Notes under the pieces: model-generated
The model's input: the letters and a program-made list of their open reading frames with translations, nothing else
What the model was told of the DNA's origin: nothing
Databases searched by the model: none
Shown here: positions 1 through 64,000 of the stretch, one piece after another
How the letters are laid out: each line of letters opens with the position of its first letter
Position numbering within the stretch: position 1 is the first letter of the stretch
Position numbers and translations under genes: made by a program
Source: a virus
Reading direction: 5' to 3' (one strand)
DNA: 64,000 nt
Virus record (IMG/VR): IMGVR_UViG_3300009161_000003
Location: 1-64,000 of that record

Positions 1-1085
1 ATTTCTGTTGAGTTAATTGTGGTTGTTGTACCGTTTACTGTTAAATCCCCTGACAAAACAAGAGATGTACCAGTTGCAGCACCAATGTTTGGTGTTACAA
101 GTGTTGGTGTATTAGCAAAAACAAGTGCTCCAGTACCAGTTTCATCAGAGATGATACCAGCAAGTTCTGATGAACTTGTTGCTGCAAGTGCGTTTAACTT
201 ATCTGTTGTTACAACAAGAGTCTTTGATGACGGGATAGTTGTACCGTTAACAGATGTAGCAGTAGCAACACCAAGAACTGGTGTAACAAGAGTTGGTGTA
301 TTAGCAAATACTAATGCGCCTGTTCCTGTCTCATCTGAAATAACTCCTGCAAGTTCTGCAGATGATGTTGCAGCAAGTGCTGAAATTTTGCTTGTTGTAT
401 AAACACCATTTGTTACTGTTGCAGCATTTCCAGTTGTAGAACCGGATGTTCCTGTTACGTTACCTGTTACGTTACCAGTAAGATTACCAGTAAATGTTCC
501 AGCAATTGCACCTGTTCCAGTAATGGTTGGGCTAGTAATAGTTGGAGTAGTTAATGTTTTGTTTGTAAGTGTTTCTGTTCCTGCAAGAGAGGCTACGTCT
601 GCATCAGTTACTGCAGTGTTTAATTGAGCCAAAGTTGAAGTAACTGTGTTTGAACCAAGTGATATTGATTTGTTTGAAAAAGTATTTGTTGATGAAGCAG
701 ATACTGTAATATCTGAAGTAAGTGCTACTGTACCTGTTGCATCTGGAAGTGTAATTGTCCGATCTGCGGTTGGATCTGTGGCTGCAAGTGTTGTCTCATA
801 GGCATCTGCTGTTGCACCTTCAAATGAAATTTCTGTTTGAAATACACCAACTGCTGCTGGATCTGACCACTGAACACCATAAGTTGCTCCTGATGCTGCT
901 GTGAGGACTTGTCCGTTGGTTCCAACGCCAAGACGTGCTACTGCATCATCTGCACTACCAACAATTAAATCACCTTTAGCATCTACAACTCCTGCGGTAA
1001 TAACATTCTTACCATTAACAGTTGCTGTTGATCCTTGAACAACTAAACCATTTTTTACTTTAAAATCTTTGTCTACTGTTGCCAT
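1..1085 (-). CDS. Tail-fibre-like structural protein, 3' end outside window
   Basis: Reading the minus strand from an ATG at 1085 gives one uninterrupted frame to the window edge, so the C-terminus is missing. A strong ribosome binding site (AAGGAG) lies just upstream. The protein begins MATVDKDFKVKNGLVV and carries the motif RLGVGTNGQVLTA, then at least two copies of a repeat around SSAELAGVISDETGTGALVF, separated by threonine- and valine-rich stretches. These repeats are typical of Caudoviricetes tail fibres and head fibres and predict a trimeric beta-structured shaft. It heads a run of minus-strand virion genes. The fibre role is a family inference; the receptor is unknown. Confidence 0.8.
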   Translation of the reverse strand, partial: MATVDKDFKVKNGLVVQGSTATVNGKNVITAGVVDAKGDLIVGSADDAVARLGVGTNGQVLTAASGATYGVQWSDPAAVGVFQTEISFEGATADAYETTLAATDPTADRTITLPDATGTVALTSDITVSASSTNTFSNKSISLGSNTVTSTLAQLNTAVTDADVASLAGTETLTNKTLTTPTITSPTITGTGAIAGTFTGNLTGNVTGNVTGTSGSTTGNAATVTNGVYTTSKISALAATSSAELAGVISDETGTGALVFANTPTLVTPVLGVATATSVNGTTIPSSKTLVVTTDKLNALAATSSSELAGIISDETGTGALVFANTPTLVTPNIGAATGTSLVLSGDLTVNGTTTTINSTE

Positions 1086-1100
1086 TTTTTATCTCCTTTT

Positions 1101-1547
1101 TTATACCTTTAATCCCATACGTGCATAACGTACGGTGATAGGGGTTATACCGATAACTGGAGTAACCGTTACGGATACTGTATTTCCAGCACGGGAGACG
1201 CTAATGGTGCCAATATTCCCATCATTGTCGATTGTTCCATACTCACTGACAGACACATCTGTAGTGTCAGCAAGAATTGTCATTTCTGTTGCGTAATATT
1301 TATTTGCGCCACCAGAAGTCTTTTTAATAGAGATCATATACTTAACTGCTCTATATTCAGTTGCATCAAAATTATCAATTACTGTAGCACTTTCAATGCC
1401 GTTGATTGTTGACTCATTGTTTCCCGCACTACCCAAATCAGTTGCTTGAGCGCTTGCTGTGTCAATAAAGTCTTCAAAGTCCGTCTGTGAGGGACGATCT
1501 CCTGTTTGAAATCTTAACTTTAAGTTTGCTAGTGATAGTCGGGCCAT
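1101..1547 (-). CDS. Conserved virion structural protein (hypothetical)
   Basis: A 148-residue protein starting MARLSLANLKLRFQTGDRPS. The N-terminal 'LRFQTGDRPSQTDFEDFIDT' style opening is seen in small proteins beside tail-fibre genes of other large phages. The second half is rich in T, V and I and looks like a beta-sandwich. A TATAAT box (1554-1559) lies exactly 6 nt before the ATG and no Shine-Dalgarno is seen, so the transcript is probably leaderless. Function is unknown; baseplate or fibre attachment is suggested only by position. Confidence 0.65.
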   Translation of the reverse strand: MARLSLANLKLRFQTGDRPSQTDFEDFIDTASAQATDLGSAGNNESTINGIESATVIDNFDATEYRAVKYMISIKKTSGGANKYYATEMTILADTTDVSVSEYGTIDNDGNIGTISVSRAGNTVSVTVTPVIGITPITVRYARMGLKV

Positions 1548-1570
1548 GTTTATATTATAACATAATTTTA

Positions 1571-1888
1571 TTACAAAATATAGTTAGAAAAACCAATTAT
1601 CTGCATACCAATTCCTGGAGGATTTAAAGGATTTATACCTTCAATACCTACATTAGTTATCTTTAATCTAAATGGAAGTATTTCATTTATTGATACCTTT
1701 TTAGAATAGTCAACTGTTTTTATACCCGAAGATTTAAAACCTTTTATTGGAATTATTTTGGTTTTTGTTTTAACGTCAGTTAAAGTTGTTTTTGAATAAT
1801 TAACAGTTTTAATTTTGGAAGACTTAAAATCTTTTACTGAAGTTATCTTTGCTTTTGCCTTAACATCAGTTAATGTTGCTTTAGCCAT
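1571..1888 (-). CDS. Small protein with two 30-residue repeats
   Basis: A 105-residue basic protein made of two consecutive repeats of about 30 residues (residues 2-33 and 34-64), each built on TLTDVK-x-K-x-KI and FKSS-x-IKTV-x-YSK. A different C-terminal part ends in NPPGIGMQIIGFSNYIL. It starts 3 nt after the stop of the upstream baseplate-like gene, so the two are probably co-transcribed. The repeat and hydrophobic tail suggest a virion assembly or fibre-tip part, but no family was recognised. Confidence 0.55.
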   Translation of the reverse strand: MAKATLTDVKAKAKITSVKDFKSSKIKTVNYSKTTLTDVKTKTKIIPIKGFKSSGIKTVDYSKKVSINEILPFRLKITNVGIEGINPLNPPGIGMQIIGFSNYIL

Positions 1889-1891
1889 TTG

Positions 1892-2308
1892 TTATGACTG
1901 ATCTGTAACTTCGCCAAGCATGATCATTTCTCCTTGACATACCGTCCAAACCCTTGTAGGATCTGTAAGTTGAACATCAAAAACATCACCAGTTCTTAAT
2001 TGTTTAGATTGAGCAGGAGTCAAAGAAACTAAAAACTCTCCATCTCCATCAGTTACTGATTGTACTGGTACTAATTTGAATATTAAATCATCTCCGACGT
2101 TATCAGAGTACCGTCTAAAATCGACCTCAATGTCCCAATCATCAACTACAATTGGATCTCCTGCATCATCTTGTACATATATTCTAAAAGAGGCGCTATC
2201 GCCAATTACAACCGTCCAGTTAACCAATGGTGGCTTATTTCCAATATTGTAGGTAGAAGGAGCCTTTACATCCATCTCTGATTCGTCTGGATTGCGGTAT
2301 TTAGCCAT
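1892..2308 (-). CDS. BppU-like beta-sandwich baseplate/fibre protein
   Basis: A 138-residue protein. Its core, NWTVVIGDSASFRIYVQD, a central W-D-I-E strand, and a C-terminal G-E-M-I-M-L-GEVTD strand match the layout of two other proteins here (5488-5865 and 6722-7135): a charged GD(S/T) turn in an early strand and a final 'G-x-I-x-x-x-S/T-DVTG' strand. This resembles the N-terminal domain of phage upper-baseplate (BppU) proteins, where it attaches an adhesin. TATAAT (2315-2320 on minus) is 6 nt before ATG, a leaderless arrangement. The BppU relation is inferred from pattern only. Confidence 0.55.
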   Translation of the reverse strand: MAKYRNPDESEMDVKAPSTYNIGNKPPLVNWTVVIGDSASFRIYVQDDAGDPIVVDDWDIEVDFRRYSDNVGDDLIFKLVPVQSVTDGDGEFLVSLTPAQSKQLRTGDVFDVQLTDPTRVWTVCQGEMIMLGEVTDQS

Positions 2309-2338
2309 AAAGAAATTATATCACATTAAGTCTTTAAG

Positions 2339-2368
2339 TTGACTCAATCTCCAAATCCATGATATACT
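2339..2368 (+). promoter_or_regulatory. Sigma70-type promoter for the muramidase gene
   Basis: TTGACT (2339-2344) and TATACT (2363-2368) are separated by 18 bp. Transcription would begin near 2375, at the first base of a 9-bp hairpin. It lies in a divergent intergenic region; the minus-strand gene at 2308 has its own -10 box about 20 bp away. Confidence 0.7.
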
Positions 2369-2375
2369 AGTGAGT

Positions 2376-2400
2376 AACACCATAACTTTATGGTGTTTTT
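2376..2400 (+). terminator. Hairpin plus T-run at the mRNA 5' end
   Basis: AACACCATA (2376-2384) pairs with TATGGTGTT (2389-2397) around a 4-base loop and runs into TTTTT. It has the form of an intrinsic terminator but sits immediately after the promoter and before an AAGGAGG ribosome binding site. It could attenuate the muramidase gene or simply cap and stabilise the mRNA. Confidence 0.6.
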
Positions 2401-2420
2401 GTTTCTAAGGAGGAACAGTC

Positions 2421-2960
2421 ATGACAACTAATAAGATAGTGATTGGAATACTCGCAGCAGTAACTGGAATTGCTTTGTTCTCTAATTCTAGTGCTAATGC
2501 TGAAAATAATTTGAGTAAAACAATGTCAAAAGAAGAAACAGCAACCGCTCAGGCGGTTTTTTTGGTTTCTAAGGAAAACAAATTAAATAGTTATAAGAAT
2601 GTTAGAAAGCAACTCAGTCCAACAGATTTAGTAGATCTTTTAGAATCTGTCGGTTTTGAAGGGTATGCACTAAAAGTTGCTTGGGCGACAGTAATGAAAG
2701 AATCAATGGGAACCCCTACATCCTTTAATGGTAATCGTAGTACAGGAGATAGTTCATATGGATTATTTCAAATCAATATGTTAGGATCATTGGGCGCAGA
2801 TCGACGGGATAAGTTTAACCTTGATTCCAACGACGATCTATTTGATCCCGTTAAAAATGCACAGATTGGCTACCACATGAGTGATGGTGGTAAAGACTGG
2901 TCTGCTTGGAAAGGTATTACTTGGAAGACTAAAGAGTGGTTAGCAAGGTATCCTGATTAA
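2421..2960 (+). CDS. Secreted lysozyme/lytic transglycosylase-like enzyme
   Basis: A 179-residue protein predicted to cut peptidoglycan. Residues 1-27 form a signal peptide ending in NSSANA. The catalytic part has VMKESMG (likely catalytic Glu) followed by SYGLFQINM and a C-terminal W-S-A-W-KGI segment, the order seen in SLT/lysozyme-like phage and actinobacterial muralytic enzymes. Start ATG is 8 nt after a strong AAGGAGG. It has its own promoter, against the direction of the flanking structural genes. It may be an exported endolysin or a virion-associated lysin. A terminator-like hairpin lies inside the gene at 2543-2563. Confidence 0.75.
   Translation: MTTNKIVIGILAAVTGIALFSNSSANAENNLSKTMSKEETATAQAVFLVSKENKLNSYKNVRKQLSPTDLVDLLESVGFEGYALKVAWATVMKESMGTPTSFNGNRSTGDSSYGLFQINMLGSLGADRRDKFNLDSNDDLFDPVKNAQIGYHMSDGGKDWSAWKGITWKTKEWLARYPD
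2543..2563 (+). other. Terminator-like hairpin inside a coding sequence
   Basis: AACCGC (2543-2548) and GCGGTT (2553-2558) form a 6-bp stem with a TCAG loop, followed by seven T residues. The bases after it, GGTTTCTAAGGA, closely match those after the hairpin at the mRNA start (GTTTCTAAGGAGG). It falls between the signal peptide and the catalytic domain of the muramidase. Confidence 0.55.
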
Positions 2961-3190
2961 TCTTCTTTAAAAGAAACTCTAACCTGTCCCCATTTTCCTA
3001 AAGGACACTCTGCATTTGGCAGTTTAGTTTTTTGATTCATCAAACAACCACATTTTTTACATTGGCTTGTTAGGTGTATTAGTTCTGGACATGTTTTACA
3101 TATGTTAAAACGCTCTGTAGCAATTTCTGTTTCTACCCTGCCAATATTTTTATTAAATAAATCCCAAGGTCTTGCTTTTTTTTCTGACAT
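2957..3190 (-). CDS. Small zinc-ribbon protein
   Basis: 77 residues with two CxxC-type pairs: ICKTCPELI and CKKCGCLMNQK, followed by C-P-L-G-KWG. The arrangement predicts one structural zinc site. Similar small zinc-ribbon proteins occur beside tail genes of T4-like and cyanophage-type phages; their role is unknown. Its 3' end overlaps the convergent muramidase gene by 4 bp. Confidence 0.65.
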   Translation of the reverse strand: MSEKKARPWDLFNKNIGRVETEIATERFNICKTCPELIHLTSQCKKCGCLMNQKTKLPNAECPLGKWGQVRVSFKED

Positions 3191-3195
3191 TAGAA

Positions 3196-3420
3196 TTATT
3201 CTGGATTTGTAAATTCAGAGGTTAATGAGTTATAGGTTGCTCCAATTTTAACATCAGAGGTTCCATCATTGTGAACTTTATCACTAATATCTACAATGAC
3301 TGGATCGCTTAAAAGTATTGCACCTAATTTATCATTTGTGCGAAGCACGTCTACAACTTCTCCATCAATAATAAGTGCTAGTCCAATTGGAACAATTGTG
3401 AAGTCTGGCAAATCTGGCAT
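3196..3420 (-). CDS. Small conserved phage protein
   Basis: 74 residues, MPDLPDFTIVPIGLALIIDG, with alternating hydrophobic strands and an acidic tail. AAAAGGAGAT lies directly upstream. It sits between a fibre gene and the zinc-ribbon gene, and a short GDTIE-like beta domain is plausible. No function assigned. Confidence 0.6.
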   Translation of the reverse strand: MPDLPDFTIVPIGLALIIDGEVVDVLRTNDKLGAILLSDPVIVDISDKVHNDGTSDVKIGATYNSLTSEFTNPE

Positions 3421-3457
3421 ATTTATCTCCTTTTAGTATAGTATACAGTATTAATTT

Positions 3458-4405
3458 TTATTGTGCAGCAAAATTATCCAATAAAGATCCAACATTTGTG
3501 GTTGATGGAGTTTTTACTATTCCAACACTTGTTCCTTTAGTTGGTGATGTAGCGGTATAAACAAGATCTGATCCCAATTGTGAAGATAGTCCAGCACTTG
3601 AGTACGCCTTTGCTGTTATTACATTTCCAGATGTTGAAACAAGAATAGATGAAGCGGTTGTATAACTAGAAGAGTTATTTTGAGTTGCTATTGTTGATGA
3701 TGTTGGGGTGGTGATTGTTCCAGAAACATCTGAATATATTGAAAGAGTTGTTGCTGTACAGGTTTGACAATTACAACTATATGTTGGATTATAAGACGCA
3801 CAGCCACCACCAGTATAACTAGAGCATCCACAGTGCGCTTCATTATACTCACTTACAACTGAATAAATTGCAGCACCATTAGTATAAGTACATCCTGAAC
3901 CACCAACATCGCCATCATTACTATCATAACATCTGCAACTTGTTGGTCCACCACTATAGTAGTATGCACCACAGGCCCCACAACCACTACAGACCTGCTG
4001 GTACCCTGATATATATGAGTATTGGCAGTAGGCCACAACGCAAACTGTTGGATTATAAGACGCACAGTCACCACCACATGTTTGGCAATTACAACTCGAA
4101 CTAGAATATGAAACAGAACTTGCCCACCAATTATTATTATCAGTTACCCAAAAAGCAACTCCTGGGCCACCATTTGTAATATCAGCAGAAACTGCTACAT
4201 TTTGAAGTCCTAAATTTATTGATGCTAATGGATAAGTACTTCCTGCATCTGAAGATGTTACTTTATTTGAAGATATTGTCCATGTGCCTCTTGTTGCAGA
4301 CCATGACTGCCCTGTGTCTGCTGAGCCTATAGATCCATCTGATCTATTGAAAGAATCAGTTATCCTGCTTAATATTGATGTGATAATTCCAAGTATATTT
4401 AGCAT
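3458..4405 (-). CDS. Fibre/adhesin with jelly-roll start and a cysteine-rich insertion
   Basis: 315 residues. The N-terminus (DSFNRSDGSIGSADTGQSW, residues about 17-35, then GTWTISSNK) matches the start of LamG/concanavalin-like jelly-roll domains common in phage fibres. After NNWWASSVSYSS the expected strand is interrupted by about 115 residues with some 18 cysteines plus many tyrosines, serines and glycines. The insertion opens with CNCQTCGGDCASYNPT and closes with GGGCASYNPTYSCNCQTC. The lectin-like strand pattern then resumes (TTLSIYSDVSGTI). It is probably surface exposed and cross-linked or metal-bound. RBS AAGGAT precedes the ATG. Confidence 0.7.
   Translation of the reverse strand: MLNILGIITSILSRITDSFNRSDGSIGSADTGQSWSATRGTWTISSNKVTSSDAGSTYPLASINLGLQNVAVSADITNGGPGVAFWVTDNNNWWASSVSYSSSSCNCQTCGGDCASYNPTVCVVAYCQYSYISGYQQVCSGCGACGAYYYSGGPTSCRCYDSNDGDVGGSGCTYTNGAAIYSVVSEYNEAHCGCSSYTGGGCASYNPTYSCNCQTCTATTLSIYSDVSGTITTPTSSTIATQNNSSSYTTASSILVSTSGNVITAKAYSSAGLSSQLGSDLVYTATSPTKGTSVGIVKTPSTTNVGSLLDNFAAQ
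3782..4110 (-). repeat. Repeated cysteine-codon blocks in the fibre gene
   Basis: The 20-base block GTTGGATTATAAGACGCACA occurs near 3783 and again near 4049, and a CAATTACAACT block follows or precedes each. These encode the CASYNPT and CNCQTC motifs at the two borders of the cysteine-rich insertion. Confidence 0.6.
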
Positions 4406-4414
4406 GGAATATCC

Positions 4415-5314
4415 TTAAGCCGTCAGGTCGCCTAGAAGAACCCAGGAGTTTGTTCCTACTTTAATAAGTGTTGCTGCTGAGTATTGTCCAGAAAGTTTTC
4501 TATTATTACTTTTACTATTTAATGTAACGCTTCCACTTACTGGTGCAACTGATGTTTGAACAGATCCTATTTGTAGAATGTCGACTCTTGCTCCCGCAGG
4601 AAATGTGGTTTCTAATGGAATTGTAATAATTGAAGTTGATGAAGATACGTTCATAATAATAATTTTTCCAGCATCTGTTGGATCTAATGTATAGTTTCCT
4701 GTTTTTGTTGATGAATCAACTGTTTGCTTTAATGTTGAAACAGCAGTTGGTGTTGCTGCTTTAATTGAAGAGGTTTCTGATGTTGAATCACTTAATTGAA
4801 CAATTCCTACAACAGATGTGGTTGCTGCGGTAGATGCTTTGTCATACGCTGCTTTTACTGCTGTTGGTGTTGCTGCAAGAATTGAAGATGTTGTTGATGT
4901 TGAATCTGATAGTTGAACAACTCCAGGTGTTGAAGTCGATGCTGCTGTAGGTGCTGCCCAGGAAAGTCCAGTGGCTGTGGCTGAATTTGCTGTAAGAAGA
5001 TGTCCGTTACTTCCAACCCCTAAGCGAGTTACTGTATTGTCTGCAGTTGCAACAAGTAAATCTCCTTTAGCATCTACAGTAGAAGCAAGAATTTGTCCGT
5101 TATTAACAGAAACAATTGAAGCAAGTTGTGTATCAATATCATATAAATATTTTGAAATGCCACCAGTTGGAGTAGCACCACTTGCAAGCGGAGCATCCTG
5201 TCCATAATGATAATTTCTTAATGCAATCTGAATGTCTGCAGCATCTGACATTGCTGGCATTTTTGCAAGGGGATATTTATGAGTTCCGTCAGTTCCAATA
5301 TTTGTGGCAGCCAT
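4415..5314 (-). CDS. Tail fibre protein with tail-fibre repeat motifs
   Basis: 299 residues. It holds two copies of a repeat of about 38 residues (VVQLSDSTS-x-TSSI-x-AATPTAV and its copy), as in the tail-fibre repeat family, after an RLGVGSNGHLLTAN segment shared with the fibre at 1-1085. The C-terminus (GNYTLDPTDAGKIIIMN onward) looks like a beta-structured tip. A TATAAT (5321-5326) lies exactly 6 nt before ATG. Predicted host-binding fibre. Confidence 0.75.
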   Translation of the reverse strand: MAATNIGTDGTHKYPLAKMPAMSDAADIQIALRNYHYGQDAPLASGATPTGGISKYLYDIDTQLASIVSVNNGQILASTVDAKGDLLVATADNTVTRLGVGSNGHLLTANSATATGLSWAAPTAASTSTPGVVQLSDSTSTTSSILAATPTAVKAAYDKASTAATTSVVGIVQLSDSTSETSSIKAATPTAVSTLKQTVDSSTKTGNYTLDPTDAGKIIIMNVSSSTSIITIPLETTFPAGARVDILQIGSVQTSVAPVSGSVTLNSKSNNRKLSGQYSAATLIKVGTNSWVLLGDLTA

Positions 5315-5341
5315 ACAAAGATTATACCATAATAATAAAAA

Positions 5342-5488
5342 TTATTGATTTATTGTAACAATATTACTTGCTTGAGTTACTTCTACTTCTTGATCAATTC
5401 CTGTTGAATTTGGAGCGGTATTGAGAACAATATTTAAATCTGATTCATAAACAGTTACTGAATCTAAATAAACAACAACTTCTGGCAT
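5342..5488 (-). CDS. 48-residue protein coupled to baseplate gene
   Basis: Starts MPEVVVYLDSVTVYESD and ends ASNIVTINQ. Its ATG overlaps the stop of the 5488-5865 gene as TAATG, so it is probably translated by re-initiation. Too short for family recognition; the composition is that of a beta-rich virion peptide. Confidence 0.6.
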   Translation of the reverse strand: MPEVVVYLDSVTVYESDLNIVLNTAPNSTGIDQEVEVTQASNIVTINQ

Positions 5489-5865
5489 TATGCACCAGTT
5501 ACATCGTCAGTTACTGTAATTTCTCCAGTTAAAAGTGTATATCTCAATGAGGCACCATTAAAAATTTCAACATCGTAATAATATGTTCCTCCACCAACTA
5601 AGTCTGCTCTAGCATCTGGTTTAATTACACAAGTAATAATATCTGTACTTGTATTTATTACTGCAGAAAGTTTGCTTGCGTCCGCAACACTATCAATTGA
5701 TGTGGTTGGGTTATTGCCTCTACTTGTAGAAATTGTAAAAACTGCTCCGGCAGCAGAATAAGAATCTAGTTGAAAAGTTGCTCCAGAAGAATTTTTTGGG
5801 GTAATTACAAACTGAAACGTGTCTCCACGATAATAGTCAAAGTTATATGTACCTGGGAATGCCAT
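5488..5865 (-). CDS. BppU-like baseplate/fibre attachment protein
   Basis: 125 residues with YNFDYYRGDTFQFVI near the start, paired strands in the middle and a final LLTGEITVTDDVTGA. It is the second of three likely paralogues (1892-2308, 6722-7135) that share the RGDT turn and the DVTG end. A TATAAT box (5872-5877) is 6 nt before the ATG, suggesting a leaderless transcript. Structural role inferred from position and fold pattern. Confidence 0.6.
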   Translation of the reverse strand: MAFPGTYNFDYYRGDTFQFVITPKNSSGATFQLDSYSAAGAVFTISTSRGNNPTTSIDSVADASKLSAVINTSTDIITCVIKPDARADLVGGGTYYYDVEIFNGASLRYTLLTGEITVTDDVTGA

Positions 5866-5880
5866 GATCTTATTATACCA

Positions 5881-6645
5881 CTAAGAAATGTGGACTAAGA
5901 TAGATTTGACTTTTACATCCCCGTCAAAATCTGCTCTAATTTGTGGATTAATACCATATTTTCTAATTCTATCATTTATCACGTACAAAGTTTGGGTAAC
6001 TGAAAAATCATAAAGATATTTATACTTTAGGTTTGCTACAAACTGTGTTGAATTTAAAGTTGCTTTTTCAGAAAAGGCTCTTATCCAAACCTCAGTATTA
6101 TTTCCATATGTTTCTAGTTCAAAACAATAAGTTATTTCAACTCTAGTGCCTATATCTAATCCTTTAAAGTTTAATTGTTGATTTGCTGCACTCCATAGAC
6201 TTACATTTCCTTTTGGCAAATATTCTTCGTTTGTCCCCTCAGATTTTGCATCGTTTAATATATTTACCCATCCTTCATCTCCGCTAGATAGTCCTACACG
6301 AATTTGTGACTGATCTAAATTTTCATAATATGCCCAACCAGACTTTTTATTTTGAGAAACTATTCCGTTGCTTGCAACAATTGACGATTCTCCTGGTTCT
6401 CCTTTTTGTCCTCTTTCACCTTTAGCACCTTGTGGCCCAGGATCCCCTTTGTCGCCTTTTGGTCCTATCTCTCCCTGTCTGCCAGCAATACCTTGTGGTC
6501 CTGGTGGCCCTACAAGTATTCTATAGTCTATATCGGGCACTGAGGGATTATTTGTTTCTACAACTGTTTCTGCTGCTGCTTCGGCATAGCCATATTTAGG
6601 CTTTGATTGCATCCCTGGAATTTCAGACTTTTTACTTATACTCAC
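5881..6645 (-). CDS. Collagen-like fibre protein
   Basis: 254 residues, starting with GTG that overlaps the upstream stop as GTGA. Residues about 48-91 are 14 uninterrupted Gly-X-Y triplets (opening GPPGPQGIAG, closing GQKGEPGES), which predict a collagen-type triple helix rich in K, P, D and E. The C-terminal 150 residues contain W, Y and alternating hydrophobics and look like a beta-sandwich head (carbohydrate-binding-like). Collagen-like stalks are known in phage fibres. The window also encodes many 2OG oxygenases, the enzyme class that hydroxylates collagen, but a link is speculation. Confidence 0.8.
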   Translation of the reverse strand: MSISKKSEIPGMQSKPKYGYAEAAAETVVETNNPSVPDIDYRILVGPPGPQGIAGRQGEIGPKGDKGDPGPQGAKGERGQKGEPGESSIVASNGIVSQNKKSGWAYYENLDQSQIRVGLSSGDEGWVNILNDAKSEGTNEEYLPKGNVSLWSAANQQLNFKGLDIGTRVEITYCFELETYGNNTEVWIRAFSEKATLNSTQFVANLKYKYLYDFSVTQTLYVINDRIRKYGINPQIRADFDGDVKVKSILVHIS

Positions 6646-6725
6646 TTATTAATTATAAAGGTTTTTAAGTTAACCTTAATTACCTTAGAGGGTGTAACTG
6701 CAGGTGATGTAACTTTAATAATCAT
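6642..6725 (-). CDS. 27-residue coupled micropeptide
   Basis: MIIKVTSPAVTPSKVIKVNL onward. The ATG overlaps the stop of the upstream BppU-like gene (ATGA) and its stop overlaps the GTG start of the collagen-like gene (GTGA). This tight double overlap is the main evidence that it is translated. No function known. Confidence 0.45.
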   Translation of the reverse strand: MIIKVTSPAVTPSKVIKVNLKTFIINK

Positions 6726-7135
6726 AATCCAGTACCTGTTACATCGCTAAGCACTACAATAGTTCCAATAACTGGTGTCCAAGTAACTTCTGATTCAACT
6801 GCACCAGACTCATCGTTAGGAATAATAATTTCCAAATCAAAAGGTAATTCTAAAACGGTATTTTTATAACCAGTTCCCCAAAGTTTTGTAATCTCAGAGG
6901 TAGCAGTAATAATAACATAACCAGTATATTTTTCAACGGTCAATTCATCTAAAGTATCACCAGAAGCATCATAAGAAGAAGAAACAAATGTCCAATCAGA
7001 AATATCTACAAAGGTAACTTCATCATCTTCTAAAAATTCTACTTTAAGAGTTGCTGTATCTCCACGAACTACTTTCCATTGGATATTTATAGGAGATGCT
7101 CCTACTTGATCAATGGAAGCGGTGACAGAACTCAT
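6722..7135 (-). CDS. BppU-like baseplate/fibre attachment protein
   Basis: 137 residues, third member of the local family: IQWKVVRGDTATLKVEFLED near the N-terminus and IGTIVVLSDVTGTG at the C-terminus. TATAAT (7142-7147 on minus) is 6 nt before ATG. Probably the first gene of the leftward unit 6722-5342. Confidence 0.6.
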   Translation of the reverse strand: MSSVTASIDQVGASPINIQWKVVRGDTATLKVEFLEDDEVTFVDISDWTFVSSSYDASGDTLDELTVEKYTGYVIITATSEITKLWGTGYKNTVLELPFDLEIIIPNDESGAVESEVTWTPVIGTIVVLSDVTGTGL

Positions 7136-7163
7136 AAAATTATTATACCATACGGTTTTTCAT

Positions 7164-7192
7164 TTGACAGATCAGGAAAGTTCGTGTATACT
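7164..7192 (+). promoter_or_regulatory. Near-consensus plus-strand promoter in a 130-bp AT-rich gap
   Basis: TTGACA (7164-7169), 17-bp spacer, TATACT (7187-7192). It is among the best promoters in the window and fires rightward, through a stretch of small palindromes (AAGAT...ATCTT, TATATATA repeats at 7205-7262) and antisense to the 7266-7475 gene, toward the gene at 7510. The leader could be a non-coding RNA or a long 5' UTR. Confidence 0.65.
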
Positions 7193-7265
7193 TAAAATAT
7201 ATAAGAAAAAAGATGTATCTTTAAGTTAAATATATAGAAGATATCTTATATATAGTATATATATA

Positions 7266-7475
7266 TTATGGATGATTTTTTAAATGATCAATTAAGAGAT
7301 CGAACATTTTGTCAGTTTTTTGTTCTACTCTAGTTAAAGAGTCTTTCATCGATGATCCAGAATTCGGCTTAAGTTCGATTAAATAATGTTTTACAAGCCA
7401 CTTGATTCCAAAGGCGATAGATGATACAATTGTAAGTATTGCAACAATTAATGAAGCCCAGTCCTGTATAGTCAT
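7266..7475 (-). CDS. Small single-pass membrane protein, holin-like
   Basis: 69 residues: MTIQDWASLIVAILTIVSS opens a single transmembrane helix (residues about 7-29), then IKWLVKHYL, then a polar coiled-coil tail (SMKDSLTRVEQKTDKMFDLL). This layout is common in actinobacteriophage membrane proteins near lysis or tail genes. TATAAT lies 9 nt before ATG. Holin function is possible but unproven. Confidence 0.6.
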   Translation of the reverse strand: MTIQDWASLIVAILTIVSSIAFGIKWLVKHYLIELKPNSGSSMKDSLTRVEQKTDKMFDLLIDHLKNHP

Positions 7476-7509
7476 TGTAGGATTATTATATCATCATTTA
7501 AGGAGAGTT

Positions 7510-8280
7510 TTGAAAAAAGAAATACTCAGTACGCTTGAATACTCAAAAAATATAATTATATCTCCAGATGTTGATGGTTTAATGAGCGCAACACTTCTTT
7601 CTCGAAATTTGGGACATCGAGTCGTCGGCACATATGACAAAAGTATTTTATGTTTGGCGGAAGATATAAATCCGGCGGAATGTCTGTTTGTCGACTGCGA
7701 TATGAATACTTCAGAGTTCGCGTCAATTGGAAATCATATGCGACTTATGGAAGATAACATCTGTATCGAATCTTTTAATCCAAATGTTCACTTCGCCACC
7801 AAAAAGTATAACGAAAAGTTCCCTTACGCAACCTGTTACTTAATCGCGTTTGCAATAGAGGCACAAACCACCACTTTAGACAAACAACGCATGGCATATG
7901 CAGATTCGACATACAAAAATGCTGTCGACTATGCAGAGAATATGCGAAATTGGTCTACTAGGATGGATGATGAGAATGTCCGATATGTTTTGTCTGATGA
8001 AGTAGATGTTTCCAAAGTAGCAAAAGAGTATGAAGAGAAACAAGGTTTGGTATCTCGTAGACTTGGGCTAGAAAAGTATTTGGTTGAGATGAATACCGCA
8101 TTAGAGAAACATTCTGCTTGGAATTTTGCATTTCCTGAGAAATTAACAACAATTAAAAAATATAAAACGGGATTAGTTGACAAAAATACTGCTATACGGT
8201 ACAATAAAGATATAATCTCCTATGCTGAGATCTACGGTGGAGAATATAGTGTTACCTACAAAGATTTGGAAGAGGTATGA
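7510..8280 (+). CDS. DHH-like phosphoesterase/nuclease
   Basis: 256 residues from a TTG start 3 nt after AAGGAGAG; no ATG with a ribosome binding site fits. The N-terminal half has the spacing of DHH phosphoesterases (RecJ/NrnA type): ISPDVDGLMSATLLS as motif I, LFVDCDMN as motif II, and IGNHM where DHH is normal, then SFNPNV. If correct it would hydrolyse nucleotides or single-stranded DNA, but the altered third motif (NHM) could mean changed activity. The C-terminal half is polar and unassigned. It overlaps the next gene by 4 nt. Confidence 0.5.
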   Translation: MKKEILSTLEYSKNIIISPDVDGLMSATLLSRNLGHRVVGTYDKSILCLAEDINPAECLFVDCDMNTSEFASIGNHMRLMEDNICIESFNPNVHFATKKYNEKFPYATCYLIAFAIEAQTTTLDKQRMAYADSTYKNAVDYAENMRNWSTRMDDENVRYVLSDEVDVSKVAKEYEEKQGLVSRRLGLEKYLVEMNTALEKHSAWNFAFPEKLTTIKKYKTGLVDKNTAIRYNKDIISYAEIYGGEYSVTYKDLEEV

Positions 8281-8471
8281 TGAATAGAAAAGAAATTGAA
8301 GCAATTATTATTGAAGAAATGGTTAATTTGTACACAGAAGAAGGAAATGCAGTTAATGTTCCTACAAAAATGATTGAAAGAGGAATTCGTCTGGCGATGC
8401 CTGGCTGGGAATTAGTTGCAGAAAGATTATCTTCAAGGCTAGAAGAAAAATTGTTAAATATCGCAACTTGA
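8277..8471 (+). CDS. Small conserved phage protein
   Basis: 64 residues, MMNRKEIEAIIIEEMVNLY, predicted largely helical and acidic. The ATGATG start overlaps the preceding stop, so it is translationally coupled to the DHH-like gene. No function recognised. Confidence 0.6.
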   Translation: MMNRKEIEAIIIEEMVNLYTEEGNAVNVPTKMIERGIRLAMPGWELVAERLSSRLEEKLLNIAT

Positions 8472-8496
8472 CTTTAAAATATCTATGGTTTATACT
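8468..8496 (+). promoter_or_regulatory. Promoter for secreted protein gene
   Basis: TTGACT (8468-8473), 17-bp spacer, TATACT (8491-8496), then a leader containing ATAACAACTACGAAGGG. This leader form recurs at six other promoters in the window. Confidence 0.7.
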
Positions 8497-8522
8497 TGAT
8501 ATAACAACTACGAAGGGTTAAA

Positions 8523-9545
8523 ATGTTTAAAGTAAGAGTATTATTGGCTTCTCTGTCATTTTTATTGGTTTCTGCTGTTCCATCCCAGGCAAATTGGTCT
8601 GTTTTAAGCGAAAATTCTAATTCTGTCAGGGAATTTGTGGTTTCATCAGATGAAGTAGTCTCAATTCCACAAGTTGGCAAGATGTATGCCGTAGTTGAAG
8701 ATGGCATGATCATTAAATTTGTTACCTGGACATCAAAAATGCAACAAGAACTGCTAGTTTCACTTCCATACTCACTTATGGTTAACTATGTCGACATTAG
8801 TGGCATTTTAAGAGCAGAGCCTATCAATCATGGCGATAAAATCTACGTTCAAACCACTCCAACCACCAAAGTTGAGTTAAATAACGAATTTGTAAGTGCT
8901 CCAGTAATCGATCTGCCTATTTTCGACGGGATCCCAGTTGAGCAATACGCAACAGAGGTAATATCTAAAGAAGCAAAGGCTGATTACTCAACATCTATCA
9001 CAGTCAAGCCAATTGAAAACAACGATCCAAACAAAATCGTTCAGGTTCAGGTAATTTCCAACGGTATGTCATTTACAAGCATAACCACAGATAACACAAA
9101 CACTCCAGTTGTAGTAAACAACCTTCCAGCAAATGCTCTTGTAACGGTACAAACAGTTATCCGCGATATGGTAACAAACTCAGACACAATTATCCAAAGT
9201 GTATTGACACCAACAGTAGTTGTGGATATTCCGGTTTTGCCTAATAGTCGTAATGTTGAAGAAGATAGGGCTAACATTTCATCCCCGAAAGTTTTGAGTC
9301 AAAATGAAGGTCGGGGCGCCACCATTTCTTTCGATCCAATCGCAAACTTTAATTCTGATAAAACCAGAGCAGCAATTATGGTTGTAAGTCCAAGTGGTGC
9401 TACCACATACATTGGTATTGATGGTAATGGAGGATCTGTGAATGTTGCTGATCTATCCCCCGAAATTAATTACGTGTATAAAATGGTTATTCGGGATATG
9501 GACTCAAGCGAAGAAACCGTTATATTAGGATCCTTGAGTAAATAG
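8523..9545 (+). CDS. Secreted beta-domain protein
   Basis: 340 residues with a signal peptide (MFKVRVLLASLSFLLVSAVPSQA, residues 1-23; cleavage before NW). The rest is rich in V, T, N and I with repeated strands; residues 150-235 and 255-340 each end in related phrases (VIRDMVTNSDTIIQSVL and VIRDMDSSEETVILGSL), so they are probably two fibronectin/Ig-like repeats. Exported by the host; may act on the cell surface or as a decoy. SD GAAGGG lies 7 nt upstream. Confidence 0.65.
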   Translation: MFKVRVLLASLSFLLVSAVPSQANWSVLSENSNSVREFVVSSDEVVSIPQVGKMYAVVEDGMIIKFVTWTSKMQQELLVSLPYSLMVNYVDISGILRAEPINHGDKIYVQTTPTTKVELNNEFVSAPVIDLPIFDGIPVEQYATEVISKEAKADYSTSITVKPIENNDPNKIVQVQVISNGMSFTSITTDNTNTPVVVNNLPANALVTVQTVIRDMVTNSDTIIQSVLTPTVVVDIPVLPNSRNVEEDRANISSPKVLSQNEGRGATISFDPIANFNSDKTRAAIMVVSPSGATTYIGIDGNGGSVNVADLSPEINYVYKMVIRDMDSSEETVILGSLSK

Positions 9546-9752
9546 GTCTTCTTGTATCCAAGGAGAGTTTGAATCTATAGGGGTTTGACAATCGCAATGT
9601 TGACAAACCTCTTGTTGAAAAACCTTTAATGCAAAACCATTGTTTTCCATGTATTCATTATATACCCGATTTTCTGAATTTCTGAAAAATTTTATATTTG
9701 GGAAAAGTGGTTTTACAGAAATCTGAATATATTTTGCAGATGTACGATACAT
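9525..9752 (-). CDS. Possible small zinc-binding protein
   Basis: 75 residues with a C-terminal CQHCDC motif. It overlaps the convergent secreted-protein gene by 21 bp. No ribosome binding site or clear promoter is visible, and a terminator lies upstream at 9783-9808. Only the plausible C-terminal composition argues for it. Confidence 0.35.
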   Translation of the reverse strand: MYRTSAKYIQISVKPLFPNIKFFRNSENRVYNEYMENNGFALKVFQQEVCQHCDCQTPIDSNSPWIQEDLFTQGS

Positions 9753-9782
9753 GTATATGAAAAAAATAAATAAAATAAATTA

Positions 9783-9808
9783 GTGAGCACACTGTGACAT
9801 GTGCCCAC
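9783..9808 (-). terminator. Intrinsic terminator of the minus-strand early operon
   Basis: On minus, GTGGGCACA and TGTGCTCAC form a 9-bp stem (one G-U pair) with an 8-base loop, followed by a T-rich tail. It ends the 10334-9823 operon. Confidence 0.7.
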
Positions 9809-9822
9809 CGTATCTATTTGCT

Positions 9823-9999
9823 TTACTGTGTACCCTGTACCCACCCATTTAATCCTAATAAATCACAGTCAACCCGCACCCGTGTTGTTTTATTTAATCG
9901 CTTAGGCAAGTCATCAACGAATGTCCGCACCTGTGCTAATTGATCGAATGACATTTTCTTTTCTGTGCCTTGTGTTGTTGTTAGTGTTAGCGTTATCAT
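9823..9999 (-). CDS. 58-residue conserved phage protein
   Basis: MITLTLTTTQGTEKKMSFDQ..., ends LGLNGWVQGTQ. GAAGGGGATAAATAA precedes the ATG, and the start directly follows the stop of the upstream gene. Ferredoxin-like short beta-alpha pattern; no function known. Confidence 0.6.
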   Translation of the reverse strand: MITLTLTTTQGTEKKMSFDQLAQVRTFVDDLPKRLNKTTRVRVDCDLLGLNGWVQGTQ

Positions 10000-10119
10000 T
10001 TATTTATCCCCTTCGCATTCGCATGGCATGACTAGCGTTCCTTCTGTACCGTAAAAAACAAATCCTGCGCTGTTACACTCAACGCAATCAACCGCTATAA
10101 CATCTAATAAATTACCCAT
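10000..10119 (-). CDS. 39-residue zinc-ribbon microprotein
   Basis: MGNLLDVIAVDCVECNSAGF with CVEC and a second pair CEC near the C-terminus. The four cysteines could bind one zinc. Located between two genes of the same operon with 0-2 nt gaps. Confidence 0.6.
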   Translation of the reverse strand: MGNLLDVIAVDCVECNSAGFVFYGTEGTLVMPCECEGDK

Positions 10120-10121
10120 AA

Positions 10122-10334
10122 TTAGAGCCCCTTATTCCAGTTATATCTTGACATGATCTCAAGATTTAATGCTGTTTTTTCTATCTCGCTCATTGAGTCA
10201 AGGATAGAACGACCCTTAGAGATGTTTTCTCTAATGCGTTGCTTTTCTGATTCATCTAATTCATCACCGCGATATTTTGGTGATGTAGTAGCGTACTGAT
10301 CTACTAGATCCTCTTGATGTGTAAAGTAAGTCAT
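10122..10334 (-). CDS. Small helical early protein
   Basis: 70 residues from MTYFTHQEDLVDQYATTSPK; this start is chosen because AGAAAGG lies 6 nt upstream, whereas a more upstream ATG lacks one. The C-terminal half (residues 30-70) is charged and helical. First gene of a three-gene minus-strand unit with its own promoter. Similar small acidic proteins occur in actinobacteriophage early regions. Confidence 0.6.
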   Translation of the reverse strand: MTYFTHQEDLVDQYATTSPKYRGDELDESEKQRIRENISKGRSILDSMSEIEKTALNLEIMSRYNWNKGL

Positions 10335-10382
10335 TTGAAGCCTTTCTAAGTAGTGAGATTTTCTCACTCTCTCTTATACCGA

Positions 10383-10411
10383 ATTATACACGAGCCCACC
10401 GACAATATCAA
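10383..10411 (-). promoter_or_regulatory. Promoter for the minus early operon
   Basis: On minus: TTGATA (10411-10406), 17-bp spacer, TATAAT (10388-10383). A degenerate copy of the TGTCCGATT motif lies just upstream (10425-10437), as at the plus-strand promoters. Confidence 0.7.
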
Positions 10412-10424
10412 ATCTATAATTGGG

Positions 10425-10437
10425 CGATTCTGGACAT
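10425..10437 (-). repeat. Degenerate TGTCCGATT-motif copy
   Basis: On minus ATGTCCAGAATCG, in the same relation to the -35 as the plus-strand copies. Confidence 0.4.
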
Positions 10438-10475
10438 ATTGCCAAAGTGTAATGCAACTCACATACCATACTAGG

Positions 10476-10487
10476 ACAAAACGGACA
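10476..10487 (-). repeat. Early-promoter motif, minus orientation
   Basis: ACAAAACGGACA on plus, that is TGTCCGTTTTGT on minus. Pairs with two plus-orientation copies at 10511 and 10557 in the divergent control region. Confidence 0.6.
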
Positions 10488-10510
10488 CACCCCTTGGGCC
10501 CCGCCCGAAA

Positions 10511-10524
10511 TGTCCGATTTGTAC
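10511..10524 (+). repeat. Early-promoter motif TGTCCGATTTGTAC
   Basis: Full-length copy in the divergent region between the minus early operon and the gene at 10643. Preceded by a GGGCCCC tract. Confidence 0.65.
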
Positions 10525-10556
10525 TGTGATGTATCTAACAAAAATACTTTTGGAAA

Positions 10557-10570
10557 TGTCCGATTTGTAT
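10557..10570 (+). repeat. Early-promoter motif TGTCCGATTTGTAT
   Basis: Copy ending 11 bp before the -35 hexamer at 10582; a partial repeat (ATGTCTAATTTG) follows at 10572. Confidence 0.65.
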
Positions 10571-10581
10571 GCATGTCTAAT

Positions 10582-10610
10582 TTGAATATAAGCCTAGAAA
10601 ATGGTAAACT
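10582..10610 (+). promoter_or_regulatory. Early promoter
   Basis: TTGAAT (10582-10587), 17 bp, TAAACT (10605-10610), then ATAACAACAACAAGAAAGG leader with Shine-Dalgarno. Confidence 0.65.
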
Positions 10611-10642
10611 TGCCTATAACAACAACAAGAAAGGTGGTCAAT

Positions 10643-10822
10643 ATGACTACACTAATGCTAAATAAAATCCACACTCACACCCCTTTGGTGAGTGCTATCT
10701 CTACCTATAACGAGATCGCATATACCATATGCGTTGAGTGTGATCAAAACATTGAGTCATTTTATATTGACTTTGATAATGACCGCTTAGGTCGTTGGAG
10801 TAAATGGGAGGTATCAGTATGA
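10643..10822 (+). CDS. 59-residue early protein
   Basis: MTTLMLNKIHTHTPLVSAIS onward, with the C-V-E-C pair in the middle and an aromatic C-terminus (GRWSKWEVSV). Start chosen at 10643 because it follows GAAAGGTGG and the promoter at 10582; an upstream ATG overlaps the promoter. Function unknown. Confidence 0.6.
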   Translation: MTTLMLNKIHTHTPLVSAISTYNEIAYTICVECDQNIESFYIDFDNDRLGRWSKWEVSV

Positions 10823-10935
10823 TAAAAAAATGTATGTGTTGCGATTCCCCTGCTTGGGTATCGAAAAAAAATATCCCTGCTATGTGTGATAATTGCATCG
10901 GTAAAAATGTGAGTAACTTGGAGGTATCAAGATGA
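10819..10935 (+). CDS. 38-residue zinc-finger microprotein
   Basis: MIKKCMCCDSPAWVSKKNIP followed by CDNC: a CxxC...CxxC pair typical of a single zinc knuckle. ATGA overlap with the upstream stop indicates coupled translation. Confidence 0.55.
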   Translation: MIKKCMCCDSPAWVSKKNIPAMCDNCIGKNVSNLEVSR

Positions 10936-11042
10936 ACTACTGGGCTCTACTCTCCCTAATATCTGCTGGACTCGTTGCGCTTGCTGGCGTGTTAGCCTTT
11001 GGCTTATTGCTAAGGGCTGAGAAATATGGGTGGGATAAATGA
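10932..11042 (+). CDS. 36-residue membrane microprotein
   Basis: MNYWALLSLISAGLVALAGV... one hydrophobic helix (residues 3-27) then LLRAEKYGWDK. ATGA overlap with the zinc microprotein and an upstream GGAGG. Inner-membrane location predicted; role unknown. Confidence 0.5.
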   Translation: MNYWALLSLISAGLVALAGVLAFGLLLRAEKYGWDK

Positions 11043-11076
11043 AATGTGGGCTATCTCACAAAACTAATTTAATAAA

Positions 11077-11090
11077 TGTCCGATTTATCC
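11077..11090 (+). repeat. Early-promoter motif TGTCCGATTTATCC
   Basis: Copy 10 bp upstream of the -35 element at 11101. Confidence 0.65.
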
Positions 11091-11100
11091 GCATTTTGGA

Positions 11101-11130
11101 TTGGTGTTTGTCAGTGGCTTAGGCTAGACT
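11101..11130 (+). promoter_or_regulatory. Early promoter
   Basis: TTGGTG (11101-11106), 18 bp, TAGACT (11125-11130), leader AATATAACAACAACGAAGGG. Confidence 0.6.
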
Positions 11131-11163
11131 TAGAATATAACAACAACGAAGGGAAAACCTATA

Positions 11164-11352
11164 ATGATGACAAGAAAAGACTATGTTAATGTATCGGATA
11201 TTTTGCGAGCATATCAAGATGAGATTGCTCAAACTTTATTCGAGGATTTAATAATGGATTTCGCAGATTTCTTTCAAGCAGATAACGATAATTTCTCACC
11301 AGAGAAATTTGAAAATGCTTGCTACAATTCTACTATGAAAGTTGGTGCGTAA
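11164..11352 (+). CDS. Conserved actinophage small protein
   Basis: 62 residues, MMTRKDYVNVSDILRAYQDE. The MTRKDY opening is common in small proteins of actinobacteriophage early regions. Predicted helical and acidic. The true start may be the second ATG (11167). SD GAAGGG lies upstream; first gene of a six-gene unit with overlapping ends. Confidence 0.65.
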   Translation: MMTRKDYVNVSDILRAYQDEIAQTLFEDLIMDFADFFQADNDNFSPEKFENACYNSTMKVGA

Positions 11353-11582
11353 TGAGTTACACTTATTCTTTTGATCGTGTTACACCAGAAACCGAAGGGT
11401 ATGGAGATACAATTTTCGATACCCCAGAAAACAACACCGAGCCACCAGCAGATTTATTTTCTGATTTATCAGATTGGGCAGATTGGACAGATGAGGACTT
11501 AGCAGAATATGAGGCTTACTATGAGGAACACTATGACGAAACAGAGGAACTACAACAGGAAGCGAGAAACAACAATGAATAA
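11352..11582 (+). CDS. Highly acidic early protein
   Basis: 76 residues, MSYTYSFDRVTPETEGYGDT onward. The C-terminal half is almost all D, E, Y and W (WADWTDEDLAEYEAYYEEHY). TAATG overlap with the preceding stop. Very acidic small phage proteins sometimes mimic DNA; that is only a possibility here. Confidence 0.6.
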   Translation: MSYTYSFDRVTPETEGYGDTIFDTPENNTEPPADLFSDLSDWADWTDEDLAEYEAYYEEHYDETEELQQEARNNNE

Positions 11583-11778
11583 CACTCTAACAGTAGAAAC
11601 CCCTATCGTGTTTAAGCACACAATAAACCTAAACGACTATCCAGAGTTTAATCAATTGAGTGAGGAAAAAATAAAAACTTTCCTTACTGAAATGGTTGTC
11701 GCTGTCTTTGAATTAAAAGAAACAGAAAAGAAAGTCAATAAGTACAACAATGGATCTTATTGTGAGGTGGTTGCGTAA
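11575..11778 (+). CDS. Small early protein
   Basis: 67 residues, MNNTLTVETPIVFKHTINLN... Start chosen at 11575 where ATG overlaps the upstream stop by 8 nt. Predicted alpha/beta; ends CEVVA. Unknown function. Confidence 0.6.
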   Translation: MNNTLTVETPIVFKHTINLNDYPEFNQLSEEKIKTFLTEMVVAVFELKETEKKVNKYNNGSYCEVVA

Positions 11779-12086
11779 TGGGTAGAATGTTATCTAGTGA
11801 GTTGGCTAGTGGGGATTTTGGTATCCCCCTAGAAAGTGCAATGACTTATCACTTGCGGAATAATCACTACCCGCCAGTGCCTCATTCTATGGTGTCGGTA
11901 TGTATTGAAGCAATTGATGCATATAGTGACGGACTACCAGAAAAACTAATTGCGCTACCTTGCGACGGATTAGATAGAAACGGCGAGCCATTCCAAATTA
12001 CTTGGAGAGGTGAGCGATTTGCACCAGCAAATGCAATTATTGAAGCAAACCACTTATGGGAATGGGTGACATATGACAACGACTAA
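11778..12086 (+). CDS. Conserved early phage protein
   Basis: 102 residues, MGRMLSSELASGDFGIPLES. Aromatic and acidic; the ending NAIIEANHLWEWVTYD is recognisable from other actinobacteriophage proteins of unknown role. TAATG overlap with the preceding gene. Confidence 0.65.
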   Translation: MGRMLSSELASGDFGIPLESAMTYHLRNNHYPPVPHSMVSVCIEAIDAYSDGLPEKLIALPCDGLDRNGEPFQITWRGERFAPANAIIEANHLWEWVTYDND

Positions 12087-12171
12087 AACACTACAAGAAA
12101 AACTAGATGAAGCATCCTTAGCATTAGAGCCAGTGCTTTGGGAAATACTAAAAGAAATTGAGGAAAATTAA
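12073..12171 (+). CDS. 32-residue helical microprotein
   Basis: MTTTKTLQEKLDEASLALEP... a single amphipathic helix ending LKEIEEN. Overlaps the previous gene by 14 nt. Supported by its place in a tightly packed unit. Confidence 0.45.
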   Translation: MTTTKTLQEKLDEASLALEPVLWEILKEIEEN

Positions 12172-12172
12172 A

Positions 12173-12322
12173 ATGATAACAAACTTAGATATAATCGCTA
12201 TAACAATTGCACTTGCAGGATCTTGCTTAGTAATGATTTTGCAATTTAATTATATTAGAAAACAAAAAGATAGTATTTATATTTTGCAAACTCTAAACAA
12301 AAAACTCATGCATAGAAAATAA
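12173..12322 (+). CDS. 49-residue membrane microprotein
   Basis: MITNLDIIAITIALAGSCLV... one transmembrane helix (residues 5-26) followed by a basic tail (YIRKQKDS...LMHRK). Last gene of the unit, 1 nt after the previous stop; GAGGAAAA acts as ribosome binding site. Unknown. Confidence 0.5.
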   Translation: MITNLDIIAITIALAGSCLVMILQFNYIRKQKDSIYILQTLNKKLMHRK

Positions 12323-12327
12323 CAAAA

Positions 12328-12339
12328 GCCCTTCGGGGC
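12328..12339 (+). other. UUCG-tetraloop hairpin at transcript end
   Basis: GCCC-TTCG-GGGC six bases after the unit's last stop codon, closed by a C-G pair on the UUCG loop, an exceptionally stable tetraloop. No T-run follows, so it may be a processing or stability element rather than an intrinsic terminator. Confidence 0.55.
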
Positions 12340-12350
12340 CCAGGGGCCAA

Positions 12351-12364
12351 TGTCCGATTTGTGT
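12351..12364 (+). repeat. Early-promoter motif TGTCCGATTTGTGT
   Basis: Copy 15 bp upstream of the -35 element at 12380, just after a GGGGCCCAGGGGCC tract. Confidence 0.65.
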
Positions 12365-12379
12365 AGAATCTCCCAGGAA

Positions 12380-12408
12380 TTGACTTTGCCTTAACTAAAT
12401 GATAAAAT
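12380..12408 (+). promoter_or_regulatory. Leaderless early promoter
   Basis: TTGACT (12380-12385), 17 bp, TAAAAT (12403-12408), then 6 nt, then ATG at 12415. Confidence 0.7.
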
Positions 12409-12414
12409 TATCCT

Positions 12415-12561
12415 ATGACAAAAAAAACAGATGAGGAGTTACGTATCCTTATGGAGTTACGTAGATCTAATGCTGCCTCCTATGTCCCGTCAAAAAAAGT
12501 TTACGTACGTAAGAAAAAAACCCCCAAATTGTCAGTGGAGGAAGGTATAATAGAACTATGA
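12415..12561 (+). CDS. 48-residue basic protein, leaderless
   Basis: MTKKTDEELRILMELRRSNA... with a lysine-rich centre (KKVYVRKKKTPK). Translated from a leaderless mRNA by promoter position. Its end overlaps the GP88 gene as ATGA, and its coding sequence also contains a TATAAT placed 6 nt before the GP88 start. Confidence 0.6.
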   Translation: MTKKTDEELRILMELRRSNAASYVPSKKVYVRKKKTPKLSVEEGIIEL

Positions 12562-13280
12562 ACCCTAAACTAAAAAGATCAAACGATAGAAAGGTTGCCA
12601 ATGCTGTCAGTCCTAATGGTAAGACTGCAACAATTGCTAACACCTTTGGCCTCCCCGCTGGTAAAGCATTCTCATGTCCAGGAGAAACTCCTACCTGCAA
12701 AAAAGTCTGCTACGCAGGAAAGTTAGAAAAGATTTACAAGGGAGTAAGAGATAACCTGCTCCATAATTGGGACCTATTAAAAGACGCTAGCCAGGACACA
12801 ATGCAATTATTATTAATGGATATGATTGCAGACTTTAAAAAGGATTGCGATAAGCGCAATGCAGAAAAACTATTCCGCATTCACTGGGACGGTGATTTCT
12901 TCAATGATACTTACACCAACGCCTGGAAAGAAACTATTCTTAATCATCCCGATGTACAATTCTGGGTCTACACAAGAGTAGAGAGCGCTGCAGGCATTCT
13001 AAAAGATATTACAAACTTATCTTTATATTATTCAACCGACGACGACAACAAGAATATTGCACAAGGTCTCTCTAGTCAAGGAATAAAACTGGCCTATCTT
13101 TCACAAACCTTTGCACAAGGTAAAGAAGACATGCTCAACCTTATTGGCAAGAGTGGCGTTAAGTGTCCTGAGAACAATAAGAAAATTCCTCTCATCTCTA
13201 AGGCAGGGTCTGCATGCGTTACCTGTGGCCAATGCGTATATGAGAGAAATGATATTCTATTCTCTGCTAGTAAGAAGTGA
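12558..13280 (+). CDS. GP88-family cysteine-rich protein
   Basis: 240 residues. The signature FSCPGETPTCKKVCYAGKLE (residues 39-58), FRIHWDGDFFN and a C-terminal CVTCGQCVYER match the 'gene product 88' family of actinobacteriophages and some bacteria. The clustered cysteines predict a metal or Fe-S site, with FRIHWDGDFF as a barrel-like core. Biochemical activity is not established. A TATAAT (12546-12551) lies 6 nt before the ATG inside the upstream gene, so it has a second, internal leaderless promoter. Confidence 0.75.
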   Translation: MNPKLKRSNDRKVANAVSPNGKTATIANTFGLPAGKAFSCPGETPTCKKVCYAGKLEKIYKGVRDNLLHNWDLLKDASQDTMQLLLMDMIADFKKDCDKRNAEKLFRIHWDGDFFNDTYTNAWKETILNHPDVQFWVYTRVESAAGILKDITNLSLYYSTDDDNKNIAQGLSSQGIKLAYLSQTFAQGKEDMLNLIGKSGVKCPENNKKIPLISKAGSACVTCGQCVYERNDILFSASKK

Positions 13281-13281
13281 T

Positions 13282-13310
13282 TTGACTATCCCCTGCCAAA
13301 ATGGTAAAAT
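13282..13310 (+). promoter_or_regulatory. Promoter after GP88
   Basis: TTGACT (13282-13287), 17 bp, TAAAAT (13305-13310), followed by CTGTCCGAAAGGA, which contains a Shine-Dalgarno. Confidence 0.6.
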
Positions 13311-13333
13311 TGAACTGTCCGAAAGGAATATAA

Positions 13334-13396
13334 TATGGAGTGGCTCGTATTTATACTTATATCCATATTACTAATAAATGGTATGGGTCATAAGTG
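13334..13396 (+). CDS. 20-residue membrane micropeptide
   Basis: MEWLVFILISILLINGMGHK, almost wholly one transmembrane helix. It has its own promoter and a GAAAGGA ribosome binding site 9 nt upstream, which is the reason to include it despite its size. Confidence 0.4.
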
Positions 13397-13399
13397 AAA

Positions 13400-13413
13400 T
13401 GTCCGAATTGTCC
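13400..13413 (+). repeat. Early-promoter motif TGTCCGAATTGTCC
   Basis: Copy 26 bp upstream of the -35 at 13440. Confidence 0.6.
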
Positions 13414-13439
13414 TGTGGTGTATCTCACACCGCTAGGAT

Positions 13440-13468
13440 TTGAATTATAGCCCTCAAACTGCTATAAT
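13440..13468 (+). promoter_or_regulatory. Early promoter
   Basis: TTGAAT (13440-13445), 17 bp, TATAAT (13463-13468), leader AACTATCAACAAACGAAAGG. Confidence 0.7.
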
Positions 13469-13498
13469 TGAACTATCAACAAACGAAAGGAAGCAAAA

Positions 13499-13651
13499 AT
13501 GGGAAACTATCAAATCGGAGATAACTACACAACTCTAAAATCTGGAGTTACTGGCGTTATCAAGGAAATCCACCCACAAGCATCTGGCTCGGTGCGTGTT
13601 CTGCTTGATGTAAGCGGAAAAGAGCGTTGGACAACTTGGTCTGCTGAATAA
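13499..13651 (+). CDS. Conserved 50-residue SH3-like early protein
   Basis: MGNYQIGDNYTTLKSGVTGV..., ends ERWTTWSAE. The Y-x-x-GDNYTT-x-x-SGVTG start and the RWTTW end are seen in a very widespread small protein family of actinobacteriophages. Beta-barrel (KOW/SH3-like) fold likely, so nucleic-acid or protein binding is possible. Strong promoter and GAAAGGA ribosome binding site. Confidence 0.7.
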   Translation: MGNYQIGDNYTTLKSGVTGVIKEIHPQASGSVRVLLDVSGKERWTTWSAE

Positions 13652-13668
13652 GCAAATCAAATCTCACC

Positions 13669-13694
13669 TGAGTATGTGAAAGATAAACTGCTCA
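13669..13694 (+). repeat. Conserved stem-loop copy 1
   Basis: TGAGTA / TGCTCA stem (6 bp with one G-U) around a 14-base loop ending in ATAAAC. Related to hairpins at 14245, 15095 and 16216. Confidence 0.5.
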
Positions 13695-13728
13695 CCCCTT
13701 TAACCCCTAACAGAAAGTGAACCCGAAT

Positions 13729-14151
13729 ATGTCAAGAGCAAAAGCAATCTCAGTAAAAATCGCAACACCTAAAGTAATTAAGGCACTAGAGCAATCATTA
13801 AATAAACTAGAACTTGATTGGACTTCTCAAGAAGCACAAGAAGCAAAATACCAGAAGTCTATGGAAAAGTGGAAAAAGGAAGTTATTGACTATGCAGTAG
13901 CAAACATCAAGAAGGCAGAAAACTTCCGTACCAATTATCGTTCTTGGAACAACACTCTCAATGTAGATTTTGACATCATCACAAAGGAAGGCAACTTCCC
14001 TACTGAACCAACTAAGGACTATGTAGTTTTGCATCATCACTCATACAATGAGCAGAAAGAGGAAATCTCAAACGCAATTCGTATTCTCAAGATGACAGAT
14101 GAGGAAGTTGTCAATACTTCCACATACAATGCAGTTGCCCGTTATCTGTAA
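13729..14151 (+). CDS. Conserved actinophage early protein
   Basis: 140 residues from ATG 13729 (MSRAKAISVKIATPKVIKAL); an in-frame GTG 12 bases earlier abuts the GAAAG Shine-Dalgarno too closely. The MSRAKxIxVKIATxKVIKALE opening is a hallmark of an abundant actinobacteriophage protein family of unknown function. Predicted mixed helix with a charged centre (residues 36-60). Confidence 0.7.
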   Translation: MSRAKAISVKIATPKVIKALEQSLNKLELDWTSQEAQEAKYQKSMEKWKKEVIDYAVANIKKAENFRTNYRSWNNTLNVDFDIITKEGNFPTEPTKDYVVLHHHSYNEQKEEISNAIRILKMTDEEVVNTSTYNAVARYL

Positions 14152-14159
14152 ATAATCTT

Positions 14160-14196
14160 GGGGAGGTAGAATAATTCCATTTTCCTCCACCTCCCC
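14160..14196 (+). terminator. Stem-loop after early gene
   Basis: GGGGAGGT (14160-14167) and ACCTCCCC (14189-14196) form a perfect 8-bp stem just after the stop codon at 14151. No T-run, so termination strength is unclear. Confidence 0.5.
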
Positions 14197-14244
14197 ATCT
14201 CAAAAATAGACGGGCAAGCAAACGCCCTGATACTACTAACACCC

Positions 14245-14267
14245 TGAGCAAGGTGAAAAACTGCTCA
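14245..14267 (+). repeat. Conserved stem-loop copy 2
   Basis: TGAGCA / TGCTCA, 6-bp stem, 11-base loop AGGTGAAAAAC. Confidence 0.55.
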
Positions 14268-14307
14268 CCAAAAAATTGCCCACGGGCCGATGTGATCTTG
14301 CTCACAA

Positions 14308-14322
14308 TGTCCGATTAGTACC
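14308..14322 (+). repeat. Early-promoter motif TGTCCGATTAGTACC
   Basis: Copy 8 bp upstream of the -35 element at 14331. Confidence 0.65.
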
Positions 14323-14330
14323 TTTTAAGA

Positions 14331-14360
14331 TTGGCTATTGTCAGCCCTATCTGCTAAGAT
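14331..14360 (+). promoter_or_regulatory. Early promoter
   Basis: TTGGCT (14331-14336), 18 bp, TAAGAT (14355-14360), leader AATATGACAACGAAAGG. Confidence 0.6.
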
Positions 14361-14387
14361 TAGAATATGACAACGAAAGGAACCCCT

Positions 14388-14687
14388 ATGGAAAACCCCC
14401 TAATGGAAAAGATCGCAGACGAAACAATGGCAGGTGTACACTCAGAGGAAATCACAAGTGAGGCAAGTGCCTTGCTCGCAAGTATTGGAGAAGGTGTAGA
14501 CTTAAACACAATTATGCGAGAGTTGTATAATTATTCTTTAAGTGTTGCCGCTATGACCGCAACCAGAATTGTGCCTTTCTTTCTTAGTGAGAAAGAAATT
14601 GACAATGAAATTGACAAGGCAGTAAAGCATAACGAAACACAGTTAATAAATGAAATTGAATTATTCCTACAATCGGAAGGACAGTAA
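14388..14687 (+). CDS. Helical early protein
   Basis: 99 residues from MENPLMEKIADETMAGVHSE; the start follows GAAAGG by 7 nt, so an ATG 21 bases upstream inside the leader is not used. Mostly helical with a hydrophobic central segment (YNYSLSVAAMTATRIVPFFL). Unknown function; first gene of a two-gene unit. Confidence 0.6.
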   Translation: MENPLMEKIADETMAGVHSEEITSEASALLASIGEGVDLNTIMRELYNYSLSVAAMTATRIVPFFLSEKEIDNEIDKAVKHNETQLINEIELFLQSEGQ

Positions 14688-14688
14688 T

Positions 14689-15072
14689 ATGCAAGCAACA
14701 GATACAGAGTTACGCATTGAAATCGAAAGACTAACGCAATTACAAAAAGATACCAAAACAATATCAGAGAGCAACTTTCAGTTATATTTAAAGTTGCAAG
14801 ATAATGTCAGATCTTTTTTTCAAGAACACGTTGGCGGTGGCGAGGACAATGTGTATGTCAGTCTTAATTCAATTAATTCTTTCTTAGCAGAGAATAGTAT
14901 TGAAACAATCAAAAAAACTTTTGCTGTTTATTTTACTATCGACGGGTATGCAGAAGTCGAAGCAGAATCAGCAGAGGAAGCCAGCGATATGTGTAGCAAC
15001 ATTGAAGCGTCATCTTGGGATATAGAAATTTCAAGTTCCGAGTTAAGCATTGATGCTGTAACACCACTATAA
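14689..15072 (+). CDS. Early protein with acidic beta domain
   Basis: 127 residues, MQATDTELRIEIERLTQLQK: an N-terminal coiled coil (residues 5-55) and a C-terminal segment (FAVYFTIDGYAEVEAESAEE) resembling the small dodecin/DpnD-like beta domain that recurs in actinobacteriophage proteins. SD GGAAGGA upstream. Function unknown. Confidence 0.6.
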   Translation: MQATDTELRIEIERLTQLQKDTKTISESNFQLYLKLQDNVRSFFQEHVGGGEDNVYVSLNSINSFLAENSIETIKKTFAVYFTIDGYAEVEAESAEEASDMCSNIEASSWDIEISSSELSIDAVTPL

Positions 15073-15094
15073 AATTCCTATAGGGGAATAGACC

Positions 15095-15117
15095 TAGCCA
15101 AGTCTTAAAACTGGCTA
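15095..15117 (+). repeat. Conserved stem-loop copy 3
   Basis: TAGCCA / TGGCTA, 6-bp stem with compensating changes relative to copy 2; 11-base loop AGTCTTAAAAC. Confidence 0.55.
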
Positions 15118-15131
15118 CCGCCCCTGGGCGA

Positions 15132-15146
15132 TGTCCGTTTTGTACC
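15132..15146 (+). repeat. Early-promoter motif TGTCCGTTTTGTACC
   Basis: Copy 25 bp upstream of the -35 at 15172; one base change in the core. Confidence 0.65.
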
Positions 15147-15171
15147 ATTTACAATCTTTTAGTCTTAGGAT

Positions 15172-15200
15172 TTGACTTTGGCTCACCTATCCTGTAAAAT
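15172..15200 (+). promoter_or_regulatory. Early promoter for DUF932 gene
   Basis: TTGACT (15172-15177), 17 bp, TAAAAT (15195-15200), leader AATATCAACAAAACGAAAGG. Confidence 0.7.
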
Positions 15201-15229
15201 TAGAATATCAACAAAACGAAAGGAATAAA

Positions 15230-16204
15230 ATGGCTCATGAGTTAGAAAGCGATAAATCATTCGCTTCATTTAGACAACCTGCTTGGCATGGTTTAGGTAC
15301 TGTGTTTCAAGAGGAAGTCAATACAACAGAAATGTTAGAGTTAGCAAATCTTCATAAGTGGGATGTTCGCTTAGAGGATGTTGTTATGCCTACACCGCTA
15401 GTATGCGATAAGAATTATTTTTTTGTTACCCGAACGAATCCATTTATCGCAGGACAAAATGATGTGCTTGGCGTAGTTGGCGAACGCTATCACACTCTAC
15501 AAAATGAGGATCTATTCTCATTCGCTGATGCAATGCTTGATGGTGGTCGTTGGGAAACTGCTGGATCAATCAAGGGTGGTCGTGTAGTATTTGGTTCTAT
15601 TGCACTTAATCGCTCAATCGTGTTAGACCCTAATGGTGTAGCAGATAAAATCGATAACTATCTTTTGGTTCACACCTCACACGATGGTTCTGTATCTATT
15701 CAAGCAAGTGTTACACCTGTGCGTGTAGTATGCGCTAACACTCTTAATATGGCGTTGCGCTCTACTAAGCAATCATTCAAGATTCGCCATACTCAAACTG
15801 CTAATGGTAAAGTTCAAGCAGCCCGTACTGCTCTTGGATTAGCCAATGCGTATCTTGATGACTTTTCTAAAATGGCTAACACCATGATCGAAAAAGAAAT
15901 CAACGCAAAACAATTCAATGATGTTCTACTCGCTGTCTATCCTAAGCCTAATGATGATTCCAAAAAGGCTATGACAATGTGGAAATCAAAAATTGAAGTT
16001 ATCAACGATTTATATGTTGGCGATACAAATCATATGATCGCTGGTAATGCTTGGGGTGCGTTTAACGCAATCACCGAACGCCTAGACTGGTATCGTGGTA
16101 CTGGTGAATCTAAGTTGGCAGCAGCAAGTGGATTTGATTCTGCTATGAACGCAGAAAAGAATCGTATTCTTAAAACTGTTAATGCTGTCCTTCAAGTAGC
16201 ATAA
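15230..16204 (+). CDS. DUF932 / TIGR03299 phage-plasmid protein
   Basis: 324 residues. MAHELESDKSFASF followed by PAWHGLGT is the standard opening of the TIGR03299 'phage/plasmid-like' family; the body has VVGERYHTLQNEDLF and VRVVCANTLNMAL, both family signatures. Members are common in actinobacteriophages and plasmids; the activity is not established, though links to DNA metabolism have been proposed. It has its own strong promoter and a typical early leader with GAAAGGA. Confidence 0.85.
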   Translation: MAHELESDKSFASFRQPAWHGLGTVFQEEVNTTEMLELANLHKWDVRLEDVVMPTPLVCDKNYFFVTRTNPFIAGQNDVLGVVGERYHTLQNEDLFSFADAMLDGGRWETAGSIKGGRVVFGSIALNRSIVLDPNGVADKIDNYLLVHTSHDGSVSIQASVTPVRVVCANTLNMALRSTKQSFKIRHTQTANGKVQAARTALGLANAYLDDFSKMANTMIEKEINAKQFNDVLLAVYPKPNDDSKKAMTMWKSKIEVINDLYVGDTNHMIAGNAWGAFNAITERLDWYRGTGESKLAAASGFDSAMNAEKNRILKTVNAVLQVA

Positions 16205-16215
16205 CAAAATAATCC

Positions 16216-16237
16216 TGAGCAAGATTTAAAACTGCTC
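16216..16237 (+). repeat. Conserved stem-loop copy 4
   Basis: GAGCA / TGCTC, 5-bp stem, 11-base loop AGATTTAAAAC; ends 2 bp before tRNA-Asp. Confidence 0.55.
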
Positions 16238-16239
16238 TT

Positions 16240-16313
16240 GGTTCCGTAGCATAGTTGGTTAATGCGCTACCCTGTCACGGTAGAGATCGTGGGTTCAAGT
16301 CCCATCGGAATCG
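16240..16313 (+). tRNA. tRNA-Asp (anticodon GTC)
   Basis: Full cloverleaf: acceptor GGTTCCG/CGGAATC (one G-U), D-stem GCAT/ATGC, anticodon stem CTACC/GGTAG with loop CTGTCAC, T-stem GTGGG/CCCAT with loop TTCAAGT, discriminator G. CCA is not encoded. It follows a hairpin and lies downstream of the DUF932 gene, probably on the same transcript. Confidence 0.92.
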
Positions 16314-16422
16314 CGCCCGTGGGCCCAAACCTTATATCCTATCAAACCTCTATCTTATTTTATCTTCAAACCTCTATTAAGAAGAACTTGCTATTTCCCC
16401 GATCTAGGAGTATAATTAATAT
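16314..16422 (+). other. Short AT-rich gap with CAAACCTCTAT repeats
   Basis: Two direct copies of TCAAACCTCTAT (near 16344 and 16367). The same CAAACC core recurs in the candidate origin at 19.0-19.2 kb. No gene seen. Confidence 0.4.
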
Positions 16423-16596
16423 ATGAACCCAGACCGAGATCGACTAAGTTGGCCTATTACCGTACAAGAGTTAGTTAATGAGATATATGAGGATAATCTT
16501 TATCACTTTGAATTCCAGGAAAATATGGGCGGACCAGAGTGTGATTGTCATCTTCATACCACTATGGAAACTATCGTTAAATATTGGGGGGAATAA
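16423..16596 (+). CDS. 57-residue leaderless protein
   Basis: MNPDRDRLSWPITVQELVNE... with CDCHLH near the end, a possible metal site. TATAAT (16411-16416) is exactly 6 nt before ATG. TAATG overlap with the next gene. Unknown function. Confidence 0.6.
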   Translation: MNPDRDRLSWPITVQELVNEIYEDNLYHFEFQENMGGPECDCHLHTTMETIVKYWGE

Positions 16597-16787
16597 TGCT
16601 AGGTTTTATAGAAGGAGATCATCTTCCAGATATGGACATAAAAGCATTAAGAGAGTACATCCGTATTCACATAATTTCATTGGAGCAAGATCTGGATATG
16701 GAAGACGGTGCTGATAGCATTGTTCCTTATTTAGAAGGTGCCATTGAAGTATCTAGACATTACTTGAAGGTTTTTGATGACAGATAA
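16596..16787 (+). CDS. Small helical protein
   Basis: 63 residues, MLGFIEGDHLPDMDIKALRE, acidic helices. Start chosen by TAATG overlap with the upstream stop. Unknown. Confidence 0.55.
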   Translation: MLGFIEGDHLPDMDIKALREYIRIHIISLEQDLDMEDGADSIVPYLEGAIEVSRHYLKVFDDR

Positions 16788-17025
16788 GTATCCCCTTATC
16801 CCGTCGCATTTAGTCAAAGCACTTGAAGATAAGACTATTCCATTAATTGATCTTTTGCACGGCCACCTCAAAGTTGAAATGGTGGACTGTGAAGAAGCCA
16901 TGAAAGATAACCCTGACCGATTTTTGCAGGGATATATGGAGGCCTTGACAAACCTATACTGCATGACGTATAATCTAAGTATAGAACGAGCAGCACTTGA
17001 CAAACAACCATTAAGAACGGTATAA
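16777..17025 (+). CDS. Small helical protein
   Basis: 82 residues from MTDKYPLIPSHLVKALEDKT; overlaps the previous gene by 11 nt. Predicted all-helical. Its final codons contain the promoter of the next gene. Unknown. Confidence 0.55.
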   Translation: MTDKYPLIPSHLVKALEDKTIPLIDLLHGHLKVEMVDCEEAMKDNPDRFLQGYMEALTNLYCMTYNLSIERAALDKQPLRTV

Positions 17026-17026
17026 T
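16997..17026 (+). promoter_or_regulatory. Promoter inside gene end
   Basis: TTGACA (16997-17002), 18 bp, TATAAT (17021-17026): both hexamers consensus. Transcript starts about 20 nt before the 17054 ATG, with SD GAAGGA. Confidence 0.75.
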
Positions 17027-17053
17027 TAATATCCCGACTACCTGAAGGACAAT

Positions 17054-17212
17054 ATGAACTCATACGAGATTGAATTAATACATGAGCCCAGCGGGGCTTA
17101 TATGAATTTCATTCTATTCAGTGAACTAAAGCAAGATGACATTGATGTAGCCGAAACAATTTGGGCGGACATGTCAGTAATTGTTTTAGATTATAAAGAA
17201 GGGGATGAATAA
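17054..17212 (+). CDS. 52-residue acidic protein
   Basis: MNSYEIELIHEPSGAYMNFI... ends VLDYKEGDE. SD GAAGGA 6 nt upstream; TAATG overlap with the following gene. Unknown. Confidence 0.6.
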   Translation: MNSYEIELIHEPSGAYMNFILFSELKQDDIDVAETIWADMSVIVLDYKEGDE

Positions 17213-17601
17213 TGGGATCACGCACTAACTTTCACTTCAAGACTAATGAGGATACTTTAACCTTATACAGTCATTGGGGTGGAGAAGAAAGAAAGAAAGA
17301 CTTGGCTCGTGCAATGTATGCTGCACTACCAAGAAAAGGAGATAAGCCATATGCATTGCGTATTATGGTTTCGCAATTGATTGGGACCTCTTGGGACAAT
17401 GAAACAGGTTATGGCCTGTTTGTAAACGACCCTGCAGGAGCAGAAGAATCATATGGCCATCTTGAAATCAATCTAGACACCTGGACTGTAAACGATGATG
17501 GTAATGTTGTATCAATCGAACACTTCATCAGATACAATTCAGACCTGGTGGCGCTGCCAGATAAATATTTGACACCAGTGCCAGATCCTGCTATAATTTA
17601 A
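17212..17601 (+). CDS. Conserved actinophage protein (SHWGG motif)
   Basis: 129 residues: MGSRTNFHFKTNEDTLTLYSH with SHWGGEER. The R-T-N-F-x-F...LYSHWGG signature marks a widespread actinobacteriophage family of unknown function. It contains a second conserved block, GYGLFVND...LEINLDTWTV. Its final codons contain the next promoter. Confidence 0.7.
   Translation: MGSRTNFHFKTNEDTLTLYSHWGGEERKKDLARAMYAALPRKGDKPYALRIMVSQLIGTSWDNETGYGLFVNDPAGAEESYGHLEINLDTWTVNDDGNVVSIEHFIRYNSDLVALPDKYLTPVPDPAII
17569..17597 (+). promoter_or_regulatory. Promoter inside gene end
   Basis: TTGACA (17569-17574), 17 bp, TATAAT (17592-17597): perfect consensus with ideal spacing. Confidence 0.8.
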
Positions 17602-17635
17602 TAGTCACACTCAACCCTAACCGAAAGGCAACAAC

Positions 17636-17794
17636 ATGGCAAAAGCAATCAAAGCAAAGACATACCCGTATCTTGAATCTTGGGATACACGTTACGGCAC
17701 CTCAGAGCGCGTCGTTCTTCGTAAGAATGGCAAGTTCGTTGACAACGTCTCCCTAACAGCCCTTAAGCGTGGGCAACGGGTAGCCTCTCGCTAA
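17636..17794 (+). CDS. 52-residue basic protein
   Basis: MAKAIKAKTYPYLESWDTRY... ends ALKRGQRVASR. Basic, with a short beta hairpin (RVVLRKNGKFVDNVSL). Behind a consensus promoter and GAAAGG ribosome binding site, hence probably highly expressed. GC is higher than in neighbours. Possibly nucleic-acid binding; unknown. Confidence 0.65.
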   Translation: MAKAIKAKTYPYLESWDTRYGTSERVVLRKNGKFVDNVSLTALKRGQRVASR

Positions 17795-17798
17795 CATG

Positions 17799-17869
17799 AG
17801 ATAAGGAGAAGGGGTTCTCCCTTATCTACAGGGCACTTGGTCTCTTCACCTTGTGCCCTTTATCTTTTT
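17799..17869 (+). terminator. Double hairpin terminator
   Basis: First stem AGATAAGG-AGAA with TTCTCCCTTATCT (17799-17827), second stem AGGGCAC with GTGCCCT (17830-17859) followed by TTTATCTTTTT. The pair should end the strong 17569 transcript. Confidence 0.75.
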
Positions 17870-17897
17870 CTGGTACAATTAAATAGACTGGAGTGAT

Positions 17898-18104
17898 ATG
17901 AGTAGATTCGTTAAACACGCACAAAGTAATGAGGAAAAGGTAGCAATTAAAATTGGTACGCTACTTTCTGATTTTAGATTAGATTTAGAGTCAGTAGGGT
18001 TTTATCTATCTCGGGTAAATCCATTTACTGTTTATCGCAGAATCGCAGAATCAGTAGAGTCAAGTATCGATCAACTAGAAGGAGCACCAACCAGACATGA
18101 TTAG
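17898..18104 (+). CDS. Conserved small phage protein
   Basis: 68 residues, MSRFVKHAQSNEEKVAIKIG; helical. A TACAAT box and GGAGTGAT ribosome binding site precede it. Same general type as small actinophage proteins flanking early genes. Overlaps the next gene by 8 nt. Confidence 0.6.
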   Translation: MSRFVKHAQSNEEKVAIKIGTLLSDFRLDLESVGFYLSRVNPFTVYRRIAESVESSIDQLEGAPTRHD

Positions 18105-18372
18105 TCCATTCAATAAAAGGTTAACCATCCTTTCTGATGTGTACCTACACTACAGAGAAGACGACGAGTTCAAAGAGTTTGCGGACTACAATGACTTGGG
18201 ACTACCCCTAGCACATGTATGCGCTTCAGGCCTTGCTGAGATCAAACCAGACGGTATAGTCTATATAGAGGAAACATATGACCTTCTAATAGATGCTATG
18301 GGACTTGACCCAGATGTAGAGTATAACAGTATCGAAGAAATGATTGACCTATTAGAACCACGAGATGAATAG
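18097..18372 (+). CDS. Conserved acidic phage protein
   Basis: 91 residues, MISPFNKRLTILSDVYLHYR. The body (YNDLGLPLAHVCASGLAEI) is recognisable from other actinobacteriophage hypothetical proteins. Strongly acidic C-terminus. SD AAGGAG. Followed by a terminator at 18394. Confidence 0.65.
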   Translation: MISPFNKRLTILSDVYLHYREDDEFKEFADYNDLGLPLAHVCASGLAEIKPDGIVYIEETYDLLIDAMGLDPDVEYNSIEEMIDLLEPRDE

Positions 18373-18393
18373 CAAAGAATAAGATTAAAACTT

Positions 18394-18429
18394 ATACCTC
18401 CCGTTTCTGCAGCGGGGGGTATTTTTTTA
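18394..18429 (+). terminator. Intrinsic terminator
   Basis: ATACCTCCCG and CGGGGGGTAT form a 10-bp stem (one G-U) with a 9-base loop, followed by seven T residues. Confidence 0.9.
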
Positions 18430-18462
18430 TGTCCAAATTTTAAACCATGTTATAATATAGTT

Positions 18463-18630
18463 ATGAGCCCAAGACACTTTACCAAGGTTATGTATGGTCC
18501 TTATTACTTATCTGATAAGCACTATGATCCAAATATCAAACCTCATATCCATCAAACCATCATGTGTAAGGTTTTGAAGTATACTGGTATTACCTATGTA
18601 ATTGGTCTCTTTAAATCCCAGGAAAAATAA
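18463..18630 (+). CDS. 55-residue leaderless protein
   Basis: MSPRHFTKVMYGPYYLSDKH... histidine- and tyrosine-rich. TATAAT (18451-18456) lies 6 nt before ATG. TAATG overlap with the next gene. Unknown. Confidence 0.55.
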   Translation: MSPRHFTKVMYGPYYLSDKHYDPNIKPHIHQTIMCKVLKYTGITYVIGLFKSQEK

Positions 18631-18989
18631 TGGCACGTATAAACCATATAATGAGGTTTATCTCGAAAGAACTTAGGGAAGTCAAACAATCTCAGGGGTT
18701 AGATAAATACGTAAGCGCTCAAGAGATACTAGAGGTATACAAACTAGACATGTTCCTATTGGCAGATGAGGTAGGGCTTGGTGATGATGTTAAACTACTT
18801 GACCAACATTTAAACTTATTGGAAGAAATCCTTGAAGAGAATTATGTTTTAGGATTACAACGAAATCAATTGATAGATCTTTTAAAGGTTATAACTTATC
18901 TACACACCAACTATGTTGAGGCCACAAAAATTTTGACCGCATATTACGAACGGTTAAAAAATCCCCAGACCTCCTTTACGAAGGGCTAA
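18630..18989 (+). CDS. Helical protein before the candidate origin
   Basis: 119 residues, MARINHIMRFISKELREVKQ; predicted all-helical, basic start and acidic centre. Last gene before a 400-bp non-coding stretch. Function unknown; DNA binding near the origin is possible by position only. Confidence 0.55.
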   Translation: MARINHIMRFISKELREVKQSQGLDKYVSAQEILEVYKLDMFLLADEVGLGDDVKLLDQHLNLLEEILEENYVLGLQRNQLIDLLKVITYLHTNYVEATKILTAYYERLKNPQTSFTKG

Positions 18990-19400
18990 AAAATTTCCCC
19001 GAAGTTTACGAAGGGGATAAATATTTCACGGGATATATCAAACCACTCTCTCTAAATACCCCTATATAAAACATTACGAAATATAAATCTTTTCCCCTGA
19101 TTATCAAACCTTTATATAATTTTATTACGAAATACTTTAAAATATCCCAGAATTTGTTATCAAATTGTTATACATATTTGGCAACTTGACAAACCTTTAT
19201 ATCTGTGATATGGGGGATATGGGGTTTGGGATATGATGGTTTGGGGGTATGAAGGTTTGGTAAAAGATATTACGATCTTATATTAAAATGTTCTATACTC
19301 CACTATCCTCCACTTTGCTCCACTACAAAACCATATTTCCCCACTTAGTAAGATTTAATTGTGGATAAACCTGTGGATAACTCTTTGATATAATGGATAT
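18990..19400. other. Candidate replication origin
   Basis: A 410-bp AT-rich non-coding stretch with several repeats: TTTACGAAGGG (twice near 18972-19011), ATTACGAAAT (19070s and 19120s), CAAACCTTTATAT (19097 and 19189 regions), GGTTTG (three copies 19223-19260) and a G-rich tract. It runs into two perfect DnaA boxes. This combination of iteron-like repeats, an AT-rich melting zone and DnaA boxes fits an origin of replication. No RNA gene was recognised. Confidence 0.5.
19212..19247 (+). other. G-rich tract, possible G-quadruplex
   Basis: Four G-runs (GGGGG 19212, GGGG 19221, GGG 19228, GGGGG 19243) within 36 bases of an otherwise AT-rich region. Confidence 0.4.
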
Positions 19401-19570
19401 ATGGACAAACCAGAATATGATTCATTAGGTAAATTATGGAAAGATGCACCAGATTGGTGTGATGATTGTGTAGCAAATCCAGGAGAAACCTGTCCTGACT
19501 GTGGATATACACACAACTGCTAAACCTGTGGATAACTATGCTATTTCCAACGGTATTGACTTGTGGATAA
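19360..19570 (-). repeat. Four DnaA boxes (TTATCCACA)
   Basis: TGTGGATAA on plus, the complement of TTATCCACA, occurs at 19360-19368, 19372-19380, 19527-19535 and 19562-19570; a one-mismatch copy is at 19500. Two copies form the first half of a 17-bp promoter spacer (19372 and 19562). Confidence 0.75.
19401..19523 (+). CDS. 40-residue zinc microprotein, leaderless
   Basis: MDKPEYDSLGKLWKDAPDWC then CDDC, CPDC and a terminal HNC: two CxxC knuckles predict a zinc ribbon. TATAAT (19389-19394) lies 6 nt before ATG, and a DnaA box fills the promoter spacer. Expression may therefore respond to host DnaA. Confidence 0.6.
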   Translation: MDKPEYDSLGKLWKDAPDWCDDCVANPGETCPDCGYTHNC

Positions 19571-19584
19571 CTATGTGATATCAT
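19556..19584 (+). promoter_or_regulatory. Leaderless promoter with a DnaA box in its spacer
   Basis: TTGACT (19556-19561), 17-bp spacer TGTGGATAACTATGTGA, TATCAT (19579-19584), 6 nt, ATG. The spacer is a near copy of the one before 19401. Confidence 0.7.
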
Positions 19585-19590
19585 GAATAT

Positions 19591-19710
19591 ATGGCACACC
19601 AATGTAACTTTGAATTAGACCTCGATGGACAAATCACCTGCTCTATATGTGGGGCTATGGATGATGACATGAAGCCAAGTATCTTTGAATCACAAATAGA
19701 CTTTGAGTAA
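19591..19710 (+). CDS. 39-residue zinc microprotein, leaderless
   Basis: MAHQCNFELDLDGQITCSIC then an acidic tail. C...CSIC and an N-terminal HQC could form one zinc site. Leaderless start behind the DnaA-box promoter. Confidence 0.55.
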   Translation: MAHQCNFELDLDGQITCSICGAMDDDMKPSIFESQIDFE

Positions 19711-19750
19711 CACTGGGGTTATGTTCTTATAGGGGTAATGGGGGTCTTTC

Positions 19751-19779
19751 TTGACTTCCCCCGAAAAATTTGATATGAT
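19751..19779 (+). promoter_or_regulatory. Leaderless promoter
   Basis: TTGACT (19751-19756), 17 bp, TATGAT (19774-19779), 6 nt, ATG at 19786. Confidence 0.7.
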
Positions 19780-19785
19780 TAAACA

Positions 19786-20043
19786 ATGATTAAACAGGTT
19801 AGAACAAAGAGTAATGCTTACAGTACTGTAAAGTATGACAAATATGGAAACATACTAACTCCATCTAGGAAAAGGGAACTTAAGAAAGCAAAAGAGGAAC
19901 CTATAAAGGGTCCTAAGTGCATTAAGATTGTAAGCCAGTATCTTGGTACATGTTGTGTTTGTAATGCTAGAATATCAGTTGGTACACATATATTATGGAA
20001 CAAGAAAAGTAAAAGCACAAAGCATGTAAAGTGTCCATCTTGA
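19786..20043 (+). CDS. Basic zinc-ribbon protein
   Basis: 85 residues: lysine-rich N-terminal half and a C-terminal module CCVCNARISVGTHILW...HVKCPS, with Cys/His spacing of a treble-clef or zinc ribbon. Probably binds nucleic acid. Leaderless start; overlaps the next gene by 13 nt. Confidence 0.6.
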   Translation: MIKQVRTKSNAYSTVKYDKYGNILTPSRKRELKKAKEEPIKGPKCIKIVSQYLGTCCVCNARISVGTHILWNKKSKSTKHVKCPS

Positions 20044-20312
20044 AGATAGTGAGATCTTGTTCTTCAACCACAAAAAAGGGTAAGCCTTGTTCTATATTTG
20101 TGGAAGAGTGGAGAACTGTAGATAAGTGTCATGTTCATGATCCTAATGGCGTATTTAGACAACAGTTAAAGCATGGCAGACCAACTAAGATTAAGAAAAC
20201 AAAAATTAAAACTATTCAACAATGTCAGCATAAGTGGTATATGAGAGATCCAGGCATTCAATGTAGTAAATGTTTTGTTCTTTGGGATAAGTCTGATAGA
20301 CTTAATGCATGA
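20031..20312 (+). CDS. Basic zinc-finger protein
   Basis: 93 residues from GTG. The N-terminal motif C-S-S-TTKKGKPC...CHVHDPNG is the C-x-G-x-T-KKGxPC...CxxH finger found in many phage proteins; a second site (CQHKWYMRDPGIQCSKC) lies near the C-terminus. Lysine-rich linker. Nucleic-acid binding likely. Confidence 0.65.
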   Translation: MSILKIVRSCSSTTKKGKPCSIFVEEWRTVDKCHVHDPNGVFRQQLKHGRPTKIKKTKIKTIQQCQHKWYMRDPGIQCSKCFVLWDKSDRLNA

Positions 20313-20995
20313 ATGTTCCAAAAGTAATTAGACAACCATTGGCATACAATGAAGAAAAAATGTATAAAGTCTATGAACTTGAAGAAGCACATGCTATATC
20401 TAAAGATCAATTAAATAATGCAAAACTATTTAGTTCAAGAAAAGATTACGTAGAAACTTTAAGTAAAAATATATCATATTTAGAGGTAGGGGTCCTTTGG
20501 GGTAATTCCGCTAAAATGATTATAGACACAACAAACGCTAAAAATGCTGATCTTTTAGACTATTATAATGGTGCACCAGGTATTCTACAGGATAGAGTCA
20601 GTGCTCCAAAAAATAGTTCCATAACACATGAACAGCATATAAAAAATAAATTTGCTTATCATCCCAATGTAAATACCATAAAAGGAGATGCAATAGAAAT
20701 ATTATCTACTTTAGATAAAAAATATGATTTTATTTTTTTAGACATAGACAGAGATAGGCTTTTAGCAAGAAAACTTTTATTAGATTCTTCTAAGTTAACT
20801 AATGTTGGTGGAGTTATAGGATTAACCTCTTATCTAAATTATGACAGTGTTTTATATGAAGGCCCTGTAGGAATATATCAAAGCGTAAATGAATTTTTAT
20901 ATTATAACCAAAATTGGTCTGTTGATGGATTGCTGCTAAACACTCTTGGATTTCATGATATATACATCAAGAAGAATAAGGATAGTAACCAATAG
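20309..20995 (+). CDS. Class I SAM-dependent methyltransferase
   Basis: 228 residues. YLEVGVLWGNSAKMI (residues 57-71) is the SAM-binding glycine motif, and GDAIEILS followed by DFIFLDIDRDR supplies the acidic loop and motif IV of the methyltransferase-24 type. This subfamily often methylates sugars or small molecules. It opens the enzyme-rich cassette at 20-29.5 kb. ATG overlaps the preceding stop by 4 nt. Substrate unknown. Confidence 0.75.
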   Translation: MNVPKVIRQPLAYNEEKMYKVYELEEAHAISKDQLNNAKLFSSRKDYVETLSKNISYLEVGVLWGNSAKMIIDTTNAKNADLLDYYNGAPGILQDRVSAPKNSSITHEQHIKNKFAYHPNVNTIKGDAIEILSTLDKKYDFIFLDIDRDRLLARKLLLDSSKLTNVGGVIGLTSYLNYDSVLYEGPVGIYQSVNEFLYYNQNWSVDGLLLNTLGFHDIYIKKNKDSNQ

Positions 20996-21010
20996 TGCCC
21001 TTTTAGGGCA
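20996..21010 (+). terminator. Short hairpin after the methyltransferase
   Basis: TGCCCT-TTT-AGGGCA stem-loop one base after the stop; the tail is A-rich rather than T-rich, so it is weak on this strand. Confidence 0.45.
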
Positions 21011-21053
21011 TAAAAAGGTTTGTTACTTCTATTTCGCGCCGAACCTTAAAGAC

Positions 21054-21082
21054 TTGACAATTTCCGTGTTTTAGCATATACT
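21054..21082 (+). promoter_or_regulatory. Promoter with early-type leader
   Basis: TTGACA (21054-21059), 17 bp, TATACT (21077-21082), leader TTATAACAACTAACAAAGG. Confidence 0.75.
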
Positions 21083-21109
21083 GGTTATAACAACTAACAA
21101 AGGATAATA

Positions 21110-21274
21110 ATGAACATAACACACGAAGTACTCAGTTTTGTAAAACAACGTCAACATGGACATGGTTTTGGAATTAACAGCCAGGAAATTGAAGACTTTT
21201 TAAAAGAAATTGATCCAGACAACTATAACTCTTTTGAATTTGATTACGCTTTAGTAAGTGAAGCACAGGTTTAA
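21110..21274 (+). CDS. 54-residue small protein
   Basis: MNITHEVLSFVKQRQHGHGF... short helical protein with HGHGF. SD AAAGGA upstream; next ATG follows its stop directly. Unknown. Confidence 0.55.
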   Translation: MNITHEVLSFVKQRQHGHGFGINSQEIEDFLKEIDPDNYNSFEFDYALVSEAQV

Positions 21275-21484
21275 ATGTTTATATATACTATGTTAATGTC
21301 GTTAATATTTCTTAGTACCCCGTCAGTTTATGACGATCCATACTACTCAGATGTTAATTACTGTGATATTTATGCTTACTGTGATAACCCAGATCTTGAT
21401 ACAAGCCTAGATGATGAGGTTATCTCAGATGAGGCTGATTGGGACTTAGAGGAGTTTTTAATTAGCATAGGTTGGTATGAGTAA
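21275..21484 (+). CDS. Acidic protein with hydrophobic N-terminus
   Basis: 69 residues. MFIYTMLMSLIFLSTPSVYD looks like a signal peptide or anchor; the rest is dominated by D, E and Y. Unknown; TAATG coupling to the next gene. Confidence 0.5.
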   Translation: MFIYTMLMSLIFLSTPSVYDDPYYSDVNYCDIYAYCDNPDLDTSLDDEVISDEADWDLEEFLISIGWYE

Positions 21485-21696
21485 TGACACACGCTGAATT
21501 ACTTGCAAATATTAACAGCCCACAGTTCCAGAATAGTAGAACTTTAGAGACTCCATACCTTGCCCTTCGTGCAGTAGTGGAGTTACACAAAGGACAGTCA
21601 GATCTGGTCTCAAACCTCATTGGGAAGGTCTGTCACCCTTGTAGAACAAACTATCCATGCAAAACCATCAAGGCTATTGAAAAAGAGTTAAAATGA
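21484..21696 (+). CDS. Conserved actinophage Cys-pair protein
   Basis: 70 residues ending CHPCRTNYPCKTIKAIEKEL. The pattern 'C-x-x-C-x(4)-YPC-x-T-I-x-AI' is characteristic of a frequent actinobacteriophage small protein family. Single metal site probable. Unknown function. Confidence 0.65.
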   Translation: MTHAELLANINSPQFQNSRTLETPYLALRAVVELHKGQSDLVSNLIGKVCHPCRTNYPCKTIKAIEKELK

Positions 21697-21818
21697 ACGG
21701 TATTCCATGCAAACTCTGTAATGAACTCAATGCCACACAAGCAGTAATTGATGGCATCTATTGCCTTAATTGTTATATAGGGATTACGAATGGGTCTTTA
21801 AATTCCCAGGCAAACTAG
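21693..21818 (+). CDS. 41-residue zinc microprotein
   Basis: MNGIPCKLCNELNATQAVID with a second pair CLNC: CxxC...CxxC zinc knuckle. ATGA overlap with the previous gene. Its 3' end contains the promoter element of the halogenase gene. Confidence 0.55.
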   Translation: MNGIPCKLCNELNATQAVIDGIYCLNCYIGITNGSLNSQAN

Positions 21819-21835
21819 GGTATACTTATTTAAAT

Positions 21836-23428
21836 ATGAAAACAGATAAAATAGTTATTGTTGGTGGAGGCTCTGCAGGTTGGATGACTGCTACAACTTT
21901 AATTAAAGAATTTCCCACAAAAGAAATTGTACTAATCGAGTCTAAAAATGTTCCAACTGTTGGTGTTGGAGAGTCAACTATTGTCGGTATTAGAAAATGG
22001 GCGCAGTTTATAGGATTGAAAGAAGAGTCTTTCTTTAAAGAAACAGACGCTACTATTAAAATGAGCATTAAGTTTACAGATTTTTATAAAGAAGACTCAG
22101 GCAGTTTTCATTACCCTTTTGGTGATCCAGTAGTAGATGGCAATAGAAATCCTTTTGCTGATTGGCATTTAAAGAAGTATTTAAACCCAGAAACTCCAAT
22201 AGAAGATTTTGTAAATTGTTTGTTTCCATCTGCTGCCTTATTTAATAATGATAAATATTCTGAAAACTCATATAACGAATTTCATAATTTTAACCCTAAG
22301 AACGACATTGCCTACCATTTTGATTCCACTAAATTTGCTATATGGCTTAGAGATACATACTGTAAGCCTGCTGGCGTAACTCATATAATTTCAACTGTAG
22401 TATCTGTTAATAAAGACAAAGATGGAATTAAAAATTTAGTTTTAGAAGATGGAAGTTTAATTGAAGCAGACTTATTTATTGACTGTACTGGTTTTAAAAG
22501 TTTATTATTGTCAGAGTCATTGTTAGAGCCTTTTATATCATACTCTGATATGTTGCCAAACAATCGTGCATGGGCTACTAGGGTTCCATATATTAATGAT
22601 GACATAGAAATTCAAGGGTACACAAATTGCACTGCAATCTCTAACGGTTGGTGTTGGAATATCCCATTGTTCTCAAGACTAGGGGCTGGCTATGTATATT
22701 CAGATAAATATATAACTCCAGAAGATGCCAAAGAAGAATTTAAACAGTATTTGATGTCTAACAAAATGACTATACCTCGTTCTAAAGAAGATGTTGACAA
22801 ATTAGAATTTAAAGATATTAAAATGAGAGTTGGTATTCATGAAAGGACATTTGTTAAAAATGTAGTAGCAATAGGTTTATCTGCTGGTTTTATAGAACCT
22901 TTAGAGAGCAATGGCCTTTTTACTGTTCATGAATTTTTATTTAAACTTATAGATATTCTTCAAAGAGGTAGTATTTCTCAGTTTGATAGAGATATGTACA
23001 ATGTTTCAGTAAAAGATTTGTTTGATGGATTTACCAAATTTGTTGCTTTACATTACGCACTTTCTCACAGAGAGGATAGTGAGTATTGGAAAGAAATAAA
23101 CAATAAAATTTTTAAAGATAGAAATGGCGACCCATACAATCAATATCATGGTCGCACTGATTTATTTTATAATATAATGTGGAGATATATGGAAAACAAA
23201 GGGCATCCATTGGGCGCTGCAGGCATTACATATATTTCAACTGGAATGAATCTTAACATGATAAATGATTATAGGTTTATGGATATTAAAAATAGAATTA
23301 ATCCTACAATAGTAGAAGAAATAAACAAAATTATTTTTTTATGGGAAGAAAGAAAATTAAAATGGAATATGGCTTCAAACAACTCCAAAACAATGAAGCA
23401 ATACTTGTTAGAAAAGTATCATCAATAA
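21836..23428 (+). CDS. Flavin-dependent tryptophan halogenase family
   Basis: 530 residues from ATG 21836; a TATACT box lies 9 nt upstream. Residues 6-16 hold the FAD motif IVGGGSAGW. NGWCWNIPLF is the GWxWxIP motif diagnostic of flavin-dependent halogenases, Lys75 (in ATIKMSIKF) matches the lysine that forms the halogenating intermediate, and EPLESNGL is the conserved E-S pair. Predicted to use FADH2, O2 and halide to halogenate an electron-rich substrate; the family includes a cyanophage halogenase. No flavin reductase is visible nearby. Substrate unknown. TAATG coupling to the membrane protein downstream. Confidence 0.88.
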   Translation: MKTDKIVIVGGGSAGWMTATTLIKEFPTKEIVLIESKNVPTVGVGESTIVGIRKWAQFIGLKEESFFKETDATIKMSIKFTDFYKEDSGSFHYPFGDPVVDGNRNPFADWHLKKYLNPETPIEDFVNCLFPSAALFNNDKYSENSYNEFHNFNPKNDIAYHFDSTKFAIWLRDTYCKPAGVTHIISTVVSVNKDKDGIKNLVLEDGSLIEADLFIDCTGFKSLLLSESLLEPFISYSDMLPNNRAWATRVPYINDDIEIQGYTNCTAISNGWCWNIPLFSRLGAGYVYSDKYITPEDAKEEFKQYLMSNKMTIPRSKEDVDKLEFKDIKMRVGIHERTFVKNVVAIGLSAGFIEPLESNGLFTVHEFLFKLIDILQRGSISQFDRDMYNVSVKDLFDGFTKFVALHYALSHREDSEYWKEINNKIFKDRNGDPYNQYHGRTDLFYNIMWRYMENKGHPLGAAGITYISTGMNLNMINDYRFMDIKNRINPTIVEEINKIIFLWEERKLKWNMASNNSKTMKQYLLEKYHQ

Positions 23429-23700
23429 TGCAATGGGTTTTAGCAATTAAAACTATGTTTTATAAAGAGTATTGGAATAAAGCAAATACTATTGAGTTTT
23501 TTGCGTTTATGACTAAGTTAATGATTATATTTCCAGGTCTAATATTTGAAAAACAATTTTGGTGGCTATATGTCTTTGCTTTATTATCTAGCCTATCTTT
23601 AATCTGGTCATCAACAGTAAAAACTCTGCCTACTATAATTTGGTTTAATATAGGATGGTCTATTCTTGCTATTACTGCAATATTAAAATATTGGCTTTAA
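23428..23700 (+). CDS. Two-helix membrane protein
   Basis: 90 residues, MQWVLAIKTMFYKEYWNKAN, with hydrophobic helices around residues 23-42 and 48-62, and a third hydrophobic stretch at 68-88. Start overlaps the halogenase stop (TAATG), so it is coupled to it. May anchor or transport a product; unknown. Confidence 0.65.
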   Translation: MQWVLAIKTMFYKEYWNKANTIEFFAFMTKLMIIFPGLIFEKQFWWLYVFALLSSLSLIWSSTVKTLPTIIWFNIGWSILAITAILKYWL

Positions 23701-23755
23701 TTAGCATACATTTATATAAATTCCCTGGAAAATTAGGCTATGCTATAATAGATTT

Positions 23756-24370
23756 ATGGCATATGTAGTTAACGGAAAACCAGTTGGAAATGATCCACCT
23801 AGTGTAGAAAGAAATCATTCATATATGAAGTTTTTTCATGAGGTTGGTAATTCTGTTGAAAACATTAAGATTATTCCTAATTTTTTAACAAAAGAAGAAA
23901 TTGAATACCTTATGTCTGATATAAATACAAGGCGACATATTAGTTTTGTATCTCAAAAAGATAATGAAGGTAATGCCTTAACTTATATTTATCAGTATAA
24001 TGGACTAAAAGACATTCATAAAGTAATAGAAAGATGCAAAGATCAAATATGTAAATCTTATGGAATTGAAAAAGAAAAGATAAGAGCAAAAGAACAACAT
24101 CTTAATGTGGTTAAATGGGTAGAGGGCACTTATTTAGATTTACATGTTGATGACCTTGGATATGTTACAGACAATCATTTGCCAGTACTTATTTATTTAA
24201 ATGATGATTATGAGGGTGGAGAGATTAAGTTTGAGACTCATAATTTATCTTTAAAGCCAAATGTTGGAGATTTTATTGTTTTTCCAGGAAATTTACATTA
24301 CCCACATGAGGTAACAAAAGTTTTATCTGGAACTAGATACACATTGCCTATTTGGTTTACGATAGTTTAA
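23756..24370 (+). CDS. Fe(II)/2-oxoglutarate-dependent oxygenase
   Basis: 204 residues. H130-x-D132 (LHVDD) and H184 (YPHEV) are the iron ligands, R194 (GTRYTLPIWF) would hold 2-oxoglutarate, and LNDDYEGGEI plus FPGN complete the double-stranded beta-helix signature of prolyl-4-hydroxylase-like enzymes. Predicted hydroxylase; substrate unknown. TATAAT (23744-23749) lies 6 nt before ATG. The 25 bp upstream resemble those before the halogenase gene. Confidence 0.85.
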   Translation: MAYVVNGKPVGNDPPSVERNHSYMKFFHEVGNSVENIKIIPNFLTKEEIEYLMSDINTRRHISFVSQKDNEGNALTYIYQYNGLKDIHKVIERCKDQICKSYGIEKEKIRAKEQHLNVVKWVEGTYLDLHVDDLGYVTDNHLPVLIYLNDDYEGGEIKFETHNLSLKPNVGDFIVFPGNLHYPHEVTKVLSGTRYTLPIWFTIV

Positions 24371-24372
24371 AG

Positions 24373-24624
24373 ATGACAGATAGTAATAAAAAAAGAAAAC
24401 TTTTGGATGGATCTGAAGTAAATGATTACGATCATCCTATTGATCTTATATTACATACAAAGGCTCCTGCAAAATGGAAATTGATTGATCTTGAAACTGG
24501 TCAAGAATATTTAGGTTCAGATATATCTCATGAAACATTTGGAGAAGTTTTACGTAACAAAGTAGCAAAATCTAAAATAGGATCTTGGTTTAAAACAAAA
24601 GGAAGAGTAATAAAAAATGGATAA
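24373..24624 (+). CDS. Small conserved phage protein (KWKLID type)
   Basis: 83 residues. AKWKLIDLETGQEYLGS is a short beta motif found in small proteins of T4-like and cyanophage-type genomes. Basic C-terminus. Lies 2 nt after the oxygenase stop and overlaps the next gene by 8 nt. Unknown. Confidence 0.6.
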   Translation: MTDSNKKRKLLDGSEVNDYDHPIDLILHTKAPAKWKLIDLETGQEYLGSDISHETFGEVLRNKVAKSKIGSWFKTKGRVIKNG

Positions 24625-26044
24625 TACTAACAAACCTATAACATTTCATTGGATGTGGAGAAGGCACTGGCAGATAAATGACAGTATTGAAAACCTAGAC
24701 CTTAATGGAATTATGAAAATGGCAAAAGAGTTAGATGGTGCAGGGGTAAAATCTGTTTTACTTCCGTATGGTCCAGGAGGTATAGATTTTTCTTTAGTTA
24801 TTTCAGACGCATTAAAAACAACAGATCAATTAATTATGACAATTGCGTTGCCTGCATACGGAACAAGTCCAGATTACGCTGCCAAAATTTGTGAAACACT
24901 AAATCGTTTTGCTCCTGGAAGAATTGGAGTAAATCTTGTTGCTGGAAGATGGGGGGATGAAGGCAATGGCCCTTCAGAAAAATTGGTATTAGACCACTAT
25001 ATGCATGATTCGTCTCTCATTGACACTCTCGAAAAAAGAGTAGCAATATCTGCAATTTGGATGGATAAGGTTATAGATTTAATGAAAACTCATCAACATA
25101 AAACTCACATGGCAGTTGTTGGATCTTCAGATACAACAATTGGAATAGCAAACAAACATTGCGAATATATATATGTAGATGATAATTTAATATATAAAGA
25201 ACAATTTAAAAAAATTGATCTTAATCGTGTAAAACCAATACTTATTATTGATCCACTTATTATTAACAATACAGAAGAAGAACAAAATGTAAAATATGAT
25301 AAAAATGCGCCATTAAGAAAGCAGCATCATCATGTTAAAGGCCCATTGGTGGATGTTGTTAAACAAATAAAGCAATTATCAAAACAATTTGGTATATATG
25401 ATTTTATGATCCATACTGACCAAGCAGATATTAGCAAATTATTAGAATTAGTAAAAGATTTTAACAGCATTGACGTTCCTGAGCAAAAACAAATTGTAAT
25501 ATCTGAACTAACAAAGGAAAACTTTACAAATATTGGAAGTAATCCTAAAAACATAAAAATATTTAACAATTACCTTAGCAAAGATGAGTGTAAAAATATT
25601 ATAGGATTAATTAATAATACAGAGACAAGTAATAATCGTCCTCTTCAACCAGACAACAATGGCAATCCTACTCTGTCTTTATTGTATTACGACTCACTTA
25701 ATTATTCAGAAAAATATATTCCTCAAATTCAGGATATGGTAGAAAAAGAATATGGAGTAAAATTAAAACCAAGAAATTCTCGTTTTGCTCAATGGGTGCA
25801 CAGTCAGAGTCCTTTAATACCAATAGATGATTTGGGTCATAAAGATTCAAACCATTTAGCAGGTTGGGTATATTTGAATGACGATTATATAGGTGGAGAA
25901 CTATCTTTTATTCATCAAGGTGTGTCTTTTAAACCTAGGGCTGGTGATTTAGTTTTATTCCCTGGAAATATTCACTATTGGTACCATGTTGCTCCTGCAA
26001 ATGGATCAAGGTATATTATGCCACTTTGGTTTGATTTTGTTTAA
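24617..26044 (+). CDS. Luciferase-like monooxygenase fused to a 2OG-oxygenase domain
   Basis: 475 residues in two parts. Residues 1-280 have the TIM-barrel pattern of luciferase-like flavin monooxygenases (SsuD-like): IALPAYGTSPDYAAKICETL then APGRIGVNLVAG. Residues 310-475 are a 2OG-oxygenase fold closely like 23756-24370 (LNDDYIGGE, FPGN, H457, R465). The first iron ligand position, His in the neighbour (LHVDDLG), is Pro402 here (IPIDDLG), so the domain may be inactive, may use H408, or may be altered in chemistry. This fusion is unusual. Overlaps the previous gene by 8 nt. Confidence 0.78.
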   Translation: MDNTNKPITFHWMWRRHWQINDSIENLDLNGIMKMAKELDGAGVKSVLLPYGPGGIDFSLVISDALKTTDQLIMTIALPAYGTSPDYAAKICETLNRFAPGRIGVNLVAGRWGDEGNGPSEKLVLDHYMHDSSLIDTLEKRVAISAIWMDKVIDLMKTHQHKTHMAVVGSSDTTIGIANKHCEYIYVDDNLIYKEQFKKIDLNRVKPILIIDPLIINNTEEEQNVKYDKNAPLRKQHHHVKGPLVDVVKQIKQLSKQFGIYDFMIHTDQADISKLLELVKDFNSIDVPEQKQIVISELTKENFTNIGSNPKNIKIFNNYLSKDECKNIIGLINNTETSNNRPLQPDNNGNPTLSLLYYDSLNYSEKYIPQIQDMVEKEYGVKLKPRNSRFAQWVHSQSPLIPIDDLGHKDSNHLAGWVYLNDDYIGGELSFIHQGVSFKPRAGDLVLFPGNIHYWYHVAPANGSRYIMPLWFDFV

Positions 26045-26059
26045 TGGTAGAATAGTTAT

Positions 26060-27058
26060 ATGACTTATTTCACAAGGGATATTTTAGATTTTTACAGATT
26101 TGATAAAGAAAAAAACTACATATATTTAAAAAAATATTTTTCAAACAGTGATACTCTTGGACTGCACAATCCTAATTCCACAATTGTTTTTGATAGTGTT
26201 AATGTTTTTGATAAGGCTAACTGTAAAACTGTTGATGATGATAATACATACGAAATTAATAAAAATGGTTTTCGTGGAAAAGTTGATGAAAATTCAGATG
26301 TCATAGCATCTGGTTGTTCTATAACTTTTGGCATTGGAGTTCCAGAGGAGGCAAGATGGACAAATATTTTAAGCAACCAAATTAATAAAAACATCATTAA
26401 TTTAGGAGTTGAAGGAGCATCTGTAAAAAATGTTTGTACCAATATCATTCAATACTGTATGAATAATAAAATGCCAAAAGAAATTTTTTGTTTATTTCCA
26501 GATTTTTTTAGAAGTATGGTTGTAGTAGACGAAGAATTTTATAAATCAGGATTAAGCAAGAGGTATTGGGATGAATCAGATAAGTTAATACTAACCTTTT
26601 GCAATCCAAATGTTAGGAAACATAGTAAAAATCGTGTATTTATGGAAATAAAAGACAAAAATAATATAGAAGATTCTGTTTCTCCACACCAGTTAATACT
26701 AGATTCTGTAAATTTTATTTATATTTTAGAATCATTCTGTTTAACAAATGGCATAAAATTATATTGGACAACATGGGATGATGCTAGTTTTGCAATTTTG
26801 CAAGAAATGTCCAAAATTAAAGATTTTAAATTAAAAAATTTTTCACAGTCTATGCCAAGTCATTCTTGTGATGGTCTTTTACATGATCATTTTGGGTTTA
26901 AAAATCATCCACAATGGGAAAGAGGGTCTGATTATTCAATCATAAATAATAAAAAAACAAAAGTTTATGCTCATCCAGGCATTCATTATCATACTCATAT
27001 TGCAAGTTTGTTTTATAAAATGCGTGAGCAACAAAATCATGATATGATAGGTATATGA
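26060..27058 (+). CDS. SGNH-hydrolase-like protein
   Basis: 332 residues. IASGCSITFGIGVPEEARW (residues 82-100) fits block I of the SGNH/GDSL superfamily with the Ser in G-C-S; a C-terminal HPGIHYH could supply the Asp/His pair region. A paralogue lies at 34232-35020. SGNH proteins are esterases or acyltransferases, often acting on cell-wall or polysaccharide acyl groups. TAGAAT (26048-26053) lies 6 nt before ATG. Activity unproven. Confidence 0.6.
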   Translation: MTYFTRDILDFYRFDKEKNYIYLKKYFSNSDTLGLHNPNSTIVFDSVNVFDKANCKTVDDDNTYEINKNGFRGKVDENSDVIASGCSITFGIGVPEEARWTNILSNQINKNIINLGVEGASVKNVCTNIIQYCMNNKMPKEIFCLFPDFFRSMVVVDEEFYKSGLSKRYWDESDKLILTFCNPNVRKHSKNRVFMEIKDKNNIEDSVSPHQLILDSVNFIYILESFCLTNGIKLYWTTWDDASFAILQEMSKIKDFKLKNFSQSMPSHSCDGLLHDHFGFKNHPQWERGSDYSIINNKKTKVYAHPGIHYHTHIASLFYKMREQQNHDMIGI

Positions 27059-27729
27059 TGATTGATCACTCTAAAGATGAAATCTATTTAACAAATGTGG
27101 CTAAATTAGGAAGTTCTGCAAAAAACGTATATGTTATAGATAATTTTTTACCTAATGAAGAGTATCAAACATTATCTAATTTTGCAAATAATTCTGATCA
27201 AATCCCTTGGATTAAAGAACCTTGGACTACAGACAGAACTGCTCCAAATTCAATTCCGGAAGATTACGTTAAAATTATAAAAAAAATATATCCACTTGCT
27301 AGATTAAATTGTATGGATTATTATGATGTAAAAGTAAATGATTATCCTCCAGAAATTAGAGACGTTCTTTTAAGAAAGTGGAGTCCTGGAAGTAAAATGG
27401 AACCTCATATAGACACAGAGGCTCAAAAAAATCTACATATTGTAGGTATGTATTACCTTAATGATAATTATGATGGAGGAGAAATATTTTTTCCAGATTA
27501 TAATTTAAAAATTAAACCTAAATCAAATAGTTTACTTATGTTTCCTGGTAACGAAAACTATGTTCACGGAGTACATGAAGTTTCAAAAGGATTTAGGTAT
27601 ACTTACCAGGTAAGTTTTGTTTTTAAAGGCTCTACATTTGTAGGAGAAACAAAACATAATCTAGCGTATTATAAAAAGATCAATTATGATCCAAAGAATT
27701 TTATGAATTATGATCCAAAATCATTCTAA
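27055..27729 (+). CDS. Fe(II)/2OG oxygenase, tandem copy A
   Basis: 224 residues. PHIDTEAQ gives HxD, YVHGVHEV the distal His, and GFRYTYQVSF the 2OG-binding Arg; LNDNYDGGEIFF is the family core. TATGAT (27043-27048) lies 6 nt before ATG. First of three adjacent paralogues that overlap each other; the N-terminal DEIYLTNVAKLG is repeated in copy B. Confidence 0.82.
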   Translation: MMIDHSKDEIYLTNVAKLGSSAKNVYVIDNFLPNEEYQTLSNFANNSDQIPWIKEPWTTDRTAPNSIPEDYVKIIKKIYPLARLNCMDYYDVKVNDYPPEIRDVLLRKWSPGSKMEPHIDTEAQKNLHIVGMYYLNDNYDGGEIFFPDYNLKIKPKSNSLLMFPGNENYVHGVHEVSKGFRYTYQVSFVFKGSTFVGETKHNLAYYKKINYDPKNFMNYDPKSF

Positions 27730-28321
27730 AAAAGATGAAATCTATTTAGCAAATGTTGCAAAAATAGGAAACTCTATAAATAACATACAATATACTGAAA
27801 ATGTGTTATCTCAAGATGAGCATAAACAAATACTTGATTTTGTAAAAACCCGTGAATCTTGGACAATTCAACCTTGGGATAGTAAAGTTATCATATTTCA
27901 TGAGATGCCTAAAGAAATTCTTAATTCATTAAATAAAGTTTTTACGCTTGCTTATGAAAAATCTAAAAATTTTTATGATATAAAAATTAATTTTTTTGAA
28001 GATTTGTCATTAAATTTGCTTAAATTTGAAAAAGATTTTTCTTTAAAACAACATATAGATACTGAGTCAAGTGAATCAAATCATATTGCATCAGTATATT
28101 ATATTAATGATGATTACACAGGTGGAGAAATTAATTTTTCAAATTATAAATTAAAGATTAAACCTAAACCAAATAGTTTAATTGTTTTTCCTGGAAATGA
28201 AAACTATTTGCACGAAGTAGTTGAAATTACAAGTGGAGAACGATATAGTTCATCTTTGTGGTTTCAGTATACTGGGTCTACTTTTAATAAGAAAAGCGAG
28301 TGGTATGATGATCCAATCTAA
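27710..28321 (+). CDS. Fe(II)/2OG oxygenase, tandem copy B
   Basis: 203 residues. HIDTESSE (HxD), LHEVVEI (distal His) and GERYSSSLWF (Arg) are intact. Overlaps copy A by 20 nt and copy C by 17 nt. N-terminal DEIYLANVAKIGNSINNIQ is shared with A and C, so the three arose by tandem duplication. Confidence 0.82.
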   Translation: MIQNHSKKDEIYLANVAKIGNSINNIQYTENVLSQDEHKQILDFVKTRESWTIQPWDSKVIIFHEMPKEILNSLNKVFTLAYEKSKNFYDIKINFFEDLSLNLLKFEKDFSLKQHIDTESSESNHIASVYYINDDYTGGEINFSNYKLKIKPKPNSLIVFPGNENYLHEVVEITSGERYSSSLWFQYTGSTFNKKSEWYDDPI

Positions 28322-28865
28322 TTTAGGAAATTCTATAAATAATATACAAGTTACAGAAAATGTTTTGTCTAAAGAAGAACACAAACAACTGCTTGATTAT
28401 ACAATAAGTGTTGATTCTTGGCAAACTCAACCTTGGGGAGTTAAGTTTCTTTTATCAAAAGAAATGCCAGAAGAAATTGTTGATTTGTTAGAAAAAATTT
28501 TTAGAACCGCTTATGAAAAATGTACAAATTTTTATAATGTAAAACTTTATGTTTTTGAAAAAGGAACAGTTCCTTTAATTAAATTTGAAAAAGGATATAA
28601 GATGCATGAGCATGCGGATACTGCAGGAGATTTTGCAGTAATATATTATATCAATGATGACTATGAAGGAGGAGAAATTAATTTTATGGATCATAATTTG
28701 AAGATTAAACCAAAGGCTAACAGTTTTATCACATTTCCTAGTAATGCAGACTATTGGCATGAAGTACTTGAAAATACTGTAAAAGAAAGATATTCTGCTA
28801 CTCTCTGGTTTAAGTATGATGGCTCTGATATGTCAAGGCCAGCATTAGGTTTAAGTCGTAAGTGA
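28305..28865 (+). CDS. Fe(II)/2OG oxygenase, tandem copy C
   Basis: 186 residues from ATGATG. HEHADTAG gives HxD, YWHEVLE the distal His, KERYSATLWF the Arg. The start lies inside copy B; LGNSINNIQVTENVLSKEEH is nearly identical to B. The N-terminus is shorter than in A and B. Confidence 0.8.
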   Translation: MMIQSNLGNSINNIQVTENVLSKEEHKQLLDYTISVDSWQTQPWGVKFLLSKEMPEEIVDLLEKIFRTAYEKCTNFYNVKLYVFEKGTVPLIKFEKGYKMHEHADTAGDFAVIYYINDDYEGGEINFMDHNLKIKPKANSFITFPSNADYWHEVLENTVKERYSATLWFKYDGSDMSRPALGLSRK

Positions 28866-29506
28866 TTACAAAAGAAGATTTAGTAGAGGCCACAAAAGAA
28901 AGACGTCTTCATGTAGTAAAAAATTTTTATAATAAATTTCCTTTATGGTTAGATATAGATAATTTATATGATTTAATAAAAGATACAAAACCAGAAGATA
29001 TAGATTATAATTCTTTTAACACAATGATAATTATGGATAAATTTAAAATTTTAAATTTTTATAATGATGTAGTAGAAATTTTTTCTAAAATTCATAATGG
29101 GCATATACAGTTTATAATGTTAATAATTAGTTTTATTAATAGAAACAATAACGTTATTAATGATTCTGATTGTTTAAGACTTACTAAAAAATATTATTTA
29201 GACAATCCAAAAAAAATTCCAAAAGAACTTACCATTAATAAATATAGTGTTGATGGTTGGCCAAATAGTTTTTGGGACCCTCCAATTCATTTTGATGCAG
29301 AAGATAGAATTTTTATTCAAGGCTTAGGACAAACTTTATGGAAAATATTTGACAATAACAATGTTTTAACTGATGAAATTATACTTTATTCTGGTGATTT
29401 AGCATATATTCCTGCAAAATTACAGCATAGTGTTGAGTCTTTATGCGCTAGACATTCAGTAAGTATTGCTTTGTCTGAAGACAATGAAATTAACCATATG
29501 CTATAA
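28862..29506 (+). CDS. JmjC/cupin-type oxygenase-like protein
   Basis: 214 residues from GTG (GTGA overlap). IHFDAEDRIFIQGLGQTLWK matches the HxD plus 'Q-x-x-G-x-K-x-W' block of JmjC/Cupin_4 ribosomal-oxygenase-like proteins, and SGDLAYIPAKLQHSVES supplies the distal His. The N-terminal half is divergent. Predicted protein hydroxylase; target unknown. End of the oxygenase cassette. Confidence 0.7.
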   Translation: MITKEDLVEATKERRLHVVKNFYNKFPLWLDIDNLYDLIKDTKPEDIDYNSFNTMIIMDKFKILNFYNDVVEIFSKIHNGHIQFIMLIISFINRNNNVINDSDCLRLTKKYYLDNPKKIPKELTINKYSVDGWPNSFWDPPIHFDAEDRIFIQGLGQTLWKIFDNNNVLTDEIILYSGDLAYIPAKLQHSVESLCARHSVSIALSEDNEINHML

Positions 29507-29513
29507 TTGAAGT

Positions 29514-29657
29514 ATGATTGCCGTATACTCTGATATTATGAAAAGGCTTAATGGTGAGAAATGCCATTTCTGCAGCGAGGTTGCCCTATATAACGATATG
29601 GCAGGCTACAAACTTATTGGTGTATGCAAGAAACATTTAAACTATCACACAAGTTAG
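29514..29657 (+). CDS. 47-residue zinc-binding microprotein, leaderless
   Basis: MIAVYSDIMKRLNGEKCHFC... with a later C-KKH pair (CxxC...CxxH). TATAAT (29502-29507) lies 6 nt before ATG. Resembles the CxxC/CxxH fold of the proteins at 44837 and 31432. Confidence 0.6.
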   Translation: MIAVYSDIMKRLNGEKCHFCSEVALYNDMAGYKLIGVCKKHLNYHTS

Positions 29658-29663
29658 GACAAT

Positions 29664-29750
29664 ATGCCACTGCTTAAATTCTACAAACCAGCAATACTTC
29701 TTTCATGTATGCTGGTTGTAGCGTATGTTTTGTTATATTTATTTTTATAA
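29664..29750 (+). CDS. 28-residue membrane micropeptide
   Basis: MPLLKFYKPAILLSCMLVVA... a single hydrophobic helix; starts 6 nt after the previous stop and ends 1 nt before the convergent pstS. Supported only by composition and position. Confidence 0.35.
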   Translation: MPLLKFYKPAILLSCMLVVAYVLLYLFL

Positions 29751-29751
29751 G

Positions 29752-30795
29752 TTAAGACTTAGATCCAATCAATGCAATCTGTGCTTTTGCTATAGCCAGT
29801 GCTGATCCTGTAAGTGGAGAGTATTCCAATTTTTTGGCTGAGAGACTGGCACATGAAGTAGCAGTGTATTTAAAGAATCCTTTAATGATATTTGCCTTAT
29901 CACTTGCCTGTGTTGGTGCTAAACCATAAGAGAAAGAGGATAGGTTGTAAGCCCTCTTATCCTTATTGTTATAGTTTGGAACAATAATGCCATTTCCTTC
30001 AGGCTCAAAGTCACTCAGGAATGCAGATGCTGCTTCAGATGTAGGCTGCATAAATACACCAGCACCATTTTCAACAGATATTTTAGCAAGATTTTGATTT
30101 GTAGCATAAGAAGATTCCATATAACCTATTGCACCGTTTGTACCTGCCACAGCAGATGCCATAAGATTGGTTCCAGCAACAGAACTAAATGTTCCCATAG
30201 GTAGTTGGCTTTTTGGAAATACCTGTGTAAAGGCTTTGTTTGGTGTCTTTGTCCAAATTAATGGAGCAATAGCGCTAAAGTATTCTGTTACTACTTGTGT
30301 GGTTCCAGAACTATCTGCACGATAGAAAACCATAATTTGTAAGTCTGGAAGTTTTGGCTTTACTTTCTTTATAGTATTATCTTTAACTATTTGAGGATCA
30401 TTCCATTTTGTTATATCCCCTGCAAAAATTTTAGCCAATGTTTCTTTCTTTAATTGAATCTTTCCTTTATACCCATCAATTCTATATGCAATTGCAATAG
30501 GTCCTGCTATTAGTGGAACATATACAAACTCTTTTGTTTTATTAATTTGCGAGGCAGCAACATCACTGGCTGCAAAATCAACAGTATTTTGCATAAACAT
30601 ATTAATTCCAGCACCTGATCCTAATGCTGTATATTCTATATTATGTCCAGATGCTTTTGCATATTGAACACGGCAGTCATTGATAAAGTTAGCAATGAAT
30701 GATGAACCAGCACCCGTAAGTTGATCTGCATGGGCTGGTTGGGCGATGAGTAAAGATGCAGCAATTGCTGCCACAATAAATCTAGAGGATTTCAT
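29752..30795 (-). CDS. pstS: Phosphate-binding protein PstS
   Basis: 347 residues. Signal peptide 1-23 (ending AHA), then LTGAGSSFIANFI, ALGSGAGINMF, FAASDVAAS and RADSSGTTQVVTEYF, the four phosphate-contact segments of PstS. Predicted to bind phosphate outside the membrane for host PstABC. pstS is a known auxiliary metabolic gene in cyanophages. TATTAT (30802-30807) lies 6 nt before ATG. The Pst permease and ATPase are not in the window, so it must work with host parts or act as a virion phosphate-binding protein. Confidence 0.92.
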   Translation of the reverse strand: MKSSRFIVAAIAASLLIAQPAHADQLTGAGSSFIANFINDCRVQYAKASGHNIEYTALGSGAGINMFMQNTVDFAASDVAASQINKTKEFVYVPLIAGPIAIAYRIDGYKGKIQLKKETLAKIFAGDITKWNDPQIVKDNTIKKVKPKLPDLQIMVFYRADSSGTTQVVTEYFSAIAPLIWTKTPNKAFTQVFPKSQLPMGTFSSVAGTNLMASAVAGTNGAIGYMESSYATNQNLAKISVENGAGVFMQPTSEAASAFLSDFEPEGNGIIVPNYNNKDKRAYNLSSFSYGLAPTQASDKANIIKGFFKYTATSCASLSAKKLEYSPLTGSALAIAKAQIALIGSKS

Positions 30796-30903
30796 GATTT
30801 AATAATATCAGGAGTATTTTGATTTAGGGTAAATAGAAAAAGAACATCTAATTAACAGTAGGTGTTTGTTGCTTTTATTTGTTCTATATGGTATTCTTGT
30901 AGT

Positions 30904-31095
30904 ATGTATTCTTCTAATCATGCTGCTGAAATCTTGTTTCAAATACAAGATCTTCATAATAAATATGAAGTAAACACTGGTAGAAGTGCAATTCATGATT
31001 TAATTGCCATGAAAATTATACAGCATGAAGCAGCAAGTGAATATGACACAAGTGTATATGAGATATGGGATAAGGAATATAATGAAGAAAAGTAA
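30904..31095 (+). CDS. Small helical protein, leaderless
   Basis: 63 residues, MYSSNHAAEILFQIQDLHNK. TATTCT (30892-30897) lies 6 nt before ATG; divergent from pstS. Unknown. Confidence 0.55.
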   Translation: MYSSNHAAEILFQIQDLHNKYEVNTGRSAIHDLIAMKIIQHEAASEYDTSVYEIWDKEYNEEK

Positions 31096-31291
31096 TACTA
31101 AGGTTTCTCAACATAAACAAAAAAGGGCAAGTAAAAACAAACTTCGCCTTGCTGATAAACCACATCTATCAAAACAACAAAGACAAGAAGCAGCAGAGCG
31201 ATATAAACTTACAAGTCAAATCATAAACAATAACGTTCTTTTGGCACAAAGAGAACTTGAATCTATTGAAAAGGAAAAAGTAAATGACTAA
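31082..31291 (+). CDS. Basic coiled-coil protein
   Basis: 69 residues, MKKSNTKVSQHKQKRASKNK: lysine-rich N-terminus and a helical C-terminus. Overlaps the previous gene by 14 nt. Possibly DNA-associated. Confidence 0.5.
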   Translation: MKKSNTKVSQHKQKRASKNKLRLADKPHLSKQQRQEAAERYKLTSQIINNNVLLAQRELESIEKEKVND

Positions 31292-31457
31292 TACTTCTCA
31301 TGAGGATCGAAGGGTTAGAGACAAGTCGTACCAAGAAATGAAACTGTTTGCTAATCCTAATAGGCTTATGGGCTTTTGGGGTAATTTATGTGGCCTTTTT
31401 GCTACCTTTTTTTCAAACCAAGCAGAAAAATATGGAGATTATTTTGAATATAAGTAA
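31284..31457 (+). CDS. 57-residue amphipathic/membrane protein
   Basis: MTNTSHEDRRVRDKSYQEMK... then a hydrophobic stretch (LMGFWGNLCGLFATFF). Overlaps both neighbours. A membrane segment is plausible. Confidence 0.45.
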   Translation: MTNTSHEDRRVRDKSYQEMKLFANPNRLMGFWGNLCGLFATFFSNQAEKYGDYFEYK

Positions 31458-32046
31458 TGAGATTTGTCAATCGTTTGATGTAAAAATGCATTTGCCTAAA
31501 GAAATACTGGAAGCAGGTGGTGTTACTCAAAATTGTAATTTATCTTGTGTTGCTCCCGCATTTGTTTATGTAGAGGGTATACATGGTAAAAAATTTTTAT
31601 GTGACTATCATTATTATTATGAAATTTATATGACTAGGAATGGATATTCAGAGCCTAATGTTTCTTGGAAAAATATTCAAAATTTTATAATTGATGAAAC
31701 AGAAAGAGTAAAAGAAACATTTGCAAAAAATGTAACAACTACAGAAACAATTGGACATAAATGCTCACTAATTAATACATATACTCCAGGCCATAATTGC
31801 ACTGCTGATGCCCTTGTAAAGGTTACACCCACTGGCATTGTTCCTGGTAAAATAAATTTTACAGCAATAAAAGACAGAAACAATATCTCAGAAAGTATTT
31901 TTTATTGTAATTTTCATTTTAGAAGAACCTATTATAGATACTATAGTAACGGCACGATTTATGAAGATTATCATCAAATATTAGACGAAAGGTCTAGGAT
32001 GACAATGACTCTTGCTGAAGAATTCTCAAGACTTACATATGTCTAG
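31432..32046 (+). CDS. Protein with two CxxC/CxxH-like zinc modules
   Basis: 204 residues from ATG 31432; no clear ribosome binding site, and the preceding stop falls 26 nt inside. Module 1 (NCNLSCVAPAFVYVEGIHG then FLCDYHYYYE) and module 2 (KCSLINTYTPGHNCTADALV then FYCNFHFRRT) each repeat the pattern C...C-x-A-x-A-x-V...G-x-x-FxCxxH that also occurs in 44837-45091 (CDSCPAQAYV...FCSHHY). It thus looks like a duplicated DUF7455-type zinc protein. The ending LDERSRM resembles LDERERL in the single-module protein. Function unknown. Confidence 0.55.
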   Translation: MEIILNISNEICQSFDVKMHLPKEILEAGGVTQNCNLSCVAPAFVYVEGIHGKKFLCDYHYYYEIYMTRNGYSEPNVSWKNIQNFIIDETERVKETFAKNVTTTETIGHKCSLINTYTPGHNCTADALVKVTPTGIVPGKINFTAIKDRNNISESIFYCNFHFRRTYYRYYSNGTIYEDYHQILDERSRMTMTLAEEFSRLTYV

Positions 32047-32098
32047 AATGGTGGTATAATAAATATCTGATTATTTATAATCACTACCAAAGGAAGTT

Positions 32099-32248
32099 AT
32101 GGCAGAAGAAAAAGGTTTAAGGCCTAGAGTTATAGTTGATGTAAATAAGCATGGTATTAGACGAGAACGAAACATAGATTTTGTTAAGAAAAAGTTTAAA
32201 GATGAGGATGAATTGAATCCTAAAAGAAAAAAGAAGAATCAAAAATGA
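32099..32248 (+). CDS. 49-residue very basic protein
   Basis: MAEEKGLRPRVIVDVNKHGI... ends NPKRKKKNQK. SD AAGGAAG upstream and a TATAAT about 40 nt earlier. Likely nucleic-acid binding; ATGA overlap with the next gene. Confidence 0.55.
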   Translation: MAEEKGLRPRVIVDVNKHGIRRERNIDFVKKKFKDEDELNPKRKKKNQK

Positions 32249-32454
32249 CAACAACTCCTTTTTCACTTATAAAAAATATGTTATGGGATAATTATGGATA
32301 TACTCTTTCAGATGATCCTTCATACATGACTAAAAAAATTATTAGTAAGTTGGAAAATAATGGATATAAAATTGTTCCTTTTATTTTAAATGATAACCCT
32401 GATGGAATGAACGGTAGAGAAAGCAATCCTAATAGACAAGGACTAGATCAATGA
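32245..32454 (+). CDS. Small conserved phage protein
   Basis: 69 residues, MTTTPFSLIKNMLWDNYGYT. Short alpha/beta protein known in outline from cyanophage-type genomes; unknown role. Overlaps thioredoxin start by 4 nt. Confidence 0.55.
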   Translation: MTTTPFSLIKNMLWDNYGYTLSDDPSYMTKKIISKLENNGYKIVPFILNDNPDGMNGRESNPNRQGLDQ

Positions 32455-32702
32455 AACAGTTAATGCATTTTACTGCAAAATGGTGTACTCCATGCAAGGC
32501 AATGGAACCTGTAATTGAAGATTTTAGACGCAGGCATCCAGATGTTATTTATACTAAAGTAGATATTGATGATGATATGCAAACTGCTGTTGACTTTGCC
32601 GTAATGGGTGTTCCAACATTCATATCTATTGTTGATGAAAATTTGTTTGAAAGAAAAAGTGGTAGAGCCACTATCTTTCAATTGGAGGCGTTGTTTAATT
32701 GA
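32451..32702 (+). CDS. Thioredoxin-like protein
   Basis: 83 residues: FTAKWCTPCKAMEPVIEDF carries the redox CxxC (CTPC in place of CGPC), followed by VDIDDD and the cis-Pro loop MGVPTFI. A short thioredoxin, predicted to reduce disulphides or serve ribonucleotide reduction or phage DNA replication. TTGA overlap with a possible micro-ORF. Confidence 0.85.
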   Translation: MKQLMHFTAKWCTPCKAMEPVIEDFRRRHPDVIYTKVDIDDDMQTAVDFAVMGVPTFISIVDENLFERKSGRATIFQLEALFN

Positions 32703-32785
32703 TTACTATATTTAAAAAAATAAAATTATTTTATTACTTACTAAAAATAAGAAAAAGAAAAAATAATAATAGGTTTATATATTAA
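32699..32785 (+). CDS. Possible 28-residue basic micropeptide
   Basis: TTG start overlapping the thioredoxin stop. Lysine-, phenylalanine- and tyrosine-rich, ends NNNRFIY. Evidence is only the overlap and basic composition. Confidence 0.3.
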   Translation: MITIFKKIKLFYYLLKIRKRKNNNRFIY

Positions 32786-32805
32786 TTTATTAGAAAAGGC
32801 ATACA

Positions 32806-34242
32806 ATGATTATTCTTGGAATTAATGGAACCTCTCATGACGCATCTATATCTTTAATAGAGGATGGAAACATACTTTTTGCTGGGCATTCTGAAAGATA
32901 TAGTAAGGTAAAAAATGATTGGTACAACTGCCAAGAATTGTTTGACGATGCATTTCAATATGGATATCCAGATCAAATAGCGTACTATGAAAAACCTTGG
33001 TTAAAAAAATCAAGACTATTATTTGGCGGTTCTTCAGACTGGAAACCAAAATTTAAAACTAAATTTGATACATCAAAAATAAAAATAACAAATTTTAATC
33101 ACCACTACTCACATGCAGCAGCAGGATATTTTACAAGTGAATTTGATGATGCAGTTATTGTGGTTTTAGATTCAGTAGGAGAATGGACAACCTCGTCAAT
33201 TTATACTGGAGAAAATAATAAAATTAATTTATTAGAAAAAACAGACTATCCATTTAGTTTTGGATTATTTTATTCTGCCTTTACTCAATTGGTTGGCTTA
33301 AAACCAAACGAAGAAGAGTATATTATGATGGGTATGGCAGGGTATGGAGATTGGAAAAAATACTATAAAGAAGTTATAGAATATTTTCCAGATATAAATA
33401 CACAAAAATATAATTTTCATAAAGGTATACATGATTGGCCTTATAATATTTTTGCACAAGACAAGTTTGACATAGCAGCAGCAGTTCAAAAAGTCTATGA
33501 AATTAGACTGCTTGATTTTATGTTAAAGGCTAAACGTATTTCAGGAAAAAACAACTTAGTATTTATGGGTGGATGTGCTTTGAATTGTTCTGCTAATACA
33601 CAGTTGTGGGAAGTGTTTGATAATGTTTGGATTATGCCTAATCCAGGAGATGCTGGAAGTTCTCTTGGTGCAGCAGCAGCATTATATGGAAAACATATTA
33701 ATTGGAATGGTCCGTACTTAGGACATGATTTATGTGGAACATATCCCGTTGATCAAATTTTAAAACAATTAAAAGAAAATAAAATTGCAGCCGTTGCTTC
33801 AGGAAGAGCCGAGTTCGGTCCAAGAGCACTTGGAAATAGAAGTATTTTGGCAGACCCAAGAGACCCAGAGATTAAAAACAAGGTAAATAAAATAAAACAA
33901 CGAGAAGAATTTAGACCATTTGCTCCAGTAGTATTAGAACACTTGGCAGATAAATGGTTTGAAATGCCAACGACATCTATTCCATATATGCAGTATGCGG
34001 TTAAATGTAAAAGACCAAAGGATATTCCTTCTGTAGTTCATGTTGACGGAACTTCTAGAGTTCAAACAGTAAATGAAAAACAGCATCCAGGATTATACAG
34101 AGTATTAAATAAATTTTATTTAGAAACTGGAGTACCAATTCTTCTTAATACAAGTCTAAACATAAAAGGGCAACCACTTTTAAATGATGAAACAGATATA
34201 GTTAATTGGGAAAAAAAATATGATAGTAGTATTATAAGATAG
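32806..34242 (+). CDS. Carbamoyltransferase (NodU/CmcH family)
   Basis: 478 residues. The N-terminal domain starts ILGINGTSHDASISLIEDG and has the metal/adenylate motif NHHYSHAAAGY (H99, H100, H103); the C-terminal YrdC-like part has GRAEFGPRALGNRSILADPR. The family transfers a carbamoyl group from carbamoyl phosphate to a hydroxyl or amine on sugars and antibiotics; cyanophages carry homologues. Next to SGNH and oxygenase genes it could modify a glycan or small molecule. The C-terminus (DSSIIR) appears slightly short and ends over the convergent gene. Confidence 0.9.
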   Translation: MIILGINGTSHDASISLIEDGNILFAGHSERYSKVKNDWYNCQELFDDAFQYGYPDQIAYYEKPWLKKSRLLFGGSSDWKPKFKTKFDTSKIKITNFNHHYSHAAAGYFTSEFDDAVIVVLDSVGEWTTSSIYTGENNKINLLEKTDYPFSFGLFYSAFTQLVGLKPNEEEYIMMGMAGYGDWKKYYKEVIEYFPDINTQKYNFHKGIHDWPYNIFAQDKFDIAAAVQKVYEIRLLDFMLKAKRISGKNNLVFMGGCALNCSANTQLWEVFDNVWIMPNPGDAGSSLGAAAALYGKHINWNGPYLGHDLCGTYPVDQILKQLKENKIAAVASGRAEFGPRALGNRSILADPRDPEIKNKVNKIKQREEFRPFAPVVLEHLADKWFEMPTTSIPYMQYAVKCKRPKDIPSVVHVDGTSRVQTVNEKQHPGLYRVLNKFYLETGVPILLNTSLNIKGQPLLNDETDIVNWEKKYDSSIIR

Positions 34243-35020
34243 TTAAAGAATCTTCATATTGTTTTTTAAAATGTCTATACCATCCATATTGTGATTCTAT
34301 TCCTGGATGACGATAAATGTCAGTGTCATCATCATCTGCTTTCCATAACCTAGGATGATTTTTATTTAATTCTATATAGTTAAATGTTTCTAACAAAAAA
34401 TCTTTTGAAATTAAAGGTGAAAAAATTGTATCAAAATTATTAAAAATACCATTTTTTTGAAAATCAGAAGACATAAAATTTTTGTTTAAATTTTTGTTAG
34501 AATTTTTTTTATTTTCATAATCTTTCCAAAATGTTGATATTAATTTTATTTTATTAGAATAACAATATTCTTCAAGCATAAGGTAGTTATAAAAAAACAT
34601 TTCTTCGCAAACATCATCTTTATAAAAAACATCTTCTCTATCTATGGGTGGCAACAACAAAAAAATAATTTTTGGATTTCCAAATAATTTAAAATATTTA
34701 AATAAATTGTGAATTATTTTTGCAACAGAATGACCAGAAATTGCTAAATTAAAATATCCAGAATGTGTATTATTTTTATTTAGTTCTTCATATAACATTT
34801 TAGACCAAACTTCAGATTCCTCTAATCCACTGCCAGAGGTCATAGAACAACCAGAAAATAAAATATGTTTTTTATCATGCTTATTGGTAAAATCATCACA
34901 TCGATATTCATAGTTATTTTTTCTATAAAAAACATTGTTTTTTGTTTGTCCTTGTTTATCTAAGTATGGACCCCAAGTAACTTTGTCAAGATTAAAATAA
35001 TCATTAGTATTATTAATCAT
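34232..35020 (-). CDS. SGNH-hydrolase-like protein, second copy
   Basis: 262 residues. ILFSGCSMTSGSGLEESEVW matches block I of 26060-27058, and RHPGIESQYGWYRHF the C-terminal His region. Overlaps the convergent carbamoyltransferase by 11 nt. Predicted esterase or acyltransferase fold; unproven. Confidence 0.6.
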   Translation of the reverse strand: MINNTNDYFNLDKVTWGPYLDKQGQTKNNVFYRKNNYEYRCDDFTNKHDKKHILFSGCSMTSGSGLEESEVWSKMLYEELNKNNTHSGYFNLAISGHSVAKIIHNLFKYFKLFGNPKIIFLLLPPIDREDVFYKDDVCEEMFFYNYLMLEEYCYSNKIKLISTFWKDYENKKNSNKNLNKNFMSSDFQKNGIFNNFDTIFSPLISKDFLLETFNYIELNKNHPRLWKADDDDTDIYRHPGIESQYGWYRHFKKQYEDSLTIL

Positions 35021-35034
35021 TGTTTTAGTTAAGG

Positions 35035-35466
35035 TTAATGCTTTGTAAATCTAAAAGCAGAACCATCCCATAAAGACTTTCCAAATGCAGGTTGTGCTTC
35101 ATCTTGTAAACTAAAAGCACTTCCCTCCCAAATTTTTTCTTTTTTATTTTTTTCACGATTAACTATGCCACGACTCCAACTAAACCCAGCATCTCCGCCC
35201 CATGCATCCCACATAATTCTTCCATTTGATGGGAACTCTGGACCAGAGTAAAACCCTTTACCTTTTTTATCTACTTCGTGACGGGAAAAGAAAGAATACA
35301 TTCTTTTAACGGTATCAAGCGACATTGCTGAACCATTAACAATATCTGTTGCTCTGCCCCAACCAACAGGAGTTCCTGCACCAGTTGCTTTTCCATCTTC
35401 TTTCCATTTAAGTGCACGTCTTGCTGCAGCCTTCATTCCAGAAGTTGGGCTATATGTGTCAGCCAT
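35035..35466 (-). CDS. Conserved phage protein with WDGSAF repeats
   Basis: 143 residues. The N-terminal 90 residues match a widespread phage family: VGWGRATDIVNGSAMS, TVKRMYSFFSRHEVDKKGKG and RIMWDAWGGDAGFSW. It often lies near portal and protease genes. The C-terminus adds IWEGSAFSL and LWDGSAFRF, tandem copies of a motif that also ends the adjacent gene. Function not established. Confidence 0.7.
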   Translation of the reverse strand: MADTYSPTSGMKAAARRALKWKEDGKATGAGTPVGWGRATDIVNGSAMSLDTVKRMYSFFSRHEVDKKGKGFYSGPEFPSNGRIMWDAWGGDAGFSWSRGIVNREKNKKEKIWEGSAFSLQDEAQPAFGKSLWDGSAFRFTKH

Positions 35467-36041
35467 TACTTATTAAAGCCTCTTGTATCAAACATACTTC
35501 CATCCCAAACTGATTTTGTTGCAACTGAGTTTGATTTGTATGTTCCACCACGACGCTTGTATTCTTGAACTACCCAAGAATTTGCTACTGCACTTGGATA
35601 TACGTCAAACTTATCTTTTGCTGCTTGAACAACTCTAGCATAAAGTTTTGGGTTTGATGGATCAGATCCACCACTTCTTGGTTTAATAAAATCAGCATAG
35701 TTTGGTTTCTTTGCCTTATCAATTGATTCGTAATTTTCTTCCATTTTAAACTCCTTCATAGTCATATTATTAAATTTTCCATCAAGATCTGGAATAGTTA
35801 GTGGATCAATTTTAGTTACTAAAGAACCTTTTACTCCAACTAAACGTTCAGTTTCATCCCAGCCATAACCTTCTTCAAATTCAAGAATACGTACTAAAAC
35901 TGCTGGTTCTTCTGTTGAAGCCATTAAAGAATAATCAGAGTATTGTATTCCAAACATACCATCTGTCATAACATGCTGAACAATTCCAACGTAGGTTTCA
36001 TCGTCACCCTGTGCAAGAACAAAATCACCTTCAGATATCAT
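35466..36041 (-). CDS. Conserved phage protein, SH3-like start
   Basis: 191 residues. GDFVLAQGDDETYVGIVQHV is an SH3-like barrel start common in phage genes near head morphogenesis; the C-terminal half (DPSNPKLYARVVQAAKDKFD, then YPSAVANSWVVQEYKRRGG) is a second conserved phage domain. It ends SVWDGSMFDTRGFNK, with the WDGSxF motif of the neighbour. TATAAT (36048-36053) lies 6 nt before ATG. TAATG overlap with 35035-35466. Confidence 0.65.
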   Translation of the reverse strand: MISEGDFVLAQGDDETYVGIVQHVMTDGMFGIQYSDYSLMASTEEPAVLVRILEFEEGYGWDETERLVGVKGSLVTKIDPLTIPDLDGKFNNMTMKEFKMEENYESIDKAKKPNYADFIKPRSGGSDPSNPKLYARVVQAAKDKFDVYPSAVANSWVVQEYKRRGGTYKSNSVATKSVWDGSMFDTRGFNK

Positions 36042-36095
36042 GTTTCCATTATAACAGATATTCTGCTATAATTGTAAAACCAACGATTGGAAACA
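36042..36095. promoter_or_regulatory. Compact divergent promoter
   Basis: Minus TATAAT (36053-36048) and plus TATAAT (36067-36072) lie 13 bp apart, driving 36041 (leaderless) and 36096 (leader of about 18 nt). Confidence 0.6.
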
Positions 36096-37052
36096 ATGGC
36101 TCATATTGTATTTTTAGGTAACTTTGAAGTGTCATATAGTAGTGAGAATCATCATGCTAAGTCTTTAGAGTCTCTTGGCCATACCGTTTGCAAATTGCAA
36201 GAAAGAACAATTAAGGATAGTTTTGTTCTTGAACAAGCAATGAATAGTGATCTCTTTATATGGGTGCATACACACGGCTGGGTGACTCCTGGAAGACTTG
36301 GAATGGGCTTTGTACTGGAAGAGTTAAAGAAGGCCAACATCCCCACAATGACATACCATTTAGATCTATGGTTTGGCCTAGAAAGACAGAAAGATTTAGA
36401 AGAAGATGACTTCTATAAAACAATTGGGCACTTCTTTGCAACAGATAAGTTAATGACTGATTGGTTTAATAAGAACACTAATGTTAAGGGGCACTTCCTA
36501 CCTGCTGGGGTATATGATAAAGAGTGTTACATCCATGAAGATTATAATAAAGATGAGTTTGAGTATGATGTAATATTTGTTGGTAGTAAGAGGTATCATC
36601 ATGAACATAAATACCGTGCAGAATTAATAGATTTTTTAAGACGAATCTATGGTAAAAGATTTTTACACGTTGGTGGAGATGGAGACACTGGAACTGTACG
36701 TGGAAACGATTTAAATAGAATTTATGCAAAAAGTAAAGTAGCAATTGGTGATAGTCTTAACATTGATTTTAATTATCCATATTATACAAGTGATAGACTA
36801 TTTGAAAGTACTGGTCGTGGTGGATTCACTATCTACCCTCGCATTAAAGGCCTTGAAGAATATTTTATTGATGGAGAAGAAATTGTTTTTTATGAGCACG
36901 GGAACCTTGAAGATCTAAAATCAAAGATAGATCAATATCTTGATGATAATTCAACAAGGGAACTAATTAGATTAAATGGTCATGAAAGAACTAAACAAGA
37001 ACATACATATATTCACAGATGGGCAACTATTATGAAGGAGTTGGGATTATGA
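36096..37052 (+). CDS. Glycosyltransferase (GT-B, family 1-like)
   Basis: 318 residues from ATG 36096; an in-frame TTG 9 bases earlier is less likely. AHIVFLGNFEVSYSSENHHA opens a Rossmann domain; the donor-binding C-terminal signature is STGRGGFTIYPRIKGLEEYF followed by the E-E-I-VFYE. Predicted to transfer sugar from an activated donor. First of a five-gene unit (36096-40394) with ATGA-type overlaps. Confidence 0.78.
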   Translation: MAHIVFLGNFEVSYSSENHHAKSLESLGHTVCKLQERTIKDSFVLEQAMNSDLFIWVHTHGWVTPGRLGMGFVLEELKKANIPTMTYHLDLWFGLERQKDLEEDDFYKTIGHFFATDKLMTDWFNKNTNVKGHFLPAGVYDKECYIHEDYNKDEFEYDVIFVGSKRYHHEHKYRAELIDFLRRIYGKRFLHVGGDGDTGTVRGNDLNRIYAKSKVAIGDSLNIDFNYPYYTSDRLFESTGRGGFTIYPRIKGLEEYFIDGEEIVFYEHGNLEDLKSKIDQYLDDNSTRELIRLNGHERTKQEHTYIHRWATIMKELGL

Positions 37053-37762
37053 CTGAAATGATTAAAGCCGTTATTAACGGAGAGTTTGAAATTACTTTAC
37101 CAAAACATCGTGCAGATAGACCAGATTGGTATCAACCTCATGGCTGGGAGAAACCAAGACTAAAGCATATGTCAGAAAATATTGGATCTGGAGATGTTGT
37201 ATATTATGTTGGTGCAGAAGAAGGAGAGATGCCTGCTCTATGTCAGATGTGGGGTGCTGAGGTAGTTTTGTTTGAACCTAATCCAAAGGTTTGGTCGCAT
37301 TTCCCATTACTGTGGAGTGCAAATAATTTAGAAATGCCACTTGCTTGCCTTCCTGGATTTGCGTCAGACAAAGATAATAAACTTGCAAGAATATATTATG
37401 GAGAATTTCCACCAGAAGCAGATGCACCAATTGAAGCAGCACATGGATTTAAAGAACTTCAATATGAAGCAGATAAATATGGTCAAACAAAAATTGACAC
37501 TCTTGTTTATGAAAAAGGATTAAAGCCACCTACTGCAATTTCATTAGATGTTGAGGGTAGCGAATGGCGTGTACTTGGTGGTGCAGAAAAAGTTATGAGA
37601 GAGTTTAAACCAAAAATCTGGCTATCTGGTCATCCAGAATTTATGATGATGTATTGGAATGAATATCTTTACGATCTAAGACAATTTATTAAAGGCATTG
37701 GATATAAAGAAACTTTCCTTGACTATCAACATGAGGTACATTTATTCTATGAAGCAATCTAA
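37049..37762 (+). CDS. FkbM-family methyltransferase
   Basis: 237 residues. VVYYVGAEEGEMPALCQMWG is the SAM motif, VVLFEPNPK the second, and SLDVEGSEWRVLGGAE the FkbM hallmark. Predicted O-methylation of a sugar. ATGA overlap with the upstream glycosyltransferase. Confidence 0.85.
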   Translation: MTEMIKAVINGEFEITLPKHRADRPDWYQPHGWEKPRLKHMSENIGSGDVVYYVGAEEGEMPALCQMWGAEVVLFEPNPKVWSHFPLLWSANNLEMPLACLPGFASDKDNKLARIYYGEFPPEADAPIEAAHGFKELQYEADKYGQTKIDTLVYEKGLKPPTAISLDVEGSEWRVLGGAEKVMREFKPKIWLSGHPEFMMMYWNEYLYDLRQFIKGIGYKETFLDYQHEVHLFYEAI

Positions 37763-38603
37763 CTGTTATCTATACTCTTTTAATGAAGGAGACTGTGCTG
37801 CTGATAAGTGGGACTATGGACTTCTTAAAGAAATATTTGATAAATATAATATAGAACAAATTAAGGTTAATGCTTTGCCAATAGAAGACAGAGCATTTGT
37901 TGTAATTCCTGGACCACAAAATATAGGACATGAAAAACATATATCAAAAGAATTAAAAAATATATCTAGATTAGTTTTATTTATAACAGGGGATGAAGAA
38001 GGAGTCTTTGATATAGATAGAATAGAACATTCTAATGCAGAGATTTGGATTCAATACCCTCACAAAAAACATGAAAAATATAACAAATTTCCAATTGGTG
38101 TACCGCAACATTTAAAAAACAATTTGCCTAATTATAAGACTAAAACATATGACGTATTTTTTGCTGGGCAAATCACACACCAAAGAAGAGAACAATTGGC
38201 AGGGGCAATAGCATTAGTCAACAATGCCCTTTATAAGCCCACAGATGGCTTTGCTAGAGGAGATAAGCCAATTCATTACTACGACAACCTAGCCAGTTCA
38301 AGGATTGCTGCCTGCCCTGCAGGGGCTGTAGTTATTGACTCATTTAGATTGTTTGAAGCAATAGAGATGATGTCCTTGCCAATAGCAGACCTTATAGATT
38401 CAAGTGGCTTGGAGGATGATTTTTATCAACGTCTTTTTAATGAGGCAGTTCCATTTTATAAAATAAAAAATTGGAACGACTTGCCTGTTACTGTCTCAGG
38501 TTTGTTAGAGGGTTATCCAAACAACATGCATACTGTGGTATGCTGGTGGATCAAATACAAAAGAGATTTTGGGATTAAATTAATGAGGCAAATCAATGCA
38601 TAA
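37749..38603 (+). CDS. Exostosin-like glycosyltransferase
   Basis: 284 residues from MKQSNCYLYSFNEGDCAADK. VFFAGQITHQRREQLAGAI and SFRLFEAIEMMSLPI are the phosphate-binding and acidic segments of exostosin/GT47-like transferases. Overlaps both neighbours by 8-14 nt. Substrate unknown. Confidence 0.65.
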   Translation: MKQSNCYLYSFNEGDCAADKWDYGLLKEIFDKYNIEQIKVNALPIEDRAFVVIPGPQNIGHEKHISKELKNISRLVLFITGDEEGVFDIDRIEHSNAEIWIQYPHKKHEKYNKFPIGVPQHLKNNLPNYKTKTYDVFFAGQITHQRREQLAGAIALVNNALYKPTDGFARGDKPIHYYDNLASSRIAACPAGAVVIDSFRLFEAIEMMSLPIADLIDSSGLEDDFYQRLFNEAVPFYKIKNWNDLPVTVSGLLEGYPNNMHTVVCWWIKYKRDFGIKLMRQINA

Positions 38604-39357
38604 AAATGATGTGACAATAATTTTAGCAACATCAATTGTTCCAGATCATCCAAACACTAAAATGATAGAAGAAACAATACATAGTATTAGAGCACATTTT
38701 CCAGATAATGAAATCATTATGCAAATTGATGGGTTAAGAAAAGAACAGTTGCATAGAAAAAATGATTACGATGAATATAAAAATCGCATACTTTGGAAAT
38801 GTTTACACGAATATAAAAATGTTTTGCCAATTATTTTTGATCAGCATAGCCATCAAACAACCATGATGAGGCAAACAATAAAAGAAATACAAACATCATT
38901 ACTTTTATATGTTGAGGGAGATACACCTCTAACTCCAGATATAGAGATTGATTGGCAAAAATGTTTGGATATGATTGAGTATGGAAAAGCAAATACAATA
39001 AGGTTTCATTTTGAAGCATCTATTCCAGAACCACACAAACATTTAATGTTTAAATTAGAAGATGGATTTTTACAAACTGCTCAATGGAGTCAAAGACCTC
39101 ACTTAACTAAGGCTTCATATTATAGGAATATTATATTACCACCACTTGATGAATGTGCTTTTATTGAAGATAAAACTCATGGGATAATTCAAGATGACAT
39201 TTTACCTTATAATCTTTTTAGTGAAGAAGGATGGGAAAAACACAAACTTTGGATATATCATCCAGAAGGAAACATTAAAAGATCACAGCATTTAGATGGT
39301 CGTCAAGGAACACTTAAATACACAAGTGATGATGAGATTAGAGGATACACTGGATGA
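38596..39357 (+). CDS. GT-A-fold glycosyltransferase-like protein
   Basis: 253 residues: VTIILATSIVPDHPN, then IIMQIDGLR, and LLLYVEGDTPLTPD in the place of the metal-binding DxD. Predicted GT2-like. ATGA overlap with the next gene. Confidence 0.6.
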   Translation: MHKNDVTIILATSIVPDHPNTKMIEETIHSIRAHFPDNEIIMQIDGLRKEQLHRKNDYDEYKNRILWKCLHEYKNVLPIIFDQHSHQTTMMRQTIKEIQTSLLLYVEGDTPLTPDIEIDWQKCLDMIEYGKANTIRFHFEASIPEPHKHLMFKLEDGFLQTAQWSQRPHLTKASYYRNIILPPLDECAFIEDKTHGIIQDDILPYNLFSEEGWEKHKLWIYHPEGNIKRSQHLDGRQGTLKYTSDDEIRGYTG

Positions 39358-40394
39358 CACTTGGAATTATTGCTAGATCTGATAATACTGGACTAGGAAA
39401 TCAAACACGGGAGTTAGTTAAGATGCTTAATCCCGACAAAATTTTATTGATTGACTCAGAACACTTCAATGGTAATGAACAACATCCAGAATGGTATAAG
39501 GATTATAATGTAGTACATACGGAAAGAGGTTTTCCAACTAAGCCAGAAGTAATAGATTTTTTAAGAAACATAGATGTGGTGCTAAGTTGTGAAACTTTCT
39601 ATAGACAAGATTTTTTACATTATGCCAAACGAAGAGGCATTAAAACAATCTTGCAATATAATTTTGAATTCTTACTTAACATGTCTAATCCAGAAGCAGA
39701 ACTTCCAGATGTTTTACTTGCTCCAAGTTTATGGAACATAGAGCAAATAGAAAAAATGGTTGATGGAAGATGTAAAGTAATTCACCTCCCACCACCAACC
39801 GATACAACCTTATTTGAAAATGTTAGACAAAATAATATGTCAAAAGATCATAATAGATTGTTGCACGTTGGTGGAAAGTTTGCAGCAAAAGATAGAAATG
39901 GAACTCAAACTGTTTTGCAAATGCTTAAGTATTCAAAGGCAAGTTATGAGTTAGTAATTACAACACAAAAGTTTCCAGAATTAGATTTAAAAGATTCAAG
40001 AGTTACCGTTAATAACAGTAATCCAGAAAATAGGGAAGAACTTTATAATGGGTTTGATGCTATGCTTTTGCCAAGAAGGTATGCTGGTTTATGTCTTCCA
40101 ATGAATGAGGCATTGATTAGTGGACTCCCAGTATTTATGACGGACATATCTCCAAACAATTTAATTCTTCCTAAAGAATGGTTAGTAAGATCTGAACACA
40201 TTAATAGTTTTCAAGCCAAATCGTTAGTAGATGTATATGATGGAAATCCAGAACATTTAGCAGCCATTGTTGATGAGTATATGGATAATAAAGATAAGCG
40301 TGAAATGAAAGATTCTGCATTACAAATAGGATTAAATCATTTTGCTAAAAATAATCTAAAGGATAATTATTTAGATCTTATCGCTCATATGTAG
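39354..40394 (+). CDS. Glycosyltransferase (GT4-like)
   Basis: 346 residues: TGLGNQTRELVKML near the start (glycine-rich acceptor loop), LLHVGGKFAAKDRNGTQ in the C-terminal Rossmann domain, and GLCLPMNEALISGLPVFMTD as the E-x7-E-like donor region. Ends 17 nt inside the convergent 40378-41067 gene. Confidence 0.75.
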   Translation: MTLGIIARSDNTGLGNQTRELVKMLNPDKILLIDSEHFNGNEQHPEWYKDYNVVHTERGFPTKPEVIDFLRNIDVVLSCETFYRQDFLHYAKRRGIKTILQYNFEFLLNMSNPEAELPDVLLAPSLWNIEQIEKMVDGRCKVIHLPPPTDTTLFENVRQNNMSKDHNRLLHVGGKFAAKDRNGTQTVLQMLKYSKASYELVITTQKFPELDLKDSRVTVNNSNPENREELYNGFDAMLLPRRYAGLCLPMNEALISGLPVFMTDISPNNLILPKEWLVRSEHINSFQAKSLVDVYDGNPEHLAAIVDEYMDNKDKREMKDSALQIGLNHFAKNNLKDNYLDLIAHM

Positions 40395-41067
40395 ATTTTT
40401 CTGAAAAGTTTGTAGTTAAAAAATCTAACAAAAACATAAAAGAAGTATCTGCGCTAGACAAATAAGGAATTTCTTTTTTGTCTTGGTTATAAGATAATGC
40501 AACTAATGCCCCACTTTTATGAACCTTTACATCTTTTACTGTTTCTCCACCAATGTTAAATGTATTTCCATACTTTGATCTCCAAAGTGTTGAATAATTT
40601 TCTTCAAGAATAGTTATTAGTTTGCTTTTTTTCATTGGCATTGGTACGTGAAGTTCATAACTAATAGGATTTAATATATCTCTTCTTTGTAAATAAGCAT
40701 ACGTTGTTCCTAGTCTATTTAAATAAGTAGATCTAATCCCCAGATTATGATACTGATTTATTTGATCTTCAAGTAATCCGTTGTTGTATATTTCTACTTC
40801 ATCTATTTTGTTTGTAATATAGAAATCATCATTCATTAATATAAAGTCTTCAGGTATTTCTTCAGAAGCACAGGCAGCCCTAAGATTATTAAGTGCATTT
40901 TGATATTTATGTTGATCTTGTAATACTGAAATATGATTGCCAACATACCAGTCTGGTTTTCCACCAACTACCCAAATTTTTGGATCATTAGTATTTTTTA
41001 CAACAGATCTAATTGAGTATCTAAGTTCTTCGTTTTCACCATCTTTACATATGTATACAAAATTCAT
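40378..41067 (-). CDS. Glycosyltransferase-like protein (NDDFYI)
   Basis: 229 residues. MNFVYICKDGENEELRYSIR and FILMNDDFYITNKID resemble nucleotide-sugar or Stealth-type phosphotransferases with an NDD metal motif. Convergent with the cluster. Specific chemistry unknown. Confidence 0.6.
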   Translation of the reverse strand: MNFVYICKDGENEELRYSIRSVVKNTNDPKIWVVGGKPDWYVGNHISVLQDQHKYQNALNNLRAACASEEIPEDFILMNDDFYITNKIDEVEIYNNGLLEDQINQYHNLGIRSTYLNRLGTTYAYLQRRDILNPISYELHVPMPMKKSKLITILEENYSTLWRSKYGNTFNIGGETVKDVKVHKSGALVALSYNQDKKEIPYLSSADTSFMFLLDFLTTNFSEKSTYER

Positions 41068-41082
41068 AAATTCCCTTTATAT

Positions 41083-41114
41083 AAAAAAATAGGGACAGAC
41101 GTATCTATCCCTAT
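41083..41114 (-). terminator. Intrinsic terminator of the leftward unit
   Basis: On minus: ATAGGGA, 12-base loop, TCCCTAT, then TTTTTT. Ends the 41406-41128 transcript. Confidence 0.85.
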
Positions 41115-41127
41115 CTATTAAGTATAA

Positions 41128-41406
41128 TTACTTTGCTACTTTTTTAGCAACTTTCTTTTTTGCTGCCTTTTTAACTGGCTTAATATTCTTAAGCGCAGCC
41201 TCTACATCTTTTGCAACTGCATCAAACTTACCAAAAGATTTGTCTTTTGGATTGGCTGCACGAAGTGCAACTGGAACTAATGCTGCCACAAGTGCTGCCC
41301 ACATATCTTTAGGATCTGTAATTCCAGCGGTATACAAGGCAATTACGCCTGCAAGAACTGAACGACCATAACTTGAAAGCATTGCTTTTAATTGTACGTT
41401 ATTCAT
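41128..41406 (-). CDS. Small membrane protein with lysine-alanine tail
   Basis: 92 residues. One or two transmembrane segments (GRSVLAGVIALYTAG and WAALVAALVPVALRA), then a basic tail ending KKAAKKKVAKKVAK. The CHAP endolysin at 46072 has the same kind of tail, PPAAKKVAKKAAK. Holin-like size and topology. TATAAT and GAGGTGATT ribosome binding site upstream, terminator downstream. Confidence 0.6.
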   Translation of the reverse strand: MNNVQLKAMLSSYGRSVLAGVIALYTAGITDPKDMWAALVAALVPVALRAANPKDKSFGKFDAVAKDVEAALKNIKPVKKAAKKKVAKKVAK

Positions 41407-41455
41407 TTAATCACCTCTTCCATATACTATTATAGCGTATATTACTATAAATTTT

Positions 41456-41845
41456 TTATTTTTGCTCAACTATAGGCTTGAGTTTTTCTAAGATAAATTT
41501 TAATTTTGCATCTGAGTATAAGTCTGCCAACTTTGGCTGTTCAATTTGTTGCTCACAATATAAGATAATATCATTAACAATAGCCATTGTTTCTTCAATA
41601 TAGTTAAAGGCCACATCTCTAGAATCTGATAAAAATTTAATAAAGTTTTCTTGGGTTTCATCTGTTTCATTTTTAATTAAATCTAATTGATCTTTTAAGG
41701 TTTCAGAAAAAGCCTTTAATATTCTTTGATCAAGAACAAATTGTTTTAATAATGTTTTTAATGTATACACCTTATAGGACAAGGATACAATAACACACAT
41801 GCTTAAAAATAATCCAGTAAACGTAATTAAATTAAAGAACTGCAT
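41456..41845 (-). CDS. Membrane-anchored coiled-coil protein
   Basis: 129 residues: N-terminal helix (FFNLITFTGLFLSMCVIVSL) and a long polar coiled coil. Overlaps 41832-42335 by 14 nt. Possible spanin- or holin-accessory topology; unknown. Confidence 0.55.
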   Translation of the reverse strand: MQFFNLITFTGLFLSMCVIVSLSYKVYTLKTLLKQFVLDQRILKAFSETLKDQLDLIKNETDETQENFIKFLSDSRDVAFNYIEETMAIVNDIILYCEQQIEQPKLADLYSDAKLKFILEKLKPIVEQK

Positions 41846-42335
41846 CTAATAACTCATTTCTTTGTGCGTGTGTTGGCCAATAGTAATTGCATTTTTCACA
41901 ACATGGTTCATTATATAAACTAATTGTTGCATACTGATACTTGTTATAAAAAATAGGATCTTTTTTAAATAGATTGGCCTTATGGGTTGTTGTAATACGC
42001 ATTACTTCATTATCGTTAGACCAGAACATTGGTGGAGTCTTTCCCCATCTACCCGAACATTTTTCTTTAAGATCATTAAGGTTGTTCTCATTGTTTATTG
42101 TTTTGATACCGCGAACCTTAGCCTCTTTTATCATATGCTGTATATAGGACCACAACCCCGTCTCATAGCCCTTCCACATAAGCACGGCAGGGTGATTACG
42201 CCATGCTCCAGATGGTGACTCTCCTGACAACACCTTGAGTATTTGATACCCCTCAAGGATCTGTTTGTTAAGTCTTTTATTGTCTAAAGATTTTGCGGTA
42301 TATGAAATGTCACTGGACGGCAAAAATGTTTGCAT
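41832..42335 (-). CDS. Pyrimidine dimer DNA glycosylase-like protein
   Basis: 167 residues. MQTFLPSSDISYTAKSLDNK, RLNKQILEGYQIL and AWRNHPAVLMWKGYETGLW match the Pyr_excise (T4 endonuclease V-like) family, in which Thr2 after Met removal or nearby residues act on UV dimers; here residue 2 is Gln, as in a divergent clade. CCEKCNYYW near the end is an added Cys motif. TGATG overlap upstream. Confidence 0.7.
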   Translation of the reverse strand: MQTFLPSSDISYTAKSLDNKRLNKQILEGYQILKVLSGESPSGAWRNHPAVLMWKGYETGLWSYIQHMIKEAKVRGIKTINNENNLNDLKEKCSGRWGKTPPMFWSNDNEVMRITTTHKANLFKKDPIFYNKYQYATISLYNEPCCEKCNYYWPTHAQRNELLDAVL

Positions 42336-42442
42336 CAAACAACCTTAAGAGTATTGCAACGAGTACAGCCAACATATGTATTTCCAGTAAATGGACATGC
42401 TCCAGCATCTACAAAGACATGCCCTTTAATCTTACAAATCAA
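42335..42442 (-). CDS. DUF1660-like 35-residue zinc protein
   Basis: From a TTG start: (M)ICKIKGHVFVDAGACPFTGN then VGCTRCNTLKVV. The C-K-x-x-GH...CPxTG-x-x-Y-x-x-C-x-R-C layout is typical of the DUF1660 phage family. Overlaps the next gene. Start codon uncertain. Confidence 0.55.
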   Translation of the reverse strand: MICKIKGHVFVDAGACPFTGNTYVGCTRCNTLKVV

Positions 42443-42447
42443 TATTT

Positions 42448-42684
42448 TTATAATGGTTTGCCACCCGTCCTAACTAACATAACTATAGCCCCATTTTCTT
42501 CTAAGGCTTTTTTAACCCTTACCATATATTCTACAGCAACTCTTTTATCTCTGTCAAATAAATTCATAAAACTTTTTTCATCTGCCCTTACTGTAATGAA
42601 ATGCTCATTATCAATAATGTCTACACCAAATCCTTGTGGAGGAGTAAGGGATCTAACTGCTCGCTTCATTGCATCTGTATACAT
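42448..42684 (-). CDS. Conserved small phage protein
   Basis: 78 residues, MYTDAMKRAVRSLTPPQGFG; the second half (VAVEYMVRVKKALEENGAIV) is conserved in many actinobacteriophages. SD GAGGT. Unknown. Confidence 0.6.
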   Translation of the reverse strand: MYTDAMKRAVRSLTPPQGFGVDIIDNEHFITVRADEKSFMNLFDRDKRVAVEYMVRVKKALEENGAIVMLVRTGGKPL

Positions 42685-42685
42685 T

Positions 42686-42967
42686 TTACCTCATTGTCAA
42701 ATTCTGCCATATTTCAGACCATTTAGATTTTGTTTTATGACTATTAAACTCTCTAGATATTTTACCTTTGTCTAAATAAATACCGCCCCAAATTCCATAT
42801 TCTTTCTGTGATACACCTACAGCAAAACATGTTGCTGCGACTGGACACTTTAGGCAAACACTGTCAACACCATGACGAATATCTGGAGTTTCTTCATATT
42901 TATCAAAAAATAGATTTGTATCAAAGTCTTTACAAGCAGCACTTTCTTTCCATAAGTGTTTATTCAT
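42686..42967 (-). CDS. WhiB-family iron-sulphur transcription factor
   Basis: 93 residues. AACKDFD supplies the first Cys and CLKCPVAATC the C-x2-C-x5-C triad that holds the 4Fe-4S cluster; GIWGGIYLDKGK is the G(V/I)WGG turn that contacts sigma factor. WhiB proteins are restricted to Actinobacteria and their phages, so this marks the host group. Predicted to tune host or late phage transcription. Confidence 0.92.
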   Translation of the reverse strand: MNKHLWKESAACKDFDTNLFFDKYEETPDIRHGVDSVCLKCPVAATCFAVGVSQKEYGIWGGIYLDKGKISREFNSHKTKSKWSEIWQNLTMR

Positions 42968-43175
42968 GCTGTTTGTACTTATCTGGCATAGTCCAGCCGT
43001 TACGGTTTGCTACATATCTTTTTTGAATATTCCATTTATTATTTTTATATACTCCGTTTTTTTCAAAGGCAGCAGAATCTAATGGAGTTAGTTCAAGAAC
43101 ATCCCAACCATCCCAAGACAACTTGCTATTCATGGAAACAATTGATTCCATTTGTTTTAAATTATTTACAATCAT
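42960..43175 (-). CDS. Conserved actinophage protein
   Basis: 71 residues: SWDGWDVLELTPLDSAAFEK then a GVYKNNKW-x(5)-RYVANRNGW segment common in actinophage genes near whiB. Overlaps whiB by 8 nt. Unknown. Confidence 0.65.
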   Translation of the reverse strand: MIVNNLKQMESIVSMNSKLSWDGWDVLELTPLDSAAFEKNGVYKNNKWNIQKRYVANRNGWTMPDKYKQHE

Positions 43176-43184
43176 TATTACTCC

Positions 43185-43535
43185 TTAGTATTGGAATGTT
43201 CCAAATTCAAAATCTTGCTCTTGTGCAAGTCTTGCTATATTTGATAGTGCTTGGTTTGGTTTTGATAGATAGGAAAAGTAATCAATTTCATGTAAGTTTT
43301 CTTCGACCCATGTATAATGAACCTTGATAAACTTAACTTTGATTCCTCTAGCCTTTAGATTTCTTTCTGAAACATTGCAAAACTCAGAAGCAAAATCATT
43401 TACATTTGATGGTCCTAATGAATATACAATAAACTCATGATCAGTTTCTTTTAAACCAGACATCATTACACCCATAGAACGAAGGAAAACAGAATACTCA
43501 TCGAACTCATTGGTTCCCTGTACTACGACCTTCAT
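43185..43535 (-). CDS. Rossmann-like phage protein
   Basis: 116 residues from MKVVVQGTNEFDEYSVFLRS; this start has GGAAAAAG upstream. G-T-N-E-F-D resembles SLOG/DUF2493-type nucleotide-binding starts. Overlaps the upstream gene. Confidence 0.55.
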   Translation of the reverse strand: MKVVVQGTNEFDEYSVFLRSMGVMMSGLKETDHEFIVYSLGPSNVNDFASEFCNVSERNLKARGIKVKFIKVHYTWVEENLHEIDYFSYLSKPNQALSNIARLAQEQDFEFGTFQY

Positions 43536-43920
43536 TTCTTTTTCCATTCTTTAGGTGATCTAATATATCTAACATCTTTGCTACTTCTTTATTGTCCATA
43601 TTTGTAAAATCAATTGGTTTTGCATTTTCCCTATCGACTTCGCCTTCTTCTACATTTGCTTGATAAAACACATTATTGTTTACCCAGTAAGCAGTTGGGC
43701 CAACAACTAAAACACGAAAGGTATTTTTTTCTTTCAGTTTTGTAGTTTGAGATACACGTTTTATCTCTATACCTTCTGGCAAAAGGTTAGAAATAATACT
43801 GTGAATCCTAGTCTGACTATATTTAATTTTTGGTAAAACTTTTTTTTCTTGTTTCTTTACTGTATAAAGTATAGCCCAAATGCCATAAATTGTCAACAAT
43901 AAAAGAACAATTTGATTCAT
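43507..43920 (-). CDS. Membrane-anchored protein, leaderless
   Basis: 137 residues: transmembrane helix 3-20, then a basic region with IKYSQTRIHSIISNLLPEG, and a beta domain (FRVLVVGPTAYWVNNN). TACAAT (43927-43932 on minus) lies 6 nt before ATG. Topology like known actinophage membrane proteins; unknown. Confidence 0.6.
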   Translation of the reverse strand: MNQIVLLLLTIYGIWAILYTVKKQEKKVLPKIKYSQTRIHSIISNLLPEGIEIKRVSQTTKLKEKNTFRVLVVGPTAYWVNNNVFYQANVEEGEVDRENAKPIDFTNMDNKEVAKMLDILDHLKNGKRNEGRSTGNQ

Positions 43921-43932
43921 GTATCTATTGTA

Positions 43933-44259
43933 TCACTGTTGCGATAAAATTCTTTTGATTTCATTCAAAACTGTTTTATAAATATCGTCCAACCAAGAAA
44001 TAGCGTTTTCATCAAAAGCCTTTTCTGTTAGTCCAACATCTGGATTATCTTGCAATAAATCAATTATTAAAAATCCTTGTTCCCATAAAAACATTACCTC
44101 ACGGTTTAATTGTGTTTGATGTATATCAAATAGATCTGGATTAATGTCTTTTAGTTTGTCGGTAAAGTTATAAATGGCTTCACCTTCTTCATTTAAACCA
44201 GCATATTCAATTGCACCTTGTTCAATCAAATCTATAAACATAAAGTCTTCTTCTTTCAT
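43933..44259 (-). CDS. Conserved actinophage acidic protein
   Basis: 108 residues: MFIDLIEQGAIEYAGLNEEG then FTDKLKDINPDLF; recognisable from many actinophages (winged-helix-like spacing). Unknown; SD GAAG within the start region. Confidence 0.6.
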   Translation of the reverse strand: MKEEDFMFIDLIEQGAIEYAGLNEEGEAIYNFTDKLKDINPDLFDIHQTQLNREVMFLWEQGFLIIDLLQDNPDVGLTEKAFDENAISWLDDIYKTVLNEIKRILSQQ

Positions 44260-44261
44260 TT

Positions 44262-44837
44262 TTACTCCCTGTAGTCAATGTTAAGAATACATCTAATTTG
44301 TGATTCTTTTGGTGATGTAGATGAATGGTAATATCTACCGTCAAATTTTATTGCAGTACCCATTTTGGGTTCTACAGAATGTAAAACTGGTAAATCTTTA
44401 GGATTGGAAATATCATCTCCAAATTTTTTATCAAAGATGACAGTGTTTCCATCTGCAGAATTAAAGTAATACAGGAACACATTATGGGGAATTGCATTAT
44501 CAACATGTGGATAATTGTAGTTATCATAATCAGACTTAGTTAAGATATTTATCCTAGCCCTAATTACGGTTTTAGGTTTGATATTATGCTTGTCACAAAA
44601 TTTATTAAATACATATTGATATTCATTATTATTTAAATCTTGCACAACTTGAAATGTATTATAGGAATCAGATGTTGCTAGTACTAATGACTTTGGCAGT
44701 TTTTCTCTTTGCCCTGGAATATTCATTATTTCTAGGGCTCTCCAAACTTTCCAGTTTGGTTGATAGTTTGAAAAAATTTGATTAGCAAAATCAACCTGTT
44801 CTTCGTATGTTAAAAAATTGTCATCTTGAATGAACAT
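44262..44837 (-). CDS. Fe(II)/2OG oxygenase
   Basis: 191 residues. YPHVDNAIPH gives HxD, YYHSSTSP the distal His and QIRCILNIDY the Arg; NVFLYYFNSADGNTVIF is the core. It belongs to the T4/cyanophage-type 2OG family distinct from the 27-kb copies. Overlaps the next gene as TAATG-like (shared base 44837). Confidence 0.75.
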   Translation of the reverse strand: MFIQDDNFLTYEEQVDFANQIFSNYQPNWKVWRALEIMNIPGQREKLPKSLVLATSDSYNTFQVVQDLNNNEYQYVFNKFCDKHNIKPKTVIRARINILTKSDYDNYNYPHVDNAIPHNVFLYYFNSADGNTVIFDKKFGDDISNPKDLPVLHSVEPKMGTAIKFDGRYYHSSTSPKESQIRCILNIDYRE

Positions 44838-45091
44838 TACTGATACGATTCGCCTTGTAGCCTATTTTCAACAAGTCTTTCTCTTTCGTCGAGGAAAGAG
44901 TAGGCATATGCCAACATCTTTTCTTTTCCAACTGGGTCATTCATAATTTTATTATAATGATGGCTGCAAAACATTAGTTCGCCATTTACTCCAGTTACAG
45001 ACACATATGCCTGTGCTGGACAAGAATCACACCTATCTAAGGGTGTAAGAAGCCATTTGCGTTCAGCGGTTTGCTCAATCATTCTATTCAT
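44837..45091 (-). CDS. CxxC/CxxH zinc protein (DUF7455-like)
   Basis: 84 residues from MNRMIEQTAERKWLLTPLDR. CDSCPAQAYVSVTGVNG and FCSHHYNKI make one CxxC...CxxH zinc site, as in the DUF7455 family of Actinobacteria. SD AAGAAGG, TATAAT directly before the ATG. Confidence 0.7.
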   Translation of the reverse strand: MNRMIEQTAERKWLLTPLDRCDSCPAQAYVSVTGVNGELMFCSHHYNKIMNDPVGKEKMLAYAYSFLDERERLVENRLQGESYQ

Positions 45092-45092
45092 A

Positions 45093-45278
45093 TTATACCT
45101 TCTTATTGTCGGTGGAGTAAAAACCCTTACTATTAAATTGTACACCAAATGGAGTGTATTGTCTAGTTAGGACACCGTTGCATTTTTCACAAAAATATTT
45201 AGGCTCATCTTCTAAGATAGATCTTTCTTTAGTAAAGTTTATTGCACAAGGATAACATAGGTATTCATATTTTGGCAT
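45093..45278 (-). CDS. FmdB-like zinc ribbon protein
   Basis: 61 residues. MPKYEYLCYPCAINF, the second pair CEKCNG and the ending PFGVQFNSKGFYSTDNKK match the FmdB putative regulatory protein family closely. Single zinc ribbon. Confidence 0.85.
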   Translation of the reverse strand: MPKYEYLCYPCAINFTKERSILEDEPKYFCEKCNGVLTRQYTPFGVQFNSKGFYSTDNKKV

Positions 45279-45287
45279 AATTTAATC

Positions 45288-45929
45288 CTAAAGTGATGTT
45301 ATTGTTATTTTTAGTTTAGGGCATTTAATAGATTTAATTGCCAAAAATTCTTTTTCATCTACAGAAAGTGACCATCTAATTTTAATTGAGACCCAATTTG
45401 AAATATATTGACATTTATATTTTTCATTTGTTGGCAGCCAATCTGCTGGATCTTGATCGCTTTTAGATCTATTTGATGAACCAGTTACCGCAATTAAATG
45501 TCTTGGGTCTGTTTGATCATTTGCATATAGTTCACGTTTTTTATCATCCCATGCAGAGGCTCCAGAATCCCAGGCTTCTGCAAGTGGAACCATATGGTCT
45601 ACATCTAATTTTCCAGCATCAGTTACTTTTACACTGTCATAAATACTAAACCATTCTCCGCCTTTAATTACACAGCCTTTTTCAACAACTGGTTTAATAA
45701 TTGCTTCTGAAATGATTACTGCTTTTCGTGAGTCGCATCCATTACCAACACCAACCCAGTGCTTAAACTTGGTCCTTACGTAGCCTGTACGATCTTCTGG
45801 GGCCACCTTTAAGGAATTTACTGCCTGATCTATAGAGTTATAGGAAATAGTCTTGCTAGGCAAAGCGTAGGCAGTATTTGTAAAGATAAAACTAATTAGT
45901 AATAAGGCTAAGACCATTTTTGATTTCAT
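45288..45929 (-). CDS. Secreted HNH nuclease (DUF1524-like)
   Basis: 213 residues. Signal peptide 1-22 (ending AYA), then a GmrSD-C/DUF1524-type HNH core: DVDHMVPLAEAWDSGASAWD, DQTDPRHLIAVTGSSNRSKS and DPADWLP. Similar secreted nucleases are common in actinobacteria. Export suggests attack on extracellular or incoming DNA, for example of competing phage, rather than on host DNA. Confidence 0.85.
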   Translation of the reverse strand: MKSKMVLALLLISFIFTNTAYALPSKTISYNSIDQAVNSLKVAPEDRTGYVRTKFKHWVGVGNGCDSRKAVIISEAIIKPVVEKGCVIKGGEWFSIYDSVKVTDAGKLDVDHMVPLAEAWDSGASAWDDKKRELYANDQTDPRHLIAVTGSSNRSKSDQDPADWLPTNEKYKCQYISNWVSIKIRWSLSVDEKEFLAIKSIKCPKLKITITSL

Positions 45930-46072
45930 TTTTTTCCTTTTGTTTTAATTGGCTCTCCAGTAATTCTGTCTTTTCTATATCGTTCAGTGCCGTCTTTATT
46001 TAAAGCAACGATATTTCCATCACGCAGAATCATATGGTTAAAACCAATTTTAGTCTTAGCCTTGAATGACAT
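45926..46072 (-). CDS. 48-residue basic protein
   Basis: MSFKAKTKIGFNHMILRDGN... lysine-rich C-terminus. TAATG overlap with the endolysin stop and ATGA overlap with the HNH start, so it links the two by coupled translation. Confidence 0.6.
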   Translation of the reverse strand: MSFKAKTKIGFNHMILRDGNIVALNKDGTERYRKDRITGEPIKTKGKK

Positions 46073-46659
46073 TATTTTGCTGCCTTCTTTGCTACCTTTT
46101 TTGCTGCTGGTGGTGCTAATTTTACTTCAAGAGGAGTTGCTTCTTCACCTTTATAAATTGGACGACCCCAACCAACAATAGTGTTTACTAATTTTTTTCC
46201 ATTATCTTTTACATATGCCCGTGTTTTTTCAGCACACATCCCACCATTACGCTGATCTCCCTTAGCAGATCCAGCAGTATTTCCTTCAACGGTTTGAATG
46301 GTTCCGTCTCCATTGTTTTTAATACATAGACCTACGTGTGAAATTCGGTTAACGCCATCCTCTGGGAAGTCAAAATAAATCCAATCTCCAGGTGTTGGGT
46401 CATCATTACGAGCATCTGCCCATCGTTTATTTTTCTTAAACCAATCTGATGCTTCTACTGTTGAAGCAGATTTTGGATATTTCTTTGGATCTAGTCCTGA
46501 TGTAAATGCAGACCAAGAAACAAAAGACTGGCACCAAGGAAGAAAATTTGCACCTGTCCATTTGCCATACTTTGTTTCATTATCTTTTGGACCTTCAATA
46601 GTCCCTACTTCTTTCTTGGCGATTTCAATGATCGCTTCTACTGTGCCTTTTTCTGCCAT
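46072..46659 (-). CDS. CHAP-domain endolysin
   Basis: 195 residues. PWCQSFVSWSAFTSG holds the catalytic Cys, PGDWIYFDFP and RISHVGLCIKN the catalytic His, and VEGNTAG the last motif of CHAP amidases/peptidases. No cell-wall binding repeat; instead the tail PPAAKKVAKKAAK matches that of 41128-41406 and may bind anionic wall polymer. SD AAAGGAG and TATAAT upstream. Confidence 0.85.
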   Translation of the reverse strand: MAEKGTVEAIIEIAKKEVGTIEGPKDNETKYGKWTGANFLPWCQSFVSWSAFTSGLDPKKYPKSASTVEASDWFKKNKRWADARNDDPTPGDWIYFDFPEDGVNRISHVGLCIKNNGDGTIQTVEGNTAGSAKGDQRNGGMCAEKTRAYVKDNGKKLVNTIVGWGRPIYKGEEATPLEVKLAPPAAKKVAKKAAK

Positions 46660-46707
46660 TTTATTCTCCTTTGTTTGTGTTATATATTATATCATTAATC
46701 TGCATAT

Positions 46708-47268
46708 TTATTGCAGGTCTGGATCTACATGTTGATATTGCGTGGTATGCATTAACAATAAAGTGTATCTTTTTCCATCTTCAATTGGAGTAATTCCATG
46801 CTTCCATTTTTCTCCGTCACTAATAAAAAATACAGCACTATATTTTTTTGGTTTATATTCAAAGTCTAAAACAGGAAAAAAAATCTTTCCTCCTAAAAAT
46901 TCATCATTTAAATAAATTACAGAACTATATTCAATAAATTTTTCTGGATCCTGATCATCAATATGAACCCCTCCAGAACTTCCTACGTTCCATACTGATC
47001 CAAAGGCTTTGAAACATTTAATTTGATTTTTTTCGTTTGGATTTAATTCTTGATGAATTAGGTTTGCTTTTAAAGCATATTTTTTTAAAAGACTAATGGT
47101 TGTTTTGTTATATGGAAATGCTGTTCCTCCGTATCTACTTTTATAATATTCTGGATAAGGATTTATTTCTGAAGGTTTATTGATTTCAGATATCAAAACA
47201 TTAGCATCTTCTTCACTAATAAAGTCATTAATTATAATTGGTTTATCTTTTATAGGCAAGTTAGTCAT
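46708..47268 (-). CDS. Fe(II)/2OG oxygenase
   Basis: 186 residues. GVHIDDQDPE (HxD), WKHGITP (distal His) and GKRYTLLLM (Arg) are intact; VIYLNDEFLGGKIFFP is the core. Second cluster of oxygenases (46.7-52.4 kb). Substrate unknown. Confidence 0.82.
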   Translation of the reverse strand: MTNLPIKDKPIIINDFISEEDANVLISEINKPSEINPYPEYYKSRYGGTAFPYNKTTISLLKKYALKANLIHQELNPNEKNQIKCFKAFGSVWNVGSSGGVHIDDQDPEKFIEYSSVIYLNDEFLGGKIFFPVLDFEYKPKKYSAVFFISDGEKWKHGITPIEDGKRYTLLLMHTTQYQHVDPDLQ

Positions 47269-47272
47269 AATC

Positions 47273-47917
47273 TTATTCCTCCCCTGTGGAAAAATATCTT
47301 TTTTCTTTAGGTACGTTATGATACCAATTTGGCAAAGAATATTTTATTCCATCTGTTATTTCTTCAACTTCATGAACATATAAAAAATTTGATGGGAAAA
47401 ACAATATACTTCCAGCCTCTGGTTTAAATGATAAATTTGAATTTTTAAAAACCAAATTACCACCTTTATAATCATCATTTAAATACATCAAAACAGAAAG
47501 AGTCCTAGTGCTTACACCGTGATCTTGATGTGCTGGCAGATATCCAGATTTTTCATACTTAAGTAAATGCATTGCATCATCTCTAGATTTAACATTTAAA
47601 AATGGATAGAGACCCTTATACTTAGAAAGATATTCGTCTAATGGAGAAAATAATTTTTTTGAAATGCTGTAAATTTCATCATAAAAAAAATCATCTTTAT
47701 TTATTTGTCCCTGTGGTATAAAAAATTTTTGCCAACAAAAAAATTGTTCTTTGTCATTCCAAGGAGACCAAGGCCTAGCCATAGTTTTAATAATTTTATT
47801 TTTATTATTTAATATTTTTTTATCTAAATCTTCAACCTCTTTAATTATTTTTTCTGAATCAATAATTGCATTTTTATAATAAACTAATCCTAAATCTAAA
47901 ATTTCAACACTATTCAT
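47273..47917 (-). CDS. Fe(II)/2OG oxygenase
   Basis: 214 residues. PAHQDHGVST gives HxD, YVHEVEEIT the distal His; the usual Arg is Lys (GIKYSLPNWY). VLMYLNDDYKGGNLVF is the core. Longer N-terminal helical part than its relatives. ATG overlaps the upstream stop. Confidence 0.8.
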   Translation of the reverse strand: MNSVEILDLGLVYYKNAIIDSEKIIKEVEDLDKKILNNKNKIIKTMARPWSPWNDKEQFFCWQKFFIPQGQINKDDFFYDEIYSISKKLFSPLDEYLSKYKGLYPFLNVKSRDDAMHLLKYEKSGYLPAHQDHGVSTRTLSVLMYLNDDYKGGNLVFKNSNLSFKPEAGSILFFPSNFLYVHEVEEITDGIKYSLPNWYHNVPKEKRYFSTGEE

Positions 47918-48762
47918 TATGATACTTCTTTAACTCTAATTGAATCAAAACCAGGAAAATATCTATTTGTTTCTGAATCTAAATTAGAAGTAGTATTTTT
48001 GTATGATACTCCAATATTATCAAATGGCAAATAATTTATATCTAATATGTCAATATTTTTATATTTTTCAAAATTATTTAATTTGTTTTTATTTTTCTTT
48101 AAATAATTAATTGATTCATTGTAATTATGATACAGATCATATGAACAAAAAGAATCCTCTAAATTATTTACTTTTGAAATTAAGTAAAAACTAGACGGAC
48201 ATGAGTATATCTCAATATCATTTGCCATTAATTCTACTGAAAGTAAAATATCTTGTCCATAATATTTTAGATTATTTAAAATAGAAAAAAACTTTATATA
48301 TTTTTTATCTAAAAAAATAAAATTCATATCTACCCAATTATTTAAATAAAAATTATTTGAAAGTTCTTCGTTTTTATTTATTAAAAAATTATTAATAGAT
48401 AAATTAGTTTTTCCCTTTCCAGATATAATTAAATTATTTTTTGATTTTAAAAAATTTGTTAAAAGCATGTCCCAATTATTTATTAACTCTATATGTTCGC
48501 TTATTTCTAAAAAATAATCATAATTGGTTTTTAAAAACGTATATCTATAATGTGGAATCCCTACATGGTCATCCCATCTTACGTGATTATACTTAACATG
48601 ATGATTATTATAAAAATCTTTTTCCCTATTTATATTTGATTGGTCATAAATAAAAAATCTTAATGTTAAATTGCCACTAGATTTTTTTATAATGCTATCA
48701 ACGATTGACTTTAAATTTTTATTCTTATATGAATGAATAAAAATGCCAATAGTTTCTTTCAT
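47917..48762 (-). CDS. GlcNAc-transferase-like glycosyltransferase
   Basis: 281 residues from ATG 48762 (TAATG overlap). FIYDQSNINREKDFY, WDDHVGIPHYRY and YDYFLEISEHIELINNWD match the PF11397-type glycosyltransferase (GlcNAc) order, with EIxEHIE in the place of the usual DSH. Very asparagine-rich and AT-rich. Placed between oxygenases: hydroxylation followed by glycosylation is a known pairing elsewhere. Confidence 0.65.
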   Translation of the reverse strand: MKETIGIFIHSYKNKNLKSIVDSIIKKSSGNLTLRFFIYDQSNINREKDFYNNHHVKYNHVRWDDHVGIPHYRYTFLKTNYDYFLEISEHIELINNWDMLLTNFLKSKNNLIISGKGKTNLSINNFLINKNEELSNNFYLNNWVDMNFIFLDKKYIKFFSILNNLKYYGQDILLSVELMANDIEIYSCPSSFYLISKVNNLEDSFCSYDLYHNYNESINYLKKNKNKLNNFEKYKNIDILDINYLPFDNIGVSYKNTTSNLDSETNRYFPGFDSIRVKEVS

Positions 48763-49394
48763 TATAACAATGGGATCCAATGCTGTTGAACAAGACTATT
48801 ATTTGGATCATCTTGAATAAGGTCTGATAGCGGAACAATATCATATGCTAATGTAATTCTTGGTCCTTCCCAATCCCAATCTGCCATAGCATGCCTATGA
48901 CCCATTTCAGAAACAATCATTCTATTATTTACATTATGGTTATCAACATTTTTTCCATGAACAATATAGTGTGTTGTTGATGGTTCTGCATTGATTGAAT
49001 AGTACCCATGAAAACGAGGTGCTGGGAATGGACCATGATCATGCCAATCTAATTTTCCCTTTTTTGTAAAATTAACATTAAACCAACCTTGAACCATAAA
49101 CTTTTGTTTGCTAAAATCAATATCATAGTATTCACAAGCCTCTTTAATTAATTCAGAAAGACCTGTGTATACATTATAAATTTCTGGATTATAAAATTGA
49201 AAAACATTGTAATCTCTCCATTTTATGGTAGAAATACTTTGAGAATCAACAAAGTTATCTGACTTAGGGTCTAATGGAGTAATTCCTTTAATTTGTTCAT
49301 TTTGTATTTCATCGTAAGTTTTAAGCAAAAAACCTTTTAATTTATCAAGATCATTGTCTAAAAATCTTTCAAAAAACTTATGTTCTTTTTTCAT
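48762..49394 (-). CDS. 2OG-oxygenase-like protein (WHDHG type)
   Basis: 210 residues. LDWHDHG provides the N-terminal metal motif, FHGYYSINAEPSTTHY the core and MGHRHAMADWDWEGPRITLA the distal His and Arg. A paralogue lies at 51648-52364 with the same blocks. SD GAAAGG and TATACT upstream. Family relation to PF13759-like oxygenases is by pattern. Confidence 0.7.
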   Translation of the reverse strand: MKKEHKFFERFLDNDLDKLKGFLLKTYDEIQNEQIKGITPLDPKSDNFVDSQSISTIKWRDYNVFQFYNPEIYNVYTGLSELIKEACEYYDIDFSKQKFMVQGWFNVNFTKKGKLDWHDHGPFPAPRFHGYYSINAEPSTTHYIVHGKNVDNHNVNNRMIVSEMGHRHAMADWDWEGPRITLAYDIVPLSDLIQDDPNNSLVQQHWIPLL

Positions 49395-49424
49395 AACAAA
49401 ACCTTTCTATTTCTAATAAGTATA

Positions 49425-50159
49425 TCATAAATACGTCTTCTTTTGCCATGTAGTTTTTCTGTAATACCCAGTTACATTTGTCCTTCTTTTCTCTTCAGAT
49501 ATATTTTTTTTTGCATACTCTTTTTCATCAATCACAATCTCTTTTTGCCAAGGCTCCCTTTTTATTGGCAGCATCTGGCATATAGGAGTTCCTTTTGGAA
49601 TAATTCCAAAGAAATTCTTTTTTATAAAAATTGGAATAAAGGCAGGCAGACCCCAGATATCTGAATCAACAACGGCAGATGAAGTATAAAATGGTAAATC
49701 ATATCTATTGAATGGATGAGTAATTAAAATAGAGTACCCTTTAGGTGTTTCATAAAACCAATTCATTTTTATACCAAAATGAATAGGATGGCATTCTAGT
49801 GGAATAGCCATATCTACAGCGGGTCTTTTGTCTACTAAAATTATTCCACTATTCCACGAAAGAGAAGGAATTCCATCCTTATCTAATTCTACTAATAGGT
49901 CCTCCTCTAAACAATACATATACCCCATTACCATTGCGTCAAAAAAAGGTAAACAAAGTTTAGTAGACACATTGCTTCCATCTACCCCTCTATCGTTGAT
50001 TGGTGCCAAATCTTTTAATTTATTGCTTGCTCCTCCATATGGAGATAAATCTTTATACCAATCTGGAAGGCACTTTATAGCCTCTACTGGAGGAGACAAC
50101 CTTTTAGTAAAATCAGAAGCACCTTCACTTGCAACAAAAGTTATTTTTTTATTTTTCAC
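49425..50159 (-). CDS. Conserved phage protein of unknown function
   Basis: 244 residues. PPVEAIKCLPDWYKDLSPYG, TKLCLPFFDAMVMGYMYCLE and GTPICQMLPIKREPW are its clear features; the same layout occurs in cyanophage-type hypothetical proteins. Mostly beta. Lies inside the second oxygenase cluster. Confidence 0.6.
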   Translation of the reverse strand: MKNKKITFVASEGASDFTKRLSPPVEAIKCLPDWYKDLSPYGGASNKLKDLAPINDRGVDGSNVSTKLCLPFFDAMVMGYMYCLEEDLLVELDKDGIPSLSWNSGIILVDKRPAVDMAIPLECHPIHFGIKMNWFYETPKGYSILITHPFNRYDLPFYTSSAVVDSDIWGLPAFIPIFIKKNFFGIIPKGTPICQMLPIKREPWQKEIVIDEKEYAKKNISEEKRRTNVTGYYRKTTWQKKTYL

Positions 50160-50805
50160 TGTACTCCTTTATAATTTTTTTTATAATAACCTTATCTTTA
50201 ATAATGATATCAAATGCTGGAGTATTGTTTTCAATAATAAAAAAACCATCTTTTATCATTGATTCTTGTTTCTTAATTAAAAAATATATCCACTTTGGGT
50301 AAATATGTTTTAGTTTTATATCTATTTTATTTAATTTAATTGTTTCTGGAAAAACAAAAAACGGAGAACTTAAAATATTTCTGATCTCAACATCAACATC
50401 TTCATCAATAATCCATTGTGTATACATCTTGTATTGTGCTAAGTAGCAGTCATCTTTATCTTGTAAAACCCTATCTGATGGATAAAATTGTCTTAGCCAT
50501 GTTTTATCTAATGCATAAATATTATGAACACCTTTTCTTTCAACCCATATGTCTGCATGTGTATGTTGTCTTAAAACAATGTAATCATTTTCTAAGATTA
50601 ATTCTGGCCTTATTCCAAAGTTAAGGGCATAAGCATTAACAGGTTTTACTATATTATTTTTGTATTTACTATTTAAAACCCCTTCAATTTTTGTCCACTT
50701 TCTAGGCACATTTGAAATATTTTGAATTTCATAAAAATCAATATTCGCAGAGTTAAGCCAAAATTTTGATCCAACTATATTGTTAAGCACATTATCATGA
50801 GACAT
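50149..50805 (-). CDS. Unknown protein in oxygenase cluster
   Basis: 218 residues, MSHDNVLNNIVGSKFWLNSA; beta-rich and aromatic (HADIWVERKGVHNIYALDKT). Overlaps the next gene by 11 nt and starts 5 bp from tRNA-Thr. Not recognised. Confidence 0.5.
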   Translation of the reverse strand: MSHDNVLNNIVGSKFWLNSANIDFYEIQNISNVPRKWTKIEGVLNSKYKNNIVKPVNAYALNFGIRPELILENDYIVLRQHTHADIWVERKGVHNIYALDKTWLRQFYPSDRVLQDKDDCYLAQYKMYTQWIIDEDVDVEIRNILSSPFFVFPETIKLNKIDIKLKHIYPKWIYFLIKKQESMIKDGFFIIENNTPAFDIIIKDKVIIKKIIKEYSEK

Positions 50806-50809
50806 ATTG

Positions 50810-50880
50810 AGCCTCTTGCAGGAATCGAACCTGCACCATCCGCTTACAAGGCGGAAGCACTGCCACTATGCTAAAGAGGC
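50810..50880 (-). tRNA. tRNA-Thr (anticodon TGT)
   Basis: On minus: acceptor GCCTCTT/AAGAGGC, short D-arm, anticodon stem TCCGC/GCGGA with loop CTTGTAA, T-stem GCAGG/CCTGC with loop TTCGATT, discriminator T. CCA not encoded. Reads ACA codons, which are frequent in this AT-rich phage. Confidence 0.9.
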
Positions 50881-50892
50881 ATTTTTTTGTTC

Positions 50893-51072
50893 TTATTCTA
50901 ATATCTTGAATACTACTTGGCATGGATCTCCACCTTCGTCCCACTCCTGTGCTTCTTCTGGAGTCATATGAGGATCTCCATCATGTGTATTACAAAATGG
51001 TGTCGTTATCCATCCCCTTGAAATTCCGTTATTAATCCATATATCAAACTCTAATTCTTCTGTTTTGTCCAT
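50893..51072 (-). CDS. 59-residue conserved actinophage protein
   Basis: MDKTEELEFDIWINNGISRG..., with CNTHDGDPHMTPEEAQEW and GGDPC. The PxCxTHDG...E-E-x-x-W-E-x-GGDPC signature is widespread in actinobacteriophages. TACAAT lies 5 nt before ATG. Confidence 0.7.
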   Translation of the reverse strand: MDKTEELEFDIWINNGISRGWITTPFCNTHDGDPHMTPEEAQEWDEGGDPCQVVFKILE

Positions 51073-51086
51073 AATATATTGTATCC

Positions 51087-51611
51087 CTAAATACTCACTG
51101 TGTCAATTGGACCAAGACATGATGTAGAAAATTTAATGGCAGATGAAACAGCATTTATAGATCTTTTGCGAGCATCTTTTTGATTTTCAGTAGCGTGTAA
51201 ATTTCCTAATGCATATTGCATTCCAGATCCCATTACTAAATAATCTCCAGTGTATTGTGTTAAAGACATATCCGCAGCACTGTGCTCAAAGATCTTTCCT
51301 TTAACGCAAATAATCATTCCAAAATCAGAATCTTTTGATACATCTACCCACCACTCATTATAAAAATCACGAAGTTCTTTAATAAATTTAGTGTACATAA
51401 ATTTTTCAATATTATTTCCAGTTGGAATTGATGGTTTAAAATTATGTTTTATTCTATCGCCATCCATAGTTCCTGCGTATCCAAATAGGTATGGACCTTG
51501 TTGCCAAACTTTTGAGGTGGCACATTGAAGTATGATTTCATCGTCAGATACGCCTCTTTCGCCAGACATATAAATTTTTTCATCTTTGCGAACAACGACA
51601 ATACAAGTCAT
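51087..51611 (-). CDS. Proteasome/HslV-like Ntn hydrolase
   Basis: 174 residues. After Met comes Thr2 (M-TCIVVVRKDEKIYMSGERG), matching the N-terminal nucleophile of proteasome beta and HslV subunits; later SGERGVSDDE, FGYAGTMDGDR and YLVMGSGMQYALGNL give the Ntn fold with the SGxQYALG motif. Predicted peptidase ring or related hydrolase; host Actinobacteria have proteasomes. No ATPase partner is seen in the window. Confidence 0.75.
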   Translation of the reverse strand: MTCIVVVRKDEKIYMSGERGVSDDEIILQCATSKVWQQGPYLFGYAGTMDGDRIKHNFKPSIPTGNNIEKFMYTKFIKELRDFYNEWWVDVSKDSDFGMIICVKGKIFEHSAADMSLTQYTGDYLVMGSGMQYALGNLHATENQKDARKRSINAVSSAIKFSTSCLGPIDTVSI

Positions 51612-51647
51612 GCTACTCCCTTAGTTTTGTTATTTTTTTTAATATTA

Positions 51648-52364
51648 TTATGCTTCATCATAGATCTGAGGTAATGGAAAATAATGTTGTTCCCAAAAAG
51701 TTTCATGTTCTTGAAATTTAGAATTAAGAAAATCTTTTTGTAAAGCCATATTTAATGGAATTATATCGTATGCAATTGTAATTCTTGGACCATCAAAATT
51801 CCAATCAGACATTGCGTGTGGAAAACCAACTAAAGACAATATTGCACGATTATTAATGTTATGATTTATTTTTATATCTCCATTAATATTATAATGTGTT
51901 TCAGAAGGTTCTGCACTTACAGAATAATATCCATGAAGAGCAAAAACTTTACGATCTGGATGCACATGATCATGCCAATTTAACTTTCCACCCTTTTCAT
52001 TATTGTTAATATTAAACCATGATTGACATACAAATTTTTGACTATTATAGTCCACATCATAATACTTACAGGCTTCTCTTGTCATGTCAACAACAGAGGA
52101 ATAAAGGTCATGGATAAATGGGTAGTACATTTTAAAAGCATTATATTCTCTAGATTTTATTGTAGAAATAGAATTTGATTCTTTAAAAAATTCATTTTCT
52201 GGATGAAGAGTATCAAACTTTTTTACTCCACGCATTTCACCATTAAGAATTCTATCATATTCAAATTCTAAAACTTCTGTTGCTTCTTTTAAATCTATAT
52301 TTAAATCTCTATAAAAAAACTTTTGTGGCTTATAGTTTTTATTAAAATAAGGTACCTTGCCCAT
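51648..52364 (-). CDS. 2OG-oxygenase-like protein (WHDHV type)
   Basis: 238 residues, paralogue of 48762-49394: LNWHDHVHPDRKVFALHGYY, SAEPSETHYNINGD and VGFPHAMSDWNFDGPRITIA. Preceded by its own consensus-like promoter (52392-52421) and GAAGGGG ribosome binding site, so it may be expressed independently. Confidence 0.7.
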   Translation of the reverse strand: MGKVPYFNKNYKPQKFFYRDLNIDLKEATEVLEFEYDRILNGEMRGVKKFDTLHPENEFFKESNSISTIKSREYNAFKMYYPFIHDLYSSVVDMTREACKYYDVDYNSQKFVCQSWFNINNNEKGGKLNWHDHVHPDRKVFALHGYYSVSAEPSETHYNINGDIKINHNINNRAILSLVGFPHAMSDWNFDGPRITIAYDIIPLNMALQKDFLNSKFQEHETFWEQHYFPLPQIYDEA

Positions 52365-52391
52365 AAAACCCCTTCAGTAGTAGATACATTA

Positions 52392-52421
52392 ATTGTACCA
52401 CTTAAAGGGGTCTTATGTCAA
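52392..52421 (-). promoter_or_regulatory. Promoter for 51648-52364
   Basis: On minus TTGACA (52421-52416), 18 bp, TACAAT (52397-52392). The -35/-10 region also contains CCCCTTT repeats. Confidence 0.75.
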
Positions 52422-52437
52422 CTAAGGGGATTTGTCC

Positions 52438-52728
52438 TTATTTAGACTTTTTGTCCACTGACGAGAATGCTGCATTAATTTCTTGAATTGTAAGTTTGCC
52501 ATCGTCAAGAAACCCTCTAGCCAGTCTTTCAACTACAGTTGCCACTCCTAGCGTTCCAGCCAGAATAACAGCCTTTGTTGTACTAATTCCCACTACTGCT
52601 CCAGCACCTATTACAGATAGTCCTGATGCTGCAAATACCGCAACAATTCGCATAACAATATTATTTATGCTTGCAATTGCTCCTGATCCGACTTGGGTAG
52701 CCTCTTCAATTTGTTTTGCTCTTGCCAT
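52438..52728 (-). CDS. Holin-like membrane protein
   Basis: 96 residues. Two hydrophobic segments (IVAVFAASGLSVIGAGAVVG and AVILAGTLGVATVV) and a C-terminal tail ERLARGFLDDGKLTIQEIN. The tail motif is common in cyanophage-type holin candidates. SD AAGGAGG. Confidence 0.65.
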   Translation of the reverse strand: MARAKQIEEATQVGSGAIASINNIVMRIVAVFAASGLSVIGAGAVVGISTTKAVILAGTLGVATVVERLARGFLDDGKLTIQEINAAFSSVDKKSK

Positions 52729-52730
52729 TT

Positions 52731-52901
52731 TTATTCCTCCTTTTTATTTCTGATTGGATAACTTATCATCCAAGCAATAAATGTACCTATAATTGCATAA
52801 CCAACTACTGTTTTAGCACTTCCGTCTAAAACAACCCAGGCAATGAACATGCCAAGGATGGTCCAAAGTTGATCTATCATATCTTTTAGTATTTTTACCA
52901 T
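52731..52901 (-). CDS. 56-residue two-helix membrane protein
   Basis: [20 protein letters not shown]... two transmembrane helices with a short loop; basic-acidic tail RNKKEE. Lies 2 nt before the holin-like gene and overlaps the large coiled-coil gene (ATGGTAA). Holin partner possible. Confidence 0.6.
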
Positions 52902-55189
52902 CTCTCATTCCTCCTTGACCCTGATGAGCCACTGCCTGACCCTCCAGAATTTCCTCCTCCAGTTGACCCACCTGAAGATCCTGCTGCGCCTGCTGCTCCT
53001 GTGGCTGCTCCAACAGCATTAATTGCTGCTCCTGCAGCGATAACTGTTGCAACAACTGCGTCTGTAGATTCATTTCTTTCTTCATCACTCATGTCTGCTC
53101 CAACATTTCCAAATGCTGCCAATGCTGCTCCTGGATCTGAAAATGCTGCTGATAACAACGCTCCTGGGTCTGTCAATAACTCTAAAGAAACAGCAACTTC
53201 TGCTGTAATCACAACTTCATTTCCATTCACATCTGTACGAACCTCAACTGGAGTTTCTGGTGGAAGATCTTGTAACTGAATGCCTGCTTCAGCAACCTGT
53301 TCTTTTGTAAGGTTTTCTCCTGGCGCTACAGATTGAATAAGAGCGTCAGCAACAATATTTTTTTCTGCTTCAGATAACTTTCCATCTCCACTTACTAAAT
53401 CAATAATTGCTTTTAAATCTTCTTTTGAAACTTCTCCATCTGAAGCAAGTGCATCTAATACTGCTTCTTTATCTGCCAATGAAAGTTTTCCATCTTTTGC
53501 TAATGCTTCAATTAATTGATTAGTTTCTTTTGTATCAATTTTTCCATCTGCAGACATTACATCTGCAATATCTGAAACTTCTGAACTATCTAATTTACCA
53601 TCAGACAATGCATCAGACACAGTGTTATTTACTGCTTCTTGAGTTCCATTATCTATAGCATCTGCTTCAGCCTGTGCATTTGCTTCTTCTTGTGCCAGTG
53701 CTTCAGACTCTGCTTTAGCATTCGCCTCTTCTTGTGCTAATGCTTCGGCTTCTGCCTGAGCATCCGCTTCTGCTTGTGCTTGAGCCTCTGCTTCTGCTTT
53801 AGCGTCTGCCTCAGCCTGCGCTAGTGCTTCGGCCTCTGCTTGGGCATCAAGTGTTGCTTGTGCTAATGCCTCAGCCTCCGCTCTTGCATCCGCTTCTGCT
53901 TGTGCTTGAGCCTCTGCCTCTGCTTGTGCTTGAGCCTCTGCCTCTGCTTGTGCTTGTGCATCTGCAATTGCTTGCGCTTGAGCCTCTGCTTGTGCTTGTG
54001 CTGCATTTGCTGCTGCTATTGCAGCATTTTGTGCAGCAACTTGTGCGTTATATGCAGCAATGGCTGCTTCGGCCTCTGCTTGGGCTTGTGCTGCTTGTTG
54101 TGCAATTAATCTTGCTGCTTCTTCTTCTAGTCTTGCAATTTCAGCAAGTCTAGCAATTTCTGCTAACCTGTCTATCTCAGCAAGTCTAGCAACCTCAGCA
54201 AGTCTAGCAACTTCCGCAAGACGTGCAATCTCTGCTAATCGTGCAACCTCTGCTAAACGGGCAACCTCTGCAAGTCTGGCTTCCTCTGCTTGTGCATCAA
54301 TGATCGCTTGCGCTGCTGCAATTTCTTCTGCAGTAAGACCTATCTTTAATGTAACAACGTTTGAATTTGCAGAATACATTTGCAATGTATCGTTATCTGA
54401 TCTAATATTAAATGACCAAACCGTTCCACTTGGCTTTAGATTTGTTAGTACTGAGTGGTTAATTGTTATTGTTGTATTAAGAGAGTTGGGTTCTCCAACA
54501 TTTCCTGTTGCTATTCCCCATCCCCCGCCATCTGCGCTAAAAGAAATAGCATATCTTTCTGGCTGAGTATTACCAGTATTAGGTGCTTCCCAAGTTAATA
54601 CTGTTGATGTTTCTCCATCTACTACTGTTAAATTTCTTGGGGCACCTATAGTTAGGGGTGCTTGTGAAGTAAAGGCTTCTGCTGGAATAATTTGCATTGA
54701 TCCAGATTGATTCCAATATAGGAACACATTTGCTCCCCCACCATTTTCGTAATACATTAATTCTATAGTTTTAGGAACTCCTGCTGTAAAAGAAACTGGA
54801 GCACTTGTAGTTCCTCCACCACCCTTATCACGCCAGTCGTTTGTTATTAAAGTGCCATCAAGATATAATTTAGTTCCATCATCTGCTGTTGCTAAAAACG
54901 ATATGTTTTGGGTAGTGTTGCTAAGTATTGATCCTGTAAATCTTACAATTACGTCTTCTGAAGGTCCTCCAAGAACACTTCCACTTCCCCATTGAAAATT
55001 AATATTGGGCACAGTTGTTATTAAAGTTGGAGACATTCCTTGTGGTATATAGGGAGCAGCATTTTGACCTTGCACATTATAGACTTCTGCAGTTAAACCC
55101 TCTGTTGCATGGGCTTTTTCTGAGTACCCGAAAAATAAAGACCCGACGACAAGGCCTAAAACAATTAACGTTCTAAGTGATTTTTTCAG
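52895..55189 (-). CDS. Giant secreted PA14/coiled-coil protein with CTG start
   Basis: 764 residues if begun at CTG 55189, behind AGGAGAAGGGGAA; that start restores a signal peptide ([20 protein letters not shown] then KAHA). No in-frame ATG, GTG or TTG lies between the upstream stop and this CTG; a GTG at 55075 would lose the signal peptide. Order: PA14-like domain ([16 protein letters not shown]), fibronectin-like domain, eight ARLAE(V/I) hexads, a long A-x-A-x coiled coil rich in QAEAEA, four DGK(L/I)-type helical repeats, a hydrophobic helix and a GSSG-rich end. Surface or tail-tip fibre role likely. Confidence 0.7.
53640..54300 (-). repeat. Tandem 18-bp and 6-bp codon repeats
   Basis: 54110-54290 encode about eight six-residue repeats (ARLAE + V/I); 53640-54100 encode irregular AQAE/AEAQ repeats. 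Both make long alanine-rich helices. DNA repeats are imperfect, with synonymous changes. Confidence 0.75.
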
Positions 55190-55204
55190 TTCCCCTTCTC
55201 CTAG

Positions 55205-55219
55205 GTCAACATTGTTGAC
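55205..55219. promoter_or_regulatory. 15-bp perfect palindrome (operator candidate)
   Basis: GTCAACATTGTTGAC, 7-bp arms with one central base, between a TATAAT-type -10 (minus) and the ribosome binding site of the CTG-start gene. Placed where a repressor would block initiation. Confidence 0.6.
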
Positions 55220-55377
55220 TATTATATTATAACATTATATTAAAAAGTGAGCAGTTTATAGACAACTACTCGGGTCTATCGTTCACGGTATTAACCTAAC
55301 GACTCTCATATAGAGCATCCGTATTAAATATAGCCGATCAATGTTTCATAATCTCTATAACTATATATTATACAGAA

Positions 55378-55794
55378 TTATTTGATTTTTATAGATTTTG
55401 GTTTCTTTTCTTCTGGAATATTGCGTGTAACTTTAACATTTAACATTCCATCCGTAAGATCAGCAGTTGTTACTTCCATATATTCACCAAGAGCAAATGA
55501 ACGAGTAAACTTACGAGCAGCAATTCCTTTATGTAATACTTCTGCATCAGTTACTGTTGCCTGTTCTCCCTTGATAATTAAGGTTCCTTTATCTACCGCA
55601 ATATCAAGGCTTTCTTTGCTAAACCCTGCTACTGCTAGAGTAATAATATAATTATCATCATCTAGTTTAAGTAGATCATATGGTGGAAATCCACCTGCAT
55701 TAATTGAATGTGCTTGGTTTAATCTATCTAATTCTCGATTAAATCCAATAAAAAAAGGATCTTTAAAAAGATCCATAGCGAACGTTGTTACCAT
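55378..55794 (-). CDS. Hsp20/alpha-crystallin small heat-shock protein
   Basis: 138 residues. FPPYDLLKLDDDNYIITLAV, AGFSKESLDIAVDKGTLIIK and KFTRSFALGEYMEVTTADL are the alpha-crystallin domain; IPEEKKPKSIKIK replaces the usual I-x-I tail. Predicted chaperone holding unfolded virion proteins; known in cyanophages. SD AAAGGAGAAAG. Confidence 0.92.
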   Translation of the reverse strand: MVTTFAMDLFKDPFFIGFNRELDRLNQAHSINAGGFPPYDLLKLDDDNYIITLAVAGFSKESLDIAVDKGTLIIKGEQATVTDAEVLHKGIAARKFTRSFALGEYMEVTTADLTDGMLNVKVTRNIPEEKKPKSIKIK

Positions 55795-55864
55795 TTTCTT
55801 TCTCCTTTTCAGCGAGTTAATTTATATCCCCGTTAGGCAGATACTATATTATTATAACACAAAA

Positions 55865-55889
55865 GGCAGGGAACTTATGTTACCCTGCC
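55865..55889 (-). terminator. Intrinsic terminator
   Basis: On minus: GGCAGGG, 11-base loop, CCCTGCC, TTTT. Ends the large surface-protein transcript; a TATAAT for hsp20 follows within a few bases. Confidence 0.8.
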
Positions 55890-55905
55890 CTAAGTGTTGG
55901 ACTAT

Positions 55906-58485
55906 TTACTTCTTTTGTAGTTTTGCTACTGCTTTAGTCAATGCATTAACAGACTTCATCAATGATGCAATCTGTGTAGTCAATGAATCGATCAAGGTTG
56001 CAACTGAGGCTTGTAGCACAGTTACCTGTGTTGCAAGAGCCTTAACTGCTGCGTTTGCAGTTGCTACGTCAGCCTTGACTGCTGTTACGTCAGTCTTGAC
56101 AGATGTCACTGAATCAATAACGTTAACTGCTGGAAGAGATACGATTGCAATTGCAGTGTTTTCTCCTTTAGCAAAACCAGTTACTGGAGTGTCTGCTATA
56201 TCTGCTGACTGTGCAATAGTTACAAGAGATGCAATGATTCCAGCATCTGCAAGTTTTCCATCAAAGGATTGTAATATTGCAGAGGCATTTCCATTAGCAT
56301 CAGTTACTGCTGAAGTTGAAGTTACTCCGTTGCCAAAGATTCCCTTAGAATCAACTGCAAAGTTAACACTAATTCCTTTAACTGGATTTCCCCAACCATC
56401 TTTAACAGTTGCAGTTACTTTTCCACTAGCAGTTGTTAATGTAATGTTTCTTGCTGTTGTTGCAACTGCATCATTAACAGTAAAGGTTGCAGTTTGTGTC
56501 AATCCTCCACCAACAACAGTTACTGTTGCAAGTCCAGGTTTCGTTCCAATTGCTGTAAATTCTTGTCCGCTTCCGATAGTAACAGTCTTCAAATCTCCTG
56601 TTAATGGACGAACAGTAGGTGCAGAAGTTCTAAGAACAACTCCGTCAGATGCAGTAACAACAAGTGCTACTCCAGAGACAGAAGTTCCTGAAGCATTCTT
56701 TAATGATGTTGCAATGGTTACTGCAGATGCAGTTCCTGCTGTTGTTGCTTGAACATCTTTTAATACTTTAACAGTCTCTGTGCTTCCACCAGTTAGTGTT
56801 AGTGAGGCATATGATCCCGTTGCAGAATAGGTAACTGTAAGAACATTTGCAGACGTTAGCAGACCAGTTGAAGTTCCTGGCGCAGTAACCTGAATGGTCA
56901 ATGCATCAACAAAGTTTGTTGTTGAAGTGCTTGAATCTTTAAATGTAATTGTTGCATCTCCATTAATATCAGTAACTGAAGTTGCAATTGTTGTTCCAAA
57001 GTTTCTGCTTGAAGAAGACAATGTTCCAGTAACAAAATAATATTGCTGAGCAGTGTCAAAGTTATTCTTTACATTAATCTTAAGGCTTGTGGTATCTCCA
57101 CTTTTAACTACAGAGTTTGTAATTGATGCACTTAATAGTGATGTAGAAATTCCAGTTGTTCCTAATGCACCTTGAGAAACTGAAGGAGCAGTATAGGTAA
57201 CTGTAACAACAGAGTTTCCTGTTGCTAGGGCAACTGTAATTGTGAATGATCCACTAGCAGTAGTAGCAGAAGTAACATATGTTCCAATTCCATTCGTTCC
57301 AATAACTACTGGATATGTTCCATTTGTAATTCCAGCAACGCTAGAAGATGTAATCTTAGCATTAACAATCGATCCTGCTGTTCCACTAATGGACCAACCA
57401 AGTGTTGATGCAGAAGAAGTGCTAGCAAAATATGTTGTTGATGTTGGTGTTTCAATTGCAACTGGAGCAACATACTTAACTGTAGATGTTGAAACTCCGA
57501 TGGCAGTTGAAAGAGCAACCTTTGTTGCAGTTGCTACTGGATTTGTTGTAAATGTTACGACTTTGGCAACTGATGGAGTTAAAATTCCACCCAAGTTAAA
57601 TGTAAGAGCAGAACTTGTTGAACCACTATGCTTAGCATGAAGATCATAGGATCCTGTTGATGCTGTAAGTGAGTCTGTTGACTCTAAGAATGTATTTGTT
57701 GTTGGTGTTCCAGATCGTGAAGCAGTTGTTAAAACACTTCCTGGAGCAGTTAACTTACCTTTTGTTACTGTTAATGTTTCTGTTGATCCAACTGCAATAG
57801 TTGAAGAAACTGTAATTCTTTCTAGAGAATTACGAAGCAATGTTGGAATACCACTAGTATCTTTAAGTGTAATTCCAAGATCAACTGACACATCCCCTGC
57901 TGTTACTAAAGAAGAAGAACTTGTTTCTAATGAAACTGGAGTTCCTCCAACTTTAACATCTGCAGTAAAGTAAGCCTCTCCACCATCAATGGTTGAGTTT
58001 CCGCCAATTGTGTTTCCCACATTGTCAATCCATAATAAAATTTTATATGTTCCTGGAGTTCTAAATGCGTTTGATAAAACGCTTACAGAATCAACCGTAA
58101 CTGTTTCATCACTTCCGCCTAGAACAACAGTTGCTGCAGTGTTGTTTGATAAAGTTGCAAGAGCCACAAGAGTGTCTCCAACTGTAATTTGAGTTGTTGC
58201 ATCGACTGTTGCTGGTGTTGGATTTGAAATAATACGACCACGAACAGTTACTGTCTCACTTGCTCCAGATGTATCTGAAAGAGCAATCATCGATACAGAA
58301 ATCTTGTTGTCTGCAGCAGTTGCTGTAGCAACGCCACTAGATAATGATGATGAACGGTTTGGAACGGTATCTACTGATAAAATTCCAGTAATTGCTGCAT
58401 TGGCTGGGGCTGATGTAATTACAGACACTCCAGACAGGGCAAGCGCACTAACTGCTGTAACAGCAATCTTTTTAAATAAGTTCAT
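55906..58485 (-). CDS. Large secreted Ig-like/S-layer-type protein
   Basis: 859 residues from ATG 58485 (AGGAGAAAA upstream). Signal peptide 1-30 (FKKIAVTAVSALALSGVSVI then PANA). The body is threonine-, serine- and valine-rich with repeated Ig-like strands (for example GNPVKGISVNFAVDSKGIFG, a bacterial Ig-like motif). The last 80 residues are a coiled coil (VKTDVTAVKADVATANAAVK ... SVNALTKAVAKLQKK), as in actinobacterial surface proteins. No capsid or tail motif. Strong consensus promoter and terminator flank it as a single-gene unit. Confidence 0.75.
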   Translation of the reverse strand: MNLFKKIAVTAVSALALSGVSVITSAPANAAITGILSVDTVPNRSSSLSSGVATATAADNKISVSMIALSDTSGASETVTVRGRIISNPTPATVDATTQITVGDTLVALATLSNNTAATVVLGGSDETVTVDSVSVLSNAFRTPGTYKILLWIDNVGNTIGGNSTIDGGEAYFTADVKVGGTPVSLETSSSSLVTAGDVSVDLGITLKDTSGIPTLLRNSLERITVSSTIAVGSTETLTVTKGKLTAPGSVLTTASRSGTPTTNTFLESTDSLTASTGSYDLHAKHSGSTSSALTFNLGGILTPSVAKVVTFTTNPVATATKVALSTAIGVSTSTVKYVAPVAIETPTSTTYFASTSSASTLGWSISGTAGSIVNAKITSSSVAGITNGTYPVVIGTNGIGTYVTSATTASGSFTITVALATGNSVVTVTYTAPSVSQGALGTTGISTSLLSASITNSVVKSGDTTSLKINVKNNFDTAQQYYFVTGTLSSSSRNFGTTIATSVTDINGDATITFKDSSTSTTNFVDALTIQVTAPGTSTGLLTSANVLTVTYSATGSYASLTLTGGSTETVKVLKDVQATTAGTASAVTIATSLKNASGTSVSGVALVVTASDGVVLRTSAPTVRPLTGDLKTVTIGSGQEFTAIGTKPGLATVTVVGGGLTQTATFTVNDAVATTARNITLTTASGKVTATVKDGWGNPVKGISVNFAVDSKGIFGNGVTSTSAVTDANGNASAILQSFDGKLADAGIIASLVTIAQSADIADTPVTGFAKGENTAIAIVSLPAVNVIDSVTSVKTDVTAVKADVATANAAVKALATQVTVLQASVATLIDSLTTQIASLMKSVNALTKAVAKLQKK

Positions 58486-58532
58486 TTTTCTCCTATAAGT
58501 TAACATGATTTTAGCCTTTATGACTATACCTT

Positions 58533-58562
58533 ATTATAGCAGATATATGAGAACTGTGTCAA
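58533..58562 (-). promoter_or_regulatory. Consensus promoter for the surface protein
   Basis: On minus TTGACA (58562-58557), 18 bp, TATAAT (58538-58533). Both hexamers are perfect, so very high expression is expected. Confidence 0.85.
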
Positions 58563-58567
58563 ACTGA

Positions 58568-60346
58568 CTATAATAAATTAAACTTTCCTAAAAACTCTTC
58601 AACATCTTTTGGCATCTGCATATTACGCTTCTCTTCTCTTTCTTGAAACTCCTGCCGATTTCTTTCTTTTGCAGCACTGCCCCAAGTGTGTACATCAATT
58701 TCTAAGTTTAAATCTTTTTGTGTGTGTGCAATTGCTCCATAGACTGCACCACAAACAGCATCTGCTAAATCTTTAGATAACTTACGTGGGTGGTCCACTC
58801 TGTTACCTTTCATAATTTTTAACTCAGAAAGTTCCTGAAGCAATAAATCAATTTGTGGCATTGCAATTCTTTCTTCATAAACCATCATTGCTAAATCTTC
58901 ATAATGTTTTTTAGCAACTGAAACTGTATCTGTATTTATTCCAACAGCCTTAAGTTCATTTTGAATATCAAATGATTGCCATCTATCAAAGGATACAATA
59001 CCAATGTTAAATCCTTGCCTTCTTAGGTTAATAATCCATTGTTTTACTTCAGATAAGTTTACTGGCCCCTCAATTTTTGGCTCCCACCATGCAACGGCAT
59101 CTACAACAACAACTGGTGCAACCTGTTCATAGTCTTTAATAACTTGAATGTTAACCCATTTGTCAACGTGTGCAATAGCAACAGCACACTTATCATGCTT
59201 CTGTGCAAGGTCTGCGTGTATATAATATGTTTTGTCTGGATCTGGTTTAAAAGATTCATCAAACCTTCTATTAGAATCTAGTGGATTTCTTAGCGTCATA
59301 CACTTAACTAACTTATCTTTTTGTTTAAAGAATGCGTCTGATGAAAATGTTGGGATACATGCAAAGCGCATCATTGCATCACCCAAGTCTGTATAGAATG
59401 CATGTTTAAAATCTTCAATACTTCTTGTTGGGTTTACTTCCCATGTTGGTCTTTTTAATGCTAAGATTCCAGGAAACTTATATGAAATAATATAATCTTC
59501 ATCCCAGGAAATTTCAAATGAGTTGTCTGGAGTATCTCCTAGTTCTGGATTTAAAATAAACTTATGGGTTCTTTCAACAACTTCTTTTTCAGCAATTACA
59601 CTGTCATATTTTTCAGAGATAAAGTCTCCTGGATATCTAGGAAATGAAAGCAATACAACTTTTCCAAGATCTGGGAAACGAGAATCGACTGATCCACGAA
59701 ACGCTTTATAAATATTTTCTGCAGTTTTACCTTGTTCATTACCAGTTCCAACTTCAGATGCAAAACCAGAAATCTCATCAAGAACTGCAAGCAATAGGTT
59801 TAAACCTTCATGTGATTCTCTTTCTGAGTGTCCAGAATAAACAGTTATCGATTGATCAAATTCAATAGAGTCTGCTTTTGCATTATACTTTCCCGCAAAC
59901 CAAGGAGATTTTTCAATTTTATTTTTAAATCCTTTAAAAAAAACGTTCTTTGCTTGTTGAGCATTTATAGCAACGTTAATTAAATCTATTGCGTCTCCGC
60001 TTGGTTTTCCGAAGTATCTTGCCGGGTCTTTAAGACATAGTAACTTATAAACAATATAGGCACAAGCCACAGTCGAAGTAAAGTCCTTGCCACTACCCTT
60101 CCCAAGTTGTAAAATAATTTCGTTTTTAGTAAATTTTTCATAATATTTTTTACCTTCCACTGTTCCCATTATTTTTTCTAAATCTTCTTTTTTATAAATC
60201 TGACTCATTGCTTCAACAATTTCATATTGTATTTTTGACAATGGCGGTTGGCCTAAATAGTTTGGAGACTCAATAAATGTTTTTGCATCTACTGGAACCT
60301 CTAAAAAATTATTGTCTTCAAGTACTTCTAGAAACTCATTGAACAT
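58568..60346 (-). CDS. terL: Terminase large subunit
   Basis: 592 residues. Walker A LGKGSGKD (residues 81-88), Walker B LLLAVLDE (184-191), then a nuclease domain with YYIHADLAQKHD, IVSFDRWQS and a late acidic DLADAVCGAVYG. It packages DNA into the prohead. ATG 60346 overlaps the upstream small-subunit-like gene by 11 nt. Confidence 0.92.
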   Translation of the reverse strand: MFNEFLEVLEDNNFLEVPVDAKTFIESPNYLGQPPLSKIQYEIVEAMSQIYKKEDLEKIMGTVEGKKYYEKFTKNEIILQLGKGSGKDFTSTVACAYIVYKLLCLKDPARYFGKPSGDAIDLINVAINAQQAKNVFFKGFKNKIEKSPWFAGKYNAKADSIEFDQSITVYSGHSERESHEGLNLLLAVLDEISGFASEVGTGNEQGKTAENIYKAFRGSVDSRFPDLGKVVLLSFPRYPGDFISEKYDSVIAEKEVVERTHKFILNPELGDTPDNSFEISWDEDYIISYKFPGILALKRPTWEVNPTRSIEDFKHAFYTDLGDAMMRFACIPTFSSDAFFKQKDKLVKCMTLRNPLDSNRRFDESFKPDPDKTYYIHADLAQKHDKCAVAIAHVDKWVNIQVIKDYEQVAPVVVVDAVAWWEPKIEGPVNLSEVKQWIINLRRQGFNIGIVSFDRWQSFDIQNELKAVGINTDTVSVAKKHYEDLAMMVYEERIAMPQIDLLLQELSELKIMKGNRVDHPRKLSKDLADAVCGAVYGAIAHTQKDLNLEIDVHTWGSAAKERNRQEFQEREEKRNMQMPKDVEEFLGKFNLL

Positions 60347-60872
60347 CGTGGACAATTGTTATTACCTCATTTGCCTTAGCGATAGATGATAATCTTTTCA
60401 TAATTTCATCTCTTACCTGTGGATATTCAGAAGCAATATCACGCAAGATTTCAATTAATACTTCTTGCTTTTGTTCAACCTCTAAGATCTCTTCTGCTAG
60501 TTCTTTATTTTCTAGCAGCCCTGCTTTTTGTAGCATATCAATTCTTTTTGATTCAATGTCTAATACTAATTTAATTGCATTAGTCTTTGCTCCAAGATTA
60601 TTATTTAATCCAGCCTCATCAATAACCTCGTAGGCTTTAGAAATTAACTTACCATAGTGTTGGTCTGCTGCTGCTAATGCTTCTTTTGCTCTACCTCGAA
60701 TTGCATCGTTAGCAGAAGCCATAACTTTCCACTCATTTATAAGTGCAACAACTCTAACTCTAGGCATACTTAAATCTTTTGAAATCTTGGTTGGGTCACT
60801 ACCCTTTAAATATTCTTCTACTACTTTATTTATTTGATCTAAGTGTTCAATAAGTTCAACTTCAGTTGACAT
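60336..60872 (-). CDS. Terminase small subunit-like protein
   Basis: 178 residues. An N-terminal helix-turn-helix-like segment (DPTKISKDLSMPRVRVVALI) followed by long helices and a C-terminal coiled coil fits small terminase architecture. It sits directly upstream of and overlaps terL. DNA recognition of the packaging site is inferred. Confidence 0.7.
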   Translation of the reverse strand: MSTEVELIEHLDQINKVVEEYLKGSDPTKISKDLSMPRVRVVALINEWKVMASANDAIRGRAKEALAAADQHYGKLISKAYEVIDEAGLNNNLGAKTNAIKLVLDIESKRIDMLQKAGLLENKELAEEILEVEQKQEVLIEILRDIASEYPQVRDEIMKRLSSIAKANEVITIVHDVQ

Positions 60873-61107
60873 GATTTATTCCTTCAATTCTATAGATTTC
60901 ATCTTGAATATAAAAAATTGCTTTCTTTAAATCTTCAACATGTTTCTCTTCGTTTTTTAATCCTGCTCTCCAAAGATACTTAATAGCATTGCCTATATTA
61001 AAATTTCTATGTCTAGTTATTTCTAAGCACTCAACGCCAGATGGATCGCTAGTATAATGTTCTGGATGGCTAACTTGATCAACCGTAATTTTTAAATGAT
61101 CGCTCAT
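60862..61107 (-). CDS. DUF3310 protein
   Basis: 81 residues: HPEHYTSDPSGVECLEI, FNIGNAIKYLWRAGLK and DLKKAIFYIQDEI are the three DUF3310 blocks. The family is often called a nucleotide kinase-like protein, but activity is unclear. Overlaps both neighbours. Confidence 0.9.
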   Translation of the reverse strand: MSDHLKITVDQVSHPEHYTSDPSGVECLEITRHRNFNIGNAIKYLWRAGLKNEEKHVEDLKKAIFYIQDEIYRIEGINHVN

Positions 61108-61259
61108 CGCTTAGACTTCCTTAATCCAAATTTTGCAAGGTAAACGTAAACAGTCTCTACTGTACATCCACACTCCTTAGCAATCTCCTCTGGAGTCTTT
61201 TTATCCATAACATATCGTTTACGCATAAAGACTTCTGATGTATACAGTTTAGCAGCCAT
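61104..61259 (-). CDS. Small helix-turn-helix protein
   Basis: 51 residues, MAAKLYTSEVFMRKRYVMDK, with an HTH of the sigma-70 region 4 kind (TPEEIAKECGCTVETVYVYL). Start at 61259 chosen; the longer frame runs into the upstream gene. Probable DNA-binding regulator. Confidence 0.7.
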   Translation of the reverse strand: MAAKLYTSEVFMRKRYVMDKKTPEEIAKECGCTVETVYVYLAKFGLRKSKR

Positions 61260-61263
61260 ATCG

Positions 61264-61908
61264 TTATTTGTCAACTTCTGTCTCAAGGATATCATAGTTG
61301 TATGCGTTTGAGTCTTCAAGCGTCCATTTATCATAACTTTCAACATCCCATTTATTTGTATTAATAAGTCTTTGTATTACTAGATCTTTTTTTGTTACAA
61401 AAGATGGTTCTTTTAACCTTACCCTGTTATTTGGCTGTATTGCAAAGTTTCCATCATCTCTTTGAATTACATGCCCACACTTGTGCTGTCCTGGATTTTC
61501 AGAGTATCCATCATCAAGTATGTTACTTTCTGGACTATGCCAATCAAGTGTAAATAAATATTTTCCAGGAACATTTGTTTTATTTCTATCAAGATATGAA
61601 ATTCTCATGTTACTTAAATTTTCAAATTTTGTAACTGAAATATATGGACTAAAAGAATTCCATAAAACTAAATTATGAATTGGCTCTTCTGGAACATTTG
61701 GTTTTGTACAAAAAGCATTAATTGGCATTCTCCACCACATTCCACCATCTTCCATTAATAAATGAAATAGTGGACTTCTTCCCTTAACAGTTGCAACTCC
61801 AAATATAACACATGGAAAATATTGATCATGACTGTCTTCTTGATCTCTTAAAAAATTTCCACGAACATAACATTCTATTGGTGGTATGTTTGCATTTAAC
61901 TCTGGCAT
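61264..61908 (-). CDS. Conserved phage protein of unknown function
   Basis: 214 residues. Clear blocks are FGVATVKGRSPLFHLLMEDG, GGMWWRMPINAFC and GKYLFTLDWHSPES; seen in large phages of cyanobacteria and actinobacteria in outline. Probably beta-rich. Overlaps RuvC-like gene stop (TAATG). Confidence 0.6.
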   Translation of the reverse strand: MPELNANIPPIECYVRGNFLRDQEDSHDQYFPCVIFGVATVKGRSPLFHLLMEDGGMWWRMPINAFCTKPNVPEEPIHNLVLWNSFSPYISVTKFENLSNMRISYLDRNKTNVPGKYLFTLDWHSPESNILDDGYSENPGQHKCGHVIQRDDGNFAIQPNNRVRLKEPSFVTKKDLVIQRLINTNKWDVESYDKWTLEDSNAYNYDILETEVDK

Positions 61909-62498
61909 TACTTGTCAACTCCCATTGCTTTATCCCAGTTTTTTATAGCCCAATGCCCAATACCACAAGCATCTGCTACATCATTGTCAGTTATAGATCT
62001 ATCATACTGCATATTAATAAACCTTATTGTTCTTTCTTTGCGTAAATTTCTTTCATAGGTTTTATACCAAGACTCTGACTTTCCAGGATTTGCTGATCGT
62101 ATAGCAAACTTTTCATCCTTGTCAATTTTTTTATTACCAATAAAGTTTTGCCAAGTTATTGGAGAAACTGTTCCTATAACTTTTGTGCCAGTTAGTCCTG
62201 CTGCCCCTAACAAGGCTCCTTGAACAAGCGCTAAGTCTGCAGCAACCTTTGGACTATTCATGAATACAGTATGTTCAATAACTATTGCTTCAAACCCTCC
62301 GTAATGATCTAAGAATGATTTAGTCTTATTACATGCATCCATAACCTTTTCATAATTTGTTTTACCTTCAAAATTAATCTTACCAACTGTTCCAAGAACA
62401 TTATCATTAAATACAGCAAAGGCAAGGCTGTTTGTACTAGCATCAATGGCACATATTGTTTTTGGCTTAATAGCAAAGCCCCACTTATTCTTGTTCAT
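61908..62498 (-). CDS. RuvC-like Holliday junction resolvase
   Basis: 196 residues. CAIDASTNSLAFAVF (first Asp), EAIVIEHTVFMNSPKVAADL (Glu) and DNDVADACGIGHWA (last Asp) form the RNase H-fold active site. Predicted to resolve recombination or packaging branch structures. Overlaps the zinc protein gene. Confidence 0.85.
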   Translation of the reverse strand: MNKNKWGFAIKPKTICAIDASTNSLAFAVFNDNVLGTVGKINFEGKTNYEKVMDACNKTKSFLDHYGGFEAIVIEHTVFMNSPKVAADLALVQGALLGAAGLTGTKVIGTVSPITWQNFIGNKKIDKDEKFAIRSANPGKSESWYKTYERNLRKERTIRFINMQYDRSITDNDVADACGIGHWAIKNWDKAMGVDK

Positions 62499-62775
62499 AT
62501 TGCATATAACCTTTAATTTGATTAAGCATTCTATGTAATTCTTTTGGATCTACCGTGCAATTTGGACAATAGTTAACGTCGTTGTACATTGAAAGGGTAG
62601 TTCCACAACCTCTGGCACATTTTCTATCTTTGCCAATTCTTTTTTTTCTTTTATTTAATGCCTGCTTGTTAGCAATTTTTACTTTTGTTGCTTCATTTCT
62701 ACAAGTTGGACTACAGTAAATTTGATAACTTACTGTAGCATCAAACATATTCTCGCACCAACTACACGGCTTCAC
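62485..62775 (-). CDS. Double zinc-ribbon protein
   Basis: 96 residues: CSWCENMFDATVSYQIYCSP, then C-ARGCGT and CPNC. Two zinc sites separated by a lysine-rich helix. Likely nucleic-acid binding partner of the neighbouring nucleases. Confidence 0.7.
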   Translation of the reverse strand: MKPCSWCENMFDATVSYQIYCSPTCRNEATKVKIANKQALNKRKKRIGKDRKCARGCGTTLSMYNDVNYCPNCTVDPKELHRMLNQIKGYMQYEQE

Positions 62776-63577
62776 TTAGACCCTCTAGTGGAGCAATTTT
62801 AATTACTCCTGGTCCTGCATCAGCGCAGGCCTTTTGGACTGGACAAGCCTTACAAATTTTTGAATTTGCACGATAGTTTTTATTAGGAAGAGTTCTATCT
62901 TCCCAGGCCTTGCGTACTTCCCTTAGCCAGTTAAATGTATTGTCTATCCATTGTCTATAATGGTCATTGACGCTTATTGGAATTGCAAGAAGTTCATGGC
63001 TATTTTTATTTTCATATAATAAAACTCCATCTTTCTTCTTAAGAATTTTCATATACAGCAATATCTGAATAATGTGACCTTTTTTAGCCTTATTCATTCT
63101 TTTATAATACTGAAATGCTTCTTCTCCGCATGTTTTAATTTCTAACACAACTTCTTCATCATTAATAACTAAAATACCATCTCCATATCCAAAGATTGGA
63201 GGATCTTGGTTACTAATTTTAAATTCAGTTGTTGGCTTGCCAGTCTTTTCATCAGTAAATACTTTTGCTATTCCAGAATTAAGAATTGCGTCTTGAATTC
63301 TTCCATGAGATAACGTACCATTGCCCATATTTGCAGCAGAGAATGGAGTAGTCAAGTCATCAAACTCGTTGCCATCAAAGGCTAAGTACCAATATCTAGC
63401 ACACTCACCAAACCCATAAGCAATTGTTGATGGAGCAAATGTTTTCTTTTGAACAAACTTTTTGTCACGACCTACAAGATAGCCTTTTTCAATAGCCTCA
63501 ACTAAAGATTTAGTATCTATGTGACTTTCTGCCTTTGTTTGTTTTACCATTACTTGTTGTAGTAAACTTTTAGTCAT
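62762..63577 (-). CDS. Cas4-like PD-(D/E)XK nuclease
   Basis: 271 residues. GECARYWYLAF (first Cys), FGYGDGILVINDEEVVLEIK (Asp then E-x-K active site) and ICKACPVQKAC (three Cys) match the Cas4/AddB-type exonuclease fold with a 4Fe-4S cluster. No CRISPR array or other cas gene is in the window, so it is a phage recombination nuclease. SD AAAGGAATA precedes ATG 63577. Confidence 0.85.
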   Translation of the reverse strand: MTKSLLQQVMVKQTKAESHIDTKSLVEAIEKGYLVGRDKKFVQKKTFAPSTIAYGFGECARYWYLAFDGNEFDDLTTPFSAANMGNGTLSHGRIQDAILNSGIAKVFTDEKTGKPTTEFKISNQDPPIFGYGDGILVINDEEVVLEIKTCGEEAFQYYKRMNKAKKGHIIQILLYMKILKKKDGVLLYENKNSHELLAIPISVNDHYRQWIDNTFNWLREVRKAWEDRTLPNKNYRANSKICKACPVQKACADAGPGVIKIAPLEGLSEAV

Positions 63578-63605
63578 TATATTCCTTTGTTTAGACAAGT
63601 ATACA

Positions 63606-63911
63606 CTATCTGGTGATATATTTCAGTGCTGACACTAAATTGTTTACTGCTTCTGCTGCAGTATAATAAATGTTTTTCTTTCCCCTGTTACTTTTATCAA
63701 CATTTGCCATCCAGGTTGCTTTCAATGCCAACTTAGCAGCAATAGCCTGAAGTCTAACAATTTCTAAAGTTGCAACTTGAATAGGAATGTCTGGTTTAAT
63801 AATAAGTTTAGCAATCATAGTCAGTGCAGTTGTAAGATCTTCATCTTGCATGTACTCTGCTATGTCTGATAGATCATTAAGTTGTTCTAGTGTTGTATTG
63901 TTTTGTTCCAA
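63606..63911 (-). CDS. Conserved helical phage protein
   Basis: 101 residues: LATALTMIAK-like helices and WMANVDKSNRGKKNIYYTAAEA, a motif seen in many actinobacteriophages next to terminase-proximal nucleases. Unknown function. Confidence 0.65.
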   Translation of the reverse strand: MEQNNTTLEQLNDLSDIAEYMQDEDLTTALTMIAKLIIKPDIPIQVATLEIVRLQAIAAKLALKATWMANVDKSNRGKKNIYYTAAEAVNNLVSALKYITR

Positions 63912-63929
63912 AGTTTAACTACTTTCTAT

Positions 63930-64000
63930 TTATTTTAACAATGAGTCTTTTTTGTAATATTCTTCTTGATATCTTAAAAAGTTTTTATTTTTAACCCAAG
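63930..64000 (-). CDS. C-terminal end of a gene running out of the window
   Basis: The minus frame reads WVKNKNFLRYQEEYYKKDSL then K and a TAA at 63932-63930. It is open to the window edge, so a gene upstream is likely but unidentified. Confidence 0.4.
   Translation of the reverse strand, partial: WVKNKNFLRYQEEYYKKDSLLK

Follow-up and report, generated by a model that had tools for sequence, protein, structure and literature searches.

The run of genes on the plus strand at positions 20309–29506 of the viral record IMGVR_UViG_3300009161_000003 raises the question of whether a halogenase, a methyltransferase, a luciferase-like fusion protein and five 2OG/JmjC oxygenases serve one joined pathway, as a sequence-only reading had considered, or several separable functions. 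Viral halogenases and phage 2OG oxygenases are both abundant, and to our knowledge no natural substrates have been established for either. The window analysed spans positions 1 to 64,000 of the record (64,000 nucleotides). A WhiB gene (E=7e-14) and structural genes common to actinobacterial phages, with a major capsid protein closest to that of 120–134-kb Streptomyces phages, identify this freshwater phage as an actinophage. Open reading frames were confirmed at the positions claimed for the cassette, from the class I methyltransferase to the JmjC protein. The description of the run as nearly gapless held from 21836 to 29506, where genes are tightly packed with intergenic gaps of –20 to +55 nt, but not for the upstream accessory methyltransferase-like gene (MT, 20309–20995, 228 aa), which is separated from the remaining cassette by 840 nt containing only a 70-aa ORF.

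Three genes of the cassette form a conserved core, consisting of the P4H-like 2OG-Fe(II) oxygenase OG1 (23756–24370, 204 aa), the conserved protein X90 (24352–24624, 90 aa), which had been overlooked by the sequence-only reading, and the luciferase-like/pseudo-2OG fusion LLM-psi2OG (24617–26044). This core was present in 80/80 related freshwater viral contigs, in most of which a sulfotransferase-like gene (69 loci; missing from the present record) and an SGNH-like gene (61 loci, often in several copies) come next. OG1 matched PF13640 (E=8e-12), and among 70 aligned sequences its HxD motif and distal His were kept in at least 95% and its Arg in at least 80%. At similar dS, dN/dS was 0.11 for X90 and 0.13 for the fusion versus 0.23–0.33 for OG1 and the SGNH-like gene, and X90 and the fusion are under strong purifying selection. 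Recent horizontal transfer was ruled out as the source of the high fusion and X90 identity, because dS was near 0.8–1, as in neighbouring genes. The true start of X90 may be the ATG at 24373. In the sister phage L308, X90 is accompanied by neither OG1 nor the fusion, and a luciferase-like protein is encoded there as a stand-alone gene, indicating that the core is not strictly obligate.

Within the fusion, a luciferase-like (SsuD/MsuD-fold) domain at about residues 1–290 is followed by a 2OG domain at about residues 296–475. Both domains matched their profiles (Bac_luciferase, E=6e-4; 2OG-FeII_Oxy_3, E=6e-6), so that the proposed fusion stands, but its 2OG domain is without iron ligands. More specifically, the HxD His is replaced by P, S, A or R in 36/36 relatives and the distal His by Tyr in 35/36, whereas the prolyl 4-hydroxylase-like oxygenases (PF13640) OG1, OGa, OGb and OGc all contain the HxD...H residues. 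The alignment of the domain to OG1 covers 179 aa at 36%; the Arg is retained in it, but neither of the iron histidines is. In a tree the domain grouped with OG1 and not with OGa–c (moderate support, 82/83). It is a pseudo-oxygenase, conserved among the relatives and akin to the intact OG1 two genes upstream. No cellular relatives of the fusion were found in a genome scan, and 151 genomes from the order to which Ca. Planktophila belongs yielded none either (a search without positive control).

The closest folds to the TIM barrel of the fusion were MsuD, SsuD and SfnG (Foldseek to MsuD 7k64, E=4.5e-14, TM by target 0.59–0.65, model pLDDT 78), its best NCBIfam matches were alkanesulfonate monooxygenases, and it has the SPxxAAxxxxTL and GRxxxNLVxG segments in common with the SsuD/MsuD enzymes. 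Since the next gene downstream of the cassette encodes the phosphate-binding PstS, these matches might point to nutrient scavenging, in which the SsuD-like domain would free sulfite from organosulfonates and thereby feed the infection. However, the NCBIfam matches lie far under the family cut-offs (35 bits versus 510), the target-normalised TM-score is higher for F420-dependent folds, and the cassette carries neither a transporter nor a flavin reductase. Moreover, the fusion is shorter than SsuD/MsuD, Gly55 takes the place of SsuD Cys54, and the C-terminal half of the family, with the other catalytic residues, could not be aligned. Such a scavenging role is therefore very unlikely in our estimation.

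Over 59 aa, X90 shares 41% identity with the C-terminal end of a T4-like nucleotidyltransferase-kinase-like protein, the gene of which adjoins genes for a sugar isomerase, a kinase and a thymidylate synthase-type enzyme (likely a dCMP hydroxymethylase). This likeness and these gene neighbourhoods raised hypermodification of phage DNA, with the cassette enzymes decorating its bases, as a candidate function. It was rejected because no thymidylate synthase/hydroxymethylase family gene was found in the present record or in eight relatives; in addition, the cassette 2OG proteins match P4H folds and gave weak Tet_JBP matches, leaving this function highly improbable.

Upstream of the core lies the halogenase HAL1 (21836–23428, 530 aa), the start of which is probably 21836 and not 21770. 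It matched Trp_halogenase (PF04820) with E=7e-102, and its closest solved structure was VirX1 (6qgm, E=6e-91). The GWxWxIP motif and catalytic Lys noted in the sequence-only reading proved invariant in 29/29 aligned sequences, as did the entire set of flavin-site and catalytic residues: G10, G11, G12 and G15 of the FAD-binding GGGxxG, K75, the GWxWNIP residues G271, W272, W274, I276 and P277, and E357, the catalytic ones aligning with VirX1. HAL1, with a dN/dS of 0.08–0.14, keeps the FAD-binding and catalytic residues of a flavin-dependent halogenase. VirX1 of cyanophage Syn10 (PDB 6qgm; Gkotsi et al. 2019) has the FAD, Lys, GWxWNIP and EPLES motifs in common with HAL1, but the alignment stops at residue 422, and HAL1 differs in being coupled to a membrane-protein family. 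The tryptophan halogenase and 2OG oxygenase genes of T4-like cyanophages have been covered by surveys (PMC3037559, PMC9602691). In such phages, e.g. Synechococcus phage Sf-CH11, the halogenase is 45% identical to HAL1 and flanked by several P4H/2OG genes, but no luciferase-like fusion, X90 or TM is annotated at these loci and the hosts are cyanobacterial, unlike here.

The membrane protein in question (TM, 23428–23700, 90 aa) has three hydrophobic stretches and probably starts at the ATG at 23428, which overlaps the HAL1 stop codon by one base (TAATG). Its proposed coupling to the halogenase was borne out by loci found from TM alone, since a halogenase adjoined the TM-family gene in 61/80 of these, an adjacency spanning both halogenase subfamilies; a search of isolated phages gave no match to TM. 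The pair is flanked by promoter-like 28-bp direct repeats, one at 21800–21827 (AAATTCCCAGGCAAACTAGGGTATACTT) and one immediately upstream of OG1 at 23718–23745 (AAATTCCCTGGAAAATTAGGCTATGCTA), which are 22/28 identical and are the only two copies in the whole record. The near-identical relative L024 carries this cassette minus the halogenase pair, with a single repeat copy at the empty site, and the halogenase was absent from 10/10 long core-bearing records tested, indicating that halogenase and TM are a separate, mobile pair that recurs in other phages. Genes of which one part is found in all 80 related contigs and the other in none of these ten records, nor in L024, are not inherited together as one pathway, and the locus is best read as an exchangeable set of modification enzymes, not as a single fixed pathway.

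A search for the same gene order elsewhere did recover halogenase–membrane protein–2OG–X90 in L020, L021, L087, L088 and L089, with the fusion following X90 wherever the contig extends that far. This identical order in five further contigs, the tight gene packing, and the closeness of HAL1 to VirX1, a viral halogenase reportedly active on diverse small molecules, would suit a dedicated pathway whose product, a small halogenated molecule, affects the host or competitors. We nevertheless consider such a pathway unlikely, because core and halogenase separate cleanly and a family profile search of the cassette genes revealed no enzyme that would build a scaffold (NRPS, PKS, terpene or ligase). Furthermore, the HAL1 alignments to the tryptophan halogenases RebH and PrnA stop at 441 and 409, short of the C-terminal segment in which their Trp-binding residues are presumably placed. 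Of the two products originally suggested, a halogenated metabolite or a tailored protein or glycan, the latter would fit better.

Downstream of the core, the cassette continues with an SGNH-like protein (26060–27058, 332 aa), the 2OG-Fe(II) oxygenases OGa (27055–27729, HxD at 118), OGb (27710–28321, HxD at 115) and OGc (28311–28865, 184-aa form, HxD at 101), and the JmjC/cupin protein JMJ (28862–29506). The count of five oxygenases was sustained, as OG1 and OGa–c each scored above the 2OG-FeII_Oxy_3 (PF13640) cut-off (E 4e-10 to 4e-14) with the triad present, JMJ scored above that of JmjC_2 (PF08007; E=8e-7, 29.1 bits versus 22), and iron-binding residues are kept in all five. JMJ retains the HxD...H of JmjC_2 protein hydroxylases, its HFD and QHSV metal ligands being conserved, but it is short (214 aa) and its match is confined to the C-terminal part. 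It is absent from L020 and L024 and lies on the opposite strand in other phages, and OGb–OGc homologues form an adjacent, opposite-strand pair in several relatives. The methyltransferase and SGNH labels are weak: MT scored 23.6 bits against Methyltransf_24, below the cut-off of 26.3, and has homologues in 10/80 core loci, often elsewhere and differently positioned, while the SGNH-like protein gave a sub-threshold Lipase_GDSL_3 match and weak GDSL esterase fold matches (TM 0.26–0.36 by query), with a GCSxTFG block invariant in 32 aligned sequences and no clear DxxH Asp.

The P4H-type folds of the 2OG proteins, together with a collagen-like protein encoded at 5881–6645 in the same phage and found above the family cut-off in 5/10 core-bearing records, are compatible with a protein target. 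In other phages, HAL1 relatives lie among tail-fibre genes, with a fibre-type gene at most 3 kb away in 23/52 loci, and 2OG genes (broader families) are about 4 times denser in the kb adjacent to the halogenase; one cyanophage halogenase is located between 2OG genes, shortly after a 10-kb structural gene. This supports macromolecule tailoring. An apparent absence of any general association between HAL1 and 2OG genes, obtained with a profile trained solely on the 2OG genes of this phage, was a sensitivity artefact. In the most direct form of protein tailoring, P4H-like enzymes would hydroxylate, and the halogenase would halogenate, the phage's own tail fibres, such as the collagen-like protein. 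The halogenase superfamily does contain a modifier of peptidyl Trp, QhpG (PMC7876137), but its similarity to HAL1 is at superfamily level only (34 bits versus a cut-off of 240). As the cassette lies about 13 kb away from the tail genes here, and phage cargo genes are often near tail genes for other reasons, we regard virion tailoring in this form as somewhat improbable.

The explanation we prefer, if at slightly less than an even chance, is that of a composite, modular macromolecule-tailoring locus of an actinophage, in which accessory oxygenases join two units that can occur apart. What these records show directly is the gene content, its conservation and modularity, as well as the empty site, the pseudo-domain and the halogenase–TM linkage. 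The first unit would be the core, in which an active OG1 hydroxylase and X90 accompany a flavin monooxygenase-type TIM barrel carrying a catalytically dead OG1-like domain. This dead domain may pair with OG1, so that flavin enzyme and hydroxylase act on one substrate, and the resulting hydroxyls might then be capped with sulfate or acyl groups in relatives, where a sulfotransferase and a putative SGNH acyl-esterase/transferase normally come after the core. The second unit would be the halogenase with its dedicated small membrane protein, apparently inserted between the direct repeats upstream of OG1 and possibly halogenating an aromatic group at the membrane or close to it. As target, a surface macromolecule would be most probable, either a virion protein or fibre or the host envelope. 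The distance between cassette and tail genes, the arrangement in L308, the weak SGNH and MT labels and the missing capping sulfotransferase sit less easily with a composite locus.

As far as we looked, the parts are of known kinds, while no earlier description seems to exist of the fusion, of the operon or of the pairing of halogenase and membrane protein; within open-access text, we found no description of a luciferase-like/2OG fusion, nor of collagen-like fibres together with phage P4H. A bolder proposal, which we hold to be doubtful, is a composite oxygenase of new architecture, in which a flavin (FMN or F420) TIM barrel is tethered to an active 2OG hydroxylase by way of its own dead 2OG domain and, with a membrane-anchored viral halogenase, adds new chemical groups to a surface protein or glycan of the phage or the host. 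If true, it would constitute an exchangeable halogen, sulfate and acyl decoration system in the arms race between lake phages and their hosts.

The small membrane protein, as a companion of two halogenase subfamilies, offers a handle on halogenase function, and the strongly conserved lake-actinophage operon, in which a flavin enzyme bearing a dead oxygenase domain is encoded next to a live oxygenase, offers a second. Phages that have the halogenase pair and phages that lack it both occur naturally, so that their virions, or the cells they infect, can be compared directly, and if a surface molecule were found to be halogenated or sulfated, this would reveal the role of these widespread genes.

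The virus, whose record spans 112,922 bases with the window as one part, is an actinophage: a WhiB gene (E=7e-14) is present, the major capsid protein most resembles those of Streptomyces phages of 120–134 kb (42–44%), and PstS has its best matches, at a weak 35–36%, in freshwater Actinomycetota and Ca. Planktophila. WhiB is a mark of actinophages (PMC10202952). The sequence-only reading had treated 20309–29506 as one nearly gapless enzyme cassette, and the open frames it reported were all found. From the halogenase HAL1 (21836–23428, plus strand) to the JmjC gene (28862–29506), neighbouring genes indeed overlap or lie at most 55 nt apart, but the methyltransferase gene (20309–20995) sits 840 nt further upstream. 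Its family labels also agreed with ours, except that the methyltransferase match falls below its family cut-off and the SGNH assignment (26060–27058) depends on fold matches that are weak and on the conservation of a GCSxTFG block. The HxD...H motif is kept in all five stand-alone oxygenases. HAL1, whose closest match is VirX1, retains the catalytic and flavin residues across 29 aligned sequences and is under purifying selection (dN/dS 0.08–0.14). Precedents are on record for each enzyme kind in the cassette: 20 of 153 cyanophages carry halogenase-like genes (PMC10452541), one cyanophage has 24 2OG genes (PMC9602691), and the related flavoprotein QhpG modifies peptidyl Trp (PMC7876137). In open-access text, where most subscription journals are not covered, neither the fusion nor the operon nor the pairing of the halogenase with TM was found described.

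Scanning with the fusion protein (24617–26044) found 134 viral stretches, 80 of which were kept, and the order 2OG-X90-fusion was present in 80/80 loci, making this the true conserved unit. Of these loci, 69 also had a sulfotransferase-like gene (PF13469, E=4e-8) and 61 an SGNH-like gene, often in multiple copies; the counts are of contigs, many of them short fragments, rather than of independent lineages. The sulfotransferase is absent from the window's own clade (L006, L020, L021, L024 and L025), with no match anywhere in the record, and likewise from L018, L019, L022 and a few short contigs. Members of the window's clade instead carry the methyltransferase and additional 2OG genes, and most of them also the halogenase pair.

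The halogenase is a mobile addition. The close relative L024 matches the window at 95–98% identity on the left side and 88% on the right side but lacks HAL1 and TM; there, window positions 21484–21824 join directly to 23721 onward. Two copies of a 28-bp promoter-like sequence (22/28 identical) flank the pair in the window, and a single copy occupies the empty site. Trp_halogenase was found in none of 10 long core-bearing records (36–119 kb; possibly incomplete), and in the eight HAL1-bearing records of the same comparison it was present.

HAL1 has a membrane partner, TM (23428–23700, plus strand), a 90-aa protein with three hydrophobic stretches whose start sits on the halogenase stop codon (TAATG). 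Among 80 loci fetched using TM alone, a halogenase lay no more than 3 kb away in 61, and in 59 of these the distance was at most 300 bp, although the query was itself halogenase-adjacent and may bias these linkage counts. The neighbour was the second, diverged halogenase type HAL2 in 53 cases and HAL1 in 8; in 51 of the 55 loci examined outside the window's clade the halogenase gene lay upstream of TM (median gap 15 nt). Thirteen of the remaining TM loci have no halogenase and sit between primase and SSB-like genes in sister phages, where TM alone occupies the junction. At this junction our phage instead holds HAL2 overlapping an AhpD/CMD-like gene (record positions 70006–71977, minus strand, outside the window; L003:6006–7977), and one contig, L143, carries HAL1, HAL2, TM and the AhpD-like gene all together.

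Within the core, the fusion is half dead. Its N-terminal part folds like MsuD/SsuD but scores far under the cut-offs of those families, lacks Cys54 and fails to align over the C-terminal half. The C-terminal part aligns at 36% with the 2OG oxygenase OG1 (23756–24370), yet where OG1 has HVD and PHEV it has PID and WYHV; among 36 relatives, the first iron histidine was kept in 0, the distal one in 1 and the Arg in all 36. In a tree this pseudo-domain groups with the OG1 type (moderate support, 82/83; long branch). The fusion gene is among the most constrained of the region (dN/dS 0.13), and the dead domain is therefore retained for some reason, perhaps to dock onto OG1 or form a dimer with it.

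X90 (24352–24624) and the C-terminal tail of a nucleotidyltransferase-kinase-like protein (~555 aa) from T4-like phages are related; the gene for that protein has genes for phosphoheptose isomerase and thymidylate kinase and a thymidylate synthase-type gene as neighbours. A route to DNA-base modification is nevertheless unlikely, since no thymidylate synthase-family gene was found in this phage or eight relatives. Position may partly account for the link between X90 and the enzymes, because the sister phage L308 has X90 alone, apparently at the same syntenic place, and an unfused luciferase-like protein elsewhere. The latter, SsuD-type and stand-alone (L308:5854–6735), has a HAL2-TM pair ~3 kb away, and genes of this kind are present in 21 of 55 HAL2-TM loci.

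Across 52 dereplicated HAL1 loci, the density of 2OG genes, which belong to several subfamilies, was ~4 times higher within 1 kb of HAL1 than at 7–9 kb, and tail-fibre-type genes lay within 3 kb in 23. In Synechococcus phage Sf-CH11, a 10-kb structural gene is soon followed by a halogenase 45% identical to HAL1 with P4H/2OG genes on either side. Together, these layouts point to virion or surface tailoring, a pointer weakened by the fact that cargo genes near tail genes are common for unrelated reasons. A Trp-rich short fibre-associated family (FDPNWMDSD...DIWEVI), often ~1 kb or less from HAL1 (L093, L099, L106, L117 and others), is a conceivable halogenation substrate, and a collagen-like protein among the tail genes (5881–6645, minus strand; PF01391, E=3e-9) is a possible substrate of P4H-like enzymes. 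A K..PEWYK family with no Pfam match, present here twice (49425–50159 and L005:3279–3995, both minus strand) and within 3 kb of HAL1 in 13/52 other phage loci, may be a further halogenase partner.

Elsewhere, the phage encodes a surface-glycan-type block (32806–41067) with a NodU-like carbamoyltransferase (PF16861, E=2.5e-54), a second SGNH-like gene, glycosyltransferases and an FkbM methyltransferase. Several further 2OG-oxygenase-like genes at 44262–52364 (minus strand), two matching PF13640 and the rest recognised only by eye, may bring its total to about ten. Also on the minus strand are a secreted 866-aa repeat protein resembling a host surface protein (55906–58506) and a protein in which a Hint/intein-like segment follows a long GAF GAF repeat (L005:4011–5267).

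The single halometabolite pathway raised by the sequence-only reading is less likely, given how cleanly its parts come apart when close relatives are compared. We tentatively favor, as one joint reading that falls somewhat short of an even chance, a tailoring locus in which a conserved core is joined by exchangeable accessory enzymes, and whose likeliest role would be the modification of a surface macromolecule.

Follow-up and report, generated by a model that had tools for sequence, protein, structure and literature searches.

A reading frame within the 64,000-nucleotide stretch of viral DNA that we analysed (hereafter the window) raises the question of what use a virus makes of a 2OG-oxygenase fold that has lost its iron site. 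A first-pass annotation had described the frame as a luciferase-like monooxygenase (LLM) domain fused to a 2OG domain with Pro402 in the place of the first iron His, and had offered two readings of the loss, a different metal site or a binding-only role. We ask here whether the fusion is real, how widely the loss is shared, and what the altered domain may do in its place.

The fused reading frame and its virus

The frame runs uninterrupted through all of its 475 residues (Table 1). A scan of viral contigs returned 134 stretches with relatives of the fusion, the best 80 of which were retained; with the window these make 81 sequences, 58 of them distinct, at 71–100% identity to the window's. Two further viral-contig scans largely repeated these contigs and added six more, near locus L086. 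Fusion is the rule within this protein family. That both folds are matched and that one ORF encodes them bears out the architecture first proposed, and the search for the same fusion in other phages, suggested at that time, was answered by the 80 stretches aligned. The counter-hypothesis of the first-pass annotation, that the halves are normally separate and were joined by a sequence error, fails for this family, as a single frame in 81/81 aligned copies (best 80 of 134, plus the window) rules out a local error or frameshift.

Table 1. Features of the fused reading frame and of the two genes preceding it, in window positions.
Feature	Position	Strand	Basis
First cassette gene: intact 2OG oxygenase (His130, Asp132, His184, Arg194)	23756..24370	+	
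Second cassette gene: small protein, 82 aa without start Met; 8-base overlap with fusion start	24373..24624	+	
Fused ORF (LLM domain + iron-less 2OG fold), 475 aa	24617..26044	+	81 aligned full-length copies
Luciferase-like (SsuD/MsuD/CmoJ-type) barrel, residues 5-287	24629..25477	+	homology and fold matches
Gly169-Ser170-Ser171, opposite the GGSS stretch of SsuD	25121..25129	+	invariant in 37-row and 23-row alignments
Iron-less 2OG-oxygenase fold (pseudo-2OG), residues 303-475	25523..26041	+	PF13640 and profile alignment
Pro402, replaces first iron His	25820..25822	+	profile alignment, column counts
Asp404, opposite iron Asp; Asn in 6/58 distinct copies	25826..25828	+	profile alignment
Tyr456, replaces distal iron His	25982..25984	+	profile and HMM alignments, column counts
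Arg465, opposite 2OG-binding Arg; 77/77	26009..26011	+	profile alignment, column counts

Among 50,697 isolated-phage records, none held a sequence covering 80% of the fusion and none covered 80% of the LLM domain; a genome-contig scan with the fusion for close bacterial homologues gave 0 relatives. The LLM profile was also run against genomes around Planktophila (0/3 and 0/151), a search that had no positive control and whose empty answer is uninformative. Streptomyces phage terminases reach 54% identity to that of the window, and a terminase 79–81% identical to the window's was found in four of seven long fusion-bearing records and in none of the other three, which are possibly fragments. The nearest bacterial PstS matches include freshwater Actinomycetota (35–36%). 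From the terminase likeness and the PstS matches, the host is probably a freshwater actinobacterium. Stand-alone, far diverged LLM genes occur in other and in related phages: of 22 terminase-related records, two carry one, at L298:1429-2319 (296 aa) and L299:1237-2082 (281 aa), with none found in the other 20, many of them fragments.

The N-terminal domain is matched by NCBIfam SsuD-type models at E-values of 5e-9 and 2e-8, with scores far under the cut-off (35 vs 510 bits; 33.5 vs 518 bits for the TIGR03565 SsuD equivalog), and by Pfam Bac_luciferase (PF00296) at 19.7 and 21.0 bits, below its curated cut-off of 27.9; phmmer against alkanesulfonate monooxygenases gave E 2.5e-6 over residues 5–287. 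With an AlphaFold model of the fusion (37 sequences, mean pLDDT 79.5), Foldseek placed MsuD best (E 4.9e-15), and among the PDB matches listed 50 LLM/F420-type entries, CmoJ, SfnG, SsuD and MsuD included, align over residues 4–291 at Z 20–23. The PDB matches listed for the whole model concern the LLM domain only, and the BFVD list is rich in phage 2OG proteins. As modelled, the N-terminal half is an LLM TIM-barrel fold, and a 'monooxygenase' activity of the fusion is predicted solely from that fold.

SsuD has Cys54, Arg226, His228 and Arg297 as catalytic residues. The profile alignment to the SsuD family stops at residue 185; before that point the Gly169-Ser170-Ser171 stretch lies opposite the SsuD GGSS stretch, which has a flavin-phosphate role. 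We only infer flavin chemistry here because the LLM domain scores under the Pfam cut-off, its C-terminal half cannot be aligned with SsuD, and no flavin reductase (PF03358) was found in the window's own 113-kb, possibly incomplete record. The substrate class is likewise putative.

Loss of the iron site across the family

PF13640 reaches 27.6 bits on the window's C-terminal domain, against a cut-off of 27, and is matched by 27/27 fused-family members (E 0.01); a profile alignment between 27 fused-domain sequences and 41 of the intact neighbour family gives an E-value of 1.7e-36. On these sequence grounds the C-terminal domain is a 2OG-oxygenase fold. The profile alignment pairs Pro402 with His130, Asp404 with Asp132, Tyr456 with His184, His457 with Glu185 and Arg465 with Arg194, and in an HMM alignment to the solved prolyl 4-hydroxylase 6iuq the enzyme's His falls in the same column as Tyr456.

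These columns were read in 177 2OG domains (77 fused, 100 unfused) from 76 non-redundant loci plus the window. The unfused domains of the same loci carry the tetrad HDHR in 99/100 cases, the one other (window position 47273) being partial and partly aligned, with H-HK. The 77 fused copies carry PDYR (50), SDYR (10), RDYR (6), PNYR (5), ADYR (4) or PNHR (2). The first iron His is missing from every one of them, with Pro, Ser, Ala or Arg instead, Tyr fills the distal-His column in 75/77, and the Asp404 column holds Asn in seven. The full iron triad is found in 0/77, and never does a fused copy have more than one of the three ligands.

The first-pass annotation was right about Pro402 and understated the case, the first His being gone throughout the fused family. 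Its view that Asp and Arg465 remain stands for Arg465 (77/77) and mostly for Asp404, given the seven copies with Asn. It misplaced the distal ligand: the 'distal His457' that it saw retained lies one residue off the ligand column, which is Tyr456, and position 457 varies: the 58 distinct copies have His (38), Asn (10), Asp (6) or Ser (4) there, and Tyr (56) or His (2) at 456. We reject His408, its suggested stand-in, as a replacement iron ligand because the position is variable across the 58 distinct copies (His 41, Ser 11, Arg 6).

The different metal site is accordingly unsupported in its first form, since His408 varies, Asp404 can be Asn and Tyr456 replaces the distal His. An active enzyme could still be built around a non-canonical site of Asp404, Tyr456 and an invariant His395 or His413, given that Asp404 is present in 52 and both His in all 58 of the distinct copies. 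We consider such an enzyme quite unlikely, as position 404 is Asn in 6/58, His408 is variable, and the His413 column is shared with the intact family, which keeps the equivalent His141 beside its own iron triad. Arg465, Tyr419 and Asp404 could also serve another kind of catalysis.

A metal-free use of the pocket would be as a dicarboxylate sensor, in which Arg465, Tyr419 and Trp471 let 2OG or a similar acid gate the flavin domain. Arg465 corresponds to the Arg with which 2OG enzymes hold the C5 carboxylate of 2OG, and all three are taken as pocket residues by reference to other 2OG enzymes. They are fixed in both the fused and the intact families, which is the attraction of this reading; it appears unlikely nevertheless, as the three may be structural and the conserved core has changed around them (Thr196 to Ile467, His162 to Gln434).

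The three-gene cassette and selection on the fused domain

The order 2OG gene, small gene, fusion is found in 75/76 loci, and in the 76th the small gene alone lies upstream. The small protein is 68–94% identical to the window's in 37 representatives, and its AlphaFold model has a pLDDT of 60; its N-terminal half is similar to the C-terminal end of a Mosigvirus (T4-like) protein annotated for UDP-arabinose synthesis (46% over about 50 residues).

The surroundings are more varied. Among the 72 loci that extend more than 700 bases beyond the fusion, 60 have a gene for a small sulfotransferase-like protein directly after it (e.g. L017:2110-2694; two of three members checked by Pfam were above the cut-off); in the window the gene after the fusion is GDSL-like (below Pfam's cut-off), not sulfotransferase-like. 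An additional 2OG gene directly follows the fusion at L020:2487-3077 and L047:2484-3074. Upstream of the cassette in the window lies a tryptophan-halogenase gene (21770-23428; PF04820, E 6.5e-102). The cassette does not regularly include a tryptophan halogenase, because one stands beside it in only 3/76 loci (L008, L023, L099), some loci ending too early to show it. The window also holds five more 2OG genes, within 27055-28865 (+) and 46708-47917 (-), four of them HDHR and the partly aligned one at 47273, and a carbamoyltransferase gene at 32806-34242 (PF02543/PF16861).

In a pairwise Nei–Gojobori comparison of 75 sequences, median dN/dS was lowest for the small protein (0.051), the best conserved of the cassette products, followed by the LLM domain (0.097), the pseudo-2OG domain (0.151) and the intact 2OG (0.236); with a median pS of 0.55–0.62, synonymous sites are fairly saturated, so these estimates are rough. 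When columns of the pseudo-2OG and intact families were compared at a conservation level of at least 95%, 30 positions were conserved and identical in both, and 11 were conserved in both with different residues, including His184/Tyr456, Thr196/Ile467, Pro143/Ala415 and His162/Gln434. Another 37 positions were fixed in the pseudo-domain only and 17 in the intact family only, including His130, Asp132, Gly124, Glu156 and Glu185. This column pattern is the one expected after a change of function.

The loss of the iron ligands might suggest that the domain is a dead tail, the decaying remnant of a fused oxygenase. We regard this as highly improbable: the pseudo-2OG domain is not decaying, because its dN/dS is below that of the intact neighbour (0.15 vs 0.24) and it has newly fixed positions of its own, and none of the 81 aligned fusions (best 80 of 134, plus the window) is shortened.

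The tight linkage of the cassette genes (75/76 loci) invites a specific form of the binding-module reading that we favour below, namely that the pseudo-domain is a prozyme-type partner, forming a heterodimer with the intact 2OG enzyme, whose gene lies two before the fusion, and either activating that enzyme or docking it onto the flavin barrel. Of the 2OG genes found in the record, the one for that enzyme is nearest to the pseudo-domain (37% identity, vs 25–30% for the five others). In the tree, however, fused domains and cassette 2OGs fall into separate clades (support 99 and 88) that are not resolved as sisters, so that a duplication origin of the pair is no more than possible. A partnership of this type is conceivable, on the less likely side.

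A probable binding module and its relation to known systems

Overall, we think it probable that the pseudo-2OG domain is an iron-free binding module for a flavin enzyme within a three-gene tailoring unit. In this scheme, the iron site of a 2OG-oxygenase fold would have disappeared, probably in a single event, in the ancestor of a freshwater actinophage-like virus group, and the iron-less fold would have been retained and remodelled for binding. The module would most likely bind a small ligand, a substrate or a cassette partner (the intact 2OG enzyme or the 82-aa protein) and bring it to the flavin-binding LLM barrel, with the three cassette genes acting as one oxidative tailoring module. The binding-only role offered at the outset fits the family-wide loss of the iron site, the purifying selection and the newly fixed residue set. 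A more elaborate version, which we hold to be rather unlikely, would see in it a new functional domain with a pocket of its own, rebuilt from newly fixed residues (Ser338-Asn339-Arg341, Leu355, Tyr357-Leu361, Arg386/Arg389, His395, Trp417 and Trp455-Tyr456). That domain would couple the flavin enzyme physically to the iron oxygenase, giving a mixed flavin/iron tailoring complex in which the 82-aa protein serves as carrier or substrate.

Pseudoenzymes are well known among kinases and proteases. The fusion sets a familiar fold, its site lost and rebuilt, in a new architecture, and a conserved iron-less 2OG fold on a flavin barrel, in dozens of viruses, would be an unusual non-oxygenation use of an oxygenase fold. 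Many lake phages carry the fusion, and the strong preservation of its iron-less domain suggests that an enzyme fold was adapted to binding or to serving a partner. The fixed three-gene cassette is also a ready experimental system, and a common one, with 134 fusion-relative stretches in one viral-contig scan. Among the papers listed by a search of the published literature, none described an LLM/pseudo-2OG fusion. Published work does cover 2OG oxygenases of phages, tryptophan halogenases and tauD, an organosulfur gene (passages in PMC3037559, PMC10452541 and PMC9469726, the last on viral tauD only); a term search of PMC6802176 returned neither luciferase, halogenase nor oxygenase.

The PHD/P4H/YbiX-PiuC-type Fe(II)/2OG oxygenases (PF13640) have the YLN..Y.GG, PGN.HY and RY..P.WF motifs and the 2OG Arg in common with the fused domain, which differs from them in that both iron His are gone in 75/77 copies and the Asp is sometimes Asn. 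In the Fe/2OG halogenases of SyrB2 and WelO5 type the HxD motif is altered too, and the WelO5 model was weakly matched by 5/27 fused-family members. The halogenases have the Asp replaced by Gly or Ala and keep both His, whereas the fused domain mostly keeps Asp404 (52/58) and has the first His in 0/58 and the distal His in 2/58 copies. On the flavin side, SsuD/MsuD and CmoJ/SfnG, two-component FMN enzymes of the LLM superfamily, show the same TIM-barrel (Z 21–23, about 250 aligned residues), and SsuD aligns with the fusion's Asn106, Gly-Arg 101-102 and GSS stretch; the fusion's barrel is shorter than theirs (about 285 aa), 16–21% identical and joined to another domain. BFVD entries A0A6J7WN64 and A0A6J7WQ01, with loci L298 and L299, are likewise phage LLM barrels, but these stand alone at 249–296 aa, without a 2OG domain, and the BFVD pair is about 18% identical to the fusion's barrel.
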